Source: Streptomyces sp. NL15-2K
GTDB lineage: Bacteria > Actinomycetota > Actinomycetes > Streptomycetales > Streptomycetaceae
Length of the DNA stretch: 64,000 nt
Assembly (NCBI RefSeq): GCF_030551255.1
Contig: NZ_CP130630.1
Location: 8,741,001-8,805,000 of the forward strand
Reading direction: 5' to 3'
This document shows positions 1-64,000 of the stretch, piece after piece. The notes beneath the pieces are model-generated. The model saw only the letters and a list, made by a program, of their open reading frames with translations, ran no database searches and had not been told where the DNA came from. How positions within the stretch are numbered: position 1 is the stretch's first letter; each line of letters opens with the position of its first letter. The translations under genes and the position numbers were made by a program.

Positions 1-224
1 TGCATGTGATCGCACCCTCCCGGACGGTCAGGATCGAGGTCACCGACACCCGTACCGACCAGACGCCGCCCGGCCCGGAGGCGCTGCACGCCGCCGGTGC
101 CGAGGACACCGGCGGCCGAGGGTTGCTCCTCGTCGCGGCGCTCGCCACCCGCTGGGGCTGGCACCTCCGGTCCGAAGGGCCGGGCAAGACGGTGTGGGCG
201 GAGTGCGCCATGGAAGCGCCTTGA
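1..224 (+). CDS. ATP-binding protein (RsbW-like HATPase), C-terminal part
   Basis: The reading frame is open from the left edge (codons begin at base 3), so only the last 74 residues are visible. The segment GRGLLLVAALATRWGW followed by GKTVWAE is the typical C-terminal end of the many small serine-protein-kinase/anti-sigma HATPase_c proteins of Streptomyces (RsbW/SpoIIAB fold): the Gly-rich G2-like box and the last beta strand that closes the ATP pocket. Such proteins usually bind an anti-anti-sigma partner, but no partner gene is visible here. The start and the N and G1 boxes lie outside the window. The gene ends 129 bases before the predicted group II intron. Confidence 0.75.
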   Translation, partial: HVIAPSRTVRIEVTDTRTDQTPPGPEALHAAGAEDTGGRGLLLVAALATRWGWHLRSEGPGKTVWAECAMEAP

Positions 225-352
225 TGTATCCCCGGCTGAGTCGGGAGGAATTCGGAGAGTATTCCTGGACTGAATGACTTACCTGGAGTCGAAAGACAAA
301 GGGGACCGTAGCATGTCAGGAAAGCGGTGGCCGGGTCCAGGTATCAGGGACG
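225..352 (+). promoter_or_regulatory. Presumed Wadjet leader, 5' exon of the group II intron
   Basis: This stretch holds no gene of its own. It would be the promoter and leader of jetA before the intron arrived. It contains a purine-rich AAAGGGGA at 298-305 followed by an ATG at 313. The 13 codons from that ATG run to the predicted intron boundary without a stop. No clear -10/-35 pair was recognised. The assignment as leader is inference from position. Confidence 0.4.
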
Positions 353-734
353 GTGTGCCGCGAGGCCCGCGCGATACGGCGAAAGCTGGATTGCCTGAAC
401 CCCAATCTCCAGTCGATTAAAATACGGATCCGCCGGAATGATACCCGAAACCGGCGCTGCCTCCTGCGTCGGTGACTTCTGCCAGCCGACGCAACTCCGG
501 GAGCCAGGACGATTCCCAGCGAGGGCATTCAAGGAGATGAGTGGGGCGCCTAAGTCGCGCTAGACACGTACATCAAGACGAACCATGGGATCACCTAAAG
601 GGCGCGAGCCCCATGGTGACGGAGTGTCCGTAGTAGTCGCAGGGGTAACGGCCTGCCGTGGGGTCCGGGAGAGCCGGAATCAGGGCGAAGGGACACAGGT
701 GACATGGGATCCACAAGACCGGAAGGTATGCGTA

Positions 735-2558
735 ATGCAGACTGCCGAAGCGGTACTTGAAATCCTCCGTGAACGCGGCAGGCGGAACCTGCCGTGCAAC
801 GAGCTCTATCGACAGATGTTCAACCCGCAGTTGTATCTCCTGGCCCACGGCCGCATCTACTCCAACCAGGGAGCGATGACACCCGGGGCCACGGGCGAAA
901 CCGCAGACGGCATGTCCCTGGAAAAGATCGGAAGCATCATCGATGCGTTACGCCACGAGCGGTTCCGCTTCAAACCGGTCAAGCGGGTCCTCATCCCGAA
1001 AAGGAACGGTAAGACGAGGCCGCTGGGCCTGCCGCCATGGACGGACAAGCTGGTGGGCGAGGTGATGCGCCTCCTCCTGGAGGCATACTTCGAGCCCCGG
1101 TTCTCCGACCACTCACACGGTTTCCGTCCCCGACGGGGCTGCCACACCGCACTGAGCGAGGTGGCACGCACCTGGACCGGGACAACATGGTTCATCGAGG
1201 GAGACATCGCCAAGTGCTTCGACTCACTAGACCATCAAGTGATGCTCGAAACCCTGGGCGAAAAGATCCACGACAACCGGTTCCTGCGGCTCGTGCACAA
1301 CATGCTCAAAGCCGGATACCTGGAAGACTGGACCTGGAACGCGACGCTCAGCGGCACGCCGCAAGGCGGGGTTTTATCCCCGGTCCTGTCCAACATCTAT
1401 CTGCACAAACTGGACGTCTTTGTCGAGACAGTTCTCATGCCGGAATACACCCGTGGGAAACTCAGGGCGAGAAACCCTGAATACCGCCGGGTCGAAGCGG
1501 CTGTCCAGCGAGCACGCTGGCGCGAAGACCGCGCCGAAGTGCGCGCCCTGCGCAAGCGGCTGCACACCCTCCCGAGCCAGGACATGTCCGACCCGGGATA
1601 CCGCCGCCTGCGCTACGTGCGATACGCCGACGACACCCTCATCGGGTTCACCGGACCCAAGGCCGAAGCCGAAGAAATCAAACAGCGACTGGCCCAGTTC
1701 CTTCGAGACGACCTCAAGCTGGAACTTTCCCAGGAAAAGACGCTGATCACCCACGCCAGAACCGGCGCGGCACGATTCCTCGGATATGAGATCACCGTCC
1801 GCAGGGACGACCGCAGATCGGAACGGAAAAGAGGCCGCCGGCGACAGCGCCGGTCGACCAACGGAACCGTTGCGCTGCACGTCCCCAAGGACGTGATCAA
1901 GGCCAAATGTGCCCCATACCTGGAACGCGGAAAACCCGCGCGACAGCCCTCGATGCTTCACTACGACGACTACACGCTCGTCAACATCTACGGCGCCAGG
2001 TACCGCGGAATCGTTAACTACTACCTGCTGGCCGGTGACGTCTTCCGACTGAACCGGTTGCACTGGGTCATGCAGTCCTCGCTGCTGTGCTCCCTGGCGA
2101 ACAAGCACCGCTCGACCATGTCGAAGATGGCCCGCAAGTACAAGGTCACCATCGACACCCCGGCCGGGCCACGCAAGTGCCTCCAGGCAGCCACCACCCG
2201 CGCCCCGAGCAGGAAACCGCTGGTCGCACAGTTCGGTGGCATTCCACTCCAACGGCACAAGGCCGCGGTCCTGACCGACCGCGATCCTGCCCAACGCCAG
2301 CCTCGGCGAAGCGAGTTGACAAGGCGGCTGCTGGCCGGACTCTGCGAACTGTGCGGACAGACCGCACAGATCCAGGTCCACCAGATCCGCCGACTCGCCG
2401 ACCTCGACCGGCTCGGACAGACGCAGCCCGACTGGGCCGTCCTCATGGCCAGGAAACGGCGCAAGACCCTCATGGTCTGCCCGCCCTGTCACGAAGGCAT
2501 CCACGACGGCCGCAAAGCCGCAGTTCACGGCAGTCACTGGAGAGCCCGTTGCGGTTAA
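735..2558 (+). CDS. ltrA: Group II intron reverse transcriptase/maturase with HNH domain
   Basis: A 607-residue intron-encoded protein. It reverse-transcribes the spliced intron during retrohoming and assists splicing as a maturase. The RT core shows the fingers/palm motifs FRPRRGCHTAL, a GTPQGGVLSPVLSNIYL block and the catalytic YADD near residues 297-300. A maturase/X region follows, containing the NYY motif (GIVNYYLLAGD). The C-terminus is an HNH-type endonuclease with paired cysteines (CELCG, CPPCH) and histidines (HQIRR, GIHDG), used for bottom-strand cleavage at the target. The ATG at 735 was chosen for GGAAGG about 9 bases upstream; a GTG at 699 is an alternative, and the frame is open to 585. 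The frame is intact and all catalytic motifs are present, so the element may be active. Confidence 0.93.
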   Translation: MQTAEAVLEILRERGRRNLPCNELYRQMFNPQLYLLAHGRIYSNQGAMTPGATGETADGMSLEKIGSIIDALRHERFRFKPVKRVLIPKRNGKTRPLGLPPWTDKLVGEVMRLLLEAYFEPRFSDHSHGFRPRRGCHTALSEVARTWTGTTWFIEGDIAKCFDSLDHQVMLETLGEKIHDNRFLRLVHNMLKAGYLEDWTWNATLSGTPQGGVLSPVLSNIYLHKLDVFVETVLMPEYTRGKLRARNPEYRRVEAAVQRARWREDRAEVRALRKRLHTLPSQDMSDPGYRRLRYVRYADDTLIGFTGPKAEAEEIKQRLAQFLRDDLKLELSQEKTLITHARTGAARFLGYEITVRRDDRRSERKRGRRRQRRSTNGTVALHVPKDVIKAKCAPYLERGKPARQPSMLHYDDYTLVNIYGARYRGIVNYYLLAGDVFRLNRLHWVMQSSLLCSLANKHRSTMSKMARKYKVTIDTPAGPRKCLQAATTRAPSRKPLVAQFGGIPLQRHKAAVLTDRDPAQRQPRRSELTRRLLAGLCELCGQTAQIQVHQIRRLADLDRLGQTQPDWAVLMARKRRKTLMVCPPCHEGIHDGRKAAVHGSHWRARCG

Positions 2559-2630
2559 CGCCGCACGACGGGTTCGGGAGGAGGCCGCTGGGAAAAGGAA
2601 CAGCTCCGCTGTCACCTCGCCCGGCGGCCC
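2542..2630 (+). ncRNA. Group II intron domains V and VI
   Basis: Domain V (2542-2575) reads GAGCCCGTTGCGG, a TTAA terminal loop, then CCGCACGACGGGTTC. This gives the invariant two-helix hairpin with the catalytic AGC-like triad at its base and the CG bulge on the 3' side. Domain VI follows as a long GC-rich stem built from GGCCGCTGGG and CCCGGCGGCC around an internal region containing the candidate branch adenosines. The sequence fits the family consensus closely. The exact branch point was not assigned. Confidence 0.88.
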
Positions 2631-2693
2631 ACCTCACGTGCGTGTTCACGACTCCCACATGAGCTCGTGAACGGGGTGGAAGAATGTGGCGAG

Positions 2694-4394
2694 ATGACCT
2701 CCAGCGACTACACCCCGTTCGCCCACCTCACCGCCCCCAACGCCCCCCTCTACCGCCAGGTGATGCGCGCCTTCCTCACCGCCAAGGAGCGGTTCGCGGT
2801 GCATCTGCGGCCGGAGGACGTGTACGCCGCGCTGGACGCGGGGAGCCGGCCCGCCGATGTCGACGCGGTGGTGAAGGCGCTGGACAGTCTTGTCGGCTGG
2901 GGCAATCTGCGGGCCGATCCGGACCACGCGCGGGTGACGGCGGTCGAGGACTTCTACCGTCGGCGGTTCATCTACCAGCTCACGCGGGCCGGTGAGGCGG
3001 CCGAAGCGGCGCTGGGGACGTACGACGAGGTGCTGGGGCGGCGCGGCGAACTCCAGGCGGTCGCGCTGCACGACATCGTCACGCAGCTGCGGGCGCTTCT
3101 GGTGATCGCGTCGGAGGACGAGCCCGACCCGGCCAAGGCGTCCATCGCGCTGTCCGTGCTGACGACGCGGTTCACCGATCTCGCGGACAACGCCCGTGCC
3201 TTCATGGGCTCGCTCCAGCGGACCATCGACCTGCACGACATCGAGGTCGAGGCGTTCCTCGCGTACAAGGACCGGCTGATCCAGTACCTGGAGCGGTTCA
3301 TCCAGGACCTCATCACGCTCGGCGGGCGGATCGCCCTGCTGATCGGGGAGTTGGAGGAGCGGGGCCGGGTCGGGCCGCTGCTGCGGCTCGCCGCCGCCCG
3401 CGAGGCCGCCGACGCCGCTCCCGAGGACGCCGAGCACGCGGAGGCGGCGGCGTACGAGAAGTGGGCCGGCCGGTGGTCCGGGCTGGCCCAGTGGTTCGTG
3501 TCGGGGGAGGGGCGTGAGTCGCAGGCCAGGCTGCTGCGCGGGCGGGCGCTCGGGTCGATTCCGCAGCTTCTGGCGGTGGTACGGCAGTTGAACGAGCGGC
3601 GGGCCGGGCGGTCCGACCGCTCGGCCGACTTCCGCACGCTGGCGCGCTGGTTCGCCCAGGCGCCGGACGACGCGGCGCGGCACCGGCTGTGGCGGGTGGC
3701 GTTCGGGCTGCACTCCTCCCGGCACCTCACGGTCGACGCCGACACCCTCGCCGAGCGAGCGGCCTCACCGGAGCCGGCTTCGACCCCGTGGAGTGAGGCG
3801 CGACCGCTGCGGATCAGCCCGCAGTTGCGCCGTACGGGCAGTTACGAGCGGCGGGGCAAGCCGCGCAAGGTGGCCGACCGGGGCGAGGCGAAGCGCAGGC
3901 TCGCCGAGATCGCCGCCCGGCAGACGGGGGAGGCCAGGCAGGCGCGGGAGCGTCTCGTTACGGGCGGGCCGGTGCGGCTGTCTCGGCTGGGTGAACTCGA
4001 TCCGCTCGCCTTCCAGTTGCTCCTGCGCCTGCTCGGCGACGCGCTCGCCACCTGGCGGCCGGGCATGACGACCACCGTGGCCACCAGTTCGGACGGCTCG
4101 ATGGAGATTCGGCTGACCGCTCTCGACGACGGCTCGACCGCCGAAGTGCACACCCCCGACGGGGTGTTCAGCGGACCCGACCACCTGGTCGACATCATCG
4201 ACCTGACGGTGGGGGAGCGCGGCGGTGGCAGGGCCGGTGCGCCCGCCGGGCACGTTCCCGCCTCGGTCGAGCCGAGTCCGCCGATGTCCGTGTCCGCGTC
4301 CGTGCCCGTCCCCCGGCAGGGCGGCAGCCTCCTCCAGCCCTCCCAGCCCTCGCAGCCCTCCCAGGCCGCCCAACCCTTCCCGGAGAACCGATGA
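2694..4394 (+). CDS. jetA: Wadjet type III protein JetA (DUF2397, TIGR02677-like)
   Basis: A 566-residue protein, kleisin-like subunit of the Wadjet SMC complex (MukF analogue). Its first residues PFAHLTAPNAPLYRQVMRAF are the hallmark start of the TIGR02677/DUF2397 family. In the family, JetA bridges the SMC ATPase heads and works with JetB and JetC to extrude DNA loops on small circular plasmids. The C-terminal 30 residues are a Ser/Pro/Gln low-complexity tail (PSQPSQPSQ). ATG 2694 was chosen because the family begins just before PFAHLT; the frame is open upstream through GTG 2667 and into the predicted 3' exon of the intron. It overlaps jetB by ATGA at 4391-4394, so the two are translationally coupled. 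Confidence 0.92.
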   Translation: MTSSDYTPFAHLTAPNAPLYRQVMRAFLTAKERFAVHLRPEDVYAALDAGSRPADVDAVVKALDSLVGWGNLRADPDHARVTAVEDFYRRRFIYQLTRAGEAAEAALGTYDEVLGRRGELQAVALHDIVTQLRALLVIASEDEPDPAKASIALSVLTTRFTDLADNARAFMGSLQRTIDLHDIEVEAFLAYKDRLIQYLERFIQDLITLGGRIALLIGELEERGRVGPLLRLAAAREAADAAPEDAEHAEAAAYEKWAGRWSGLAQWFVSGEGRESQARLLRGRALGSIPQLLAVVRQLNERRAGRSDRSADFRTLARWFAQAPDDAARHRLWRVAFGLHSSRHLTVDADTLAERAASPEPASTPWSEARPLRISPQLRRTGSYERRGKPRKVADRGEAKRRLAEIAARQTGEARQARERLVTGGPVRLSRLGELDPLAFQLLLRLLGDALATWRPGMTTTVATSSDGSMEIRLTALDDGSTAEVHTPDGVFSGPDHLVDIIDLTVGERGGGRAGAPAGHVPASVEPSPPMSVSASVPVPRQGGSLLQPSQPSQPSQAAQPFPENR

Positions 4395-5638
4395 CCGGCC
4401 CCCTCGCCGAGGTCCTCGACGGCCAGCGCCAGGCCGAACTCCAGCGGGCCGCGCGGGCGCTGCTGAAGGAGCCGCTGCTCACCGCCGACGGGCCGTACTC
4501 CGACGAGTTCCGGCTGGTGCGCCGGCACGCCGCCGAGCTGCGGGAGTGGTTCGAGCGCAACGCCGGCTGGGCGCTGCGCACGGACGCCGACGCCGCACGG
4601 CTGCGCAAGACGCCGGGCACCCTCACCGACGCCACACACCCGGCCCGCGAGGCCGCCCGGACCGCCCTGCCCTTCACCCGCCGCCGCTACGTCCTGCTCT
4701 GCCTGACGCTGGCCGCGCTGGAGCGGGGCGAGTCACAGGTGGCACTGGGACGCCTCGCCGAGCAGGTCGTCCTGGCCGCCGCGGATCCTGAACTCGTCGC
4801 TGCCGGGATCACGTTCACCTTGGAGCGGCGCGACGAGCGCCTCGACCTCGCGGCAGTCGTACGCCTGCTGCTGCGGCTCGGTGTGCTGCGGCGGGTGGCC
4901 GGCGACGAGGAGGCGTACGTCAGCGGATCGGGGGACGTGCTGTACGACGTGCGGCGGCGCGTGCTGGCCGGGATGCCCGCGTCCCGGCGGGGCCCCTCCA
5001 TGGTCGAGGCCGAGGACTTCGACGAGCGCCTGGTGGAGATGACGGCGCAGACCGCGCTCGACAGCGACGAGCTCAGGTTCCGCGCGATCCGCTGGCAGCT
5101 GACCCGCCGCCTCCTCGACGACCCGGTGCTCTACTACGACGACCTCACCGACGACGAACTCGCCTACCTCACCCGGCAGCGCGGCTTCATCACCGCGCGG
5201 ATCAACGAACTGACCGGGCTGGTCGCGGAGGTTCGCGCCGAAGGCATCGCCATGGTCGATCCGCTGGACGACCTCACGGACGTACGCATGCCGGAACAGG
5301 GCACGCACGGTCACATCACCCTGCTGCTGGCAGGGCACCTGGCGAGGGCCGCCGGGCCCGTCGAACCGGCGGAACTGGCGGCCCTCGTACGGGAACTGGC
5401 CGTGGAGCACGGCGGTTTCTGGTCCAAGTCGGCGAGGGAGCCGGGAGCGGAGCCCGAACTCGTGGAGCAGGCGCTGACGAAGCTGGTGGCCCTGGGACTC
5501 GCCGAGCGCACGGAACGGGGCGTCGTGCCGCGACCGGCCCTCGCCCGGTTTGCGGTCGGCGAGCCCGTCGTCAGGGATTCAGCGCCGGCCCGCCGTACGG
5601 CCGCACCGGCGGACACGACCGTGAAGGACGAAAGGTGA
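4391..5638 (+). CDS. jetB: Wadjet type III protein JetB (DUF2398, TIGR02678-like)
   Basis: A 415-residue protein with the MukE-like winged-helix role in Wadjet (DUF2398/TIGR02678 family). Recognisable blocks are the N-terminal RAARALLKEPLLTADGPYSDEFRLVRRHAAELREWF and a central RRYVLLCLTLAALERGE helix. In the family it binds the kleisin JetA and stabilises the loop-extruding complex. It starts on the ATGA overlap with jetA and ends on a GTGA overlap with jetC (5635-5638), so all subunits should be made in a fixed ratio from one mRNA. The last 25 residues are Ala/Pro rich. Confidence 0.9.
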   Translation: MTGPLAEVLDGQRQAELQRAARALLKEPLLTADGPYSDEFRLVRRHAAELREWFERNAGWALRTDADAARLRKTPGTLTDATHPAREAARTALPFTRRRYVLLCLTLAALERGESQVALGRLAEQVVLAAADPELVAAGITFTLERRDERLDLAAVVRLLLRLGVLRRVAGDEEAYVSGSGDVLYDVRRRVLAGMPASRRGPSMVEAEDFDERLVEMTAQTALDSDELRFRAIRWQLTRRLLDDPVLYYDDLTDDELAYLTRQRGFITARINELTGLVAEVRAEGIAMVDPLDDLTDVRMPEQGTHGHITLLLAGHLARAAGPVEPAELAALVRELAVEHGGFWSKSAREPGAEPELVEQALTKLVALGLAERTERGVVPRPALARFAVGEPVVRDSAPARRTAAPADTTVKDER

Positions 5639-8600
5639 ACCGCGCCGTGAGCGCCCTTCCCAGCCCCGCGCCCGGCCGGTGGCGGCCCCTGCGCATCGGG
5701 CTCGTCGACCTGTTCCACTACGACGTCGAGGAGTTCTGGTTCCGCGACGGCCGGCTGCTGCTGCGCGGCAACAACGGCACCGGCAAGTCGAAGGTGCTCG
5801 CCCTCACCCTGCCGTTCCTCCTGGACGGCGACCTCTCCGCCCGCCGCGTCGAGCCCGACGGCGACCCGGGCAAACGGATGGAGTGGAACCTGCTCCTCGG
5901 CGGCGAGCACCCGCATCCCGAACGGCTCGGCTACACCTGGATCGAGTTCGGACGGCTCGACGACACCACGGGCGAGGCGCATTTCCGTACGCTGCTGTGC
6001 GGGCTGAAGGCGGTCGCCGGACGCGGCATCGCCCGCCACTGGTTCGCGGTGACGGACCAGCGGATCGGCGACGGCCTCGACCTGCTGGACGCGACCGGAA
6101 CGGCGCTGTCCCGGGACCGGCTCGCGGAGGCCGTCGGCAGTCACGGCATGGTCTACGACACGGCGAAGACGTACCGCAGAGCGGTCGACGAAGCCCTCTT
6201 CGGACTCGGGGAACGGCGCTACGGCGCCCTCGTCGACCTCCTGATCCAACTGCGCCAGCCCCAGCTGTCCAAGCGCCCGAGCGAAGCCGCCCTGTCCCGG
6301 GCCCTGACCGAGGCGCTGCCGCCGATGGACCAGGCGGTCGTCGCCGACGCGGCGGAGGCGTTCAGGTCGCTGGACGAGGAGAAGGAGGAACTGCGGGCGG
6401 CCCGCGACGCCGAGCAGGCCTCCTCGGCGTTCCTCGACCACTACCGGCGCTACGCCCGCCTCGCCTCCCGGCGCCGCGCCCGCCTGCCCCGCCGCGAACA
6501 CGCCCGCTACGAGCATCTCCAGCGGGAAGTCATCAAGGCGCAGACGGACCGGGACCAGGCCGTGACGGACCGCGAGGAGGCCCGGGCAAGGGGCGCCGCA
6601 CTCGACGAGCGGGCCGCACGGCTGGCCGCCCAGGACGCCGCACTGCGGTCCGGGCCCGAAATGCGTGACGCCCGCGCGCTCGACCAGGCGGCGGCCGACG
6701 CCTCCCGCACGGCCGCGGAACGGGCCCGGGCCGAGGCGGACCGACGGACGGCGGCCGAAGCACACACCCGCGCCCTGGGCCGGCTCGCCACCGCGGAAGA
6801 CCGGCTCACGGCAGCCCAGGAGGCCCTGGACGACATCCGGGACCGCGTGGCGGAGAGTGCCGCGGCGGCCCGGCTCGACGTCCCCAGGACGCACGGAGCC
6901 CCCGACGCGGTCCTGCGCCGGGAGGCGGAGGAGGCGACGGCGGCCCGGCGGCGCGCCGTCGAGCACGTGGCGGAGCTCGTCACGCGGGCCGAGCGGGCCG
7001 AGGAGCAGCGCAGGGCCGCCCGGCTGCGCGCCGACGAGGCCGACGAGGAGGCCGTGCACAGCGGGGAGCGGCTGGCCGAGGCGGAAGAGAACGCCGCCGG
7101 GGCGGGGCGGGCGCTGGTCACGGCCGTGCGGGAGCACCTCTCCGGGTGCGTGGAGCTGAGGGTGCACGGGCTGCCGGGGGTCCTGGACGCGGTGCAGGAC
7201 TGGGTGAGCGGCCTGGACGGCCCCCTGCCGGCCCGTAAGGCGGCGGCCGAGGCACATCGCACCGCCGCCTCCCACCTGGCCGACCGGGCGGCCCGACTGG
7301 CCCACCACGAGACGGCGACAGCGGAACGGCAGCGGCTGGCCGCCGAGGAGCTGACCGCCCTCGAAACCGGCGGGGAGCGCGGCCCGTCGGCTCCCTACAC
7401 CCGCACGCCCGATGTCCGGGACCGGAGCCTCGGCGCCCCGCTGTGGCGGCTCGTCGACTTCCGCCCGCACGTCACCGAGGCCGACCGCGCGGGACTGGAA
7501 GCCGCGCTGGAGGCGTCGGGGCTCCTCGACGCCTGGGTACGGCCGGACGGCTCCGCGGTCGCGGCGGACGGCCACGACGTGCTGCTCGACCCGGTCGGGC
7601 TGCTCGGCGGAGCCGGCCTCGACCGCGCGCTGTGCCCGGCGGTCGACCACACGGACGTGGGGGCCGCCGCCGTGGGGGAGGAGACGGTCGCGCGCCTGCT
7701 CGCCTCGATCGGGCTGGCCGGCAGGAACGGCGACCGCCCCGGGGCAACCTCGTGGGAGGCCGGCGGCCACGACACCTGGGTCTGCGCGGACGGGCGCTTC
7801 CGGGTCGGCGCGCTCACCGGAAGCTGGGCCAAGGACAGCGCCCAGTACGTGGGAGAAGGCGCGCGGGAACAGGCACGCCGCGCCCGGATGGGTGAACTGC
7901 GCACCGAGATCGACGCTTTGACGGCGGAACGGGAGCGCCTGGCCGAGGAGTCCCGCGCCGTGGCCGGGCGCCGCGCCGTGCTCGACGCCGAACTCGCCGC
8001 GGTACCGGGCGACGACGACCTGCGTCATGCGCACGCCCGCGTCACCGCCGCCGCCGACGCGGCCCACCGGGCCCGTGCCCGGCAGGACGAGCGGGCCGCG
8101 GAACTGGCCCTGGCGGCGGAGCGGGCCGACCGTGCGGCGGCCGAACTCGCCGAGACCGCGGCCGACCTGAACCTTCCCTCCGACCGGACGGCACTGGGCG
8201 CCGTGCGCCAGGCGCTCGCCGACCACACCGCGCTGCTCGCGGCGCTGTGGCCCGCGCTGCGCGAACGCGCGGACGCCGAACGCACGGTGACCGGCGAGCA
8301 GACGGAGACCCGCCGGGCCGAACTCCTCGTGTCCGAACTCGCGGAGCGCGCGACGCAGGCGGTCCGGGTCGCCGCGGCGGCGGACGAGCACCTCATGACA
8401 CTCCGCTCCACCGTCGGAGCGGCCGTCGCCGAACTCCAGCGGCGGCTGGAGGAGACGGCCGGGGCGGCCCGCTCCTGCGAGAGCGAAAAGCGGCAGGCTC
8501 AGGCGGACTTCGGTGACGCGGACCGGCGGGCCAGTCGTGCCGAGGGGCGCATCGAGCGGCTCGCCGAGGACGTCACCGAGGCGACCGCCGCGCGCGAGGA

Positions 8601-9855
8601 AGCCGTCGCCGCTCTCCAGCGGTTCGCCTCGACGGGGCTGCTCGCCGTCGCCCTGCCCGACGTCGACGTACCGGACGACGACTCAGGGGCATGGGCGGCG
8701 ACCCCCGCCGTCGCTCTCGCCCGCGCCGTCGAGTCCCGGCTCACCGCGGTCGACGACTCGGACGCGGCCTGGGAGCGCGTCCAGAAACGGCTGAGCGAGG
8801 AGTTCGGCAGGCTCCAGGACGCGCTGTCGCGGCACGGCCACACCGCCACCGCCCGTCCGAGCGAGGACGGCATGCGGGTCGACATCGTCTACCAGGGCCG
8901 CGAACGGGCCGTGCCCGAACTCGCCGAGGCACTGGCCGTCGAGGTCGCCGAACTGACCCGCATCCTGTCCGCACGCGAGCGGGAGATCCTTCAGACCCAC
9001 CTCATCACCGAGGTCGCCGGGACACTCCAGGAACTGATCGGAGCCGCCGAACGACAGGTGAACGCGATGAACAGGGAACTGGAGGAGCGCCCGACCTCCA
9101 CGGGAATGAAGCTGCGTCTGGTGTGGCGGGCGTCCCGCCGGGCCCCGCAGGGACTGGCCCAGGCACGTGAGCGACTGCGCCAGTCCGCCGACGCGTGGTC
9201 GCCCGAGGACCGGGCCGCGGTCGGCGCGTTCCTCCAGGAGCAGATCGCCCGCCGGCAGGCCGACGACAGCGCGGGCAGCTGGCTGGAGGACCTCACCGCC
9301 GCCCTCGACTACCGGGCCTGGCACGAGTTCGGTGTCGAACGTCACCAGCACGGCAAGTGGGTGCCGGCCACCGGACCCGCCTCCGGCGGTGAACGGGTAC
9401 TGGCCGCGTCCGTGCCCCTGTTCGCCGCCGCCTCCTCCCACTACGCGAGTGCGGGCGGCGCCCACGCCCCGCGCCTGGTCACCCTGGACGAGGCGTTCGC
9501 CGGCGTCGACGACGACTCGCGCGCCAAGTGCCTCGGCCTGCTGCGCGCCTTCGACCTCGACGTCGTCATGACCAGCGAACGCGAATGGGCCTGCTACCCG
9601 CAGGTACCGGGCATCGCCATCGCTCAGCTCTCCCGCGTCGACGACATCGACGCCGTACTGGTGACGCGGTGGGAGTGGGACGGCAGCGACCGGCGACGCG
9701 GCCCGGAGCCCGGAGCACGAGCGGACGCGTCGACGGCGGCTTCCCACGCCGACGGGTCCGGCGAGGCGGCCGACGGGCAGGTGAGTCCCGTCGGCGATCC
9801 GGGGCGGATCATCTTCATCGACAGCCCCGGCGAACAGGAGTCCTTGTGGACATGA
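5635..9855 (+). CDS. jetC: Wadjet type III SMC-like ATPase JetC (TIGR02680-like)
   Basis: A 1406-residue SMC/SbcC-type ATPase, the motor of Wadjet. Walker A is GNNGTGKS at residues 45-52. Long Ala/Arg/Glu-rich coiled-coil arms occupy roughly 245-560 and 740-1010 around a central hinge-like region. The C-terminal head carries the ABC signature SGGER (1250-1254) and Walker B LVTLDEAF (1281-1288, catalytic E1286). ATP-driven head engagement is known in the family to power DNA loop extrusion before plasmid cleavage. The GTG start overlaps the jetB stop, and the gene overlaps jetD at its 3' end. Motifs are intact and length is normal for the family. Confidence 0.94.
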   Translation: MNRAVSALPSPAPGRWRPLRIGLVDLFHYDVEEFWFRDGRLLLRGNNGTGKSKVLALTLPFLLDGDLSARRVEPDGDPGKRMEWNLLLGGEHPHPERLGYTWIEFGRLDDTTGEAHFRTLLCGLKAVAGRGIARHWFAVTDQRIGDGLDLLDATGTALSRDRLAEAVGSHGMVYDTAKTYRRAVDEALFGLGERRYGALVDLLIQLRQPQLSKRPSEAALSRALTEALPPMDQAVVADAAEAFRSLDEEKEELRAARDAEQASSAFLDHYRRYARLASRRRARLPRREHARYEHLQREVIKAQTDRDQAVTDREEARARGAALDERAARLAAQDAALRSGPEMRDARALDQAAADASRTAAERARAEADRRTAAEAHTRALGRLATAEDRLTAAQEALDDIRDRVAESAAAARLDVPRTHGAPDAVLRREAEEATAARRRAVEHVAELVTRAERAEEQRRAARLRADEADEEAVHSGERLAEAEENAAGAGRALVTAVREHLSGCVELRVHGLPGVLDAVQDWVSGLDGPLPARKAAAEAHRTAASHLADRAARLAHHETATAERQRLAAEELTALETGGERGPSAPYTRTPDVRDRSLGAPLWRLVDFRPHVTEADRAGLEAALEASGLLDAWVRPDGSAVAADGHDVLLDPVGLLGGAGLDRALCPAVDHTDVGAAAVGEETVARLLASIGLAGRNGDRPGATSWEAGGHDTWVCADGRFRVGALTGSWAKDSAQYVGEGAREQARRARMGELRTEIDALTAERERLAEESRAVAGRRAVLDAELAAVPGDDDLRHAHARVTAAADAAHRARARQDERAAELALAAERADRAAAELAETAADLNLPSDRTALGAVRQALADHTALLAALWPALRERADAERTVTGEQTETRRAELLVSELAERATQAVRVAAAADEHLMTLRSTVGAAVAELQRRLEETAGAARSCESEKRQAQADFGDADRRASRAEGRIERLAEDVTEATAAREEAVAALQRFASTGLLAVALPDVDVPDDDSGAWAATPAVALARAVESRLTAVDDSDAAWERVQKRLSEEFGRLQDALSRHGHTATARPSEDGMRVDIVYQGRERAVPELAEALAVEVAELTRILSAREREILQTHLITEVAGTLQELIGAAERQVNAMNRELEERPTSTGMKLRLVWRASRRAPQGLAQARERLRQSADAWSPEDRAAVGAFLQEQIARRQADDSAGSWLEDLTAALDYRAWHEFGVERHQHGKWVPATGPASGGERVLAASVPLFAAASSHYASAGGAHAPRLVTLDEAFAGVDDDSRAKCLGLLRAFDLDVVMTSEREWACYPQVPGIAIAQLSRVDDIDAVLVTRWEWDGSDRRRGPEPGARADASTAASHADGSGEAADGQVSPVGDPGRIIFIDSPGEQESLWT

Positions 9856-11207
9856 GTCCCGCGGCGACTCCGTCCGTCCCCAGCGGCGGGCTTCCGGGGG
9901 CCGGACGAGGGACACCGGAGGACGACGCCGTAGTGGATGTGGCGCCGACCGCGCTGCCACCGGTCGCAGACCAGGCCGGCATCGACACCGAGCGTCTTGG
10001 CCGTCTGCTCGGTGATCCCGGCCTCGCCTGGCTCGTGGACCGCGCCCGGCAGCGGATGGCACGCGGGCGGCCGCTCACCGGCTCCGTCATCCTGTCCGGC
10101 CCCGACGAATCCCAGCGCCGGGCCGCCGAGCGTCTGCTGGGACGGGCGCCACGAGCCGGTGGTTCCCTGAGCGTTCGCCTCGACACCGTGGACGCGATCC
10201 TGCGGCGCTCCGGTGTCAGCCGCGACGGACTGGCGGCCGCCGTAGTGGCCCTCACCGGCCCCGTCACACTCCGTTCGGAGGTGCGGGACAGGGAGGAACG
10301 AGCCTGGGAGGAGGCGTACGCCCCGCTCGGCACCCTCGACGCGGAGCTGGCCGACTGGGCCGAGCGGATCCGCGGGGACGGTCTCGTACGACGCCTCGCC
10401 CGCACGCCGGAAGCGGCCGGCCCCTTGGTGGAGGCTGCCGTGCGTGCGCTGCGTGCGCTGCCCGTGTCACCTCCGACGTCGCGAGCGACGTTCGCGGCAC
10501 AGAACCTCTCCGGCGCCCATGCCCTGGACGAAGGGACACCGCTCGCCACTCTCGTCCTGTCCGGGATCCGTTCCCTCACCGGCTTTCCGGACGGTGCCGG
10601 TGCCGCGTGGCGGCGGGAGGCATGGGCTTCGGCGGGTCTGCTCAAGGACGACCTGTCATCGACCGTCCTCACCCTCAACCTGCGCGGTACTCCATCCCTC
10701 GACTGGATGGCCGACGCGGGTGAGCCCGCGGTACTGACGCTCCGCTCCCTCACCCGTCGCACACCGGTTGCCGCCGTCCCGGCCACGGGAACCGTCCACG
10801 TCTGCGAGAACCCGGCCGTGCTGTCCGCCGCCGCCGACGCCTTCGGCCCGAAGTGTCCGCCGCTGGTGTGCCTCCAAGGGCAGCCGTCGGCGGCCGCCCT
10901 CACCCTGCTGCGCGACCTGTCCGCGCAGGGGGCCGTCCTTCTCCACCACGGTGACTTCGACTGGGGCGGGATACGTATCGCCACGGCGCTGAGGCGCAGC
11001 CTCCCTTGGCGACCATGGCGCTACACGGCCGCCCACTACCGGGCAGCGGTGACCAGGGTGGCCGAGGCCCCCGACCTGACGGGCCCGCCCGCCGCGACTC
11101 CGTGGGATCCGGACCTGGCCGTCGCTCTCGCCGAGTGCGGTGTTCGGGTCGAGGAGGAAGCGGTGCTGGACGACTTGCTGGCGGACCTGGGGCCGGGGAC
11201 CCGTTGA
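9846..11207 (+). CDS. jetD: Wadjet type III nuclease subunit JetD (DUF2399, TIGR02679-like)
   Basis: A 453-residue topoisomerase VI A-like nuclease of Wadjet. The C-terminal DUF2399 Toprim-like fold supplies the metal site: E321 in VCENPAVL and D370/D372 in HHGDFDWGGIRIA. The N-terminal half matches the TIGR02679/DUF3323-type region found before it in this family. JetD cuts the DNA once the JetABC motor stalls on a small circle. GTG 9846 was chosen for AGGAG at 9836-9840 (5-base spacing); ATG 9852, which overlaps the jetC stop, is the alternative. It ends 26 bases from the convergent phosphopantetheinyl transferase gene. Confidence 0.92.
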   Translation: MDMSPAATPSVPSGGLPGAGRGTPEDDAVVDVAPTALPPVADQAGIDTERLGRLLGDPGLAWLVDRARQRMARGRPLTGSVILSGPDESQRRAAERLLGRAPRAGGSLSVRLDTVDAILRRSGVSRDGLAAAVVALTGPVTLRSEVRDREERAWEEAYAPLGTLDAELADWAERIRGDGLVRRLARTPEAAGPLVEAAVRALRALPVSPPTSRATFAAQNLSGAHALDEGTPLATLVLSGIRSLTGFPDGAGAAWRREAWASAGLLKDDLSSTVLTLNLRGTPSLDWMADAGEPAVLTLRSLTRRTPVAAVPATGTVHVCENPAVLSAAADAFGPKCPPLVCLQGQPSAAALTLLRDLSAQGAVLLHHGDFDWGGIRIATALRRSLPWRPWRYTAAHYRAAVTRVAEAPDLTGPPAATPWDPDLAVALAECGVRVEEEAVLDDLLADLGPGTR

Positions 11208-11233
11208 GGTGCGCTCCGAAACGCGGGGCGTGG

Positions 11234-12019
11234 TTACGCGCGGACAGCGCGGCGAGCCCAAAGCGCGCATGCTCCCGCATACCCTTCCGGCACCGCCACA
11301 TCCCCCAGCGCCCACCCCGGCGGGCCGGTGCCGGGCCTGAGCCCGGTACCCACGTAGTCCCGTGCGAGATCCCGTGAGAGGCCGGTGCCGATCGCCTTGA
11401 GGTACGCCTCCTTGCGCGCCCAAGTACGGGCGAACGCCACAGGCTTGGTGTGATCGGGTTCAGCAGCCAGCTCGGCCGCTTCCTTCCGATGCAGGGAGGA
11501 CGAGAGCTCCGCGACCACCTCAGGCCGGGGAACCTGTTCGATGTCCACGCCCACGGGCACATCGGCGATCCCGATCAACACGACATCGCCACTGCGGGAG
11601 ATCGAGAAGTGGGCGTCTGCGCCGCGAACCGCAGGTTTCCCGTGCGGGGCGCCGCAGGATGGGCACGGTTCTCGAACCAACCGCACCGCGTCGGCGGTGA
11701 CTCCCAGGCGGGCGCCCAGCAGCACCCGTACCGCCACATGCGCAACGACGTAACGCCGGCGGTCCTCGAGCCGACTGAAGGCTGCCGCACGTCGTCGTTC
11801 CGCCGGGTCGAGGACGCGGGGAGCGAGGCGGGCCGCGCGCTCCCCTTGATTCAGTGCGTTGACGAGCCACAGCGAGAGCGTGCTGCCCCAAGGGACCACC
11901 ACGGTGTCAACGTACGACGCCCCACGAGAGCGGTCCAGCCGGAAAGTCTCTGTGACCTCCTCACGAGAAGTTTCCGAATGAGGTGATCTGTCCGCGTCCC
12001 GACGCCGAATCAAGAGCAT
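11234..12019 (-). CDS. 4'-phosphopantetheinyl transferase (Sfp type)
   Basis: A protein of about 261 residues that moves the phosphopantetheine arm of CoA onto a carrier-protein serine. It carries the family motifs VGVDIEQ (Mg-binding D159 and E161) and WARKEAYLKA (K203, E204), plus the N-terminal RRRYVVAHVAVRVLL block that precedes them. The gene is divergent from the synthetase operon beginning at 12046, whose two carrier domains (Ser60 of the first protein, Ser804 of the second) are the obvious substrates; that link is inference from position. The start is uncertain: ATG 12019 has GGGAAGAG upstream, but the conserved region begins about 40 residues later, and the frame is open to 12130. 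Confidence 0.9.
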   Translation of the reverse strand: MLLIRRRDADRSPHSETSREEVTETFRLDRSRGASYVDTVVVPWGSTLSLWLVNALNQGERAARLAPRVLDPAERRRAAAFSRLEDRRRYVVAHVAVRVLLGARLGVTADAVRLVREPCPSCGAPHGKPAVRGADAHFSISRSGDVVLIGIADVPVGVDIEQVPRPEVVAELSSSLHRKEAAELAAEPDHTKPVAFARTWARKEAYLKAIGTGLSRDLARDYVGTGLRPGTGPPGWALGDVAVPEGYAGACALWARRAVRA

Positions 12020-12045
12020 GGGTGGTTCTCTTCCCGGGAGCTGAC

Positions 12046-14721
12046 ATGGTGGACAAGCCGGTGGAAACCCTGCCCTCCGTTCCGGAGGAATCCACAGCCC
12101 TCTTGGACGGGGACGGTGAACCGGCCGCAATGGAGAAGACCCTGGCCGCGGTGCTGGCCGCGGTCGTGCGGACCGAGCACGTGCCGGTCGACGGTCACTT
12201 TTTCAACGAACTGGGTGCTGACTCGTTGGTGATGGCGCACTTCTGCGCGCGGGTCAGGAAGCGCCCCGATCTGCCGTCGGTGTCGATGAAGGACGTCTAT
12301 CGGTACCCGACGATCAGGAGCCTGGCGACAGCGCTCGCGGACGCCCCGCCGCCCGCTCCCCGGGCGGAGTCGGCGGCCGTGGCACCGGGAAGGGAGTCGT
12401 TCCCGGCATCCGCCACGGCCCCGGCATCCGCCACGGCCCCGGCATCCGCCACGGCCCCGGCATCCGCCACGGCCCCGGCATCCGCCACGGCCCCGGCATC
12501 CGCCACGGCCCCGGCATCGGCCCCGGCACCGTCTCCGGTGCCGGCTCAGCGCCCGGCGGGCATGCCGCAGTACGTCCTGTGCGGTGTGCTGCAGTTCCTG
12601 GCCTTTCTCGGGTACGCCTGTCTCATCGCCTTCGGCACCGCCCGGGGCTACGAGTGGATCTCCGCCGGGTCGGGTGTGCTCGACGTGTACCTGCGGTCCG
12701 TCCTGTTCGGCGGTGCGGCCTTCCTGGGGCTGTGTGCCCTTCCCGTCCTCGTGAAGTGGACGCTGGTCGGCCGGTGGAAGCCTCGGCAGATCCGTGTCTG
12801 GAGCCTTGCGTACGTCCGCTTCTGGATCGTCAAGACGCTGGTTCGGTCGGATCCCCTGGTGTTGTTCAGCGGCTCGCCGCTCTACCTGCTCTACCTCAGG
12901 GCACTGGGCGCGAAGGTCGGACGCGGTGCCGTGGTCCTCTCCCGGAGCGCGCCGGTGTGCACCGACCTGCTCACCATCGGCGACGACACGGTCATCCGGA
13001 AGGACTCGTCCTTCGCCTGTTACCGGGCCCACGCCGGACTGATCCAGACGGGACCGGTCACCCTCGGCAGGAATGTGCTGGTCAGCGAGGCCACGGTGCT
13101 CGACATCGACACATCGCTGGGGGACGGGTCCCAGCTCGGCCACGCCTCTTCGCTGCACCGTGGGCAGGCGGTGCCCGCCGGCGAGCACTGGCACGGGTCT
13201 CCGGCACAGCGGACCGACGTCGACTACCGAGTGGTGGGGCCGGCCCGCTGCGGTGCGGTACGCAGGGCCGCACACAGCGTTCTGCAGCTGCTGATCGCAC
13301 TGAGCCTGTACGTGCCGTTCGCGGTCGGCGGCGTGGTCGCCCTGCTCGTCGAGATCCCGCAGCTCAGTACCGCTCTGAAGCCGGGGCCCGCGGTCTTCGC
13401 CGACGGGGCGTTCTACCGCGACACCCTGGTGTTCTCCTTCGTGCTCGTCTTCGGCGCCGTTCCCGCCGGTCTCGTCGTCCTGAGCACCGTTCCCCGCCTG
13501 CTCGGCCTGACCCTCCAGCCGGGCAGGGTCTACTGCCTGTACGGCTTTCACCACGGGGTGCACCGGACGATCGCGCTCCTGACCAACTGGAAGTTCCTCA
13601 AGCGCCTGTTCGGGGACAGTTCCTGCATCGTCCACTACCTGCGGTGGCTCGGATACGACCTTTCCCGGGTCGAGCAGACCGGGTCGAACTTCGGCACGGA
13701 GGTGAAGCACGAGACGCCGTTGCTGAGCTCCGTCGGGCGCGGGACGATGATCGCCGACGGCCTGTCGATCATGAACGCCGACTTCTCCAGTACCGCGTTC
13801 CGCGTGTCCCGGGTGTCGATCGGCCCGCGCAACTTCCTCGGCAACAGGGTCGCTTACCCCACGCGGGGCAGGACCGGCGACAACTGCCTCCTCGCGACGA
13901 AGGTGATGGTGCCCGTCGACGGGGAGGTCCGCGAGGGTGTCGGGCTGCTGGGCTCGCCCAGCTTCGAGATTCCGCGTTCGGTCCTGCGGGACAGCAGGTT
14001 CGACGGGCTCAAGCGCCGTGAGGAGCTGCGGCGCCGCCTTGCCGCCAAGAACAGGCACAACGCCGCCACCATGGGGTGGTACCTGCTGACGCGTTGGATC
14101 TACGTCTTCGCTCTCGCCCTGCTCACCTCAGGAGCCGCGGAGCTGTACGGGCCGCTCGGCGTGTCGGCGATCGCGCTGGCCGACGTCCTTGTCGTGGTGT
14201 TCACCATCGCGTACTTCGTGCTGGTCGAACGCGTCGTCACAGCGTTCCGTCCCTTGGGGCCGCTGTTCTGCTCGATCTACACACCGGACTTCTGGCGGCG
14301 TGAGCGCTACTGGAAGGTGCCGTCGGAGACGTACCTGAAGATCTTCAACGGCACCCCGTTCAAGAACGTGATCTGGCGACTGCTGGGGGTGCGGCTCGGC
14401 CGCATGGTCTTCGACGACGGCTGCTATCTGACGGAACGGGCCATGGCCGCCATCGGGGACGGCTGCACGCTCAACTCGGGGAGCGTCGTCCAGTGCCACT
14501 CGCAGGAGGACGGCGCCTTCAAGTCCGACCGGACCACGATCGGCTCCGGCTGCACGCTCGGTGTCGGCGCTTTCGTCCACTACGGCGTGACGGTGGGCGA
14601 CGATGCGGTGCTTGCCCCTGACTCCTTCCTGATGAAGGGAGAGGTGGTCCCGCAGGGGGCGTGGTGGGGCGGGAATCCGGCGAGGCCGCTCCGCTCGCAG
14701 GGCGAGGAGGAGGGGAGGTAG
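12046..14721 (+). CDS. Carrier-membrane-hexapeptide protein resembling the C-terminal half of epsilon-poly-lysine synthetase
   Basis: An 891-residue protein in the NRPS terminal-domain (TIGR02353-like) family. Residues 25-105 are a peptidyl carrier domain (ELGADSLVM, Ser60). A linker of six ASATAP repeats follows. Then come six membrane segments in pairs (about 175-198/216-241, 412-437/461-488, 684-706/707-731), each pair followed by a soluble domain rich in left-handed beta-helix hexapeptides (for example LGRNVLVSEATVLDIDTSLGDGSQLG and GSGCTLGVGAFVHYGVTVGDDAVL). This T, then three TM-pair/soluble-domain units, is the layout of epsilon-poly-L-lysine synthetase Pls after its adenylation domain, where the soluble domains join monomers. 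ATG 12046 has GGGAG at 12036-12040. It is the first gene of an operon with the adenylation protein 4 bases on. Role as polymerising half is inference. Confidence 0.85.
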   Translation: MVDKPVETLPSVPEESTALLDGDGEPAAMEKTLAAVLAAVVRTEHVPVDGHFFNELGADSLVMAHFCARVRKRPDLPSVSMKDVYRYPTIRSLATALADAPPPAPRAESAAVAPGRESFPASATAPASATAPASATAPASATAPASATAPASATAPASAPAPSPVPAQRPAGMPQYVLCGVLQFLAFLGYACLIAFGTARGYEWISAGSGVLDVYLRSVLFGGAAFLGLCALPVLVKWTLVGRWKPRQIRVWSLAYVRFWIVKTLVRSDPLVLFSGSPLYLLYLRALGAKVGRGAVVLSRSAPVCTDLLTIGDDTVIRKDSSFACYRAHAGLIQTGPVTLGRNVLVSEATVLDIDTSLGDGSQLGHASSLHRGQAVPAGEHWHGSPAQRTDVDYRVVGPARCGAVRRAAHSVLQLLIALSLYVPFAVGGVVALLVEIPQLSTALKPGPAVFADGAFYRDTLVFSFVLVFGAVPAGLVVLSTVPRLLGLTLQPGRVYCLYGFHHGVHRTIALLTNWKFLKRLFGDSSCIVHYLRWLGYDLSRVEQTGSNFGTEVKHETPLLSSVGRGTMIADGLSIMNADFSSTAFRVSRVSIGPRNFLGNRVAYPTRGRTGDNCLLATKVMVPVDGEVREGVGLLGSPSFEIPRSVLRDSRFDGLKRREELRRRLAAKNRHNAATMGWYLLTRWIYVFALALLTSGAAELYGPLGVSAIALADVLVVVFTIAYFVLVERVVTAFRPLGPLFCSIYTPDFWRRERYWKVPSETYLKIFNGTPFKNVIWRLLGVRLGRMVFDDGCYLTERAMAAIGDGCTLNSGSVVQCHSQEDGAFKSDRTTIGSGCTLGVGAFVHYGVTVGDDAVLAPDSFLMKGEVVPQGAWWGGNPARPLRSQGEEEGR
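12406..12513 (+). repeat. 18-bp in-frame tandem repeat, six copies
   Basis: Six consecutive copies of GCATCCGCCACGGCCCCG followed by a degenerate seventh. Each unit encodes ASATAP, forming a flexible Ala/Pro/Thr linker between the carrier domain and the first membrane segment. Copies are identical at the DNA level, so the number probably varies between strains by slippage. Confidence 0.95.
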
Positions 14722-14725
14722 CCCC

Positions 14726-17296
14726 ATGACACCGATGACAACGACTGCCGAGGCCGGCCGGGAGTTCTGGCAGTGCGTGCTCACCGCCGGCGGGGTCACC
14801 ACGGTCCCTCGGTGGACCCTCGACCCGGTGCCCCGCGTCGCCGAGCACGAGGCGACGCTTCCCGAGGATCTGGTGGACGCGTTGAGCCGCCTGGCGGACG
14901 ATCTGGCGGTACCCCTCCGCTCGGTGTTGCTGGCCGCGCACGCCAAGGTGCTCGCCGCTCTGTCCGGGGAGCACGAGGTCACGACCGGTTACGTCGCCGT
15001 GCGGGGCGGCCGGCCGCTGCCCTGCCGACTGACCACAGAACCCCACTCGTGGCGGACGCTGGTGCTCCACACCCACCGGGCCGAGTCGGAACTGCTGCTG
15101 CACATGGACTTCCCGGTCGACGGTCTCAGGCGTGAGCTGGGCCTGCCCGGACCGTCGACCGAGGCCGTGTTCGATCCGACCGGCGACGGAGGCGAGCTCG
15201 CCGGTGATGCCGTACTGCGGCTGGAGATCCCGCGACGCGGCGATCGGCGAACGCTGCGGCTGCGGTACAGGACCGACGCGCTCGACGCGGACAGCGCCGC
15301 GAGGATCATGGGCTACCACCTCACCGCGCTCACGCTGATCGCCGCCGATCCGGACGCCGCGCACGGCCGGCAGAGCCTGCTCTCCGCCGAGGAGCGCCGC
15401 TTCCAGCTCGAAGAACTCGCCGGACCCCGCCGGGAGCTGCCCGACCACCGATTCCACGAACTGTTCGAACAACGCGTCAGGGCGCACCCGGACGCCGTAG
15501 CGGCCGTACGCGGCGACCAGCGGTGGACCTACCGGCAACTCAACGCACGGGCCAACCGGCTGGGGCGGGCCCTGCTGGCGCGGGGGCTCGGCCGCGAAGG
15601 CGTCGTCGCGGTGGTGACCGAGCGGAACCTGGACTGGATGGCCGCCGTCCTCGCGGTCTTCAAGGCCGGCGGGGTGTACCTGCCCGTCGAGCCGCACTTC
15701 CCGGCCGACCGCATCGCGACCATGCTCTCTCGTGCCGGGTGCCGGCTCGTGCTGACCGAGCCGGGCAGCACCACGATGCTCGACCGGGCCCTCGACGCGC
15801 TGCCCGCGGTCCGGGCGCTCTCCGTCGACGCGGCCTACGCGCAGGGCCACCCGGACTCCGACCTCGGCGTCGGCGTCGCACCGGACCAGCTCGCCTACAT
15901 CTACTTCACCTCCGGCTCCACCGGAGAGCCCAAGGGAGCCATGTGCGAGCACGCGGGCATGCTCAACCATCTCCACGCCAAGATCGACGACCTGGGGATC
16001 GGCGAGGGACGAGTGGTCGCCCAGACCGCGCCCCAGTGCTTCGACATCTCGCTGTGGCAGCTGGCCTCCGCGCTCCTGGCCGGCGGGCGGACCCTGCTCG
16101 TGGAACAGGACGCGATCCTGGACGTCCCGCGGTTCGTCGACACGATCGCCCGCGGCGGGGTCGGCGTGCTCCAGGTCGTGCCGTCGTACCTCGACGCCGT
16201 GGTGTCCTACCTGGAGCGGCACCCGCGCGAGCTGCCGGATCTGCGGTGCGTGTCGGTCACCGGCGAGGCGCTGAAGAAGGAGCTCGTGCAGCGCTGGTTC
16301 GCGGCCCGGCCCGGTATCAGGCTGGTCAACGCGTACGGGCTGACCGAGACCTCGGACGACACCAACCACGAGGTGATGGACCGGGTACCGGACACCGAAC
16401 GGATCCCCCTCGGCCGCCCCGTCAACAACGTGCACGTCTACGTCGTCGACGAGCACCTGTCACCGGTGCCGTTCGGCGCCCCCGGCGCGATCGTCTTCTC
16501 CGGGGTCTGCGTCGGCCGCGGCTACGTCAACGACCCCGAGCGCACCCGGCAGGCCTTCATGGCGGATCCGCACCACGCGGGCCGGCGGCTCTACCGGGGC
16601 GGCGACTACGGCCGCTGGGTACCCGGAGGCAAGCTGGAGTTCCTCGGCCGCCGGGACACCCAGGTCAAGATCCGCGGATTCCGCATCGAGATCGGCGAGG
16701 TCGAGAGCGCCCTGCTGCGGGCGCCCGGGGTCCGCGACAGTGCGGTGGTGGCCGTCGAGGGGGCCGGGCAGGGCGGGCGTCTGGTGGCTTTCTACTCCGG
16801 TCAAGGTCCACTGGAGGACGGCATCCTCACCGACTGGCTGGGCCGGTCGCTGCCCGTGTACATGGTCCCCTCGGAGTTCCACTGGCAGGAGAGCCTGCCC
16901 GTGACCGCCAACGGCAAGGTCGACAGGAAGGCGCTGACCGCACTCGCCGCACAGCTTGACGCCGTGCTACCCGACGTCGGATCCGGCGGCACCGAGCCCG
17001 ACACGGTCGAGGAAGACCGCGACGCGCCCCGCACGCCGACCGAGCGTCGGCTGGCCGCCCTGTGGGCCCAGGTGCTCGACGTCCCGGAGTACACGATCCG
17101 CCGACCCGACCACTTCTTCGACCGCGGCGGCACCTCTCTCGCGGCGGTGCGGCTCGCGATCGCCCTGGACCGTGCCGTGGACATCGCGGACATCACGCGC
17201 CACCCCGTCCTGGCCGACCTGGCCCGCATGGTCGACGGCAGGTTCGAGCCGCCGCAGACGGTGCCGCGCTTCGCCGGGCCGCCGGCTTCCTCCTGA
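14726..17296 (+). CDS. Adenylation-carrier protein (NRPS), probable diaminopropionate-activating
   Basis: An 856-residue stand-alone NRPS module. Residues 1-225 resemble the C-terminal half of a condensation domain without an HHxxxDG motif. Residues about 235-745 are an adenylation domain: YFTSGSTGEPKG near 393, the DISLWQ core starting at D440, YRGGDYGRW, and the GKVDRK motif with the catalytic lysine. A carrier domain ends the protein (FDRGGTSL, Ser804). Hand alignment to GrsA gives pocket residues D-I-W-V-S-T-A-D-D-K; the acidic D at position 330 suits a side-chain amine. It activates an amino acid as the aminoacyl-AMP and loads its own and possibly the upstream carrier. SbnA/SbnB downstream point to 2,3-diaminopropionate. 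RBS GGAGGAGGGGAGG sits just before ATG 14726. Confidence 0.9.
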   Translation: MTPMTTTAEAGREFWQCVLTAGGVTTVPRWTLDPVPRVAEHEATLPEDLVDALSRLADDLAVPLRSVLLAAHAKVLAALSGEHEVTTGYVAVRGGRPLPCRLTTEPHSWRTLVLHTHRAESELLLHMDFPVDGLRRELGLPGPSTEAVFDPTGDGGELAGDAVLRLEIPRRGDRRTLRLRYRTDALDADSAARIMGYHLTALTLIAADPDAAHGRQSLLSAEERRFQLEELAGPRRELPDHRFHELFEQRVRAHPDAVAAVRGDQRWTYRQLNARANRLGRALLARGLGREGVVAVVTERNLDWMAAVLAVFKAGGVYLPVEPHFPADRIATMLSRAGCRLVLTEPGSTTMLDRALDALPAVRALSVDAAYAQGHPDSDLGVGVAPDQLAYIYFTSGSTGEPKGAMCEHAGMLNHLHAKIDDLGIGEGRVVAQTAPQCFDISLWQLASALLAGGRTLLVEQDAILDVPRFVDTIARGGVGVLQVVPSYLDAVVSYLERHPRELPDLRCVSVTGEALKKELVQRWFAARPGIRLVNAYGLTETSDDTNHEVMDRVPDTERIPLGRPVNNVHVYVVDEHLSPVPFGAPGAIVFSGVCVGRGYVNDPERTRQAFMADPHHAGRRLYRGGDYGRWVPGGKLEFLGRRDTQVKIRGFRIEIGEVESALLRAPGVRDSAVVAVEGAGQGGRLVAFYSGQGPLEDGILTDWLGRSLPVYMVPSEFHWQESLPVTANGKVDRKALTALAAQLDAVLPDVGSGGTEPDTVEEDRDAPRTPTERRLAALWAQVLDVPEYTIRRPDHFFDRGGTSLAAVRLAIALDRAVDIADITRHPVLADLARMVDGRFEPPQTVPRFAGPPASS

Positions 17297-17318
17297 ACCG
17301 CCACGAAAGGAGACCGAG

Positions 17319-18335
17319 ATGCCGTCCTCGCTCCCCCTGTTCTCAACGAAATCGCTGCTCAGCGTCGACCTGCGGCCCGGCAAACCCCCCATCCTGCGCG
17401 TCGGCTCCACCGGCGATACGGCGAGCTGGGCGGCCGAGCACCGGGACGCGCTGCGCGCCGTCGTCGCCGAGCACGGTGCGGTCCTGGTCCGCGGCCTCGG
17501 GCTGAGCGACCCGGCCGAGACCGAGGCCGTCTTCCGGCGACTGGCCGGCCCTCTGATGACCGAGAGGGAGGCCTTCGCGTCCCGGCGGAGCTACTCCGAC
17601 GGCGTGTACTCCTCGGCGAAGTGGCCGCCGAACCAGCCGATGTGCATGCACCACGAGCTCAGCTACACCCTGGAGTTCCCCGGCCTGATGCTGTTCGCCT
17701 GCCTCAGTGCTCCCGCCGTCGGCGGGGCGACCGCGCTGGCCGACGCACCGACCGTGCTGCACGCGCTGCCCACCGATCTCGTCGAGCGGTTCCTGAGAGA
17801 GGGCTGGCTGCTCACCCGTACCTACAACGAGGAGATCGGGGCGTCCTTGGCCGACGCCTTCGGCAGTGAGGACCGCGGGACGGTCGAGCGCTACTGCCGG
17901 GCGGCCGCGATCGAGTTCGAGTGGCAGCCCGACGGCGGACTGCGGACCTGGCAGCGCCGCAGCGCCGTGGTGCGGCACCCGGTCACCGGCCGGCGCTGCT
18001 GGTTCAACCAGATCGCGTTTCTCAACGAGTGGACGCTGGCCCCCGAAATACGCGAGTACCTGGTGGACGTCTACGGCGCCGACGGGCTGCCGTTCAACAC
18101 CCGCTACGGGGACGGCGCACCGATCGGCGAGGACACCGTGCGACTCCTGAACGACGTCTACCAGTCCCACACCGTGCGCGAGCCGTGGCAGGCCGGCGAC
18201 CTGATGCTCGTCGACAACGTCCGCACCGCCCACAGCAGGGAGCCGTACGAGGGGCCGCGCGAGGTGCTCGTCGCGATGACGGACGCGGTGCGCCTGGCCG
18301 ACTGCTCGCCCACCGTGGAGGTGATCACCGAATGA
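17319..18335 (+). CDS. TauD/TfdA-family Fe(II)/2-oxoglutarate dioxygenase
   Basis: A 338-residue enzyme with the jelly-roll facial triad: H111-x-E113 (in MHHELSYTLEF) and a distal H305 in RTAHSREPYEG, followed by the arginine that would hold 2-oxoglutarate (GPREVL). The HxE form, rather than HxD, is seen in the SyrP-like group that hydroxylates amino acids during non-ribosomal synthesis. Lying between the adenylation gene and sbnB, it probably hydroxylates Dap, either free, carrier-bound or in the polymer; the substrate is inference. RBS AAAGGAG precedes ATG 17319. It overlaps sbnB by ATGA (18332-18335). Confidence 0.88.
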   Translation: MPSSLPLFSTKSLLSVDLRPGKPPILRVGSTGDTASWAAEHRDALRAVVAEHGAVLVRGLGLSDPAETEAVFRRLAGPLMTEREAFASRRSYSDGVYSSAKWPPNQPMCMHHELSYTLEFPGLMLFACLSAPAVGGATALADAPTVLHALPTDLVERFLREGWLLTRTYNEEIGASLADAFGSEDRGTVERYCRAAAIEFEWQPDGGLRTWQRRSAVVRHPVTGRRCWFNQIAFLNEWTLAPEIREYLVDVYGADGLPFNTRYGDGAPIGEDTVRLLNDVYQSHTVREPWQAGDLMLVDNVRTAHSREPYEGPREVLVAMTDAVRLADCSPTVEVITE

Positions 18336-19402
18336 CCATCACCCGTTCCACCGCAGCGGAGTCCGCACCGGCCGGGCCGGTCACCGTGCCGCCGTTCGCG
18401 GTCGTGTCCGGCGGCCAGGTCCAGCAGGCACTGCAGGGGCGCGAGAAGCAGATCGTGGAGTTGGTCGAGGCCACCTACCGGCTGCACGGCGCCGGTGATT
18501 CGGTGAACCCGCCGTCCCGCTTCCTGCGCTTCCCCGACCGCCCGAGGGACCGGATCATCGCCCTGCCCGCCTCGATCGGCGGGGAGGCAGGAGTGGACGG
18601 CCTGAAGTGGATCTCCAGCTTCCCGCAGAACGTGGCGGCCGGAATCCCGAGGGCCTCGGCGGTACTCATCCTCAACGACCGCAACACCGGCTACCCGTTC
18701 GCCTGCATGGAAGCCTCGATCATCAGCGCCACGAGGACGGCCGCGTCGGCCGCGCTGGCGGCGGACCGGCTCAGCCGCGGGCGACCGCGCCCCACGCGTG
18801 TCGGGTTCTTCGGGGCGGGCCTGATCGCCCGCTACATCCACACCTTCCTGACCGGTACCGGCTGGTCGTTCGACGCCATCGGCGTGCACGACGTGTCCGC
18901 CGACAGCGCGGCCGGTTTCCGCTGCTACCTGGAGCAGTCCGGAGCCACCGGCTGGATCGTCGTGCACGACAGCCCCGAGCAGCTGATCCGCGGGAGCGAC
19001 CTGGTGGTCTTCGCCACGGTCGCCGCCCGGCCGCACGTCCGCGATCCGTCGTGGTTCGCACACGGACCGCTCGTGCTGCACGTGTCGCTGCGCGACCTGG
19101 CTCCGGAGATCGTGCTCGCCTCGGACAACATCGTCGACGACGTCGAGCACTGCCTGCGGGCGGACACCTCCGTTCACCTGGCCGAACAACGCACGGGCAA
19201 CTGCGACTTCCTGACGGGGACGCTGGCGGACGTGATGGCCGGGCGCGTGACGCCGTCGCGGGACCGGACGGTGGTGTTCTCGCCCTTCGGTCTCGGGGTG
19301 CTCGACCTGGCAGTCGGCAAGTACGTCTACGACGAGGTGGCCGGCGCCGGAGAGCTGCAGGTCGTCGACGGCTTCTTTCACGAGCTGCGCAGGTACGGAT
19401 GA
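18332..19402 (+). CDS. sbnB: 2,3-diaminopropionate biosynthesis protein SbnB
   Basis: A 356-residue NAD-dependent dehydrogenase of the ornithine cyclodeaminase/mu-crystallin family. It shows the family's substrate block (KWISSFPQN), a Rossmann motif (GFFGAGLIARYIH) and the SLRDLAPEIV segment. SbnB oxidatively splits N-(1-amino-1-carboxy-2-ethyl)-glutamate, made by SbnA, to L-2,3-diaminopropionate plus 2-oxoglutarate. The 2-oxoglutarate released is also the co-substrate of the dioxygenase encoded just upstream, a tidy metabolic fit (inference). It is translationally coupled to that gene by ATGA. The sbnA gene follows after 43 bases. Confidence 0.93.
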   Translation: MTITRSTAAESAPAGPVTVPPFAVVSGGQVQQALQGREKQIVELVEATYRLHGAGDSVNPPSRFLRFPDRPRDRIIALPASIGGEAGVDGLKWISSFPQNVAAGIPRASAVLILNDRNTGYPFACMEASIISATRTAASAALAADRLSRGRPRPTRVGFFGAGLIARYIHTFLTGTGWSFDAIGVHDVSADSAAGFRCYLEQSGATGWIVVHDSPEQLIRGSDLVVFATVAARPHVRDPSWFAHGPLVLHVSLRDLAPEIVLASDNIVDDVEHCLRADTSVHLAEQRTGNCDFLTGTLADVMAGRVTPSRDRTVVFSPFGLGVLDLAVGKYVYDEVAGAGELQVVDGFFHELRRYG

Positions 19403-19445
19403 AGCACATCCGGCCCGGGCCGCTCTTCAATCCGCGGAGGCCATC

Positions 19446-20624
19446 GTGTCAGTCATATCCGCTCCCTACACCTTCAACGAGGAGGATCTCTACGTCGACC
19501 TCCAGTCGATACTGGGGCGCAGGCTCTTCCTGAAGTGCGAGGGCTTCAACTTCGCCGGCTCGATCAAGCTGAAGCCCGCGACCGAGATGGTGGAGGCCGC
19601 CGAGCAGGCGGGGGGCCTGACGCCGGAGTCGGTCCTGGTCGAGTCCTCGTCCGGAAACATGGGCGTGGCACTCAGCACGATCGCGGCGAGCAAGGGTTAC
19701 CAGTTCCTGTGCGTGACGGACTCCCGCTGCAATCTGTCGACCAGGTTGCTGATGGAGGCCCTGGGCGCCCATGTGCACGTCGTCACCGAGCCGAGCACCG
19801 ACGGCGGCCTCCTCCGCGCGCGGATCGACCACGTCCGTAAGCTGTGCGCCCTGGACGACCGGTACGTGTGGCTCAGCCAGTACACCAATCCGGACAACTG
19901 GAAGGCGCACTACCTCCGGACGGCGCCGGCGATAGCCCGTTCGTTCCCGGGACTGGACGTGTTGTTCGTCGGGGCCGGCACCACGGGGACGCTGATGGGC
20001 TGCGCCCGCTACTTCCGACAGTGGCACCGGCCGGTCCGGATCGTCGCGGTGGACAGCGTCGGCTCGGTGACCTTCGGCGGTGCTCCGGGACGCCGGCTGC
20101 TTCCCGGTCTGGGCATGAGCATGTGCCCTCCGCTGCTCGACGAATCCTTCGTCGACGAGGCGGTGCACGTCGAGGAGGCGGACAGCATCCGCGCCTGCCA
20201 CCGCCTGGCCCGACGCGGCTTCCTGTTCGGCGGCTCCACCGGCACCGTGGTCAGCGGCGCGATGGCCTGGCTGGCGCTGCACGACACGCGTGGCCTGACC
20301 GCGGTGGCCATCGCCCCGGACCTCGGCGAGCGTTACCTCGACACCGTCTACCAGGCCAACTGGGTACGGGCCCTCTACGGCGAGGGCGTGTTCGACCCCG
20401 ACGAGCCGGTCGCCGCCGGCTCCCGGGCCGCCCGCCCCGCACCACCGGTGCCCGCGCCGGGCCCCCGGGCGGGCCACCGACGCCAGGAGGACGAAGCCCG
20501 GGCCGGTGACACCACGACCGCGCGCCCGCGCGGGCCGTCACCGGGCTCCTGGACAGCCGAATCCGCCCCGCCGCGGGATGCGGACGGCGGCCGGGCCTCG
20601 GACACTGTGGGGGAGGGCGGGTGA
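19446..20624 (+). CDS. sbnA: 2,3-diaminopropionate biosynthesis protein SbnA
   Basis: A 392-residue PLP enzyme of the cysteine synthase/CBS fold. The Schiff-base lysine is K41 in FAGSIKLKPA; ESSSGNMG binds the substrate carboxylate and GAGTTGTLMG the PLP phosphate. SbnA condenses O-phospho-L-serine with L-glutamate to N-(1-amino-1-carboxy-2-ethyl)-glutamate, which SbnB converts to Dap. GTG 19446 has CGGAGG 5 bases upstream. The last 65 residues or so form a Pro/Ala/Arg-rich tail not expected for the family (usual length about 325). The tail runs into the GTGA overlap with the downstream sigma factor, so it may simply be a read-on extension. Confidence 0.93.
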   Translation: MSVISAPYTFNEEDLYVDLQSILGRRLFLKCEGFNFAGSIKLKPATEMVEAAEQAGGLTPESVLVESSSGNMGVALSTIAASKGYQFLCVTDSRCNLSTRLLMEALGAHVHVVTEPSTDGGLLRARIDHVRKLCALDDRYVWLSQYTNPDNWKAHYLRTAPAIARSFPGLDVLFVGAGTTGTLMGCARYFRQWHRPVRIVAVDSVGSVTFGGAPGRRLLPGLGMSMCPPLLDESFVDEAVHVEEADSIRACHRLARRGFLFGGSTGTVVSGAMAWLALHDTRGLTAVAIAPDLGERYLDTVYQANWVRALYGEGVFDPDEPVAAGSRAARPAPPVPAPGPRAGHRRQEDEARAGDTTTARPRGPSPGSWTAESAPPRDADGGRASDTVGEGG

Positions 20625-21253
20625 ACCCAGCAGGGCGGATCGGGGCAGACACGCAGGCGGGAGAGGGTGTGGCGAAGCGGCAGGCCCCCGGGGCCCGGCA
20701 CATCGGTACATCCGAGACCGACCGACTGCTGGTGTCCGTCGCCGCCGGCAGTCAGGACGCCTTCACCCGGTTGTACGACGCGGCCGCCGGCCCGGTCTAC
20801 GGAATCGCGTGCCGGGTTCTGCAAGACCCCGCGCGTGCCGAGGAAGTCGCCCAGGAGGTCATGCTGGAGGTCTGGCAGAGTGCCCCCCGCTACCGGCCCG
20901 AGAGCGGGCACGCCATGACCTGGATGATGACCATCGCCCACCATCGCGCCGTGGACAGCGTCCGCACCGCGCAGAGGTCCGCCGAACGTGAGCGCGCCGT
21001 CTCCCAGCACGAGTCGACTCCCGCCTTCGACGACGTCGTGGAGACGGTGGAGACGCTCGGGGAACGCGAACAAGTCCGCTCCTGCCTGAAAGAGCTCAGC
21101 GCCGAGCTGCGGCAGCCGGTAGTGCTCGCTTACTACCGCGGCCTGACCCATACCGAGATCGCTTCGGTGCTGTCCCTGCCGCTCGGCACCGTCAAGAGCC
21201 GCCTGCGCAGAGCACTGACCCGCCTGCGGCATTGCCTGGGAGCTCCGCCGTGA
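20621..21253 (+). CDS. ECF sigma factor, SigK type
   Basis: A 210-residue extracytoplasmic-function sigma factor. Region 2 is DAFTRLYDAAAGPVYGIACRVLQDPARAEEVAQEVMLEVWQSA with the MTWMMTIAHHRAVD helix after it; region 4 is LSAELRQPVVLAYYRGLTHTEIASVLSLPLGTVKSRLRRAL. The resemblance is to mycobacterial SigK/SigL. It would recruit RNA polymerase when freed from the RskA-like anti-sigma factor encoded next. The first GTG (20621) overlaps the sbnA stop, giving possible coupling to the Dap operon; a later start nearer RHIGTSETDRLL is possible. Confidence 0.92.
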   Translation: MNPAGRIGADTQAGEGVAKRQAPGARHIGTSETDRLLVSVAAGSQDAFTRLYDAAAGPVYGIACRVLQDPARAEEVAQEVMLEVWQSAPRYRPESGHAMTWMMTIAHHRAVDSVRTAQRSAERERAVSQHESTPAFDDVVETVETLGEREQVRSCLKELSAELRQPVVLAYYRGLTHTEIASVLSLPLGTVKSRLRRALTRLRHCLGAPP

Positions 21254-21996
21254 CCACAGCCGACCCACACGACCTCGCCGGCGCCTATGCGGCGGACGCC
21301 CTCTCCCGGGAGGAGTGGGTGGCGTTCCGGCGACACGTCGCCGCCTGCCCCGACTGCGCCCACGAGACCGCCCGCCAGCAGGAGGCCGCGGCCTGGCTCG
21401 CCCTCGCGGCAGCCCGCACCCCGCCGCCGCGGCTGAAAGAACGTGTCCTCGCCGAGGTGGCCCGGTCTCCCCAGTACCCGCTGACGCTCCCCGGTCAGGC
21501 GGATGTGCGCCGCGGCCGGCGATCCGCGTCGCGTCTGGTGCGTCTCGCGCTGGCCGCGAGTCTGACCGCGGCCGCCGCGCTCGGCGGCCTGGCGGCCTGG
21601 CAGCACCAGGAGGTGAGGGAGACACGCCAGGAAGCCGAGAGCCACGCCGCCGACCTCGCTCGGCTCCTCGAGGCCCCCGACACCACCTTCGTCAAGAAAG
21701 GCATGGCCTACGGCGGCTCGGGCACCGTCGTGGTCTCACGCCACCTGAACCAGGCCGCCTACTTCTGCCAGGACCTCGCTCCCCTGCCCTCCGACAGGAC
21801 CTACCAGTTGTGGTACGCCGCCCCCGGGGGCGAAGTCCGTCCCGCCGGGCTCCTCCCCGCCAAAGCCGGCCTCCAGGCCGTGTCCCTTCCCCCGCCCGGT
21901 ACCGCCGCCTCACTTGCCATCACCGTCGAACCGAGCGCGGGCTCCGCCAAGCCCACCACCGAACCCCTCACCACATGGCCCCTCCCCGCTTCCTGA
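21250..21996 (+). CDS. rskA: Anti-sigma-K factor RskA family
   Basis: A 248-residue membrane anti-sigma factor. The cytoplasmic N-terminus carries the zinc anti-sigma motif (RRHVAACPDCAHE), a single transmembrane helix lies around residues 98-120 (RLALAASLTAAAALGGLAAW), and the extracytoplasmic RskA domain follows (YQLWYAAPGGEVRPAGLL). It should sequester the sigma factor encoded upstream until released by regulated proteolysis. GTG 21250 overlaps the sigma stop (GTGA), a common arrangement that fixes their ratio. Confidence 0.93.
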   Translation: MTTADPHDLAGAYAADALSREEWVAFRRHVAACPDCAHETARQQEAAAWLALAAARTPPPRLKERVLAEVARSPQYPLTLPGQADVRRGRRSASRLVRLALAASLTAAAALGGLAAWQHQEVRETRQEAESHAADLARLLEAPDTTFVKKGMAYGGSGTVVVSRHLNQAAYFCQDLAPLPSDRTYQLWYAAPGGEVRPAGLLPAKAGLQAVSLPPPGTAASLAITVEPSAGSAKPTTEPLTTWPLPAS

Positions 21997-22009
21997 GCAA
22001 CCCGCGATG

Positions 22010-23305
22010 TCACGTGCTGGTTCTCGCATCCCGGCGTTCGGCGCCCAGACGGGCGAAATACGCGAGGAGGTCGGGGCTGTCGCCGTGCCGCCACACACCC
22101 GGGTACGAGCCGAAGTAGGCGTCGTGGAAGCGGGTCCCGTCGGGGTCGTTCCAGAAAATACAGCGGCATGGAAGGCATGGGGCGGGTGACGATCAGCTCG
22201 CCTACCTGGTCGACCACCGGAAATCCTTCGGCGTCGTACGCAGCCTGGGCGACGCCCAGATGGGGCGCGGACAGCTCCCCGGCCCAGCCCGGCTCGTGGG
22301 GGCGCTGCCGGCGAAGCCGGAGACGACGTCCGTGCCGCCGGAGATGGACGCCAACTGGACGCGCTCGCCCATGTGGTCGCGGACCCAGGGGTAGGCGGAG
22401 GCGGGTAGCGCGGAGCCGGTGCAGCCGACGGCGCGGATCGACGACAGGTCGTGGACGGACGGGTCGATGCCGAACTTGGCCATGCCCAGGAGGTATTGAG
22501 GGCTGGTGCCGAAGAGGGTGACGCGGTGGCGGGCGGCCAGTTCCCACAGGACGTCCGGGCGGGCGGACGGGGCCGGGCTGCCGTCGTAGGTGGAGGTGGT
22601 GGCACCGGTGAGGAGGGTGGAGGCGACCAGGTTCCACATCATCCAGTGGGTGGTGGTGTACCAGAGGAGGCGGTCGCCGGGGCCCAGGTCGGAGTGGAGG
22701 CCGAGGGTCTTCAACTGCTCCAGCAGGACGCCGCCGTGGCCGTGCACGATGCCCTCGGGCAGGCCGGTGGTGCCGGAGGAGAAGACGACCCACAGGGGGT
22801 GGTCGAACGGCACGGGCGTGCAATCGAGTTGCTCGGTGCGGGTGACCGCGTCCTCCCAGGCGAGCGTCAGGGCCGGGTAGTCGCCCTGCGGCCAGGACAG
22901 GCCCACGTGGTCCACCAGCACGGTGGCCTCGAGGGTGGGCAGCGACCGCGCCAGTTCGAGGGCGGCGTCGCGGCGATCGTGGGTCGTGCCGTCGAAGAGG
23001 TAGCCGTCCGCGGCGATCAGCACCGTGGGTTCGAGCCGGCCGAAGCGGTCCGCGGCGGCCCGCGGGGCGTAGTCCTGTCCGCACACCGACCAGACGGCGC
23101 CCAGACTCGCGGCGGCGAGGAAGGCGACGATGGCGTGCGGGGTGTCGGGGAGGTAGCCCACGACCCGGTCGCCCTGGCCGATGCCCAGGCCACGCAGGGT
23201 GGCGGCGACGGAGGCGACCTGGGCGCGCAGCCGGTCGCCGGACACCTCGTAGCCGGCTCCCGTCTCGTCCAGCGCGATGATCGCCGCCTCGTAGTGACGG
23301 CTCAC
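22010..23305 (-). pseudogene. Acetoacetyl-CoA synthetase, truncated and frameshifted remnant
   Basis: The frame from 23305 encodes an obvious acetoacetate-CoA ligase core (VGYLPDTPHAIVAFLAAASLGAVWSVCGQDYAP, FSSGTTGLPEGIVHGHGG, WYTTTHWMMWNL, SGGTDVVSGFAGSAP). The N-terminal part before LRAQVASV is replaced by unrelated sequence. Near 22300 the frame shifts by one base to continue GWAGELSAPHLGV through MPSMPLYF, and near 22165 it shifts again to WNDPDGTRFHDAYFGSYPGVWRHGD. The protein then stops; roughly 230 C-terminal residues, including the catalytic lysine, are absent. Note also PEG in place of the usual PKG in the P-loop. It cannot make an active enzyme. Confidence 0.9.
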
Positions 23306-23343
23306 GCGGCGGGCGCTGCGTGACGTTCGTACGACGGTGGTCC

Positions 23344-23736
23344 GTCCCGAAGTTGAGAAGGAGCGGCCGCTGTTCGGGCAGCGCGGGCAGTTCCTCGGCG
23401 CGGTGCACGACCCGCACCGGGATGCCGGAGGGGTCGAGCAGGTCGACCACCTTGCCGCCGCCGGGCGCGTCCACGTCGCGCACGGCGGAGCCGGTCGCGC
23501 GGGCCAGCCGGTTCAGGTCGGCCCGCTCTGCGGCGCGGAACGCGGGGCCGATGAAACGGGATGCAGGGCCACGCCGGATCACCACGCACGGCGAGCCGGC
23601 GAGCGTGCCCCGCAGCCACAGCGCGCGCTCACCGCGGGCGGCGACCGCGAAGCCGAAGTCACGCGCGAAGACCTCCGCGCGGTCCAGGTCGGGCTTCTCG
23701 AACTCCAGCCAGGCCAGGTCGGCCACCTTGATCAGC
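23344..23736 (-). pseudogene. VOC-family extradiol dioxygenase, N-terminal remnant
   Basis: Read on the minus strand, this encodes about 130 residues (VADLAWLEFEKPDLDRAEVFARDFGF, RGPASRFIGPAF, GGGKVVDLLDPSGIPVRVVH) typical of the first VOC module of a glyoxalase/extradiol-type dioxygenase. The second, metal-bearing half is missing. Its left end joins acetoacetyl-CoA synthetase sequence and its right end abuts the truncated TetR gene. The first residues are probably lost too, since no good start or RBS remains. Confidence 0.75.
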
Positions 23737-23744
23737 GTAGCGCG

Positions 23745-24269
23745 AGCATCCAGGCGATCGCGGAGCGCGCGGACGTGGGTTTCGGCTCCTTCTACAACCA
23801 CTTCGAGTCGAAGGCCGAACTGCTCGACGCGGCGGTGGTGGACGTGCTCGAGGAGTTCGGCGAGACCATCGACGAGCGCCTGCGGGGGACCGACGACCCG
23901 GCCGAGCTCGTCGCGGTGGGACTGAGGCTCAGCGTGCGGATGGTCGACTCCCACCCGGAGCTCATGCGGGTACTGCGTCACCGCGGACTCGGCCACATCC
24001 ACTCCGACCGGGGGCTGGCGCCGCGAGCCCTGCGCGACCTGGAGAGCGGCGTCGCCGCGGGCCGCTTCGTCGCCGTCGACCCGACCGTGGCCCTGTCCGC
24101 GCTGGGCGGGTCCCTGCTGTCCCTGGTGGAGCTGAGGTTCGCCCGCCCCGGGATCGACGCCGACGAGGCGGCCGCCAACCTGGCGGAGATGGTCCTGCGC
24201 ATGCTGGGGGTTCCTTCGGACGACGCCCGCGACATCGCCCGCCGCCCCCTGCCCGAGCGGGCGGGCTGA
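23745..24269 (+). pseudogene. TetR-family regulator lacking its N-terminus
   Basis: About 174 residues of a TetR protein from the recognition helix onward (SIQAIAERADVGFGSFYNHFESKAELL) to a normal C-terminus. The first 25-30 residues, including helix 1 and a start codon, are missing, and the upstream frame is antisense to the VOC remnant. It was probably a divergent regulator of the VOC gene whose shared promoter was deleted. Without helix 1 it is unlikely to bind DNA. Confidence 0.8.
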
Positions 24270-24311
24270 CCGGACTACCGGTGCTCGGAAAGGTGGCGCG
24301 GGGGCCGGGGT

Positions 24312-25946
24312 TCAGCGGACGTCGGTGTAGGTCTCGTCCGTGGCCTCCGCCGTGACCTCCGCTCCTTCTGCGGCCGAACCTTCCGGCCGGCGCTTCCCCG
24401 CGCCGGAACGGCCGGGCAGGACCGCCAGGACGATCATGGCGCCGGCGGCCATGACGATCCCGCCGACCATGCTGGTCTGGGCGACACCATGGGCGAACGC
24501 CTGATGGACGGCGTCCACGAGGGCCTGGGCCTGCTGCGGTCCGGCGGCCGGGTCCTTCGCGACCTGCTCGGCGACCGCCAGGCCGCCGCCCACCGAGTCC
24601 TTGGCGGTGTCGAGGGCCGCGGCCGGCAACTGCCCCCCGACCAGGCCGGTCAGCTCGTCCCGGTAGCTCGTGCCGAGGAGTGAGCCGAGGACCGCGATGC
24701 CCAGGGATGCGCCGAGCTCCAGCGCGGTGTCGTTGGCGCCGCCGCCGACGCCCAGTTCGGCCTCGGGGAAGGAGTCCATGATGGCGTCCGTGGCCGGGGA
24801 CACGCTCAGCCCGATCGCGAAGCCGAGCATCACCATCGGCGCCAGGAAGTCGGTGTACGTCGAGCTCTTGTCGACCTGCGTGAGCAGGAGGACCCCCGCG
24901 GTGCCGATCACCATGCCGGCGACGACCGACGTCTTCATGCCGGACAGCGGGGTCAGCCGGCCGGTGAGAGCGGCACCGACGAAGACCGCGCCGGCCAGCG
25001 GCAGCAGCCGTACGCCGGTCTCCAGCGGGCCGTAGCCCAGGAGGAACTGCAGGAACTGGGTGGAGTAGTAGATCGCGCCGAACGTACCGAAGAAGAAGAA
25101 CAGCACCGCGAGCATCGACCCGCTGAAGGGCCGCAGCCGGAACTTGCGCACGTCCAGCATGGGGCGCGGGTGCCGCAGCTCCCACCACACGAAGGCCGGC
25201 AGGCCCACACCGGCGACCGCGGCCGCCGTGACGGGCCCGGCGCCCCAGCCGAAGTGCGGGCCCTCGATGGTCGCGTAGACGAGGCAGCCGACGGAGACGA
25301 TGGAGAGCAGGCCGCCCACGTAGTCGATCCGGCCCACGTCCTTGGCCTTGGACGGCGGTACGAGGAAGAGCGCCCCGACGACGGCGGCGACGACGATCGG
25401 GACGTTGATCAGGAAGGTCGACCCCCAGGCGTGGTCCTCCAGCAGCCAACCGGCGACCAGGGGACCGACGGCGATCGCCAGGCCCGAGGTGGCCGTCCAG
25501 GCGGTGATGGCACGGGCCCGCTCGGCCCGCGGGAAGGTGGCGACCAGCAGGGACAGCGTGGCCGGCATCACCACGGCGGCGCCGACGCCCATGACGGCCC
25601 GGGCCGCGATCACCAGTCCGGTCCCGTCGACCAGGCTGCCCATCACCGCACCGCCGCCGAAGACCACCAGACCGGCGACCAGGGCGCCACGCCGGCTGTA
25701 CTTGTCGCCGATCGCGCCCAGGACGAGCATCAGCGCGGCGTACGGGACGGTGTAGCCGTCGATGACCCACTGCAGGTCGCTGCTGCTCAGGTTCAGATCC
25801 CGGGTCATGTCCGGGGCGGCCACAATCAGCGACGTGTTCGCCATGACCACGATCAGCAGGCTCAGGCACAGCACCAGCAGGGCCCACCAGCGCCGTGCGT
25901 ACGGCCCGGTCATTTTCTCGACAGGGGTCTGTGCGAGGAGGGACAT
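24312..25946 (-). CDS. DHA2-family multidrug MFS transporter (EmrB/QacA type)
   Basis: A 544-residue, 14-helix proton-driven drug exporter. Motif A appears as GAIGDKYSRRGAL in the first cytoplasmic loop, and motif C as GVGAAVVMPATLSLL. A Lys/Glu-rich cytoplasmic tail ends the protein. ATG 25946 has AGGAG 6 bases upstream; ATG 25913 (MTGPYARRW) is the alternative. It is divergent from the TetR gene at 26108. The intergenic region holds two 18-bp palindromes that probably bind that repressor, which fits drug-induced efflux. Confidence 0.93.
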   Translation of the reverse strand: MSLLAQTPVEKMTGPYARRWWALLVLCLSLLIVVMANTSLIVAAPDMTRDLNLSSSDLQWVIDGYTVPYAALMLVLGAIGDKYSRRGALVAGLVVFGGGAVMGSLVDGTGLVIAARAVMGVGAAVVMPATLSLLVATFPRAERARAITAWTATSGLAIAVGPLVAGWLLEDHAWGSTFLINVPIVVAAVVGALFLVPPSKAKDVGRIDYVGGLLSIVSVGCLVYATIEGPHFGWGAGPVTAAAVAGVGLPAFVWWELRHPRPMLDVRKFRLRPFSGSMLAVLFFFFGTFGAIYYSTQFLQFLLGYGPLETGVRLLPLAGAVFVGAALTGRLTPLSGMKTSVVAGMVIGTAGVLLLTQVDKSSTYTDFLAPMVMLGFAIGLSVSPATDAIMDSFPEAELGVGGGANDTALELGASLGIAVLGSLLGTSYRDELTGLVGGQLPAAALDTAKDSVGGGLAVAEQVAKDPAAGPQQAQALVDAVHQAFAHGVAQTSMVGGIVMAAGAMIVLAVLPGRSGAGKRRPEGSAAEGAEVTAEATDETYTDVR

Positions 25947-26020
25947 CGGAGGCTCCTAAGGGGGCGAGTGCAGGGACGAATGCGGGAGGGAGTGCGGGAG
26001 GGAGTGCGAGGGCGAGTTAA

Positions 26021-26065
26021 TTGCCCATCGATGTGCAGACTAGTTTATTGCCCACCGGTGTGCAA
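26021..26065. promoter_or_regulatory. Twin palindromic operators between the efflux pump and TetR genes
   Basis: Two near-palindromes, TTGCCCATCGATGTGCAG (26021-26038) and TTGCCCACCGGTGTGCAA (26048-26065), share the pattern TTGCnCAyCGrTGnGCAr and sit 27 bases apart centre to centre. This size and symmetry are typical of TetR-dimer sites. They flank the only space between the divergent genes, so one regulator could control both. Confidence 0.75.
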
Positions 26066-26107
26066 ATATCTCGATGACCGCTACCCCGCACCGAGGTACC
26101 GACTGAC

Positions 26108-26746
26108 ATGACCAGCCCTCCCGCCCCGCACGGACCACGCCTCCGCGGGCCGCGCGCCACGCGCACCCGCATCCTCGAAGCAGCCCGTCAGGTGCTGGGT
26201 CGGGACCCCGACAGCGGCCTCGGTGCCATCGCCGAGGCCGCCGGGGTGGCGCGGCGTACCGTCTACGGCCACTTCGCCGGCCGGGCCGCGCTGATCGAGG
26301 GACTCGCCGCTGACGCCGCGGAGGCGGTGCGGCTCACGATCGCCGCCACCAGCGCCCCGCACCCGGACCCGGCAACCGCCCTGGCCCGCTTCGTCCTCAC
26401 CCTGTGGCCGGTCGGCGACCGCTACCGCACCCTGATCGGACTCGCCCGGCAGGACCTCGGGGCGCGGCGAGTGAGTGAGTTGCTCGCCCCGGCCCGCGAG
26501 ACCGTGACCGCGATCCTCGCCCGCGGCCAGTACCAGGGCGTCTTCCACACCAGCGTGCCGCCCGGGCCGCTCAGCAGGGCCCTCGAAGCACACCTGCTGG
26601 CCCTGCTCGACAGCGTCAACTCCGGGATATGGGCCGACGACGGCACGGGCGCCGCCACCGCGGCGCTGATCGCCGCGGGCGTCGACAGAGGCGTCGCGGC
26701 CTCAACGGTCCGCCGCTTGCACGGCGCACCGTCCGGCACGCCGTGA
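26108..26746 (+). CDS. TetR-family regulator of the adjacent MFS pump
   Basis: A 212-residue TetR repressor. The N-terminal HTH reads ATRTRILEAARQVLGRDPDSGLGAIAEAAGVARRTVYGHFAGRAALI; the remainder is the ligand/dimer domain. It lies divergently next to the DHA2 transporter with twin palindromes in between, the standard local repressor arrangement. It is clearly paralogous along its length to the TetR at 26888-27535 (shared WPVGDRYR, LAPAR, RGQ-GVFHT, SVN-G-W-DDGT). Confidence 0.92.
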   Translation: MTSPPAPHGPRLRGPRATRTRILEAARQVLGRDPDSGLGAIAEAAGVARRTVYGHFAGRAALIEGLAADAAEAVRLTIAATSAPHPDPATALARFVLTLWPVGDRYRTLIGLARQDLGARRVSELLAPARETVTAILARGQYQGVFHTSVPPGPLSRALEAHLLALLDSVNSGIWADDGTGAATAALIAAGVDRGVAASTVRRLHGAPSGTP

Positions 26747-26825
26747 CGTACACCCGCGCCTCCACCTGGTGGCGCCGCCGGACCGCTCGGTCACCTTCCG
26801 TCCCGGCCGCGCGGACGAAGCCTGA

Positions 26826-26886
<61 letters not shown>

Positions 26887-26887
26887 C

Positions 26888-27535
26888 TCAGGCGTCGGCG
26901 GCTGGAACCGCGCCGACCGTCGTCGCGACGTCGTTCACCACGGCACTCGCCCGCTTCTCAGGTACCCCGGCCGCGATCAGCGTGGCGACGGCGATCCGGG
27001 TCCCGTCGTCCTCCCACGCCCCGGTGTTGACACTCTCCAGCAGGGCGATGGTGAGAGATTCCAGTCCCGCGCTGAGTACGGCCGGCGGCACATGTGTGTG
27101 AAAGACGCCGTCCCGCTGCCCCCGATCCAGGATGTCCGCGACCGCGGCACGGGCGGGAGCGAGGATCTCGGTCACCCTTTCCATGCCCAGGTCCCGGCGG
27201 GCCAGCGCGAGCAGCATCCGGTAACGGTCTCCCACGGGCCACATCGAGATCACGAACCGCGCGAGTGCGCGCTCGGCCGGTTCCTCCGGCTGCACCGCAC
27301 CGGCCACCACACCCCGCAGCGCCTCGGACGCCTCCTCGGCAAGAGCCTCCAGCAGGGCGGCCCGCCCGGGAAAGTGACCGAACAGGGTCCGGCGTACGAC
27401 ACCGGAGGCCCGCGCGAGCTCCTCCAGGGTTATGTCCGGATTCCGTCCGAGCTCCTGGCGGGCGGTGGCCAGGATGCGTGCCCGGTTGGACCGCGAGTTG
27501 CGTCTCATCGGCTCGCGGGCCACGGGCTTGCTCAA
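26888..27535 (-). CDS. TetR-family regulator, paralogue of the neighbouring one
   Basis: A 215-residue TetR protein: HTH NRARILATARQELGRNPDITLEELARASGVVRRTLFGHFPGRAALLEAL, then the same ligand-domain landmarks as the TetR at 26108 (FVISMWPVGDRYRMLLALARRDLG, GVFHTHVPP, SVNTGAWEDDGT). The two are convergent, separated by the GGAGCC tract, suggesting an old inverted duplication. TTG 27535 has GAGG about 8 bases upstream; ATG 27508 (MRRNSRSNRAR) is the alternative. Its target is not evident; the divergent oxidoreductase at 27682 is nearest. Confidence 0.9.
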   Translation of the reverse strand: MSKPVAREPMRRNSRSNRARILATARQELGRNPDITLEELARASGVVRRTLFGHFPGRAALLEALAEEASEALRGVVAGAVQPEEPAERALARFVISMWPVGDRYRMLLALARRDLGMERVTEILAPARAAVADILDRGQRDGVFHTHVPPAVLSAGLESLTIALLESVNTGAWEDDGTRIAVATLIAAGVPEKRASAVVNDVATTVGAVPAADA

Positions 27536-27631
27536 GACAACAACCTCATCGGATCAGTACAGGAGACGTCGGAGGATGAACAGCACATCCATTCTGGCAT
27601 GGCGGCACTGACACCTTGCCGGAGATTTTAT

Positions 27632-27650
27632 GGCTACAGTGTATCCGTAA
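27632..27650. promoter_or_regulatory. Operator-like palindrome upstream of the quinone oxidoreductase
   Basis: GGCTACAGTGTATCCGTAA. The first 15 bases form a palindrome with a single mismatched pair (GGcTACA-G-TGTAtCC). The same 19-base motif with five changes occurs at 29442-29460, upstream of the TetR gene at 28647-29369. It lies 32 bases before the ATG of the oxidoreductase, where a repressor would block transcription. Confidence 0.65.
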
Positions 27651-27681
27651 AGAGGGATGTCCGAGCAGAGGAGAGCAAGTG

Positions 27682-28629
27682 ATGAAGGCAGCAGTGGTGA
27701 CGACGGCGGGTTCTGAGCCCGAGTACCGGGACTTCCCCCGTCCCGAGGCCGGCCAGGGTGGGCAGATCGTCGACCTGGTCGCGTCCGCGATCCACCCCGT
27801 CGTGCGCGCCAAGGCGTCCGGTGAGCACTACAGCAGCACCGGGGAGTTCCCCCTGGTACCGGGGGTGGACGCGGTGGCCCGTACCGCCGACGGCACGTTG
27901 GTGTACACCGGCGACGTCGAGTCGCCCTGGGGCACGTTCGCCGAGCGGATGGCGGTCACCCTGGCCCTCCCGCTCCCGATCGGCGCCGACCCCGTCGCCG
28001 TGGCGGCGGGCGTGAACCCGGGCATGTCGTCCTGGATGCCGCTCACCGGCCACGCGGAAGAGCACGGCACGCCGGACACCGTGATGATCCTCGGGGTGAC
28101 CGGGGCGGCCGGTGGCCTCGCCGTGCAGAACGCCCTGGGGCTCGGCGTACGGCGGGTGATCGGCGTGGGCCGCGGCGCGGACGCCATCAAGCGCGTCGCC
28201 GGACTCGGTGCCGAGACCGTCGAGATCGTCGGCGATCAGGGCGTGGACGCGGCAGCCATCGGTGCGGCCTTCGACGGTAAGGCGCCCGACCTCGTTCTGG
28301 ACTTCCTGTGGGGTGGCGCGGCCGAGGCCGCCTTCCAGGCGCTGGTGGACCTTCCCGGCGAGGGGTCCACCAGCTATGCGGAGATCGGCTCAGCGGCCGG
28401 CGAACAGGCCACCGTGCCGGCCTCGCTGCTGCGCAGCCGCCCCTTTCGCCTCAGCGGCAGCGGCATCGGCTCCTTCGACATGCGCCGCTACTTCGCCGAG
28501 GTGGCCGTCTACGTCCAGCGCATCGCCGACGGCAAGGTGCAAGTGGACGCCCACGCCTACCCGCTCTCCCGGGTCGGCGAGGCGTGGACGGCTCCCGCGG
28601 GCCCCCGCCCGGTCCTGATCGCTGACTGA
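27682..28629 (+). CDS. Medium-chain zinc-free quinone oxidoreductase/alcohol dehydrogenase
   Basis: A 315-residue MDR-family NAD(P)H oxidoreductase. It has a GroES-like N-terminal part and a Rossmann motif (GVTGAAGGLAVQNALGLG). The cysteine/histidine ligands of zinc alcohol dehydrogenases are not visible, so a quinone or enone reductase role is likely. ATG 27682 has an AGAGGAGAG RBS. The 3' end meets the convergent TetR gene (17-base gap). The operator-like motif it shares with that TetR promoter suggests they form a small regulon. Confidence 0.85.
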   Translation: MKAAVVTTAGSEPEYRDFPRPEAGQGGQIVDLVASAIHPVVRAKASGEHYSSTGEFPLVPGVDAVARTADGTLVYTGDVESPWGTFAERMAVTLALPLPIGADPVAVAAGVNPGMSSWMPLTGHAEEHGTPDTVMILGVTGAAGGLAVQNALGLGVRRVIGVGRGADAIKRVAGLGAETVEIVGDQGVDAAAIGAAFDGKAPDLVLDFLWGGAAEAAFQALVDLPGEGSTSYAEIGSAAGEQATVPASLLRSRPFRLSGSGIGSFDMRRYFAEVAVYVQRIADGKVQVDAHAYPLSRVGEAWTAPAGPRPVLIAD

Positions 28630-28646
28630 CTGGTGAGGATCGGTCC

Positions 28647-29369
28647 CTATGGCGCAGTGCGTCTGGCCTGTTCCAGACCGTCGAGGAGCAGGTCCAGGCC
28701 GAACCGGAACTCCTCGTGCAGCGGTACGGAGGTCAGCTCGTCGGCCGCGGCCGTCGTGGCCGGGTAGGTGGCGGGGTCCAGGGATTGGTAGTAGTCCCGC
28801 AGCTGCGCCTGGTCCTCGGGGCGTGGTGTTCCGGGGCCGTGCTGCTGGATGGCGAAGCCGATCACGTAGTGGCCGACGGCGGTGAAGGTGCGGGCGGCCA
28901 GGCCGACCGGGAAACCGTGGCTCAGGAGCAGGGTGATGAGCCGTTCTCTCGCGCGGAGTCCGTTGGGGCCGACGGGAACCTGGGCCGCCAGCAAGGGCAC
29001 CGCATGGGGGTGTCGGCGCAGGGTGTCGTAGAAAGTTTCCGCGGCGGCGGCCACGGCCTCCCGCCAGGACAGACCGTCCAGATCCGCGGGCGGGACGCGG
29101 GCCTCGCCCAGGATTCTGTCGGCCACGAGGGCGAGGAGTTCGTCCTTGCCGTCGAAGTGGCGGTAGAGCGTTGCCGTGCCGGAGTCCAGGGCGTCGGCGA
29201 GCATGCGCAGGGTCAGTGCCTGGATCCCGACTTCGTCGATGAGTTTCAGGGCGGTGTCGATGATCCGGCCGGCGTCCATCGGAGGGCGTCCGCGCCGGTA
29301 GGGAGGGGCCGGTTTCCGGCTCGCCCACCAGGCAGGACTACCCGGCGCCGGTGGAATCTCCGAAGCCAT
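28647..29369 (-). CDS. TetR-family regulator with TetR_C-type ligand domain
   Basis: A 240-residue regulator. After a 30-residue basic, Pro-rich extension, the HTH is AGRIIDTALKLIDEVGIQALTLRMLADALDSGTATLYRHFDGKDELLALV. The C-terminal domain (WREAVAAAAETFYDTLRRHPHAVPLLA, FAIQQHG) resembles the tetracycline-repressor type C-terminal domain. An operator-like motif at 29442-29460 upstream of this gene matches one before the oxidoreductase at 27682, which suggests autoregulation and control of that enzyme. Confidence 0.9.
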   Translation of the reverse strand: MASEIPPAPGSPAWWASRKPAPPYRRGRPPMDAGRIIDTALKLIDEVGIQALTLRMLADALDSGTATLYRHFDGKDELLALVADRILGEARVPPADLDGLSWREAVAAAAETFYDTLRRHPHAVPLLAAQVPVGPNGLRARERLITLLLSHGFPVGLAARTFTAVGHYVIGFAIQQHGPGTPRPEDQAQLRDYYQSLDPATYPATTAAADELTSVPLHEEFRFGLDLLLDGLEQARRTAP

Positions 29370-29441
29370 GAGGCGGTCATCCTTTCAGCGGCCGATCTCC
29401 GCTCCGCCTGCGTGCGTGCGTCGAGAAAGGGTATTTTTTTC

Positions 29442-29460
29442 GGCTCCATGGTATCCGTTA
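29442..29460. promoter_or_regulatory. Operator-like motif upstream of TetR
   Basis: GGCTCCATGGTATCCGTTA, matching 14 of 19 positions of the motif at 27632-27650, including the GTATCCGT half. It sits about 75 bases before the TetR start at 29369, next to a T-rich tract (29433-29440). The palindrome is weaker here. Confidence 0.6.
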
Positions 29461-29506
29461 ACGACACCTGTCCGGTGAACCCACGGCCCTGTGAGGCGCG
29501 CCCTCG

Positions 29507-30538
29507 TCAGCCCCGGCGCGGGTCGACGTGGATCTTGGGCCCCGGCCCGGCGTCGGCGGGGCGCTCGCCGGCGAGGACGGGGCCGACCTGTTCGAGGGCG
29601 ACCGTCGCGGCGACGAGTGGCCTGGGGTCGACGGTTCCGTCGGCGTAGGTCCGGATGGTGGCGTCGAGGCCGGGGGAGGCGGACAGGATGCCGATCGCGG
29701 TGACGTCCTTGAGGGCGAGCGTGCGGGTGTCGATGCGGCTGGGTTCGCCGGCCAGCCCGACGTAGACGACGCGGCCGGCCGGCTCGACCGACTCCAGGGC
29801 CAGGGCGGGCAGATGGGCGGCGTTGGAGGCGTCGACGACCGCGTCGAACGGCAGATCCGGGACGGAGCCCTCCGGCCACACGTACGCGAAGCCCAGGTCG
29901 CGGGCGAAGGCCGGCGAACTGTCGGTACGGCCCATCAGGTGCACCTCCGCACCGGCGGCCCGGATGAACATCGCGGCCAGCAGGCCGATGGTGCCCGGGC
30001 CGAGCACCAGTGCCCGGTCTCCGGGGCGCGGTGCGGCGGCCTGTGCGGCGCGCAGGGCGTTGCCGCCCGGCTCCACCAGCGCGCCGAGTTCGGCGTCGAC
30101 GGTGTCGGGCAGGGCGTGCAACGAGGAGGCGGGCACCGCGAGTTGTTCCGCCAGGGCGCCGGGCCGCCCGCCGCGTACGCCGACTTCCTGCCGTTTCTCG
30201 CACACGTGCTGGTGGCCCCGCAGACAGCGGCGGCAGGCGCCGCAACCCAGCATGGTGTCGCCCATGACGCGTCGGCCGACCCAGGCGGGGTCGACACCGT
30301 CGCCGACCGCCGCCACGCGCCCGGCCCACTCGTGGCCGAGCCGCATCGGGTAGGTGGAGTGGCCTTGGTGGAGGTAGGCCATCTCGCCGGTGAAGAACTC
30401 GACGTCGGTGCCGCACACGCCGACCCGCTCGACGTCGATGACGACTTCGCCGGGGGCCGCCACCGGCGCCGGGACCTCCCGCACCGCGTACTCACCCGGG
30501 GCGGTCAGTACGAAAGCGCGCATGAGGCGGGTGGTCAC
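29507..30538 (-). CDS. Zinc-dependent alcohol (sugar/polyol) dehydrogenase
   Basis: A 343-residue MDR zinc dehydrogenase. Catalytic-zinc ligands are in GVCGTDVEFF and GHEWAGRV, followed by the structural-zinc cysteine set (GCGACRRCLRGHQHVC). The E of ALVEPGGNALRA is the third catalytic ligand, and GPGTIGLLAAMF is the NAD-binding turn. Its operon partner is an FAH-type hydrolase and its neighbours a sugar-acid dehydratase and IclR regulator, so it probably oxidises a sugar or a keto-deoxy sugar acid. GTG 30538 overlaps the FAH stop (GTGA); ATG 30523 (MRAFVLT) is an alternative start. Confidence 0.9.
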   Translation of the reverse strand: MTTRLMRAFVLTAPGEYAVREVPAPVAAPGEVVIDVERVGVCGTDVEFFTGEMAYLHQGHSTYPMRLGHEWAGRVAAVGDGVDPAWVGRRVMGDTMLGCGACRRCLRGHQHVCEKRQEVGVRGGRPGALAEQLAVPASSLHALPDTVDAELGALVEPGGNALRAAQAAAPRPGDRALVLGPGTIGLLAAMFIRAAGAEVHLMGRTDSSPAFARDLGFAYVWPEGSVPDLPFDAVVDASNAAHLPALALESVEPAGRVVYVGLAGEPSRIDTRTLALKDVTAIGILSASPGLDATIRTYADGTVDPRPLVAATVALEQVGPVLAGERPADAGPGPKIHVDPRRG

Positions 30539-31395
30539 CGCGGCCCGAGCACATGCTGACGCTGTGTACCGAGGTGCCGAATGCCCAGTTCCATCACGTC
30601 ACCGGGCCGCAGCCACACCGGCGGGGTGAGCCCCATGCCGACGCCCGGCGGGGTGCCCGTGTTGATGAGGTCGCCGGGCTCCAGGACGAGGAACTGGCTG
30701 AGGTAGTGCACGATGAAGTACGGGTCGAAGATCATCGTCTTGGTGTTGCCGTTCTGGCGGCGGACGCCGTTGACGTCCAGCCACATGTCCAGCGCGAGGA
30801 CGTCGTCGATCTCGTCGGTGGTGGCCAGCCACGGACCGGCGGGGTTGAAGGTCTCGGCGGACTTGCCCTTGGCCCACTGTCCGCCCCGTTCCAGCTGGAA
30901 GGCGCGCTCGCTGACGTCGTTGACGACCACGTACCCGGCGATGGCGTCGCGGGCTTCGTCCACCGAGTCCAGGTAGCTGGTGCGTCGGCCGATCACGATG
31001 CCGAGCTCCACCTCCCAGTCGGGCTTGGTGGAGCCGCGCGGTATGCGCACGTCGTCGTGGGGGCCGATGAGAGTGTTGGGCGACTTGGTGAACAGGATCG
31101 GCTCGTCGGGCACGGGCATGCCGCTCTCGGCGGCGTGGTCGCGGTAGTTGAGGCCGATGCACAGGATCTGGTGCGGGCGGGCGATGGGGGCGCCGACGCG
31201 TTCCCCGTCGAAGCGGGACACCTGGCCCGCGGCCGCCCGCTCGGTCACGACCGGGCGGATGCGGTCGAGGCCGCCCGAGCCGAAGAACGCCTCGCCGAAG
31301 TCCGTGACGACGTCGGAGAGATCGACGTACGTCTCGTCGTCGATGCGGGCGACGGGCTTCTCGGCGCCGACGGCACCTATGCGCATGAGATACAC
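30535..31395 (-). CDS. Fumarylacetoacetate hydrolase-family protein
   Basis: A 286-residue FAH-fold enzyme. The metal-binding residues are visible in LCIGLNYRDHAAESGMPVPDEPILFTKSPNTLIGP, then WEVELGIVIGR and GYVVVNDVSERAFQ. The family cleaves C-C bonds of 2,4-diketo acids such as 2,4-diketo-3-deoxy-fuconate/rhamnonate. With the dehydrogenase and IlvD/Edd dehydratase nearby, the most economical reading is the last step of a non-phosphorylative sugar-acid route; the exact sugar is not deducible. GTG 31395 has GGAG 8 bases upstream; ATG 31386 is possible. Confidence 0.9.
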   Translation of the reverse strand: MYLMRIGAVGAEKPVARIDDETYVDLSDVVTDFGEAFFGSGGLDRIRPVVTERAAAGQVSRFDGERVGAPIARPHQILCIGLNYRDHAAESGMPVPDEPILFTKSPNTLIGPHDDVRIPRGSTKPDWEVELGIVIGRRTSYLDSVDEARDAIAGYVVVNDVSERAFQLERGGQWAKGKSAETFNPAGPWLATTDEIDDVLALDMWLDVNGVRRQNGNTKTMIFDPYFIVHYLSQFLVLEPGDLINTGTPPGVGMGLTPPVWLRPGDVMELGIRHLGTQRQHVLGPR

Positions 31396-31456
31396 GGGTC
31401 GGTCTCCAGGGTTGGGCGGTGGGCGGGGGCGTACAACGTGGGGGCGTACAACATGG

Positions 31457-32281
31457 TCACCGGTGCGGCGTGCCCAGAGGGCCGAGGGCGGCGCGGATCT
31501 CGTCGACCGCGTCGATCAGCGTGCGCAGGGGCGTCCGGTACGTCAGGGCGCTGATGCTCAGCGCGCCGGACGGGGTCGCCGGTGAGGTGGCGTAGAGGGG
31601 CAGGGCGACGCAGTTGACACCGATCTCGTTCTCCTGGTCGTCGAGGGCGTAGCCCCGTTTCCGGGTGGCCCGCAGCTCGCGGTCCAGGTCCTCGGCCGTG
31701 CACAGGGTCTGCGGCGTCCTGCGGACGAGCGGCGTGTCGCCGATCCATGCCTCGACCTGATCGAGGGTTCCCAACTCGTGGGCGAGCAGCAGCTTTCCGA
31801 CGCCGGTGGCGTGGGCGGGGTTGCGGCCGCCCACCGTCGACGTCAGCCGGACGGCACCGGTGGGCGGGTCGACCTTGGCGCGGTAGACGACCTCGCGGCC
31901 GTCGAGGACCGCGTAGTGCGCCGTCTCACCGAAGCGGTGGGCCAGCGCCTCGAGCACGGGGCGGATACGGACGTGCTCCGGGCGGGCCTCGTGGTGGGCG
32001 AAGGCCATACGGAGGAACTCGTCGCCGAGCACGTAGCGGCCGCGGCTGTCCTGGTCGGCCAGGCCTGCCCGGCGGAGGGCACCCAGTGCCCGGTGCACGG
32101 TGGGCTTGGGGCTGCCGATCACCCGGGTCAGCTCTTCCAGCCCCACGCCGTCGGGATACCGGGCGAGCTCCTTGAGGACGGCGAGAACCCTGTCCGACCC
32201 CACAAGTCGGCTGTGGTCGGCGCCCGTTGCGCTGTCCTCGCCGGGGGCTGTTGATCCGTCGAACGCCTGCGTATCCTTCAT
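31457..32281 (-). CDS. IclR-family transcriptional regulator
   Basis: A 274-residue IclR protein: winged HTH (SDRVLAVLKELARYPDGVGLEELTRVIGSPKPTVHRALGALRRAGLA) and effector domain (ATGVGKLLLAH, DDQENEIGVNCVALPLY). It is divergent from the dehydratase gene with only 47 bases between starts. That gap holds an inverted repeat (32286-32320) that likely serves as its operator. Presumed effector is a sugar acid intermediate. Confidence 0.93.
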   Translation of the reverse strand: MKDTQAFDGSTAPGEDSATGADHSRLVGSDRVLAVLKELARYPDGVGLEELTRVIGSPKPTVHRALGALRRAGLADQDSRGRYVLGDEFLRMAFAHHEARPEHVRIRPVLEALAHRFGETAHYAVLDGREVVYRAKVDPPTGAVRLTSTVGGRNPAHATGVGKLLLAHELGTLDQVEAWIGDTPLVRRTPQTLCTAEDLDRELRATRKRGYALDDQENEIGVNCVALPLYATSPATPSGALSISALTYRTPLRTLIDAVDEIRAALGPLGTPHR

Positions 32282-32285
32282 GGCG

Positions 32286-32320
32286 TTCCAAAATTTAGAC
32301 CGTCGTGTCGATTATTGGAA
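32286..32320. promoter_or_regulatory. Inverted-repeat operator in the IclR/dehydratase intergenic region
   Basis: TTCCAA (32286-32291) and TTGGAA (32315-32320) form an inverted repeat with AT-rich inner flanks, filling the 47-base gap between the two divergent starts. IclR-type proteins commonly bind such A/T-rich palindromes. Autoregulation and control of the dehydratase would both be served. Confidence 0.6.
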
Positions 32321-32328
32321 GGGGCTCC

Positions 32329-34044
32329 ATGGTGAGTCTCCGCAGCGCACAGTGGTACGCGGGTCAGGACCGCAACGCCTACATCCACCGGGCGTGGATG
32401 CGCCGGGGTGCCCCCGGGGACGCCTTCACCGGCCGACCGCAGATCGCCATCGCCAACACCGCCTCGGACCTGACCCCCTGCAACGCACACCTGACCGACG
32501 TGGCCGCCTCGGTCCGCAACGGCGTGTACGAGGCGGGCGGCATCCCGCTGGACCTGCCCGTGGTGTCGCTGGGCGAGACGCAGGTCCGGCCCACCGCCAT
32601 GCTCTGGCGCAACATGGCGGCGATGGCCACGGAGGAGATGCTGCGGGCCAACCCCATCGACGGCGTAGTCCTGCTCGGCGGCTGCGACAAGACGATCCCG
32701 TCGCTGCTCATGGCCGCCGCCTCGGTGGACCTGCCCGCCGTCGTCGTGCCCGGCGGCCCGATGCTGACGGGGACCTTCCGCGGCAAGCCGCTCGGCTGCG
32801 GTACCGACGTGTGGCGGCTGTCCGAGGAGGTCCGGGCAGGCACGCTCTCGCAGGAACAGTTCACCCGCTCCGAGTCGGCGATGATCCGCAGCCGCGGACA
32901 CTGCAACACCATGGGCACCGCCTCGACGATGGCGCTGGTGGCGGAGGCGCTGGGCATGGTCGTCCCGGGAGTCGCCGGCACCCCGGCGCCCGACAGCCGT
33001 CTGCTGGAGGCCGCTCATGGCTCCGGCCGGCTGGCGGTGGACATGGTGTCCGCCGACCGACGACCGGGCACCTTCCTGACCAGGGCGTCCTTCCACAACG
33101 CGATCGTGGCGCTGGCCGCCGTCGGCGGGTCGACCAACGCGGTCGTCCACCTGCTGGCCATCGCCGGCCGACTCGGCATCGACCTGTCGCTGGACGACTT
33201 CGACCGTATCGGCTCACGTGTGCCCGTCCTCGTGGACCTCCAGCCGGCCGGCCGTTTCCTCATGGAGGACTTCCACCGCGCCGGCGGTCTGCTCGCCGTC
33301 CTGCGCGAGGTCCGCGACCTGCTCGACCCCCACGCGCCGACCGTCACCGGCAAGCCGCTGGTCGACCACCTCGACGACGCCCCGATCTGGGACTCCGAGG
33401 TCATCCGCACCCGCGTGAGTCCGCTCGTCGCCGAGGGCGGCATCGCCGTCCTGCGCGGCAACCTCGCCCCCGACGGGGCGCTCATCAAGCCGGCCGCCGC
33501 CTCCCGGCACCTGTTGCGCCACCGCGGCCGGGCCGTCGTCTTCGACTCGATCGAGGACTTCCACGCCCGCGTCGACGACCCGGACCTCGACGTCGACGCC
33601 GACTCCGTCCTCGTCCTGCGCGGCTGCGGCCCGAAGGGTTACCCGGGCATGCCCGAGGTGGCGAACATGCCGCTGCCGAAGAAGCTCCTTGAGCAGGGGG
33701 TCCGCGACATGGTCCGGGTCTGTGACGGCCGTATGAGCGGTACGGCCTACGGCACGGTCGTCCTGCACGTGGCGCCGGAGGCGGCGGCCGGCGGGCCGCT
33801 CGCGCTCGCCCGGACGGGGGACTTCATCAGCCTCGACGTCGAGGCCCGGCGCATCGACCTCGACGTGCCCCCCGACGAACTCGCCCGCAGGACCCCCGAC
33901 GAGGCCACCGTCTCCGGCTTCGCCAGCCCCCGGCGCGGCTGGGAACGGCTCTACGTCGACCACGTCCTGCAGGCCGACACCGGCGCCGACCTTGACTTCC
34001 TCGTCGGCTCCAGCGGTTCGGAGGTGAGCCGTGAATCGCACTGA
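32329..34044 (+). CDS. IlvD/Edd-family sugar-acid dehydratase
   Basis: A 571-residue dehydratase. It has the family's Fe-S cysteine blocks (NTASDLTPCNAHL, LLGGCDKTIPSLLMAA, SRGHCNTMGTASTM) and the C-terminal swivel domain (RGCGPKGYPGMPEV, VCDGRMSGTAYGTVVLHVAPEAAAGGPLAL). Members of this branch dehydrate pentonates, hexonates or rhamnonate/fuconate to 2-keto-3-deoxy acids, rather than dihydroxyisovalerate; an IlvD role is unlikely next to FAH and IclR genes. ATG 32329 has GGAAGGGG upstream. Confidence 0.9.
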   Translation: MVSLRSAQWYAGQDRNAYIHRAWMRRGAPGDAFTGRPQIAIANTASDLTPCNAHLTDVAASVRNGVYEAGGIPLDLPVVSLGETQVRPTAMLWRNMAAMATEEMLRANPIDGVVLLGGCDKTIPSLLMAAASVDLPAVVVPGGPMLTGTFRGKPLGCGTDVWRLSEEVRAGTLSQEQFTRSESAMIRSRGHCNTMGTASTMALVAEALGMVVPGVAGTPAPDSRLLEAAHGSGRLAVDMVSADRRPGTFLTRASFHNAIVALAAVGGSTNAVVHLLAIAGRLGIDLSLDDFDRIGSRVPVLVDLQPAGRFLMEDFHRAGGLLAVLREVRDLLDPHAPTVTGKPLVDHLDDAPIWDSEVIRTRVSPLVAEGGIAVLRGNLAPDGALIKPAAASRHLLRHRGRAVVFDSIEDFHARVDDPDLDVDADSVLVLRGCGPKGYPGMPEVANMPLPKKLLEQGVRDMVRVCDGRMSGTAYGTVVLHVAPEAAAGGPLALARTGDFISLDVEARRIDLDVPPDELARRTPDEATVSGFASPRRGWERLYVDHVLQADTGADLDFLVGSSGSEVSRESH

Positions 34045-34115
34045 AGTGAGTCCGGGGCAGGGGAATTCCGTACCCAGGCGTGATGAGCTGCGCGTCGATG
34101 CGAGGATGAGGCGCC

Positions 34116-34817
34116 ATGACAGCTGGGTGGTGTTCGCGCACGGTACGAGCCGCGGTGTTCGCGGCCGTCTGTGTGCTGCTCGCCGCCCTGGGGCACGTCA
34201 TGATGTCCGGCAGCCACGTACCCGCGTGGGCGCTGGGCCTCGGCCTGGCCGTGACCGGCACCGCCGGCTGGTGCCTGACCGGTCGTGAGCGCGGGCTGCC
34301 GCTGATCGTCGCCGTCGTGGTCGGCACCCAGACCCTCCTCCACTCGGCGTTCTCGGTCGCCCAGTCGGGGACCGTGTGGTCCGCACCCATGGGCTCGACG
34401 CACATGGGCGGCACGCAGGCCATGGACTCCACGGCCCCCACGGCCCCCACGGCCCCCATGGACTCCATGGGCACCGGCCATATGGGCGCGAGCCATATGG
34501 ATCACATGCGGGACCTGGACCTGAGCCACGCCACGGGTGGCGGCACGTCCTCGTCCGGCATGCTCGCCGCCCACCTGCTGGCCGCGCTGCTGTGCGGCCT
34601 GTGGCTGGCCCACGGCGAACGGGCCGCGTTCCGCATCCTGCGGGCCGTGGGCGGATGGCTGGCGGCGCCTCTGCGGCCGCTGCTCGCGCTGCCCGCCCCG
34701 CCGCGACCCCCGCGCCCGCGCGTGCGCCGCCGCCGCTCGGATCGGGCGCCGCGCCTTCTCCTCCTCGTCCACGCGATCACCCATCGGGGTCCGCCCCTGG
34801 GGACCGCTGTCGTCTGA
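34116..34817 (+). CDS. Membrane protein with Met/His-rich loop
   Basis: A 233-residue protein that I cannot assign to a named family. Three membrane segments (about 10-32, 36-54 and 61-82) are followed by a loop at roughly 90-145 packed with Met, His, Ser and Gly (MGSTHMGG, MDSMGTGHMGASHMDHM). A fourth helix (MLAAHLLAALLCGLWLAHG) and a Pro/Arg-rich tail complete it. Such loops are typical of copper or silver binding in membrane or periplasmic proteins, so a metal-homeostasis role is plausible but unproven. RBS GAGGATGAGG precedes ATG 34116. An ECF sigma gene lies downstream on the same strand after a repeat-bearing gap. Confidence 0.7.
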   Translation: MTAGWCSRTVRAAVFAAVCVLLAALGHVMMSGSHVPAWALGLGLAVTGTAGWCLTGRERGLPLIVAVVVGTQTLLHSAFSVAQSGTVWSAPMGSTHMGGTQAMDSTAPTAPTAPMDSMGTGHMGASHMDHMRDLDLSHATGGGTSSSGMLAAHLLAALLCGLWLAHGERAAFRILRAVGGWLAAPLRPLLALPAPPRPPRPRVRRRRSDRAPRLLLLVHAITHRGPPLGTAVV

Positions 34818-34871
34818 CGACAGCCGGCAGCCCGAGGCACAGCCCGTAAGGCGCCTCGGGCTTCAGCCGCA

Positions 34872-34947
34872 CGCCCGCGCAGGCGTCGTACGCCCGCGCA
34901 GGCGTCGTACGCCCGCGCAGGCGTCGTACGCCCGCGCAGGCGTCGTA
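34872..34947. repeat. Four contiguous 19-bp direct repeats
   Basis: Four perfect head-to-tail copies of CGCCCGCGCAGGCGTCGTA with no spacers, between the Met/His-rich protein gene and the ECF sigma gene. Each unit contains a small inverted element (GCGC). The lack of spacers rules out a CRISPR array. It could be a slippage tract, or an iteron-like regulator site in the sigma leader. Confidence 0.93.
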
Positions 34948-35019
34948 CGGCTGGATCCTCCCCCTCACCGGGGCCAACACCCCTCACCGGGGCCACCGAT
35001 GACCCGAGAAGGACACCAG

Positions 35020-35601
35020 GTGATCACTCCTACCGACTCCATGGACGCGTCGGCCACCGCCTGGGCGCTCGCCGCCCGTGCCGGCGACGCGGTCGCCGTC
35101 GAGCAGTTCGTCCGCGCACTGCACCGTGACGTCCTGCGCTACGTCGCCCACCTCTGCGCCGACCCCCAGGCCGTGGACGACCTGGCACAGGACACGTTCC
35201 TGCGGGCGCTCGGCAGCCTGCACCGGTTCGAGGGACGTTCCTCGGCGCGGGCCTGGCTGCTGGCCATCGCCCGCCGTTCCGTGATCGACGGCTACCGGTA
35301 TGCCGCCGCCCGGCCCCGCCCGTGCGACGTGCCGGACTGGCAACTGGCGGTCGAGCGCGCCCAGCCGCGGGGCCTGCCCGGTTTCGACGACGGCGTCGCG
35401 CTGCTCGACCTGCTGGCCACGTTGCCCGACGAACGCCGGGAGGCCTTCGTCCTCACCCAACTGCTGGGCCTGCCCTACGCGGAGGCGGCCGAACTGAGCG
35501 ACTGCCCCGTCGGGACGGTCCGTTCCCGGGTGGCCCGCGCCCGCGAGACGCTCATCGACCTGCTGGCCACGGCCGACGAGCCCGCGGTGCCGGCCGCCTG
35601 A
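35020..35601 (+). CDS. ECF-family RNA polymerase sigma factor
   Basis: A 193-residue ECF sigma factor. Region 2 is FVRALHRDVLRYVAHLCADPQAVDDLAQDTFLRALGSLHRFEGRSSARAWLLAIARRSVID; region 4 is LPDERREAFVLTQLLGLPYAEAAELSDCPVGTVRSRVARARETLIDLL. No anti-sigma gene adjoins it; the upstream membrane protein might sense the signal (inference). GTG 35020 was chosen for AGAAGGA 6 bases upstream; ATG 34999 is the alternative. It ends one base before the convergent dehydrogenase gene. Confidence 0.9.
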   Translation: MITPTDSMDASATAWALAARAGDAVAVEQFVRALHRDVLRYVAHLCADPQAVDDLAQDTFLRALGSLHRFEGRSSARAWLLAIARRSVIDGYRYAAARPRPCDVPDWQLAVERAQPRGLPGFDDGVALLDLLATLPDERREAFVLTQLLGLPYAEAAELSDCPVGTVRSRVARARETLIDLLATADEPAVPAA

Positions 35602-35602
35602 G

Positions 35603-38600
35603 TCAGCGCGTCAGCCGGTTCCGGACCAGCCTGGCCGCCGTACCCACCGCGGCCAGGCCGGCCAGTCCCGTGAGGCCCGCCCCGGCCATGGCGAGTGCCT
35701 TGGCCGGGCGTCCCGGAGGCGCCGGCCGGACGCCGGGCGCGACGCCGTACGCGCTGCCCAGCGCGCCGGAACGGGGTGTGTCGGAACGGGCGCTGTCGGG
35801 CAGCGCGGAGGCCAGCAGCTCCGCGAGGTGCACCGCCTCGTGGCCGCCGCTGTCGAACTCGTGGATCTGCGTACGGCAGCTGAAGCCGTCCGCCAGCACC
35901 ACCGTCTCAGGCGCCTCTTCCCGCAGCCGCGGCAGCAGCACGCGCTCCGCGCACGCCTCGCTGACCTCCAGGTGCCCGCACTCGAAGCCGAAGTTCCCGG
36001 CGAGTCCGCAGCAGCCGGACTCCAGCCGCTCGACGTCGACCCCGGCGCGGTGCAGCAGCCGCTCGTCGGCCGTCCAGTCCAGCACCGCGTGCTGGTGGCA
36101 GTGCACCTGGGCCAGCGCCCGCGCGGAACGGTCCGGCACCTGCGGGGGTTCGTAGCCGGGGGAGTGCTCGGTGAGCAGTTCGGCCAGCGTCACCGTCCGG
36201 TCGCACAGCCTGCGCACGTCACGGTCGCCGGGGAACAACTCGCTCGCGTCCGACCGGAACACGGCCGTACAGCTGGGCTCAAGGCCGACGACCAGGCCAC
36301 CTCCCCGCACGTGGTCGGCGAGATGGCGCACGGTACGGGTCAACACGCGTTCGGCGACGGTCAGTTGCCCGGTGGAGATCCAGGTCAGCCCGCAGCACAG
36401 CGGCTCGTCGGGCAGGACCACCCGCCAGCCCGCGTGCTCCATGAGCCGTACGGCCGACTGCCCGATGTGCGGATGGAAGTGGTCGGTGAAGGTGTCCGGC
36501 CACAGCAGGACGGTCCCGCGCGCCCCGTCGCCGTACGGCTCATGGCGCGCGAACCACTGCCGCAGGGTCTGCCCGGCGAACAGCGGCACCTCCCGGTCCT
36601 CGACGCCCGCGACCGCGACGGCGGCCTTCGACAGCGGCGGGGTGTGCGTCATCGCGTTGACGACCGGGCCGAGCCGCGCGCGGCCGACGGCCTGGGCGAG
36701 GGCGGGCAGCCAGCCCATGGAGAAGTGGGCGCGGGGACGCCGCCACCCCCGGCCCACGTAGTGATGGGACAGGAACTCCGCCTTGTACGTGGCCATGTCC
36801 ACGTCGGCCGGACAGTCCTTCTTGCACCCCTTGCAGGCCAGGCACAGGTCGAGCGCGTCACGCACGGCCTCGGACCGCCAGCCGTCCTGGACGGCGCTGT
36901 CGCCGTGCCCGTCGAGCATCTCGAACAGCAGCCGGGCCCGCCCGCGTGTGGAGTGCTCCTCCTCCATGGTCACCTGGTACGAGGGGCACATCACCGCGCC
37001 GCCCTTGTTGGTGTGCTGCCGGCACTTCCCCACGCCCACGCACCGGTTGGCGGCCTCCGCGAAGGACCCGCCGTCCTCGGGGAAGCGGAAGTGCAGGTCG
37101 CGGGGGTCGTACGGAGCCCAGTCACCGCCGAGGCGCAGGTTCTCGTCCAGCCGGTACGGCGCCACGACCTTCCCGGGGTTCATCCGGTCCAGCGGGTCGA
37201 ACACGGCCTTCAACCGCCCGAAGGCCTCGACCAGTCGCTCTCCGAACATCCGCGGCAGCAGCTCGCCCCGGCTCTGCCCGTCGCCGTGCTCACCGGAGAA
37301 GGAGCCGCCGAACTCGGCGACCAGGTCGGCCGCCCGCTCCATGAACCGCCGGTAGGCGGCGACCCCGTCGGCGGAGTACAGGTCGAAGGGGATCCGGGTG
37401 TGCACGCAGCCCTGCCCGAAGTGGCCGTAGAGGCTGGGCCCGGTGTCGCTGAGGTAGCCGAACTCCTCGTACAGGCCGCGCAGTCGTCGCAGGTAGTCGC
37501 CGAGCCGGTCGGGCGGGACGGCCGAGTCCTCCCAGCCCTCGAAGGTGTCGGGCCGGTGCGGGACGTGCGCGGTGGCGGCGAGGCCGGCCTCGCGGACCTG
37601 CCACAGCTCCTCCTCGTGGGCCGGGTCGTCGAGGAAGGCGACTTCGGGGTCGTGCTCGGACTCGTCGAGGGCGTCCAGCATCCGGTGCGCCCGGTCCTCC
37701 GCCTCCTCGATGGTGTCCGAACCGAACTCCACCATCAGGAAGGCACATCCTTCGGGCAGTTCGGCGATCGCCTTGGGGTTGAGGTTCTTCAGCTGCTCGT
37801 CGCGGATCAGCTTGGAGTCGACGCCCTCCAGCGCGATCGGCTCGTACGGCAGGACCGCCGGCACCGCGTCCGCGGCCGTCTCGACGTCCGGGAACCCCAG
37901 TACCACCAGCGTGCGTTCCTCCACCACGGGCACCAGCTCCAGCTCCGCGCGCAGGACGGTGACCAGCGTGGACTCGCTGCCGACCAGCAGCCCGGCGACG
38001 TCGAAGCCGTGTTCCGGCAGCAGCGAGTCGAGGTTGTAGCCGGACACCCGGCGCGGGATGTCCGGGAAGCGGCGGCGGATCTCGTCGGCGTAGGTGTCGC
38101 GCAGGGCGCGCAACTGCCGGTAGACGGAGGCCCGCAGGTCGCCCTGCCGCTCGATCTCGGCGTACTCCTCGTCGCTGGTTTCCCCGCACCAGAAGCGGGT
38201 GCCGTCGTACAACAGCACTTCCAGGCGGGCGATGTTGTCGACCACCTTGCCGTGCGCCTGCGCGGTGGCCCCGCAGGAGTTGTTGCCGATCATGCCGCCG
38301 AGGGTGCAGTTCGCGTGGGTGGCGGGCTCCGGGCCGTAGCGCAGCCCGGTCGGCGCGAGCCGCCGGTTCAGCTCGTCCAGCACGATGCCGGGCTGCACGA
38401 CGCAGGTGCGGGCGCTGGTGTCCACGGACTCCAGCCGGTCGCAGTACTTCGACCAGTCGATGACGACGGCGGTGTTGGTGCACTGCCCGGCCAGGCTCGT
38501 CCCGCCGCCCCGGGACAGCACGGGCACGTCGTGCTCACGGGCCACGGCCACCGCCGCGGCGGCGGCCTCGGGCGTACGGGGGACGACCACGCCGATCGGG

Positions 38601-38767
38601 GTCTGCCGGAAGTTCGAGGCGTCCGTGGAGTAGGCGGCCCGGCTCCCGGCGTCGAAGCGGACCTCGCCGTCGACCCGTTCACCCAGTTCGGCCTCCAGTG
38701 CTCCCACGTCGACCGCAGGTGCGGCCGGTCGCCCGGCGACGGGATCGGGCAGGTCCAGCACGCCCAT
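35603..38767 (-). CDS. FAD-linked oxidase / (Fe-S)-binding dehydrogenase (GlpC/GlcD fusion)
   Basis: A 1054-residue fusion resembling quinone-linked D-2-hydroxy acid (D-lactate) dehydrogenases. The N-terminal PCMH-type FAD domain (VPVLSRGGGTSLAGQCTN, GGMIGNNSCGA) is followed by the FAD-oxidase C domain (LYGHFGQGCVHTRIPFDL). Next come two 4Fe-4S ferredoxin motifs (CVGVGKCRQ...CPSY and CLACKGCKKDCP), then two CCG domains (CCGLTW, CCGLAGNFGFECGH). A hydrophobic helix near the C-terminus (ALAMAGAGLTGLAGLAAVG) may anchor it to the membrane. Electrons would pass from the hydroxy acid via FAD and Fe-S to the quinone pool. The whole plus strand here shows a long antisense open frame caused by high GC. 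Confidence 0.92.
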   Translation of the reverse strand: MGVLDLPDPVAGRPAAPAVDVGALEAELGERVDGEVRFDAGSRAAYSTDASNFRQTPIGVVVPRTPEAAAAAVAVAREHDVPVLSRGGGTSLAGQCTNTAVVIDWSKYCDRLESVDTSARTCVVQPGIVLDELNRRLAPTGLRYGPEPATHANCTLGGMIGNNSCGATAQAHGKVVDNIARLEVLLYDGTRFWCGETSDEEYAEIERQGDLRASVYRQLRALRDTYADEIRRRFPDIPRRVSGYNLDSLLPEHGFDVAGLLVGSESTLVTVLRAELELVPVVEERTLVVLGFPDVETAADAVPAVLPYEPIALEGVDSKLIRDEQLKNLNPKAIAELPEGCAFLMVEFGSDTIEEAEDRAHRMLDALDESEHDPEVAFLDDPAHEEELWQVREAGLAATAHVPHRPDTFEGWEDSAVPPDRLGDYLRRLRGLYEEFGYLSDTGPSLYGHFGQGCVHTRIPFDLYSADGVAAYRRFMERAADLVAEFGGSFSGEHGDGQSRGELLPRMFGERLVEAFGRLKAVFDPLDRMNPGKVVAPYRLDENLRLGGDWAPYDPRDLHFRFPEDGGSFAEAANRCVGVGKCRQHTNKGGAVMCPSYQVTMEEEHSTRGRARLLFEMLDGHGDSAVQDGWRSEAVRDALDLCLACKGCKKDCPADVDMATYKAEFLSHHYVGRGWRRPRAHFSMGWLPALAQAVGRARLGPVVNAMTHTPPLSKAAVAVAGVEDREVPLFAGQTLRQWFARHEPYGDGARGTVLLWPDTFTDHFHPHIGQSAVRLMEHAGWRVVLPDEPLCCGLTWISTGQLTVAERVLTRTVRHLADHVRGGGLVVGLEPSCTAVFRSDASELFPGDRDVRRLCDRTVTLAELLTEHSPGYEPPQVPDRSARALAQVHCHQHAVLDWTADERLLHRAGVDVERLESGCCGLAGNFGFECGHLEVSEACAERVLLPRLREEAPETVVLADGFSCRTQIHEFDSGGHEAVHLAELLASALPDSARSDTPRSGALGSAYGVAPGVRPAPPGRPAKALAMAGAGLTGLAGLAAVGTAARLVRNRLTR

Positions 38768-38864
38768 GGAGCCCTCCTACGGTGGTCGGCGCGGCGTCAG
38801 CGGCGGCCGTGCCCGAGGCACGGGGCGACCGGGTACCCCTCGGCGGTGCCGACGACACGGGCTC

Positions 38865-39365
38865 CTATTCGGCGGGCTGCTCCTGCGCGAAGTCCGGCAT
38901 CAGCGCACGCATCGCCTCGCACTGGGCGGGGCCGATGGCGCCGGCGAGGGACTTGAGGACCGTGTCGGCGAGAGGCTCGGAGGCCTCCGTCAGCAGGCGC
39001 CGGGCCTTGTCGGTGAGCGCGACCTCGACGCCCCGCTTGTCGCCGCAGACCGACCGGCGGGTGACGAGTCCGGCGTGCTGGAGGCAGGCGATCTGATAGG
39101 TGAGCCGGGTCTTCGGGCGGGCCAGCTGCTCGGCGATCCGCGTCATCCTGACGCCGCCGGGCTGCTCGGCGAGCAGGCACAGGACCAGGAACTCGTCGTG
39201 CGAGACGTCGAGCCGCTCCTTGACGACCGCGTGCAGCCGCCGCTCGACGGCCCCCGTCGCGGCCAGCATGACCATCCATGCCCGCAACTCGGGAGGCAGC
39301 AGTCCGGCGCCCTGCGCGGAGGGACATTCGGGCAGGTCATCGGGGTGCTCGTCGGGTTCGGCCAT
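38865..39365 (-). CDS. MarR-family transcriptional regulator
   Basis: A 166-residue MarR protein. The winged helix is VSHDEFLVLCLLAEQPGGVRMTRIAEQLARPKTRLTYQIACLQHAGLVTRRSVCGDKRGVEVALTDKARRLL. Two cysteines (C110 region in SVCGDKRG and one near the C-terminus) could sense redox state, but that is speculation. It is divergent from a yceI gene, with three related AT-rich boxes between them. ATG 39365 was chosen over 39389 because the latter overlaps the first operator box. Confidence 0.9.
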   Translation of the reverse strand: MAEPDEHPDDLPECPSAQGAGLLPPELRAWMVMLAATGAVERRLHAVVKERLDVSHDEFLVLCLLAEQPGGVRMTRIAEQLARPKTRLTYQIACLQHAGLVTRRSVCGDKRGVEVALTDKARRLLTEASEPLADTVLKSLAGAIGPAQCEAMRALMPDFAQEQPAE

Positions 39366-39382
39366 GGTCCGAGTGTACCTGT

Positions 39383-39464
39383 TATCCAATTTTGGACGAG
39401 GGGCCTGCGAAGGGGTTGTTCATATTTGGATAACCCGCTACGGTGAGCGTCATCCAAATTTGAA
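39383..39464. promoter_or_regulatory. Three related MarR-type boxes
   Basis: TATCCAATTTTGGA (39383-39396), TTCATATTTGGAT (39420-39432) and ATCCAAATTTGAA (39452-39464) share the core ATCCAAATTTGrA, the second in inverted orientation. They span the gap between the divergent marR and yceI starts, an AT-rich island in otherwise GC-rich DNA. Dimeric MarR proteins bind such 13-15 bp imperfect palindromes. Confidence 0.75.
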
Positions 39465-39487
39465 CCACTGGGAACAAGGGGCATATC

Positions 39488-40006
39488 ATGACCGTCGCCG
39501 TGGAAACCGGGACCTGGCAGCTCGACCGCACCGCCTCCACCGTCGCCCTGCGGCACAAGACGATGTGGAACCTGGTCACGGTGAAGGGCACCTTCGCCAC
39601 CTTCGCCGGACAGGGCGAGGTGCGGCCCGACGGTTCGGCCGTCGGCACCATCTCCCTGGATGTCGCCTCCCTGGACACCAAGAACGCCAAGCGCGACACG
39701 CACCTGCGGGGCGCCGACTTCTTCGACGCCGACAACCACCCCGAGATCACGTTCGCGGTCCGCAGCGCCGAACTCCGCGGGAGCGACGCGGTGCACGTCG
39801 TCGGTCAGCTGACCGCGCGGGGCGTCAGCCGTCCCCTGTCCTTCACCGCGGCCCTCCGTGACGCGAGCGCCGACGCACTCACCCTGGACGTGGAATTCAG
39901 CGTGGACCGCGAGCAGTTCGGCATGGGCTGGAACCAGCTCGGCATGATCCGCGGCCTGACCACGGTCACCGCCACGCTCCGCTTCACGCGGACGGCAGCA
40001 GCCTGA
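39488..40006 (+). CDS. YceI-family lipid-binding protein
   Basis: A 172-residue YceI protein, a lipocalin-like barrel that binds isoprenoid or fatty-amide ligands. Family signatures are WQLDRTASTVALRHKTMWNLVTVKGTF, SLDTKNAKRDTHLRGADFFDADNHPEITF and GVSRPLSF. It has no signal peptide, so it should act in the cytoplasm. It is regulated from the MarR intergenic region. Its 3' end overlaps the convergent membrane-protein gene by 23 bases. Confidence 0.93.
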   Translation: MTVAVETGTWQLDRTASTVALRHKTMWNLVTVKGTFATFAGQGEVRPDGSAVGTISLDVASLDTKNAKRDTHLRGADFFDADNHPEITFAVRSAELRGSDAVHVVGQLTARGVSRPLSFTAALRDASADALTLDVEFSVDREQFGMGWNQLGMIRGLTTVTATLRFTRTAAA

Positions 40007-41921
40007 TGTAGGTGCTCGACAGCGTCTGCGGCGAGGGCGTGAAGGCGCGCAGCCGGACCCGCACCCCTCGGCGCGGAAGCGTGAACGTCCCGGTGAACGG
40101 CCGGATTTCGTACGTCGCCGTCGCGTGCGCGGGCAGGGCGGCCGGGCCCCGTACGACCGACCAGTACGCGTCCATGCCCTGGCCCCTCGTGAGCGTGAAG
40201 TGGGGCACGAGGGCGCTGTCGCCGGTGTTGGTGACCCGGAGGGTCAGCCGGGAGACGGCGGTCGGCGCCGCCCGCCCCACCGAGGCGACGGCCATGTGCA
40301 GCGGCGGCGTCCCCGTCGCCGCCAGCGCGGCGCTCGCCACGGCGGGGGAGAGCAGCAGCACGACCGCCGCGATCCGCGCCGGACGCCGGTGCGGCCCGGA
40401 CAGCAGGCGCGGGCGCGGCTGCCACGCGCCCGCGAACTCCGGCAGCGGCGCGGTGACCGCCGCCGCCAGCCACAGCGGGGTCATCATCAGGTAGTAGCCG
40501 TCCTGCGAACGGGTCGCCAGATAGAAGGCGAGCCACGGCAGGACGGTCGCCGCGGGCCCCAGTCGCCGTACGAACAGCACGAACACCGCCAGCAGGCCGC
40601 CGAGCAGCAGCAGGCTTGCGCGGGAGTACCAGTCGAGCCGGTCGCCGCCGTCGGTGAGGTACAGCGAGACGTCCACCAGGCCCTGCCCGTGCAGCACGGC
40701 GCCCTGCGTCAGCGGCAGCGCGATGCCGTCGAGCCAGGCACCAGGCTCGCTCACGATGAAGTACGTGTTGATCAGCAGCCATACGGTGGCGGCGACCCCG
40801 GCGACCCGCAGCGCCACCAGCCCCGCCGCCCGCGCCCCTAGGGCCTGTGTCGGAAGTGGCGCCTGCCGGACGGCGTCTGGCACGCTCCCCCACTGCCTTG
40901 AGGGCGTGGGAGGTGCCCCCACTCGCCGCACCGGGCGAAAGCCCAAGTACGTCCAGTACGAGGGCTTCCGCCCGGCACGCCGAGAGCACGCACCAGACGC
41001 CGCCCGGCCCGCCCTTCGGGCGGACGACGCCACTTCCGACACAGGCCCTAGCTCCCCGCGCCGCACGGCGTAGATCCCGGCCAGCAGGAACGGCGCCAGG
41101 AACCAGGGCAGTTGCTGCGCCGCGCACGCCGCGCCCAGACAGGCCGCCTGCGCCACCCCGGCCGGGCCGAGCCGCCCGCCCCGCCCGATCCGCGGCCAGC
41201 GCACCACCACCGGCACCAGCAGGGCCAGGGCCAGGATCGCCGGATAGCCGAGCCGGCCGTACGAGGCCAGCATCCCGAAGCCGAGGCACACCATCGTCGC
41301 CGCCGGCCGCCACGGCCCGGGCAGCAGCCGCCACAGCACCACCGCGCCGACGATCAGCGCGCCCGTGCTCAGCGCCGTCGCCGCCATGCCGCCGTGCCCG
41401 AGCCACAGCAGGGGCGCGGTCAGCAGCGGGGCCAGCGGGGGATAGCCGTACGTGTAGTCGTAGCCGCCGGTCACCGTCGGGGTGCGCGCGACGGTGTGAC
41501 CGAAGAGCCAGGGCCACGGCTGCCCGTAGACGGGGTGCCCGGCGACCAGCGCCCGGGCGGCCTGGGCGGTGAGGTCCGCCTCGTCGGAGCCGTTGTGGTT
41601 CATGACCCACGTACACAGGACGAGCGTCACCGCGGTGACGAGCACGCACAGGTCCACGCGCGCCAGCGACCGCGGTCGGCGTACCACCAGGGCCAGCACC
41701 CCGCACACCAGGACCGAGGCGTAGCACACGGAGATCACCGCGGCCACGACGAGCCGATGGCTCGCCGCCTGCGCCCAGACCGATCGCGTCCCGATGAAGA
41801 GACTGATGTCGGCCAGCAGGGTCAGCACGCGATGCCACTGCGCGGGGGGTTCCGGGGCGGCGGACACCGCCGGCTGCGTCCGCCGGACGGGAGCCGACAG
41901 CCGGGTATCTGTCAGGAGCAC
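39984..41921 (-). CDS. Polytopic membrane protein (glycosyltransferase-like) with in-frame MITE insertion
   Basis: A 645-residue protein with about 10-12 membrane helices and a C-terminal beta-rich domain of about 110 residues. The arrangement (helix, loop with DEADLTAQAARALVAGHPVY, then GGYDYTYGYPPLAPLL) resembles polyprenol-phosphate-dependent mannosyl/arabinosyl transferases (GT-C/GT87-like), but no catalytic motif was confirmed. Residues about 291-360, rich in Arg and Ser, are encoded by a 210-bp MITE insertion that keeps the frame. Without it the protein would read RRGELGARAAGLVALR. The added segment lies in a predicted loop between helices, so the protein could still fold. Confidence 0.75.
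   Translation of the reverse strand: MLLTDTRLSAPVRRTQPAVSAAPEPPAQWHRVLTLLADISLFIGTRSVWAQAASHRLVVAAVISVCYASVLVCGVLALVVRRPRSLARVDLCVLVTAVTLVLCTWVMNHNGSDEADLTAQAARALVAGHPVYGQPWPWLFGHTVARTPTVTGGYDYTYGYPPLAPLLTAPLLWLGHGGMAATALSTGALIVGAVVLWRLLPGPWRPAATMVCLGFGMLASYGRLGYPAILALALLVPVVVRWPRIGRGGRLGPAGVAQAACLGAACAAQQLPWFLAPFLLAGIYAVRRGELGPVSEVASSARRAGRAASGACSRRAGRKPSYWTYLGFRPVRRVGAPPTPSRQWGSVPDAVRQAPLPTQALGARAAGLVALRVAGVAATVWLLINTYFIVSEPGAWLDGIALPLTQGAVLHGQGLVDVSLYLTDGGDRLDWYSRASLLLLGGLLAVFVLFVRRLGPAATVLPWLAFYLATRSQDGYYLMMTPLWLAAAVTAPLPEFAGAWQPRPRLLSGPHRRPARIAAVVLLLSPAVASAALAATGTPPLHMAVASVGRAAPTAVSRLTLRVTNTGDSALVPHFTLTRGQGMDAYWSVVRGPAALPAHATATYEIRPFTGTFTLPRRGVRVRLRAFTPSPQTLSSTYIRLLPSA
40841..41048. mobile_element. 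208-bp MITE with 21-bp terminal inverted repeats and TA duplication
   Basis: Both ends begin GGGCCTGTGTCGGAAGTGGC plus one more shared G (21-bp perfect terminal inverted repeats) and the element is flanked by TA on each side, as for IS630/Tc1-type transposition. A subterminal inverted repeat (CGGCGTCTGG) and two internal hairpins are present. One contains CTCCCCCACTGCCTTGAGGG (from 40885), also found at 48390 inside tnpB. It encodes no transposase, so it must be mobilised in trans. Removing 210 bases restores TA and the host frame. Confidence 0.9.
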
Positions 41922-42026
41922 GGCACCGGACGGTAATCGTGCCCGGTGAGCGCGCCGCCGACGGAGGTGAAGAGTCCGGTGTGAGGGCGGTATGAAGACC
42001 CGGTTTGCTCCGAGGCGCGGCAGCTG

Positions 42027-45000
42027 TCAGTAGACGTCCCGTACGTACCGCTTGGCCGCCGCCAGCTGCTTCACCCACGCCGACGCCTCGGCCTCCGCCA
42101 GACCGCCGTGCGCCACCGCGATGTCCCGCAGCGCCCGGTCCACGTCCTTGGCCATGCGGGAGGCGTCGCCGCAGACGTAGAAGTGCGCGCCGTCCTGGAG
42201 CCAGCGCCACAGCTCGGGGCCGTGCTCCAGCATCCGGTCCTGCACGTACACCTTGTTGCGCTGGTCCCGGGAGAACGCGGTGTCGAGGCGGCTCAGGGCG
42301 CCCTCGTCGAGCAGCGCGGTCAGCTCGTCCTCGTAGTAGAAGTCGGTGGCGCGGTGCTGCTCGCCGAAGAACAGCCAGTTGGGCGCCCGGTGACCGAGCG
42401 CGAGCCGCTCCTGGAGGAAGCCGACGAAGGGCGCGACGCCCGTACCGGGACCGACCATCACCATCGGCGTCGAGGGGTCGGCGGGCGGCCGGAAGTGCGG
42501 GGAGCGCTGCACGAACACCGGCACCTCACGGTCCGGCTCGGCGTCGGCGAGGAAGGGCGAGCAGACCCCGCCGCGCGGCCGGCCGTGCAGGTTCTCGTAG
42601 CGCACCACGGACACCGTCAGCGAGACGAGGTGCGGGTCGACGAGCGGGCTGGAGGATATGGAGTACAGGCGCGGCTGGAGCTTCTTGAGGACGTCCGCCC
42701 AGTCCTGCGCGTCCGCCCGCACCGGGTGCTCCGCGAGCACGTCCACCGCCTGCCGACCCCAACTCCACTTCGCGAGCCCGTCCTTGTTGTCGGGGCGCAG
42801 CAGCCTGCGCAACTCCCGGTCGTCGCGGACGCGTTCGGCGACGAAACGCAGGAGGCCCGGGGTGATCCGGGTGATGTCCAGATGCCGGTGCAGGGCCTCG
42901 GCGAACGGGACCTCGCCGACTCCCTCCAGCGACACGGAGGCCGATCCGTCGGCCCCGGTCGCCGCCAGCCACTCCTCCACCAGCGCGGGCGAGTTGACCG
43001 GCCGCACCCCGAGCGCGTCCCCCGCCTCGTACGTCAGGGAGGACCCGCTCGTGTCGAAGGTGAACCGCCTGACCTCCTTGCCCGCGCCGGGCCCGCTGAG
43101 CAGCCGGTTGCCGACGAGTCGGGCGGTGGTGGGGGCGGGCCCGGCGGACCGGGCGGGTGCTGGAGCGGGCTCCGTCGTGGTGCTCGCGGCGGCCTGCGTC
43201 CTGGTGCCCAGCGCTGTCAGCACCTGGTCCAGCCAGGCCCCGGCCTCCGTCTCGTAGTCGGGCTCGCAGTCCGTGCGCGGCGCGAGCCGCACCGCACCCA
43301 GCTCGTCCAGCCGCGCGTCGAGCCGGCGCCCGTGCCCGCAGAAGTCGTCGTACGAGGAGTCGCCGAAGGCGAGCACGGCGTAGCGTACGCCGTCCAGGCG
43401 CGGGGCCTGTTGCCCGGCGAGCGCATCCCAGAAGCCGGTGCCGTTGTCGGGCGCGTCGCCGTCCCCGAAGGTGCTGGTGATCAGCAGCAGATCGGCGCCG
43501 GTGGGCAGCGTGCCCGGGTCGGTGTCGTCCATGCCGACGACCCTCGCCCGGTGTCCGCCGGCGGACAGCCGGTCGGCGACGGCACCGGCGAACTCCTCGG
43601 CGTTGCCGGTCTGCGAGGCCCACAGGACGACGACCTCACGGCCGCGCTGTCCCTGGTCGGTGGCCGGTGGCGTCGTCCGTGAGTACATCCCGGCGAGGAC
43701 GCCGTTCACCCACATCGCGTGCTCGGGGCTGAAGGGCGCGTCCGGCGGCAGCACGGGGACACCGGGGGCGCCGGAGTCGATGCCGGCGAGGAAGCCGGTG
43801 AGGTAGAGGCGCTCCTGAGCCGTCAGGACGGGCGGCGGGGCCGGATCGAGCCCGAAGGGGTTCGCGCTCGGCGTGACGGCGGTCGGGACGATCACCTCCA
43901 CGGGCGCGGGCGCAGGCTCCGCGACCCTCGTCAGCGACACCGCGCACACCTTGAACTCCGGCTGGAAGGACACCGGATCCACCGCGTCGCTCGTCACCGC
44001 GTTGACGCTCAGGTACTCCCCGAAGAGGTCGTTCCAGTGGAACGGCGCGAAGCAGGCCCCCGGCCGCACGCGGTCGGTGACCACCGCCGGCAGCACGGCC
44101 CGCCCCCGCCGCGAGGCGACCTCCACCCGGTCACCGTCGGCGATCCCCAACTCCCGCGCGTCCTCGGGATGCACCTCCACGAACGGCCCGGAGTTCAGCT
44201 TGTTGAGCTTGGCCACCTTCCCCGTCTTCGTCAGCGTGTGCCACTGGTGCTGCACCCGCCCGGTGTTCAGCACGAAGGGGAAGTCGTCGTCCGGCATCTC
44301 CGCGGCCGGCAGGTGCGGCCGCGGGTGGAAGACGGCCCGCCCGCTCGCCGTCGGGAACCGGAGTTCGCCGCCGCCCACGTACCGGATCGGATTGCGCTCC
44401 GGCCCGTCCTGAGACGCGGCCGGCCACTGCACGGGCGTCGAGCGCAGCCGCTCGTACGTCACCCCGCGCAGGTCCCACTCCGTGCCCGGGTTCCAGAAAC
44501 GCCGGATCTCCTCGAAGACCTGCTCGGCACTGTCGTAGGAGAACCCCTTCTCGTACCCCATCTCCCGCGCGACGGCCGCGATGATCCGCCAGTCCGCCAT
44601 CGCCTCCCCGGGCGGGTCGGACACGGCCCCGGTCAGCGTCAGGTTGCGCTCGCTGTTGACGAAGACGCCCTCCGCCTCGGTCCACATCGCGCCGGGCAGG
44701 ACGACATCGGCGTACGCGTTGGTCTCGGTCTCGCCGAAGACGTCCTGCGTGACGACGAACTCGGCGGCCTCCAGGCCCTCGATCACGGTACGGCGGTTGG
44801 CGACCGAGGCGACCGGGTTGGTGCAGATGATCCAGCAGGCCTTGATCTCCCCGTCGGCCATCTTCTGGAACATCTCGACGGTGCCCTTGCCGACACCGTC
44901 CTTCCGCAGGGTCCCCGGCGGCAGCTCCCACACGTCCTCGGCGAACGCCCGCTCCTCGTCGACGAGCACCGAGCGCTGCCCGGGCAGCCCCGGGCCCATG

Positions 45001-46085
45001 TAGCCCATCTCACGGCCGCCCATCGCGTTCGGCTGGCCGGTGAGGGAGAAGGGCCCGCTGCCCGGACGGCAGATGGCGCCCGTGGCGAGATGCAGGTTGA
45101 CCAGGGCGTTGGTGTTCCAGGTGCCGTGCGTGGACTGGTTGAGGCCCATGGTCCAGCAGCTCATCCACTCGCCGGCCTCGCCGATCAGCCGCGCCGCCTC
45201 CCGGATGTCGTCCGCGGCGAGCCCGGTGATCTCCGCGACGGCGTCCGGCGCGTAGTCGGCGAGGAACTCCCCCATCGCCTCCCAGCCCTCGGTGTGCGCG
45301 GCGATGAAGTCGGGGTCGGTGTGCCCGTTCTCGACCAGCAGGTGCAGCAGACCGTTGAGGAGGGCGAGGTCCGTACCCGGCTTGACCTGGAGGAACAGAT
45401 CGGCCTTTGCGGCGGTCGCGGTGCGGCGCGGATCGACGACGATCAGCTTCGCGCCCGCCTTCACCCGCTCCGTCATCCGCAGGTACAGGATCGGATGGCA
45501 GTCGGCCATGTTCGACCCGATGACGAGGAAGGCGTCCGCCCGGTCGAAGTCCTCGTACGACCCCGGCGGCCCGTCGGCGCCGAGCGACGACTTGTAACCG
45601 GCGCCCGCGCTGGCCATGCACAGGCGCGAGTTCGACTCGATCTGGTTGGTCCGCACGAACCCCTTGGCCAGCTTGTTCGCCAGGTACTGCGCCTCCAGGC
45701 TCATCTGCCCGGAGACGTAGAAGGCGACCGCGTCCGGCCCGTGCTCGTCGATGATCGTGCGCAGCCGCCGCGCGGTATCGGCGATCGCGTCGGCCGCGGG
45801 TGTGGGCACCGGCTCCTCGCCCCGGTCGTCCCGCACCAGCGCGCTGGTCAGCCGCCCGGGCGCGGCGAGCATGTCCGCCGTGGTCGCGCCCTTGGTGCAC
45901 AGCCGGCCCGCGTTCGCCGGGTGCGCCTTGTCGCCGGACGCCTTCAGGACCGTACGCCGCCCGTCCGGCCCCATCCCGACGTCGAGCACCATGCCGCAGC
46001 CCACACCGCAGTACGAGCAGACCGTGCGCACCTGCTGCGTCGTCTGCTGCGGCCTCGTCGGCTGCGTCCGGGGGCTCGTCGTCAT
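42027..46085 (-). CDS. Assimilatory nitrate reductase fused to flavoprotein reductase
   Basis: A 1352-residue bifunctional protein. The N-terminal molybdopterin oxidoreductase has a 4Fe-4S site (C23, C26, C30 and a fourth Cys in RLCTKG) and the Mo-ligand Cys in [17 protein letters not shown] flavodoxin-like FMN domain starts near 815 ([13 protein letters not shown]). The CysJ-type FAD/NADPH reductase follows ([48 protein letters not shown]). It would reduce nitrate to nitrite with electrons from NAD(P)H within one chain. No nitrite reductase genes are nearby. A possible GlnR-like site precedes it at 46109-46124. Confidence 0.93.
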
Positions 46086-46108
46086 GCCGTCGACGGTACG
46101 AATTGCCC

Positions 46109-46124
46109 GTTACGCCTGTGTGAC
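46109..46124 (-). promoter_or_regulatory. Possible GlnR-type box before the nitrate reductase
   Basis: On the minus strand: GTCAC-ACAGGC-GTAAC, two GTnAC half-sites six bases apart, 24 bases upstream of the nitrate reductase start. GlnR of Streptomyces binds repeats of this kind and controls nitrogen assimilation. Only one pair of half-sites is evident and the second departs from the GAAAC form, so this is tentative. Confidence 0.35.
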
Positions 46125-46336
46125 ACGGCTTGATCATCAGGGGTTACGCCCGCTGCACAACCGTCGCGTGACGGGTGTGAGGGCCCGTGCGCTGGGCGTA
46201 TTGGGGGCGCTGCAACGGCGATGCGGGGCCGATGTGAGGTGCATCGCGATCGCGGAGCGTGTCGCTGATAGGCCGAACGGGTGACCATGCGTAAGAATTG
46301 CCCGATGCAGACAGCAGTGCGAGCCAAGGATGGAGC

Positions 46337-46732
46337 ATGCCGGTGAACAGCCACGATGTCACCGACGAACAGTGGGAGGGGCTCGCCCAGGTCGTGCCGC
46401 TGCGGGGCCGGGACGCCTGGCCGTCCGCGGTCGACCACCGGTCCATACCGGAGGCCGAGACCGAGGCCCGGCGCCGCTTCGTCGTACTGCGCGTCAATGT
46501 GTTCGCGGACGCCCGCGAGGTCGCCGAGACGCTGATGGCGGGCGTCCCCGTACTGCTCGACCTGACCAGCGCGGAAACCGAGGTCGCCAAGCGGGTCCTG
46601 GACTTCAGCACGGGTGTCGTCTTCGGCCTGGCGAGCGGGATGCACCGAGTCGACCGCAACGTGTTCCTTCTCACCCCGGCCGGAACCGAGGTGACCGGGC
46701 TGATGGAGGGGGCGGGGATTCCCGGAGCGTGA
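46337..46732 (+). CDS. sepF: SepF-like cell division protein
   Basis: A 131-residue SepF-family protein. The core RFVVLRVNVFADAREVAETLMAGVPVLLDLTSAETEVAKRVLDFSTGVVFGLASGMHRVDRNVFLLTPAG is the FtsZ-binding SepF fold. The N-terminus is short and lacks an obvious amphipathic membrane anchor. The genome context lacks the ftsZ cluster, so this is one of the extra SepF paralogues that Streptomyces carry rather than the cell-division-operon copy. ATG 46337 has AAGGATGGAG upstream. Confidence 0.88.
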   Translation: MPVNSHDVTDEQWEGLAQVVPLRGRDAWPSAVDHRSIPEAETEARRRFVVLRVNVFADAREVAETLMAGVPVLLDLTSAETEVAKRVLDFSTGVVFGLASGMHRVDRNVFLLTPAGTEVTGLMEGAGIPGA

Positions 46733-46834
46733 GGTGCGTGAAGTGACAGGCCCGCCGGGACGGCGTCGCTCGATCGTAGGAACCCCTCGGGGGTGGAACG
46801 GTTCGCCTGACCTGCGCAGTCCTACGGTCCGGAC

Positions 46835-48031
46835 ATGATCGCCTCCCTCACGTCCCCAGCGTCCCCCCGCCCGTCCCCGGCACGACCCGGAGACGACGAG
46901 GACCGTCCGGACCGGCCGCGCGTGACCGAACTGCGGCTGTCCGCCTTCGCCGGCCACCGCCGCGCCAGTTTCCCGCTCGGACCGCTCACCCTGTTCGCCG
47001 GGCCCAGCGGCTGCGGCAAGACCAGCGCGCTGCGGGCCTACGAGGCACTCGCGCGGCTCGGTGGCGGGGACGGCCTCGCCGAGGTGTTCCCCGACCCGGT
47101 CGCCTGCGTGCCCGAACGGGCCCGGCCCGACGCACAGCGCCGCCGCGGCTTCCGCATCGGCTGCACGGCCGACGGCCCCGAGGGCCCGGTCCGCCTCGAC
47201 GTCGCCGTACAGGCCGAGCCCGACCTGCGCATCGTGGGGGAACGGCTGGCGGCGGACGGGCTCGTCCTGCTGGAGACCGCTCTGCGCGACCCGAGCCGCC
47301 GCCAGGTGCAGGCCGCCTGGCACACGGCGGGACAGGCGTCGGTCACCCGCGCCCCGCTGCCCGACGACCGGCTCGGCACCGCGCTGCTCCCGCTGCGCGT
47401 GGCAGGCAAGACGGACGGGCAGCGCCGGGTGCTCGCCGCCGCCGAACAGATGGTGGTCGCCCTGCGCTCGGTCTTCGCCTGCGATCCCGCGCCGGACCGG
47501 ATGCGCGCCCCCGTGCCGACCGGATCCGGGCGGCTGCTCGGCGGCTGCGACAACCTCGCCGAAGTGCTGCGGCGCACCCGCGCGGAATGCGGGCAGCGGC
47601 ACGCGCGGCTCGTCGCCGCGGTGCGCGCCGGCTGCGCCGGCCCCGTCGCGGACGTGCTCGCCGAGCCGCTGGCCGACGGGACGGTGCGGGCGGTGCTCGA
47701 CCGGGGCGACGGGATCCGGACGGAGCTCGGTCGGCTGGGCGACGGGGAGTTGAGATACGTCGCGCTCGCGCTGGTGCTGCTCACCGGGCCCGGCGTGCTG
47801 GAGCTCGACCCGGCCGGCGAGGTCCCCGCCGCCCTCCAGACGCTCACCGTGCTCGCCGACGGCCTCGACCGGGGACTGGACCCCGGGCAGCGCGGCGAGT
47901 TGCTGCGGCTCGCGGCCCGGATGTGCGAGCGCGGTCACATCCGCCTGGTCGGCGCGGTGAGCGACGCGTCGTGGGTCGCCGGGACGGACGGGATCACGGT
48001 GGTACACGTCAACTATCCGTCACTAAAGTGA
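46835..48031 (+). CDS. AAA-family ATPase (ABC/SMC-like, OLD-type)
   Basis: A 398-residue protein. The N-terminal pattern VTELRLSAFAGHRRASFPLGPLTLFAGPSGCGKTSALRAYEAL is the classic opening of AAA_15/AAA_21 ATPases, with Walker A GPSGCGKT at about 50-57. The late LGDGELRYVALALVLLTGPGVLELD stands for the signature and Walker B regions, in degenerate form. No nuclease or partner domain is attached. I cannot name its function. The stop codon lies inside a perfect hairpin (48017-48034), which probably terminates transcription. Confidence 0.75.
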   Translation: MIASLTSPASPRPSPARPGDDEDRPDRPRVTELRLSAFAGHRRASFPLGPLTLFAGPSGCGKTSALRAYEALARLGGGDGLAEVFPDPVACVPERARPDAQRRRGFRIGCTADGPEGPVRLDVAVQAEPDLRIVGERLAADGLVLLETALRDPSRRQVQAAWHTAGQASVTRAPLPDDRLGTALLPLRVAGKTDGQRRVLAAAEQMVVALRSVFACDPAPDRMRAPVPTGSGRLLGGCDNLAEVLRRTRAECGQRHARLVAAVRAGCAGPVADVLAEPLADGTVRAVLDRGDGIRTELGRLGDGELRYVALALVLLTGPGVLELDPAGEVPAALQTLTVLADGLDRGLDPGQRGELLRLAARMCERGHIRLVGAVSDASWVAGTDGITVVHVNYPSLK

Positions 48032-48034
48032 CGG
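48017..48034. terminator. Hairpin overlapping the ATPase stop codon
   Basis: CCGTCAC-TAAA-GTGACGG, a perfect 7-bp stem with a TAAA loop. The TGA of the ATPase (48029-48031) lies in the right arm. It also marks the 3' edge of the decayed TnpB element on the other strand, so it could be an element end rather than a true terminator. Confidence 0.5.
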
Positions 48035-49298
48035 GCTTGCACAACGGGCATCACTGGGTGTGGTGCTGCGTTTGCGTCCAGCCCCACCCCGGCGCGTGTG
48101 CTCCGGTGGTGGGACGGGGGCCGTTGACTGGGCCCCGCGTCGCCACAACTCCCAGGCACGGGCCTGGATGTTGCGGGAGCCGTTCCGGTCCGCGTGATCA
48201 ACGAATCCGCAGGACCGGCACGCGAACCAGGCCTGAGAGACCCGGTTCGCCTTGTCGATGTGCCCGCACTCGGCGCAGGTGCGGGAGGTGTATGCCGGAT
48301 CGACGTACACCACCGGCACCCCCGCGCGGCGGGCCTTGTACGCGATGAACGCCCCCAGCTGGGCGAACGACCAGCTGGAGTGGGCGGCCCTCCCCCACTG
48401 CCTTAAGGGCGTGGGAGGTACCCCCAGGCTTGCGAAGCCGTACCCGCTCGCGGATGCCCGTCAGATCCTCCAGGGCAATACCGCGACCGGTGCGTTCTGC
48501 CTCGGCCACCACACGTTTCGCGATCTTGTGGTTGATGTCCTTGGCCCGTCGCGCCTCCTTGCGCCTGCGCTTCTTCAGGCGGCGCTTGGCGGACGGGGTG
48601 TTCTTCTTCTGCAGCTTGCTGCGCAGATGTCGTTCACGGACCCGGCCGCGGTTGAGCTCGCGCCCGGCCATGATCTCGCCGTCGGACGTGGTGGCGATGT
48701 TCACGATGCCCAGGTGGATGCCGAGGAAGTCCACCGGATCGGTGTTCAGCGGCGCCTCGGGCACCTCACAGGTGGCATTGAGAAACCACATGCCGTCCCG
48801 GCACACCAGATCGGACTCGCCCTTCCGGTACAGGGCCAGGGTGGCCAGCTGCTCCGGGGACGCGGTGAACGCCACGTCCTTGATCCGCCCGGCCGTCGTC
48901 CAGATCGAGACCCGCCGCTCGGCGATCTGCCAGGACAGCATCCGGTCGTCATACGGCTGCGCTCCCTCAGGCCGGAAGACGACCGGCTTCTCCGTAGCCC
49001 TGCGGTACCGCTTCGAGCCGGGTTTCCCAAGGTTGCCGACCTTCAGGTTCGCCTTCAGCGTCGCGTACGCGTCGCACGTCCTCTTGATCACGTGCTGGGC
49101 CGCCTGCGCGCCCAGACCCCACCGCGCTTTCACCTCGGCGTAGGTGAGCCTGCGCAGCGCGAAGTTGCTCTTCGCATCCTCCTCGAAGGCGACCTGACTG
49201 GCCCAGGTCGCCGCCTCGTTGCAGGCGCGTAGGGTCGCCTCAAGTGCCGCCGCCTGTACGGGCGTCGGCAAGAGCTTCACCTGCACGACCAGCTTCAT
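48023..49298 (-). pseudogene. tnpB: TnpB (IS605/IS1341-type), interrupted and with a mutated RuvC-I site
   Basis: The reading frame from ATG 49298 encodes a TnpB N-terminus through IALEDLTGIRERVRLRKP. A GC-rich palindromic segment (about 48389-48427) then disrupts the frame. The proper C-terminus resumes in another frame as SSWSFAQLGAFIAYKARRAGVPVVYVDPAYTSRTCAECGH, with the zinc ribbon (CAEC...CRSC) and RuvC-III DHADRNGSRNI. In RuvC-I the usual catalytic Asp is replaced by His (FLGIHLGIVNIA instead of GIDLGI). The element therefore lacks both a full-length frame and one catalytic residue. No tnpA is present. Confidence 0.88.
48389..48427. repeat. Palindromic short repeat shared with the MITE, inside tnpB
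   Basis: CTCCCCCACTGCCTTAAGGG, a GTGGGAG arm and CCCCCA follow one another, forming a hairpin of CTCCCCCAC with GTGGGAG around CCTTAAGG. The segment from 40885 inside the MITE is the same apart from two substitutions. It coincides with the point where tnpB changes frame, so it is the likely cause of inactivation. Confidence 0.85.
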
Positions 49299-49535
49299 GA
49301 TCCCGACCGTACACGCCAGTGCGAGACACCCCCACACGTTCGTAGCCGTTCATCCCATCGAGCGAATCCCGTCACATTTCGGGATACTCCCGCACCGCTC
49401 AACCCGGAACCGAAGGCTCGGCACCCGGCCGCTCCTCGGCCAGTCAACCGCAGTGATGCCGCGCCGCGGCCGCTAGGATGCGATTCCTCCCGGGGCTGAA
49501 GCCCCGGGGGTTCCTCGCAAGAATCCGCTGAAGCC
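49299..49535. other. Upstream end of the TnpB element with a hairpin
   Basis: The 237 bases contain no gene. At 49490-49507 a perfect hairpin CCGGGGC-TGAA-GCCCCGG is flanked by GATTCCTC and GGTTCCTCGC. Compact GC hairpins like this are typical of IS200/IS605 element ends, so it may mark the far end of the element, or it may simply be a terminator in front of the MazG-like gene. Confidence 0.5.
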
Positions 49536-49862
49536 GTGACAGAACCTCTCGACGTGGCGAAACTGCAGCGCAGGCTGGCCGAGTTCGCGGCCGCGCGCAA
49601 CTGGCAGCCTTACCACACCCCCAAGAACCTCGTCGCCGCGCTGAGCGTGGAGGCCTCCGAACTCGTCGAGATCTTCCAGTGGTTGACGCCGGAGGAGTCG
49701 GCCCGCGTGATGGACGACCCCGACACCGCGCACCGCGTCACGGACGAGGTCGCCGACGTGCTCGCGTATCTGCTTCAGCTGTGCGAGGTGCTCGGCATCG
49801 ACCCGCTGGCGGTGCTGGACGCGAAGATCGACCGGAACGAGAGGAGGTTTCCGGCACCGTAG
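49536..49862 (+). CDS. MazG-like nucleotide pyrophosphohydrolase
   Basis: A 108-residue all-alpha NTP pyrophosphohydrolase of the dUTPase/MazG-like superfamily (RS21-C6/DCTPP type). The metal-binding pattern is ALSVEASELVEIFQWL followed by DEVADVLAYLLQL, matching ExxE...ExxD. It would hydrolyse non-canonical or excess NTPs to NMPs plus pyrophosphate. GTG 49536 has GCTGAAG before it. The gene starts immediately after the hairpin at the end of the TnpB element, so its native promoter may have been displaced. Confidence 0.92.
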   Translation: MTEPLDVAKLQRRLAEFAAARNWQPYHTPKNLVAALSVEASELVEIFQWLTPEESARVMDDPDTAHRVTDEVADVLAYLLQLCEVLGIDPLAVLDAKIDRNERRFPAP

Positions 49863-50022
49863 AGCAGCAACTTCCGCTATTACTGTCAGTAATCGGATTG
49901 CCACCTGAAACCGATTACTTGTCCGCAGATTTCCGTCTTCCTCTGTCCTTTTGTCTCAAGGCCTCTCACTCTGGGTAGTGGACCAGTAGGTGGATGGACG
50001 TCGGGACAGACGGGGGCACCCC

Positions 50023-50481
50023 ATGGACGCGGTGCGGCTCATCGTGGCGAACAGGCGAGCCCTGGCGGGAAGCGCGGACACGCCGGACGTCATGGCGGAG
50101 GTGTGGCAGGCGCAGGCCCTGGCCCAGGCGATCGGCAGCCGCCTCGCGGTCTCCGGCCCGCCGGAACTGCGCGGCGAGGCGCTGGGGTTGACCGAACTGG
50201 CGGGCAGAGGCTGCGGTGTCCTGGACCGGCCGGACATCGACGCCGAGGCCCTGCGCGCCGCCCGGCTCACCGAACTGGGCGACGCCCGCCAGGCCCTGAC
50301 GTACCTCGGCGGCCTCCTCGGCGAGGTCGGCATCGCCCTCGTCGGCATCGCGAGCGCCGCGGACGACGAGGGCACGTACTGGCAGTGCATGGAGGCGATC
50401 GACGCGGCGGACGAATCGAGGGATCGGGTGCGGGAGATGCTCAGGAAGCTGGCGGACCGGGACGAGGCGCTGCCGGCGTAG
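50023..50481 (+). CDS. DUF6099-family protein
   Basis: A 152-residue alpha-helical protein of unknown function found across Streptomyces. The sequence (MDAVRLIVANRRALAGSADTPDVMAEVWQAQALAQAIGSRL, ELGDARQALTYLGGLLGEVGIALVGIA) has helical periodicity without catalytic motifs, signal peptide or membrane segment. ATG 50023 was chosen; an in-frame ATG at 49990 would add 11 residues. The family label is from memory of the sequence style and should be checked. Confidence 0.7.
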   Translation: MDAVRLIVANRRALAGSADTPDVMAEVWQAQALAQAIGSRLAVSGPPELRGEALGLTELAGRGCGVLDRPDIDAEALRAARLTELGDARQALTYLGGLLGEVGIALVGIASAADDEGTYWQCMEAIDAADESRDRVREMLRKLADRDEALPA

Positions 50482-50721
50482 CCGCGGGGTGGCCGCACGC
50501 CGGCACGGCTGCGGGCAGTCTAGCGCCGGGCCGCGCGACCCACCCCCGCCAAGCCCCCACTCCCCAGCCCCCACGCCGCCCAGCTAATAACCCCGGAAGC
50601 TCAGTCACCCTGCGGCCTGGGCGGCGGGGCCGCCCGCTCGGGGTCCTGCCGGGGGGGGGCGTCGACCCCGCGTCGGTGCAGATCGATTGGACCCGCTGAC
50701 CCCCACACGCGCACGACGGTG

Positions 50722-50748
50722 CCCGGCCGGGCAGCTTCACCGGCCGGG
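50722..50748. terminator. Bidirectional hairpin terminator
   Basis: CCCGGCCGG and CCGGCCGGG form a perfect 9-bp stem with a 9-base loop, between the plus-strand DUF6099 gene and the minus-strand nuclease-like gene. The region 50482-50721 before it contains no other recognisable feature apart from a run of ten Gs at 50650-50659. Confidence 0.7.
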
Positions 50749-50760
50749 CTCCCTGTCTGT

Positions 50761-51555
50761 CTACCGCGTGAGCCGGGTCAGGAAGCTGTCCACGAACTTC
50801 TCGACCTCGGCCCGGCTGTTGACTTCCTCGACGTTCAGGCGGTCGACGTACCTCACCCCTGCGTTCAGGAGCAGACGGCTTCGGCTGTGGTCCCGCCCGG
50901 CGTGGCCTTTGTGGTGAGGCCCGTCGATCTCGATCACCCCGGCGTAGCCGCGATACGTGATCAGCAGGTCGGGCTCAAAGGTCCAGCCCCTCACCCGCAT
51001 ACCACCCAGAGGCACGATCCCGATCGTCTCGTCGTCCGGCAGGGACTCCTGCCGCTCCCTGAGCACCCGGTACACGTCCAGCTCCCACTCGTTGGTGAAG
51101 CGGAGCTGATCCTCAACCGGGTGGCCCGGTTCGAGCTGCACCTTGCGCCCCTGGTTGCTTGGCTTGGGCCCGTCGGCGGTCTGAATCTGCCTGCGCCAGT
51201 CCGGGCCGAGGCGCGGGATCGACGGCCGGGCGACAAGCTCATCAACTGACTTGCTCGACCCCCACATCACGTCCCGCATCACCACGGCGATGCCTTCCAG
51301 CGCCTCTTCGTCGTACGTCGGGTACAGGCCCGGCTCCACCACAAGCACGATCCGGTAGCCCTCGTGGTCGTACTCGGTGTTCCAGAGCCTGACCTCAGCC
51401 GACGTCACATCGGCGATCATCCGCGCCGTGTCGGTCTTCCCGAGGTGATACGCGAGTACAGCGCTTGTCCCGAGCAGCCACTCACTCACCAGGGGGGCGT
51501 TCTCCGGGGTGTCGAGGGCGCGGGACATGTCCGGCGACGGCAGCTCATCACTCAT
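50761..51555 (-). CDS. Protein with C-terminal DUF559/VSR-like putative endonuclease domain
   Basis: A 264-residue protein. The last 90 residues fit the VSR/DUF559-type PD-(D/E)XK pattern: FEPDLLITYRGYAGVIEIDGPHHKGHAGRDHSRSRLLLNAGVRYVDRL, with candidate catalytic D, E and D/H residues in PDLL and EIDGPHH. The N-terminal part (about 1-165) is not recognised. Nuclease activity is inferred from this pattern alone. ATG 51555 (MSDELPSP) was chosen; ATG 51585 is alternative. It neighbours small proteins and an XRE-TPR regulator, a typical accessory-island setting. Confidence 0.65.
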   Translation of the reverse strand: MSDELPSPDMSRALDTPENAPLVSEWLLGTSAVLAYHLGKTDTARMIADVTSAEVRLWNTEYDHEGYRIVLVVEPGLYPTYDEEALEGIAVVMRDVMWGSSKSVDELVARPSIPRLGPDWRRQIQTADGPKPSNQGRKVQLEPGHPVEDQLRFTNEWELDVYRVLRERQESLPDDETIGIVPLGGMRVRGWTFEPDLLITYRGYAGVIEIDGPHHKGHAGRDHSRSRLLLNAGVRYVDRLNVEEVNSRAEVEKFVDSFLTRLTR

Positions 51556-51714
51556 GTACGGAATTGTGGCAGCCACCACCGACAACGGAAGAGTGCCGGA
51601 TCACGCGGAGTTCCCGCCAACTCAGCCAGCCCGCAATGGGGTTGAGGACCAGCCGGATACGGCGGAGGCCGGCCGGGCAGCATCACCAGCCGGGCTGCGT
51701 GCTGTTGGGGGCTG

Positions 51715-51897
51715 CTACTCGGGGCGCTCTCGGTGACAGGGGCACCCGCACCGGCGCGCGAGCAACAGGCCACTGCCGTGGGGCAAGGGCACGTCCTTGG
51801 TCTGGCGACACTGGTCGTGCAGATCCTCGTACCCGGGCTGCTGGGCGACCGCGCACTCGGCGGACATGGCCGACGTGTCCACAGCAGGCGCGTTCAC
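51715..51897 (-). CDS. Small Cys/His-containing protein
   Basis: A 60-residue protein with a cysteine/histidine-bearing C-terminus (RRCGCPCHRERPE) and two further cysteines (AECAV, HDQCRQ), which could bind a metal. GTG 51897 overlaps the stop of the upstream small gene (GTGA), the kind of coupling that supports both being real. No function is recognised. Confidence 0.6.
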   Translation of the reverse strand: MNAPAVDTSAMSAECAVAQQPGYEDLHDQCRQTKDVPLPHGSGLLLARRCGCPCHRERPE

Positions 51898-52178
51898 GGC
51901 GCCTCCCCTCGGCTCCGGGCGTTGGCCAGAGCCACACCCGCCGACAGCCTCTCCGCCGCCGTAGCGGGCCGAAGAGGGCCGTGCGCATCCCATTCCCGCC
52001 CGCCGCCGACCGGCCTCAGTTGCCAGTACGGGCCCTCATGCCCCATCACCTGACCGACCTTGCGCGTTGCGTCGTCGTACACCAGGTCGCCGGGCTCCGG
52101 CTCGTACGTGCTCATGGTTCCCTCGCTGTCCGGCGGGACCTCTGCCACGTCCGCCGGGTGGGCTGTACGTTGCGTCAT
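51894..52178 (-). CDS. Small hypothetical protein
   Basis: A 94-residue protein with the compact segment PGDLVYDDATRKVGQVMGHEGPYWQLRPVGGGREWDA, which looks like a small beta-barrel. Such short proteins often accompany XRE-type regulators in Streptomyces. Both ATG 52178 (GAGGGAG RBS) and ATG 52115 (GAGG RBS) are possible starts. It is divergent from the XRE-TPR gene and coupled to the following small gene by GTGA. Confidence 0.65.
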   Translation of the reverse strand: MTQRTAHPADVAEVPPDSEGTMSTYEPEPGDLVYDDATRKVGQVMGHEGPYWQLRPVGGGREWDAHGPLRPATAAERLSAGVALANARSRGEAP

Positions 52179-52319
52179 GTCGTCGCTCCCTCGAAGCGTC
52201 GGCCACGCCCCGGGGGCCCTGCCCGGGGCCGCCGGGGTCTCTGCACGTCAACCCTGGTGCTGGCGTCCCAGCCGTTACAATTGGGCCGCCCTATAGCCCG
52301 GCCCTATATCGTTGAATTC

Positions 52320-53567
52320 ATGGGGGAATTGACGCCCGACCTCTGGTCTCACCCACAGCTCATCGCCGCCGTCGCCGCCGAGGACTGGGGCGCGGTCCTG
52401 CGCACGTACCGGAAGCTCACCGGCCTCAGTCAGACCCGCCTCGGTGAGCGTGTTGGCCTGGTGCAGCCGGACGTGTCCGCCATCGAACGCGGTCACCGCC
52501 GGGTGACCTCCACGGAGGTGCGGCAGCGCATCGTGACCGGGCTGGACATCCCGACGGATCTCGTGCGGGTGCGCGCCGAGGCTCCGGCCGCGCCGGTCGC
52601 CGGACTGGCTCTGCCCGGCCACGGGCCCGATGACGACCTGCTGACCCGGGTGACGAGCGTGGTCGAGTCGGGACTCCGGGTCGACGCCCCCACCCTGGAC
52701 TGGCTTGACCGGCTGCTGGCCGAGCACCGCCGGGCCGAGGACGAGATCGGCTCGCGCCCCCTGGTGGACGTGATGCGGCAGCAGCTCCGCACGGTGGTCG
52801 ACCTGTATGCATCGGCCCGGGGACCGCTGGCCGACCGGGTGGTTCGGCTGGCCTCCGAGCACGCACAGTTCCTCGCTTGGATGGCGCAGGACCAGGGACA
52901 GACGGCCGCCGCACTCGCCTGGTACGACCGCAGCCACGAATGGGCCCTGGAGGCCGGAGACGCCAACATGGCCGCCACCGCCCTGAGCATGAAGGCGCAC
53001 ATGGCGTGGTCCGGTGGCCGGGGTGATCGGACCGTGCGGCTGGCCGAGGCGGCCCGGTGGTCGGCTCCCGGCACGTCTCTCGGGGTCCAGGGCATGGCCG
53101 CGCAGATGGCCGCCCGGGGCCACACGCTCAACGGCGACGGTGACGACGCCGAACGGCTTCTGGACGAGGCGCAGTGCCTCATCGGCCGGGCCGCCGAGCA
53201 CCCCGAGGACGAGCCGGTCTGGATGTACTTCTACGGGGAGACCTGGTTCACCCTCCAGCGGGGCATGGCCGCCCTGCACCTCAAGAACTGGCGGGCTGCC
53301 GTCGACCACCTCACGGTCGGGCTGGACGCCCTTCCGGACGAGTACCGGCGGGACAAGACCTGGTACCGCACATGCCTGGCACACGCGTACGCCGGAGCCG
53401 GGGAAGCCGCACAGGCCCTCGCCGTCGCTCTGGAGGCCGTGCCGGACGCCTCGGCCGTCGGCCGCCCGCACTCCTGGAATGAGCTGCACTCCACGGCCGC
53501 CCTGCTGCTGCGCCGGGGTGCCCCCGAGGGGCAGCAGCTCGTGGCCGTGCTCTGCGAGTTCGACTGA
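52320..53567 (+). CDS. XRE-family regulator with TPR-like C-terminal domain
   Basis: A 415-residue protein. An N-terminal helix-turn-helix (WGAVLRTYRKLTGLSQTRLGERVGLVQPDVSAIERGHRRVT) is followed by a long all-helical region with TPR-like pairs (AAALAWYDRSHEWALEAGDANMAATALSMKAHMAW, AAVDHLTVGLDALPDEYRRDKTWYRTCLAHAYAGAGE). This layout is common in Streptomyces regulators that sense peptides or partner proteins. A pair of CCCTATA elements lies 20-35 bases before ATG 52320 in an AT-richer leader. Confidence 0.88.
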   Translation: MGELTPDLWSHPQLIAAVAAEDWGAVLRTYRKLTGLSQTRLGERVGLVQPDVSAIERGHRRVTSTEVRQRIVTGLDIPTDLVRVRAEAPAAPVAGLALPGHGPDDDLLTRVTSVVESGLRVDAPTLDWLDRLLAEHRRAEDEIGSRPLVDVMRQQLRTVVDLYASARGPLADRVVRLASEHAQFLAWMAQDQGQTAAALAWYDRSHEWALEAGDANMAATALSMKAHMAWSGGRGDRTVRLAEAARWSAPGTSLGVQGMAAQMAARGHTLNGDGDDAERLLDEAQCLIGRAAEHPEDEPVWMYFYGETWFTLQRGMAALHLKNWRAAVDHLTVGLDALPDEYRRDKTWYRTCLAHAYAGAGEAAQALAVALEAVPDASAVGRPHSWNELHSTAALLLRRGAPEGQQLVAVLCEFD

Positions 53568-53612
53568 CGCGTCAGCCCGTCACGGCCCGAGAACCCCAAG
53601 GCAGACGGCCCG

Positions 53613-53780
53613 TCAGCGGTCTGATTCGGCGGCTCCGGGAGATTCATCGGGCGGAAAGCCCGCTTCGATCTTGAGGTCGGAGAGGTCCGCATTCAATGCC
53701 GCCATCAGCTCCTCCATCTGCTGCAGCAACCCCTTGGGCTGCCCAACCCCCACAGGGAGCGGCACGGTTTCTTCGGACAT
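53613..53780 (-). CDS. 55-residue small protein
   Basis: A short frame with an excellent AGGAGG Shine-Dalgarno six bases before ATG 53780. The product begins MSEETVPLPVGVGQPKGLLQ, continues with a likely amphipathic helix (QQMEELMAALNADLSDLKIEAG), and ends in an acidic Ser/Pro/Asp tail. Codon use shows the GC3 bias of the surrounding genes. It is convergent with the XRE-TPR gene. I recognise no family; the strong RBS is the main support. Confidence 0.65.
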   Translation of the reverse strand: MSEETVPLPVGVGQPKGLLQQMEELMAALNADLSDLKIEAGFPPDESPGAAESDR

Positions 53781-54028
53781 GACGGCCTCCTAGGCCCAGG
53801 GCCCCCAGGGAGGCCGACGCGGGTGACGATCGACGCCCCGGCGACGACCGTCCCGGTGCGGGCTCCGGACGGTCCGGCTCCGCCCGAGCCAACGATCTCC
53901 ACCGGAGCGGGTCACTGGCGAGATCACCTCCGCGCGCGGCATTGACGTATTTTCACCCCGGCCGGGGACGGCCCCGCCCGGAGGGACCGCTGCGGTTGAC
54001 CGATGTGCCGGCGTGCAGGATGGAGGGC

Positions 54029-54952
54029 ATGGATCTCCGCATTTTCACCGAGCCCCAGCAGGGCGCCACCTACGACACCCTCCTCTCCGTCGCCAAGGCC
54101 ACCGAAGACCTCGGTTTCGACGCGTTCTTCCGCTCTGACCACTACCTCAAGATGGGCGACGTGGACGGCCTCCCCGGCCCCACCGACGCCTGGATCACCC
54201 TCGCCGGGCTCGCCCGCGAGACCAAGCGCATACGGCTCGGCACGCTGATGACCGCCGCCCCCTTCCGGCTGCCCGGCGTGCTCGCCATCCAGGTCGCGAA
54301 CGTCGACCAGATGTCGGGCGGCCGCGTCGAACTGGGCCTGGGCACGGGCTGGTTCGAGGAGGAGCACACGGCGTACGGCATCCCCTTCCCGAAGGAGAAG
54401 TTCGCCCGCCTCGAGGAGCAGTTGGAGATCGTCACCGGCCTGTGGGCGACGGAGGTCGGCGAGACCTTCGACTTCCAAGGCACCTACTACGACCTCAAGG
54501 ACTCGCCCGCGCTGCCCAAGCCCGCCCAGCGGAAGGTCCCCGTGCTCGTCGGCGGCCAGGGCTCGACCCGCACCCCGCGTCTGGCCGCGCGGTACGCCGA
54601 CGAGTTCAACATGCCGTTCGGCTCGCTCGAGGACACCGAGCGACAGTTCGGCCGGGTCCGCGCCGCCGCCGAGGAGGCCGGCCGCAAGGCGGACGACATC
54701 ACCTACTCCAACGCCCTCGTCGTCTGCGTCGGCAAGGACGACCAGGAGGTCGCCCGCCGCGCCGCCGCGATCGGCCGTGAAGTCCCGGAGCTGAAGGACA
54801 ACGGCCTGGCCGGCAGCCCCGCCGAGGTCGTCGACAAGATCGGCCGCTACCGGGAGATCGGCTGCGAGCGGCTCTACCTCCAGATCCTCGACCTCTCCGA
54901 CCTGGACCACCTGGAGCTGATCTCGTCGCAGGTGCGGACGCAGGTGTCGTAG
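54029..54952 (+). CDS. LLM-class F420-dependent oxidoreductase
   Basis: A 307-residue luciferase-like monooxygenase-fold protein, F420-dependent subgroup (TIGR03560-like). Landmarks are FDAFFRSDHYLKMGDVDGLPGPTDAWITLAGLARETKRIRLGTLMTAAPFRLPGVLAIQVANVDQMSGGRVELGLGTGW and the glycine-rich PVLVGGQGSTRTPRLAARYADEFN. It would transfer hydride between coenzyme F420 and an unknown substrate. ATG 54029 matches the usual MDLRIF start; ATG 54020 is three codons earlier. A strong terminator follows. Confidence 0.92.
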   Translation: MDLRIFTEPQQGATYDTLLSVAKATEDLGFDAFFRSDHYLKMGDVDGLPGPTDAWITLAGLARETKRIRLGTLMTAAPFRLPGVLAIQVANVDQMSGGRVELGLGTGWFEEEHTAYGIPFPKEKFARLEEQLEIVTGLWATEVGETFDFQGTYYDLKDSPALPKPAQRKVPVLVGGQGSTRTPRLAARYADEFNMPFGSLEDTERQFGRVRAAAEEAGRKADDITYSNALVVCVGKDDQEVARRAAAIGREVPELKDNGLAGSPAEVVDKIGRYREIGCERLYLQILDLSDLDHLELISSQVRTQVS

Positions 54953-54977
54953 GGCGGCCGTGGCTGCGGATCGGAAC

Positions 54978-55008
54978 GCGCCGGCTCCCCGGGCGGCGGA
55001 GCCGGCGC
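54978..55008 (+). terminator. Strong hairpin terminator after the LLM oxidoreductase
   Basis: GCGCCGGCTCC and GGAGCCGGCGC pair perfectly over 11 bp with a 9-base loop, 25 bases after the stop codon. It has no U-run, as is usual in Streptomyces. Confidence 0.8.
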
Positions 55009-55147
55009 AACGCCCCAGAGCTCTCGGCGAAGTCCGGCGCCGCGCCGGTCATGCTGACGCCCCACCTCGACCTCGGCACCACCGGAAAGCCGGGAGTCAG
55101 CCCCTGGCGACCGGAGGAGGAGCCGCGCGGATAAACGAAAGCGCCGG

Positions 55148-55216
55148 TCGGCAGGGGTGTGCGATCGTATGACCGTCGTCCTGCCGAGCCCCCAGGATCA
55201 CCCTCTCTGGGGGCTC
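55148..55216 (+). promoter_or_regulatory. Two adjacent hairpins in the leader of the RNA repair operon
   Basis: The first hairpin pairs TCGGCAGG (55148-55155) with CCTGCCGA (55180-55187). The second pairs GAGCCCCCA (55186-55194) with TGGGGGCTC (55208-55216). They share two bases, so full formation of one frays the other. They lie 48 bases before the hen1 start and could be an attenuator, a terminator for upstream transcription, or a protein-binding leader. The rest of 54953-55263 shows nothing else recognised. Confidence 0.5.
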
Positions 55217-55263
55217 TCGCGCGTACGGCACCCGTCTCGTCCACCGGCCGGAGAGGCCCTCCT

Positions 55264-56733
55264 ATGTTCCTGACGATCAGTACCACCGGCACTCCCGAAC
55301 GCCCCGCCACCGACCTCGGCTTCCTGCTGCACAAGCATCCCGAGAAGGCGCAGGCGTTCTCCACGTCCTACGGCAAGGCGCACGTCCTCTACCCGGAGGC
55401 GGACGCCGAGCGCTGCACGGCGGCGCTGCTGCTGGAGGTCGACGCGGTGGCACTGGTCCGGCGCGGCAAGGGCAAGGGACGCGGCGGCGCTCCCGACGCG
55501 GCCCTCGCGCAGTACGTCAACGACCGCCCGTACGCCGCCTCCTCGCTGCTCGCCGTGGCGCTGAGCGGCGTCTTCTCCAGCGCGATGCGGGGCGTGTGCA
55601 ACGCCCGGCCCGAGCGCGCCGCCCAGCCGCTGCCGCTCGGCATCGAGGTGCCCGCGCTGCCCGCCCGGGGCGGCCCGGATCTCGTACGACGCCTCTTCGA
55701 GCCGCTCGGCTGGACGGTGACCGCCGAGCCGGTGGCGCTGGACAGCGAGTTCCCGGAGTGGGGCGACTCGCGGTACGTGCGTCTCGTACTGGAGTCCGAT
55801 GCGTTGACCCTCGCCGAAGCCCTGCGCCACCTGTACGTCCTGCTCCCGGTCCTCGACGACGCCAAGCACTACTGGGTGGCGCCCGACGAGGTCGACAAGC
55901 TGCTGCGGGCCGGCGAGGGCTGGCTGCCCGCCCACCCGGAGCAGCACCTGATCACCAACCGCTACCTCTCGCGCCGCTGGTCGCTGACCCGCGAGGCCCG
56001 GGAACGCCTGGAGCTGGTGCGGCTCGCCGAGGCCGACGACAGCGAGGTCGAGGAGATCGACAACGCCGTCGAGGCGGAGACCGAGGCCGAGGAGAAGCCG
56101 ACCCCACTCGCCGTGCAGCGCCGGGACGCGATCATCGCCGCGCTCCAGGAGTCCGGCGCCGCCCGCGTGCTCGACCTCGGCTGCGGGCAGGGCCAGCTGG
56201 TGCAGGCGCTGCTGAGGAACCCGCGGTTCACCGAGATCGTCGGCGTCGACGTGTCGATGCGGGCGCTCACCATCGCCTCCCGGCGCCTGAAGCTGGACCG
56301 CATGGGGGAGCGGCAGGCCTCGCGCGTCCAGCTCTTCCAGAGCTCGCTGGCCTACACCGACAACCGGCTCAAGGGGTACGACGCCGCCGTGCTCAGCGAG
56401 GTGATCGAACACCTCGACCTGCCGCGGCTGCCCGCCCTGGAGTACGCGGTGTTCGGCGCGGCCCGCCCCCGGACCGTGCTCGTGACCACGCCCAACGTCG
56501 AGTACAACGTGCGCTGGGAGAGCCTCCCGGCCGGGCACGTCCGGCACGGCGACCACCGCTTCGAGTGGACCCGCGAGGAGTTCCGCACCTGGGCGGGCGC
56601 GGTGGCCGAACGGCACGGCTACGGCGTGGAGTTCGTGCCCGTCGGACCGGACGACCCGGAGGTCGGGCCACCCACACAGATGGCCGTGTTCACCCAGAAG
56701 ACCGTGAACGACAAGGAGGCGAAGGCAGCATGA
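55264..56733 (+). CDS. hen1: 3' terminal RNA ribose 2'-O-methyltransferase Hen1
   Basis: A 489-residue bacterial Hen1. The N-terminal half (MFLTISTTGTPERPATDLGFLLHKHP, LYPEADAERCTAALLLEVD) is the Hen1-specific region that activates the Pnkp ligase. The C-terminal half is the SAM methyltransferase, with VLDLGCGQGQ for SAM and the Mn-binding EVIEHLDLPRL plus a later HRFEWTREEF. It 2'-O-methylates the 3' end at a broken RNA before ligation so the repaired site cannot be cut again. ATG 55264 is the conserved start. The stop overlaps the pnkp start (ATGA), giving a coupled two-gene RNA repair cassette. Confidence 0.96.
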   Translation: MFLTISTTGTPERPATDLGFLLHKHPEKAQAFSTSYGKAHVLYPEADAERCTAALLLEVDAVALVRRGKGKGRGGAPDAALAQYVNDRPYAASSLLAVALSGVFSSAMRGVCNARPERAAQPLPLGIEVPALPARGGPDLVRRLFEPLGWTVTAEPVALDSEFPEWGDSRYVRLVLESDALTLAEALRHLYVLLPVLDDAKHYWVAPDEVDKLLRAGEGWLPAHPEQHLITNRYLSRRWSLTREARERLELVRLAEADDSEVEEIDNAVEAETEAEEKPTPLAVQRRDAIIAALQESGAARVLDLGCGQGQLVQALLRNPRFTEIVGVDVSMRALTIASRRLKLDRMGERQASRVQLFQSSLAYTDNRLKGYDAAVLSEVIEHLDLPRLPALEYAVFGAARPRTVLVTTPNVEYNVRWESLPAGHVRHGDHRFEWTREEFRTWAGAVAERHGYGVEFVPVGPDDPEVGPPTQMAVFTQKTVNDKEAKAA

Positions 56734-59294
56734 CGATCACTCAGAAGGGGCGGGTCCTCCCCGTCACCGACCTCTCCCTCGTCGTCCTGATCGGCGCCTC
56801 CGGTTCGGGCAAGTCCACCTTCGCCCGCCGGCACTTCAAGCCGACCGAGGTGATCTCCTCCGACTTCTGCCGCGGCCTGGTCTCCGACGACGAGAACGAC
56901 CAGAGCGCCACCCGGGACGCCTTCGACGTCCTGCACTACATCGCGGGCAAGCGCCTCGCCGCCGGGCGCCGCACGGTCGTGGACGCCACCAGCGTGCAGC
57001 AGGACGCCCGCCGGCAGCTGATCGACCTGGCCAAGCAGTACGACGTGCTGCCCATCGCCATCGTGCTCGACGTGCCCGAGGACGTGTGCGCCGAGCGCAA
57101 CGCCTCCCGCACCGACCGGGCCGACATGCCGCGCCGGGTCATCCAGCGCCACACCCGCGAACTCAGGCGTTCGCTCAGGCACCTGGAGCGCGAGGGCTTC
57201 CGCAAGGTGCACGTCCTGCGGGGCGTGGAGGACATCGAGAACGCCACCGTCGTCACCGAGAAGCGCTTCAACGACCTGACCCACCTCACCGGCCCCTTCG
57301 ACATCGTCGGCGACATCCACGGCTGCTCCGTGGAACTGGAGGCGCTGCTCGGCAAGTTGGGCTATGTCGACGGCGTCCACCCGGAGGGCCGTACGGCGGT
57401 CTTCGTCGGCGACCTCGTCGACCGCGGCCCGGACAGCCCGGGCGTGCTGCGCCGCGTGATGTCGATGGTGACGTCGGGCAACGCCCTGTGCGTGCCCGGC
57501 AACCACGAGAACAAGTACGGCCGTTACCTCAAGGGCCGCAAGGTCCAGCACACGCACGGCCTCGCCGAGACCATCGAGCAGATGGAGGACGAGAGCGAGG
57601 AGTTCAAGCAGCGGGTGCGGGAGTTCATCGACGGACTCGTCAGCCACTACGTCCTCGACGGCGGCAAGCTGGTCGTCTGCCACGCCGGTCTGCCGGAGAA
57701 GTACCACGGCCGCACCTCCGGCCGGGTGCGCTCGCACGCGCTGTACGGCGACACCACCGGCGAGACCGACGAGTTCGGGCTGCCGGTGCGCTACCCGTGG
57801 GCGGAGGACTACCGGGGGCGCGCGGCCGTGGTGTACGGCCACACTCCGGTCCCGGACGCCACCTGGCTCAACAACACCATCTGCCTGGACACCGGCGCCG
57901 TCTTCGGCGGCAAGCTCACCGCGCTGCGCTGGCCGGAGCGCGAACTGGTCGACGTACCGGCGGAGCAGGTCTGGTACGAGCCGGCGAAGCCGCTGCGGGC
58001 CGAGGCGCCCGGTGGGCACGACGGGCGGCCGCTGGACCTCGCGGACGTGCACGGCCGCCGGGTCGTCGAGACGCGGCACCAGGGCCGCGTCTCGATTCGC
58101 GAGGAGAACGCGGCGGCGGCCCTGGAGGTCATGAGCCGCTTCGCGGTGGACCCGCGGCTGCTGCCGTACCTCCCGCCGACCATGGCCCCGACGGCGACGA
58201 GTCACGTCGAGGCCCGCGGCGGAGCCGCTAATGAGCACTTCTTGGAGCACCCGGCCGAGGCCTTCGCGCAGTACAAGGAGGACGGCGTCGCGCGGGTCGT
58301 GTGCGAGGAGAAGCACATGGGCTCGCGGGCGGTGGCGCTGGTGTGCCGGGACGCGGAGGCGGCCCGCGAGCGGTTCGGAGTCGACGGCCCGACCGGGTCG
58401 CTCTACACCCGCACCGGCCGCCCGTTCTTCGACGACGAGACCGTCACCGAAGAGATCCTCGGCCGCCTGCGCACGGCGATCGACGAGGCCGGCCTCTGGA
58501 CCGAACTGGACACTGACTGGCTCCTGCTGGACGCCGAACTGATGCCGTGGTCGCTGAAGGCCGCCGGCCTGCTGCGCAGTCAGTACGCCGCCGTGGGTGC
58601 CGCGTCCGGCGCGGTGTTCCCGGGTGCGCTGGCCGCCCTGGAGGGCGCGGCGGCGCGCGGCGTCGACGTGTCGGAGCTGCTGGCCCGCCAGCGCGAACGG
58701 GCCGACGCAGCCTCGGCGTTCACCGAGGCCTACCGGCGCTACTGCTGGACCACGGACGGCCTGGACGGCGTACGCCTGGCCCCCTTCCAGATCCTCGCCG
58801 TCCAGGGCCGCAGCCTCGCCGCCCTGCCGCACGTCGAGCAGCTCGCGCTCCTCGACCGGCTGGTGGAACACGACGGCAGCGGCCTGCTGCAGACCACCCG
58901 ACGGCTCTACGTCGACACCGCCGACCCCGAGTCGGTACAGGCCGGCGTCGACTGGTGGCTGGAGATGACCGGCCGGGGCGGCGAGGGCATGGTCGTCAAG
59001 CCGGTGGGCGCGGTAGTACGCAGCGAACAGGGCCGACTGGTGCAGCCCGGCATCAAATGCCGGGGCCGCGAGTACCTGCGGATCATCTACGGCCCCGAGT
59101 ACACGCGTCCCGACAACCTCGCCCGCCTCCGCGGCCGGTTCCTCAACCACAAGCGCTCGCTCGCGATCCGTGAGTACGCGCTCGGCCTGGAGGCGCTGGA
59201 CCGGCTGGCGGAGGGCGAGCCGCTGTGGCGGGTGCACGAGGCGGTCTTCGGCGTGCTCGCGCTGGAGTCGGAGCCGGTGGATCCACGCCTGTGA
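56730..59294 (+). CDS. pnkp: Polynucleotide kinase-phosphatase-ligase Pnkp
   Basis: An 854-residue three-domain RNA repair enzyme. The 5'-kinase has the P-loop GASGSGKS (22-29). The metallophosphoesterase shows GDIHG (from 194), GDLVDRGPDSPG, GNHENK and GHTPVPD, removing 2',3'-cyclic phosphates. The C-terminal ligase-like domain carries the adenylation motif EEKHMGSR (Lys about 528) and EGMVVKP. Pnkp heals both ends of cleaved RNA, usually tRNA cut by ribotoxins, and seals them with Hen1. All motifs are intact. It is coupled to hen1 by ATGA and followed by a terminator. Confidence 0.96.
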   Translation: MTITQKGRVLPVTDLSLVVLIGASGSGKSTFARRHFKPTEVISSDFCRGLVSDDENDQSATRDAFDVLHYIAGKRLAAGRRTVVDATSVQQDARRQLIDLAKQYDVLPIAIVLDVPEDVCAERNASRTDRADMPRRVIQRHTRELRRSLRHLEREGFRKVHVLRGVEDIENATVVTEKRFNDLTHLTGPFDIVGDIHGCSVELEALLGKLGYVDGVHPEGRTAVFVGDLVDRGPDSPGVLRRVMSMVTSGNALCVPGNHENKYGRYLKGRKVQHTHGLAETIEQMEDESEEFKQRVREFIDGLVSHYVLDGGKLVVCHAGLPEKYHGRTSGRVRSHALYGDTTGETDEFGLPVRYPWAEDYRGRAAVVYGHTPVPDATWLNNTICLDTGAVFGGKLTALRWPERELVDVPAEQVWYEPAKPLRAEAPGGHDGRPLDLADVHGRRVVETRHQGRVSIREENAAAALEVMSRFAVDPRLLPYLPPTMAPTATSHVEARGGAANEHFLEHPAEAFAQYKEDGVARVVCEEKHMGSRAVALVCRDAEAARERFGVDGPTGSLYTRTGRPFFDDETVTEEILGRLRTAIDEAGLWTELDTDWLLLDAELMPWSLKAAGLLRSQYAAVGAASGAVFPGALAALEGAAARGVDVSELLARQRERADAASAFTEAYRRYCWTTDGLDGVRLAPFQILAVQGRSLAALPHVEQLALLDRLVEHDGSGLLQTTRRLYVDTADPESVQAGVDWWLEMTGRGGEGMVVKPVGAVVRSEQGRLVQPGIKCRGREYLRIIYGPEYTRPDNLARLRGRFLNHKRSLAIREYALGLEALDRLAEGEPLWRVHEAVFGVLALESEPVDPRL

Positions 59295-59304
59295 CGGAAA
59301 GAAT

Positions 59305-59340
59305 CCGGCCGAGTGTCCCAACTCGGGGGCGCTCGGCCGG
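59305..59340 (+). terminator. Hairpin terminator after pnkp
   Basis: CCGGCCGAG and CTCGGCCGG form a perfect 9-bp stem with an 18-base loop, 10 bases after the pnkp stop. It separates the RNA repair operon from the VMAP operon, so the two are probably transcribed independently. Confidence 0.75.
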
Positions 59341-59445
59341 ACTTCGTGCCTCCAGACCTCACTCGTCCCTGGTTAACCGCCAGTTGCCGTGCTAACTTCG
59401 CAGGTCGGTCAGGCAGGCGTACCGACTCATGGGGGAAAGTCGGTG

Positions 59446-60990
59446 GTGACAGGCGTGGGGTTCGGCGGGCCCGAGAGGGATTCCTCGCGTGCGCAAGGCC
59501 TGGAGGTGCTGTTACAGCTCACGGCCGCCTTGTGCGAGCTGAGCTGCATGGAGGACGCGCAGGGGCGCACCCAGTTCGCGACGGTGCTCGGGGAACAACT
59601 GGGCCGACCGGTCGATGTGCGCGGCGTCCGGCTGCGCGAGGACGTGGTGGCCATGGTGCGCGCCGCGCTGAACGTGGTGGGCGGGGAACGCGTACTGGTG
59701 AGGGTGGTCGAGGTCTTCGAAGGAGCCGCGCCGGCCGACGAACTCGACCGGCTCCTCGCCCCCGCCGCACCTGCCCCCACAGCCGGGACACTGCCCGGCC
59801 CGCTCTCCGGCCACGACCAGAGCACGGCACGCTCCCTGCTGGCCGACGCCAAGGGAGAGGTGTCCGCCGCCCGGCTCCGGGACGCCCTCGTCGAGGACCT
59901 CAACGGCCTCTACCTGCCCGCCGGACTCTCCCCGGAACAGCTCTTCGCGCACGTCCTGGAGTGGAACGCGCAGCCGGACGGCCTTCCGCCCGCCGTGCTC
60001 CTGGTGGACCTGGCCGCCGGGCTCGCCGCGGTGCCCGGCCACCGCACCGCCCTGGTCAAGTGGGTCGACGGCTGGGCGCAGCGCGCCGGTCTGTCCGAGG
60101 CGGTGGGGCGGCGCCGGGCCGAACGCACCGCCTCGGTGAGCGACCCGGACATCCCGTGCTGTCTGATCGTCGCCGTGGAACCCGCCCGCGACGGCTCCGG
60201 CGAGTTCGTCGTACGTCCCTGGCTCAACACCGTGCCCGGCCACTGGGACCCGCAGCCCGGCGAGCCGGCCACCACCACCCTGGACGGCCTCGGACCGGCC
60301 GTCGAACGGGCCCTTCGGCAGGGCGCCCGGCTCTGGTCGGCCCCGCGCGATCCGGATCCGGTGGGACGCGAGCAGCCGACGTACGTGGAGTTCGTCCTTC
60401 CGTACGACCTCCTCAACCACGACGTGGCGGGGCTGAGGTTCGCCACCGGCCACGGCAGGCCGTTACCGCTCGGGCTGAAGTACGGGGTGCACCTACGCAG
60501 TCTGGAGCGGATGCGTACCGACGACGTCCTGGTCCGCAGGCAGTGGCAGGAGCGCTGGCACGCCCTGCGGCAAAACGGCGTCACGGTGCACAGCTGGAGC
60601 GGGTCGGACGCCCAGCGGCTCGACGCGTGGCACACCTCGCTCGCCGGTGAGAGCGACCACACCGCCGTGGTGCTCGACGCCCCGGCCGACACCTCGGCCC
60701 TGGAGGCGCTGAAGGCCGCCATAGCGGAGGGCATAGCGCTTGCGATCTGGGACCGCAGGGGAGTCTTCATCGAGGAGCGCAGGGAGGTCGTGACCGCGGT
60801 CTTCGCGTCCGTGCCGATCGCGGCGCAGATCCCCATGGCCATCCACCGGCTGCGCAGGAAGGCCGAGCATCCCGCCCAGAGCCCTGATCTCCTGGGGCGA
60901 CACATCGCCTTCTTCTGGGACGATCCGACACGACTCGTTGACATCCAGACCGACGACGGCGATCTCGCCAGCGAGGAGGCACCGGCATGA
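59446..60990 (+). CDS. EAD2-VMAP protein (vWA-MoxR-associated protein)
   Basis: A 514-residue protein. The N-terminal 85 residues (GLEVLLQLTAALCELSCMEDAQGRTQFATVLGEQLGRPVD, then REDVVAMVRAALNVVGGERVLVRVVEVFEG) resemble effector-associated domain 2, a death-domain-like adaptor. The C-terminal half fits the VMAP-C domain (YVEFVLPYDLLNHDVAGLRF, LGLKYGVHLRSLERM, WQERWHALR). In the family it links an EAD-bearing effector to the MoxR ATPase/vWA pair in NTP-dependent conflict or cell-death systems. GTG 59446 has GGGGGAAAG 6 bases upstream; GTG 59443 also fits. It overlaps the MoxR gene by ATGA. Confidence 0.85.
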   Translation: MTGVGFGGPERDSSRAQGLEVLLQLTAALCELSCMEDAQGRTQFATVLGEQLGRPVDVRGVRLREDVVAMVRAALNVVGGERVLVRVVEVFEGAAPADELDRLLAPAAPAPTAGTLPGPLSGHDQSTARSLLADAKGEVSAARLRDALVEDLNGLYLPAGLSPEQLFAHVLEWNAQPDGLPPAVLLVDLAAGLAAVPGHRTALVKWVDGWAQRAGLSEAVGRRRAERTASVSDPDIPCCLIVAVEPARDGSGEFVVRPWLNTVPGHWDPQPGEPATTTLDGLGPAVERALRQGARLWSAPRDPDPVGREQPTYVEFVLPYDLLNHDVAGLRFATGHGRPLPLGLKYGVHLRSLERMRTDDVLVRRQWQERWHALRQNGVTVHSWSGSDAQRLDAWHTSLAGESDHTAVVLDAPADTSALEALKAAIAEGIALAIWDRRGVFIEERREVVTAVFASVPIAAQIPMAIHRLRRKAEHPAQSPDLLGRHIAFFWDDPTRLVDIQTDDGDLASEEAPA

Positions 60991-62096
60991 CCGCGCAGGA
61001 GCAGACGGCCCCGGACGGCTGGCGGGTCTTCCACGCCACCGGGCAGGCCCCGGCCGCAGCGCCGCAGTTGCCCTCGGCCCCGCCCTGGCGCCGGTTCCGC
61101 GGTGAACCGCTCCAGCCCGCGCCGCCGGACGACCCGCAGGCCGCGCTGCGCCGCCTGGGCCCCGACGCGGTCGCTCCCCAGCTCGGCTCGGAGGAGATCG
61201 ACATCGTCAACGCCGCGCTGCTGCTGCGCCGGCCCCTCCTGATCACCGGTCCGCCCGGCATCGGCAAGTCCACGCTCGCCTATGTGATCGCGCGGGAACT
61301 GGGGCTCGGCCGGGTGCTGGAGTGGAACATAGTCAGCCGTACGACACTGCGGGACGGCCTCTACAGCCACGACGCCATGGGGCGAGCCCAGGCCATCGCC
61401 GCCTGGCAGGCCGGGCTGCGGGACACGGCGGATTCCGGACGGGCCGACGGGACCGACCGGGCACCGGCGGCGGACGCGGGGGAGACCGGAGCCCGCGATT
61501 CGTTAAAACATCGTCAACTTCCGCCCCTCCTCGGTGATTTCATCACACTCGGCCCCCTCGGCACCGCCCTGCTGCCCTACGATCGTCCCCGAGTCCTCCT
61601 CGTCGACGAGCTCGACAAGAGCGACATCGACCTGCCGAACGACCTGTTGCACGTCCTGGAGAACGGAAGTTATGACGTCCCGGAGCTGGTCCGCGACGCC
61701 GCCGACACCGCGCGCGTCCACACCAGCGACCCCGGCGGCCGCGCCGTGGTGCGGGGAGGCCGGGTCGAGTGCCGGGAGTTCCCGGTCGTGGTGATCACCA
61801 GCAACGGGGAACGGGAGTTCCCGGCGGCCTTCCGCAGGCGCTGCCTGCCGCTGGAGCTGCGCACCCCCACCCGGGAGCAGCTGCTGGCCCTGGTCGAACG
61901 GCACCTGGGGGACGGGGCGCGGGGCACGGAGGACCTGGTGGACCTGTTCCTGCAGCGGGTGCAGGCCGGTGGCGTCCACTCTCTCGACCAGTTACTCAAC
62001 GCTGTCCAGATCACTACCACGGGTGGTTTCCAGGCCGACGGCAACGGGCGTAAGCTCGTGGAAATGCTCCTCCGCGACCTCGCGAAGGGCCGCTGA
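60987..62096 (+). CDS. MoxR-type AAA+ ATPase
   Basis: A 369-residue AAA+ ATPase with Walker A GPPGIGKST (about 88-96), Walker B VLLVDELDKSD (about 203-213), sensor 1 PVVVITSNGEREFPAAFRRRCLPLEL and the arginine finger within it. MoxR ATPases act as chaperones with vWA-domain partners. The coupling by ATGA to the VMAP gene before it, and the directly following vWA-like gene, make a VMAP-MoxR-vWA ternary operon. Confidence 0.93.
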   Translation: MTAQEQTAPDGWRVFHATGQAPAAAPQLPSAPPWRRFRGEPLQPAPPDDPQAALRRLGPDAVAPQLGSEEIDIVNAALLLRRPLLITGPPGIGKSTLAYVIARELGLGRVLEWNIVSRTTLRDGLYSHDAMGRAQAIAAWQAGLRDTADSGRADGTDRAPAADAGETGARDSLKHRQLPPLLGDFITLGPLGTALLPYDRPRVLLVDELDKSDIDLPNDLLHVLENGSYDVPELVRDAADTARVHTSDPGGRAVVRGGRVECREFPVVVITSNGEREFPAAFRRRCLPLELRTPTREQLLALVERHLGDGARGTEDLVDLFLQRVQAGGVHSLDQLLNAVQITTTGGFQADGNGRKLVEMLLRDLAKGR

Positions 62097-64000
62097 ATGG
62101 ACAACGGCTTTCCCAGGGAGCGCGCATCCGGATCCGGCGACGGCGGACCAGTGTCGGGGTCGTCGCCTCCGTCGGCGTTCCCCGAATCCGTCGAGTACGC
62201 GAGTGAGTACGGAGGTCCGTTTCCCGTTGCCCCGGAGCAGGACCCCCTGACCCGCGTGCAGCCGGACGCCGAGGCGGAGGCAGTGCCGCGCTGGCAGGAG
62301 GTCGCCGACGCGGTGTGGCTCGCCGCGTACTGGGACCACCACGGTGGCCCCGCCACGGCCCGGCAGGACGCGGCGCCGGGCCGTGGCACCGCGCGTACGG
62401 ACCGGCGCCCCGCACGCTCCGAGCCGGCCGCCGACGCACACCGGCCCCAGACGCCCCCGGCTTCCGGACTTCCCTCCGCCGACGCGCACTTGGGCGGCGA
62501 CCTTCGCGCGCCGGACCCGCTCGCCCCCGACGAGGACCCCGACGGGCCGCGCCCGCTGGAGCCCGGAGGGGCGGACACCGGCGGCGACTTCCGGCTGCCG
62601 CGGTCGCCGGCCACCGCCACGGCCCGGCTGTTACCCGACCCCGAGGGCCCCCGCATGCTGCACCTCGGCCGCCCGCTGCTGCCCGCCGCCGAGCCCCCGC
62701 AGCAGAGCCACGGCCGCCGCACCGCCCTGCTCGCCCGTGCCCTGCACCAGCTGGCCCGCCGCGTGCCCTCCCGCGACACCCTGGAGCTGGACGAGGAGAC
62801 GACCGCCGAGCAGGGGGTCGCCGACGGCATGTGGATGCCCTTCCTCCGCCCCGCCCGTACCCCCGCCTTCGACCTGGTGCTGCTCGTCGACGACGCGCCC
62901 ACCATGCGGATCTGGCAGGAGACGACCGCCCGCCTCGCCGAGGCCGCCGAGCACAGCGGCGCCTTCCGGGGCGTACGCACAGTCCGGGTGAACGTGCCGC
63001 GCACCGGAACCGCCACACTGCGCCGGGGCAGCGAGGGCGCGGCCGCGGACCCGGCCGAACTCCTCGACGGGCGCGGCGGCCGCGTCTTCCTCATCGTCAC
63101 CGACGGACTCACCCACGGCTGGGCCGCCCCCGCCGCCGACGCGCTGCTCGGCCGCCTCGCCCACGCCGGCCCCACCGCACTCGTCCACCTGCTGCCGCCG
63201 CATCTGCGCCGCCGCACCTCCCTCAACCCGTACGACGCGACACTGGAGGCCGGCGGCTTCGGCGCCCCCAACGACGGCCTCGGTCACTGGGCGCCGCCCG
63301 GCGGACCCGACCCCATGCGGCCCCTGCCCGAGGCGGGCGACGGCTCCGTGCCCGTGCCCGTGCTGTCCCTGAAGCCGGGTTCCCTCGCCGCCTGGGCCGA
63401 CCTCGTCACCGGGGAACGCGGAGTGCGCCGCGCCCTGCCCGTCGTCCTCGCCGGCACCCTCACCAAGGGCGCGCCCGCGCCCGGCCTGCGTGCCCCGCGC
63501 TTCTCGCGCGCCGCGGCCGCCGCTGTACGCCGCTTCTTCACCCTCGCCACGCCGGCCGCCCGCCGGCTCGCCACCCAACTCGCCGCCGTCCCGTTCGAGT
63601 TCGACCTCGTGGAACAGCTGCGGCGCCGGGTCATGCCGGAGACCGGTCCCGACCACCTCGCCGAGATCCTGATGGGCGGCCTGATCGACTGGGACAGTGC
63701 CGGCGACGGTCGGCCCGACTTCGCCGACGGAGTGCGCGAGGCGCTGCTCGCCACCACCACCCGCTCCCAACTCGCCCGCACCGTCAGCGTGGTGGGCGAA
63801 CTCCCGGCCGCCGGAGAACGCGGGATCGCGCTGCGCGCCGCCCTGCTCGACCCGATGGGCACCACGCTGCCCGACCCCACCGAGCGCGGCTGGGTGCGCA
63901 GCGAACTGGCCGTCATGCGCGCGCTCTCGGGGCCGTACTCCGAACGTGCGAACCGCATCGAACCCGACCCTTCCCGACTCACGCCCGGCACGGCCGAACG
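62097..64000 (+). CDS. SAV_2336-type vWA-like protein, partial at the right edge
   Basis: The frame starts at ATG 62097, directly after the MoxR stop, and is still open at the window edge (634 codons seen). Residues 1-200 are Pro/Ala/Asp-rich and disordered, with one WQEVADAVWLAAYWDHHGG helix. Residues about 258-345 form a vWA-like domain: FDLVLLVDDAPTMRIWQ (D265, D266) in place of the classic DxSxS, then GRVFLIVTDGLTHGWAAPA. The following region (PVVLAGTLTKG, LATQLAAVPFEFDLVEQLRRRVMPETGPDHLAEILMGGLI) fits the SAV_2336 N-terminal region. A C-terminal effector or repeat module may lie beyond the window. Confidence 0.85.
   Translation, partial: MDNGFPRERASGSGDGGPVSGSSPPSAFPESVEYASEYGGPFPVAPEQDPLTRVQPDAEAEAVPRWQEVADAVWLAAYWDHHGGPATARQDAAPGRGTARTDRRPARSEPAADAHRPQTPPASGLPSADAHLGGDLRAPDPLAPDEDPDGPRPLEPGGADTGGDFRLPRSPATATARLLPDPEGPRMLHLGRPLLPAAEPPQQSHGRRTALLARALHQLARRVPSRDTLELDEETTAEQGVADGMWMPFLRPARTPAFDLVLLVDDAPTMRIWQETTARLAEAAEHSGAFRGVRTVRVNVPRTGTATLRRGSEGAAADPAELLDGRGGRVFLIVTDGLTHGWAAPAADALLGRLAHAGPTALVHLLPPHLRRRTSLNPYDATLEAGGFGAPNDGLGHWAPPGGPDPMRPLPEAGDGSVPVPVLSLKPGSLAAWADLVTGERGVRRALPVVLAGTLTKGAPAPGLRAPRFSRAAAAAVRRFFTLATPAARRLATQLAAVPFEFDLVEQLRRRVMPETGPDHLAEILMGGLIDWDSAGDGRPDFADGVREALLATTTRSQLARTVSVVGELPAAGERGIALRAALLDPMGTTLPDPTERGWVRSELAVMRALSGPYSERANRIEPDPSRLTPGTAE

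Follow-up and report, generated by a model that had tools for sequence, protein, structure and literature searches.

Bacterial poly-amino-acid synthetases of the Pls/PosA family, which make epsilon-poly-L-lysine, delta-poly-L-ornithine or gamma-poly-Dab (Dab, diaminobutyrate), combine a carrier domain (T) with three units, each consisting of a transmembrane (TM) pair and a soluble domain (C1, C2 and C3). The poly-diaminopropionate (PDAP) synthetase of Streptomyces albulus PD-1 (EXU85975, with NjxA/NjxB) has the same C-terminal architecture. In that strain the adenylation domain (A), T and the C region are encoded by one 4,338-bp gene, diaminopropionate (Dap) comes from two enzymes, one resembling cysteine synthase and the other ornithine cyclodeaminase, and njxA and njxB are not close by (PMC4668381). 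An oxygenase is not mentioned in the available portion of that paper. Two further systems handle Dap. The dapdiamide genes ddaA-ddaD encode SbnA, SbnB, an HxE...H TauD-type oxygenase and an A-T protein side by side, and the genes on the Pantoea agglomerans plasmid are annotated as sbnA, sbnB, TauD, NRPS, hydrolase, ddaF and ddaG. DdaC, with 329 residues, oxidises carrier-bound acyl-Dap in this pathway (PMC12451424). In capreomycin synthesis, CmnA-A1 activates Dap and loads it in trans onto the carrier of the A-less CmnI (PMC12400406).

Here we analyse an operon in a 64,000-nucleotide stretch (the window) of the 12.4 Mb genome of Streptomyces sp. NL15-2K. It shares T and the three TM-pair/soluble units with the Pls/PosA family, with C1-C3 alike, but has no A domain in the same chain, an unrelated A-T activator, a dedicated oxygenase and Dap genes alongside. 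The same monomer is suggested as for S. albulus PD-1, although T-C and A-T are separate genes here and sbnB and sbnA are included; the oxygenase sets the operon further apart from that single-protein synthetase, as an earlier note on this DNA had pointed out. The gene set of ddaA-ddaD recurs, whereas dapdiamide synthesis employs the ATP-grasp-type ligases DdaF and DdaG and no membrane polymerase. The likeness to capreomycin synthetase, which has classical condensation domains and a product that is not a polymer, concerns the proposed trans loading. A literature search, with subscription journals largely outside its scope, returned no account of a system in which an A-less Pls protein occurs with an oxygenase and Dap is activated by a separate A-T protein. 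The protein network of the PosA paper was restricted to proteins of 1100-1800 residues (PMC10522769), a range that excludes these shorter A-less proteins. Our best model, to which we assign as a whole a probability of about 0.5, is that the five-gene cassette makes a Dap-derived, probably polycationic isopeptide polymer.

Organisation of the operon

From 11234 to 21996, a divergent phosphopantetheinyl transferase gene is followed by genes for T-C1C2C3, C*-A2-T (C* being a condensation remnant), TauD, SbnB, SbnA and a SigK/RskA pair. The features, in window positions, are as follows.

11234..12019 (start possibly 11902), minus strand: 4'-phosphopantetheinyl transferase (PF01648, coding score)
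12046..14721, plus strand: T-C1C2C3, carrier domain and Pls/PosA membrane polymerase region without an adenylation domain of its own (TIGR02353, PF00550, TM pairs, C1-C3 relatedness)
12133..12369, plus strand: T domain of the membrane protein, serine in LGADSL (PF00550, alignment of 67 sequences)
12754..13287, plus strand: soluble domain C1 (hydropathy, hhalign)
13483..14070, plus strand: soluble domain C2 (hydropathy, hhalign)
14227..14718, plus strand: soluble domain C3 with bacterial hexapeptide repeats (PF00132, hydropathy, hhalign)
14726..17296, plus strand: C*-A2-T protein, with truncated condensation remnant, adenylation domain and carrier domain (profile matches)
15464..16918, plus strand: adenylation domain A2, pocket code DIWQSTADDK (profile match, motif anchoring)
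17048..17233, plus strand: T domain of the A2 protein, serine in GGTSL (PF00550)
17319..18335, plus strand: TauD/DdaC-like Fe(II)/2-oxoglutarate oxygenase (PF02668, identity to DdaC, ligands kept)
18332..19402, plus strand: SbnB, second enzyme of L-Dap synthesis (TIGR03944 above cut-off)
19446..20624, plus strand: SbnA, first enzyme of L-Dap synthesis (TIGR03945 above cut-off)
20669..21996, plus strand: ECF sigma factor (SigK-type) and RskA-like anti-sigma factor (profile matches, neighbour survey)

The C-terminal region of the membrane protein, whose annotated start is 11983, is covered end to end by TIGR02353 (profile 1-695, 750.8 bits, cut-off 423.1). A PP-binding match (4e-7) precedes this region, and the Pfam scan of 11983-14721 returned no AMP-binding match. 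The earlier note had proposed a stand-alone Pls-type membrane half, a separate A-T protein and Dap synthesis within the operon, and had staked its reading on a similarity of the soluble domains to Pls. All parts lie where it had placed them, and the similarity extends over the whole region. Family-averaged hydropathy placed the TM pairs at residues 177-195/218-236, 415-433/461-479 and 676-694/709-727, followed by C1 (237-414), C2 (480-675) and C3 (728-891), respectively; a seventh peak (271-289), the weakest, lies inside C1. The three soluble domains are related to each other according to hhalign, most clearly C1 and C3 (E 1.5e-21, probability 99), followed by C1 and C2 (5e-6, 86) and C2 and C3 (9e-5, 59).

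The identity of the supply genes is likewise clear. SbnB (TIGR03944, 415.5 bits, cut-off 326.9) and SbnA (TIGR03945, 375 bits, cut-off 350) both exceed their curated cut-offs, which makes it nearly certain, as judged from sequence, that the operon supplies Dap. The genome contains three SbnA genes above the cut-off, each within an A2 cassette. The phosphopantetheinyl transferase (PF01648, 58 bits; start at 12019, with 11902 favoured by coding score) could in principle activate both carrier domains. A phosphopantetheinyl transferase match was detected in 16 of the fetched loci, none of which is L035-L038, L046 or L093; the gene is not kept beside the closest relatives. The SigK/RskA pair stays next to the cassette in all six closest relatives examined and possibly regulates it.

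A separate adenylation domain and the proposed loss of the fused one

The A domain of the 14726-17296 protein matches TIGR01733 (389 bits, cut-off 317), together with a PP-binding match. The condensation remnant at its N-terminus scores 22.3 bits against a Pfam threshold of 30.6. A complete condensation domain before A2 was rejected, as none of the 69 A2-T loci has an HHxxxDG motif within 300 residues upstream of its A domain. Since this remnant has no catalytic motif, C1-C3 are the sole candidates for bond formation in the operon.

A2 shares 26-36% identity with Pls-type A domains. A tree built from 33 A domains sets the 15 A2 sequences, as a single group (support 100/99), apart from the Pls type; constraining A2 to join all A domains of that type comes at a cost of 66 log units and is rejected (p-AU 2.3e-5, 33 rows). 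A2 is therefore of separate origin. Reading the pocket by motif anchoring yielded the code DIWQSTADDK in 84 of 96 distinct A2 sequences (105 A domains minus nine duplicates); among the other 12, seven differ at one or two positions, two are cut and three are frameshifted pieces. This code is unlike the DFECLSVVTK of five fused relatives. In GrsA numbering, W239 and D331 correspond to those of serine codes, with D330 as an extra residue. L174, a sister A domain with the code DIWELTADDK, also adjoins an SbnA-like gene. The linkage to SbnA, this sister domain and the pocket residues together make Dap very probably the substrate of A2. DdaD is 33% identical to A2, and its code, DSEDIGVINK, differs from that of A2, which may be raised as an objection to the model. 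A second objection concerns a thioesterase-like segment directly behind T that ends 18 of the 69 A2 proteins (Pfam-confirmed in L049) and would be odd for a pure polymerase.

To place the membrane protein, a tree of 82 Pls C-terminal regions was rooted on lysine-type enzymes. It comprised 74 of 98 open frames, the operon protein and seven outgroup rows; the 24 omitted frames were fragments, frameshifted, duplicates or near duplicates. One branch of 65 rows holds 61 of the 63 stand-alone proteins and all four proteins with a vestigial A domain. Its SH-aLRT value of 90 is below the 95 mark, so that support is moderate; of the 79 inner branches in the tree, 19 are weakly supported. The stand-alone rows outside it are L083, which is cut at a contig end, and L087. 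Eight fused proteins whose A1 was classed as intact also fall outside, one of which (L080) is cut at a contig end and only partly visible. With moderate support, the stand-alone T-C proteins thus appear nested inside fused poly-Dab-type synthetases.

The four vestigial A domains (L042, L057, L074 and L086) are still fused to T-C1C2C3 and are decayed: the A10 motif is gone along with its lysine, and the A3 motif is broken. AMP-binding_C is absent from the three proteins scanned with Pfam; L086 was judged by translation. The A-domain tree and these vestigial domains rule out that A2 is the missing half of a split Pls gene. In this respect the earlier note, which had described Pls as split in two, has to be corrected: A2 stands outside the Pls A domains in the AU test, and carries a different code, and in four relatives the original Pls A domain persists as a decayed, fused remnant.

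A Dab transaminase gene adjoins six of the eight intact fused relatives (two named by NCBIfam, four by similarity cluster), and a dat gene also accompanies the gamma-poly-L-Dab synthetase gene pldA (PMC8117764). Since fused relatives lie beside a Dab transaminase and split ones beside SbnAB, the monomer supply changed with the A domain. It seems that a poly-Dab-type enzyme lost its A domain while supply went from Dab to Dap, and that an A-T didomain of unrelated origin took over the activating role.

If this is the case, the T domain of the membrane protein would depend on A2 in trans. We searched 12 genomes for A2, six with an A-less or vestigial protein and no A2 in the fetched locus and six with an intact fused A domain. 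A2 was found elsewhere in the genome (59-69% identity) in five of the first six, including only a partial copy at a contig start in the genome of L060; the A-less L097, whose locus is itself damaged, had none. None of the six genomes with an intact fused A domain contained an A2 above 44%. Each distant A2 of the five genomes adjoins a Pls-type gene of its own or a contig end, and the orphan A-less proteins might therefore be dead or decaying copies. Taken with the analogy to CmnA-A1, these patterns make loading of the membrane protein by A2 in trans quite likely.

The oxygenase and the distribution of the cassette

TauD (PF02668, 160 bits) has its own ribosome-binding site 5' of the ATG at 17319 and is 32% identical to Pantoea agglomerans DdaC over 314 positions. 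Among matches above 250 bits, the counterparts of DdaC H104, E106, H298 and R307 are kept in all covering copies (71, 71, 70 and 70, respectively), and that of Q224 in 70 of 71; the positions of the substrate-contact residues T93 and E94 vary. A halogenase was rejected, as the HxE ligand pair is retained, and so was a fossil gene, as the iron and 2-oxoglutarate ligands are intact in all covering copies.

TauD accompanies A2 in all six A2 loci without a nearby Pls region, and in L113 A2, T and TauD form a single open frame with no stop and no clear ribosome-binding site between T and TauD. Both observations suggest that TauD most likely works on the A2 carrier. L046, likewise one open frame, was not counted as a fusion because a ribosome-binding site and an ATG precede TauD. 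By analogy with DdaC, oxidation of carrier-bound Dap by TauD is probable. Oxidation of free Dap at either carbon would give an unstable hemiaminal. As an objection to the model, DdaC acts on acylated Dap, whereas no acylating enzyme was seen in the operon, and TauD chemistry on free Dap would be awkward.

Alternatively, the oxygenase could act on the finished chain, the chain end or another molecule, the polymer body being plain beta-poly-Dap or a branched (comb-like) Dap polymer. Three Pseudonocardia loci (L074, L165 and L166), in which the oxygenase lies directly behind the membrane protein with no adjoining A2, would fit such a scheme. Two carriers, one per protein, would suit a dipeptide unit, and some membrane proteins among the relatives have 2 to 4 T domains. 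A branched Dap polymer is mentioned in PMC9606270 and PMC10522769, the available portions of which name no synthetase for it. The oxygenase, however, tracks the A2 carrier and not the polymer, as seen in the six loci without a membrane protein and in the L113 fusion, and we consider a plain poly-Dap unlikely.

For the distribution of the cassette, relatives were scanned with one genome per species, and 77 loci were obtained from the best 80 of 84 relatives. Among named genomes, most relatives belong to Streptomyces, and the nearest is S. flaveus, whose Pls region is 93% identical. At least 5 kb on either side of the Pls match was available for 58 loci, 45 of which hold A2 at 55% identity or more. 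In these 45, chosen for holding both proteins, the membrane protein always lies within 2 kb of A2. Linkage of the remaining genes in these other genomes is equally evident and exceeds chance: measured from the A domain, SbnA is found no farther than 7 kb away in 45/45, TauD no farther than 4 kb in 43/45 and SbnB no farther than 6 kb in 43/45, the exceptions to full linkage being L056 and L078. The gene order that the earlier note had suggested looking for elsewhere is thus recurrent. No nearby A2 was found in 13 of the 58 loci (L060, L074, L084, L088, L090, L094, L095, L097, L099, L101, L103, L106 and L110).

The complete five-gene set occurs in Actinomycetota and, from metagenome-assembled genomes, in four Acidobacteriota loci (L068, L070, L079 and L091) as well as one alphaproteobacterial bin (L102). 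In the four Acidobacteriota loci SbnA is matched weakly (34-42% identity), and the match may represent a looser cysteine-synthase relative there. Fragments from Rokubacteria, Gemmatimonadota, Chloroflexota and an Ignavibacteria bin carry partial sets. Within the genus, C*-A-T matches at E 1e-120 or better were obtained for 125 of the 295 genomes sampled, the weakest of which (42-49% identity) are probably other NRPS domains. A TIGR02353 match, counting fused and stand-alone proteins alike, is present in 172 of 295; across the phylum this count is 14 of 296. The genome of strain NL15-2K itself has three TIGR02353 regions above the cut-off, namely the operon, a second split cassette (L112) and a fused protein (L001/L114) with the code DAESIGTVVK. 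The second code residue separates Pls (alanine), PosA (methionine) and PDAP/PDAB synthetases (phenylalanine; PMC10522769), according to which the fused protein should be a lysine enzyme.

A2 cassettes without a membrane protein were present in six of 19 genus loci, which were hand-picked for variety and are not a random sample. These six (L113 and L127-L131) are PKS- or NRPS-like: L113 and L127 have a common gene layout, with type II PKS-like neighbours in L113, while L128 has NRPS genes and L129 an ATP-grasp ligase and a lyase nearby. A2-TauD alone consequently does not mean a polymer. Together with the correspondence of SbnA, SbnB, TauD and A-T to the first four dapdiamide cluster genes, these loci could indicate that the operon makes a small soluble compound akin to dapdiamide or a siderophore, and that the membrane protein is its exporter or a bystander. 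Against this, the eight operon proteins scanned include no ATP-grasp ligase, siderophore synthetase or complete condensation domain, and neither an NIS synthetase (the Staphyloferrin B-type mark) nor DdaG (Dap acyl ligase) or DdaF (amide ligase). Moreover, the membrane protein never strays from A2 in the 45 loci described above, and the neighbour survey found no sixth gene common to most loci. A small soluble product is therefore, in our estimation, very unlikely.

The proposed product and its significance

According to the model, a fused poly-Dab-type synthetase would have lost its A domain and acquired an unrelated A-T didomain, Dap synthesis and an oxygenase. SbnA and SbnB would make L-Dap, which A2 would adenylate and load onto its own T domain and, in trans, onto that of the membrane protein, and the DdaC-like oxygenase would oxidise the Dap held on the A2 carrier. 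T-C1C2C3 would then join the residues by the Pls mechanism, with a carrier-bound aminoacyl donor and a side-chain amine as acceptor, and push the growing chain out through the membrane.

The membrane protein might instead attach one or a few (oxidised) Dap residues to a component of the membrane or wall, so that a small conjugate or decoration results. C3 resembles hexapeptide acyltransferases, C1-C3 have been called acetyltransferase-related (PMC8117764), membrane acyltransferase-like genes (HGSNAT_cat/DUF418) occur in several loci, and the thioesterase of some A2 proteins would also be compatible with such a role. We nevertheless regard a transfer of this kind as quite improbable, given that the protein matches, over the full length, a family in which the members studied so far (Pls, PosA and PDAP synthetase) make homopolymers. 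A polymer remains the probable product on the basis of the domain comparison. It may tentatively be specified as an oxidatively tailored poly-Dap, in which case an A-less membrane synthetase would polymerise a monomer already oxidised on a free A-T carrier. Such a system would represent an undescribed branch of cationic poly-amino-acid synthesis in Actinomycetota and, from metagenome-assembled genomes, Acidobacteriota and Alphaproteobacteria. To our knowledge, no such polymer is known.

If the model is right, the operon shows a monomer swap in a poly-amino-acid synthetase, in which the built-in A domain decays and a free-standing A domain, a precursor pathway and a tailoring enzyme take over. 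The C1-C3 polymerase would be addressable in trans, which would allow a direct test of what C1-C3 accept and offer a simple handle on the long-open question of how the condensation-domain-free Pls region forms amide bonds. It would also point to a common cationic product in Streptomyces and other soil bacteria.

Genes flanking the cassette

In the window, the cassette lies directly downstream of a Wadjet defence operon, which is complete according to PADLOC models, and is followed by a SigK/RskA pair.

2667-11207: Wadjet operon (JetA, JetB, JetC, JetD)
20669-21996: SigK/RskA pair

The RskA similarity cluster comprises only the window and its six closest relatives (loci L035-L038, L046 and L093). 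It is possible that the SigK/RskA pair acts as a dedicated regulator of the cassette.

A membrane acyltransferase-like gene was observed near the cassette at L042, L064, L071, L096 and L110, as well as at L079, L108, L085 and L075. The actinobacterial genes form one similarity cluster, with HGSNAT_cat/DUF418 matches in those members that were scanned, while acidobacterial and gemmatimonad bins carry a separate cluster (DUF418).

Carrier domain number and plasmid-borne relatives

Tandem carrier domains, two to four in number, were counted in the membrane protein at loci L055, L057, L058, L064, L067, L071, L074, L077, L078, L087, L102 and L106.

Some relatives reside on large plasmids. In Pseudonocardia (L165, L166), a Pls-type protein is immediately followed by the oxygenase TauD, and in Streptomyces (L167) the T-C1C2C3 gene occurs as an orphan. 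Furthermore, the dapdiamide gene cluster of Pantoea agglomerans DAPP-PG734 is located on plasmid P4 (L164), which was typed as conjugative, and is flanked by insertion sequences.

A further A2 locus in the same genome

The genome of Streptomyces sp. NL15-2K (G000) contains a further locus with an A2 adenylation domain.

L113, G000:C1:8187500-8207000: A2-T-TauD gene in a single frame

SbnB and SbnA are encoded alongside this gene, as are a phosphoglycerate-dehydrogenase-like protein and a thioesterase. Ketosynthase, dehydratase and ketoreductase genes adjoin this whole group, and the arrangement suggests an acyl-diaminopropionate product of type II PKS origin.
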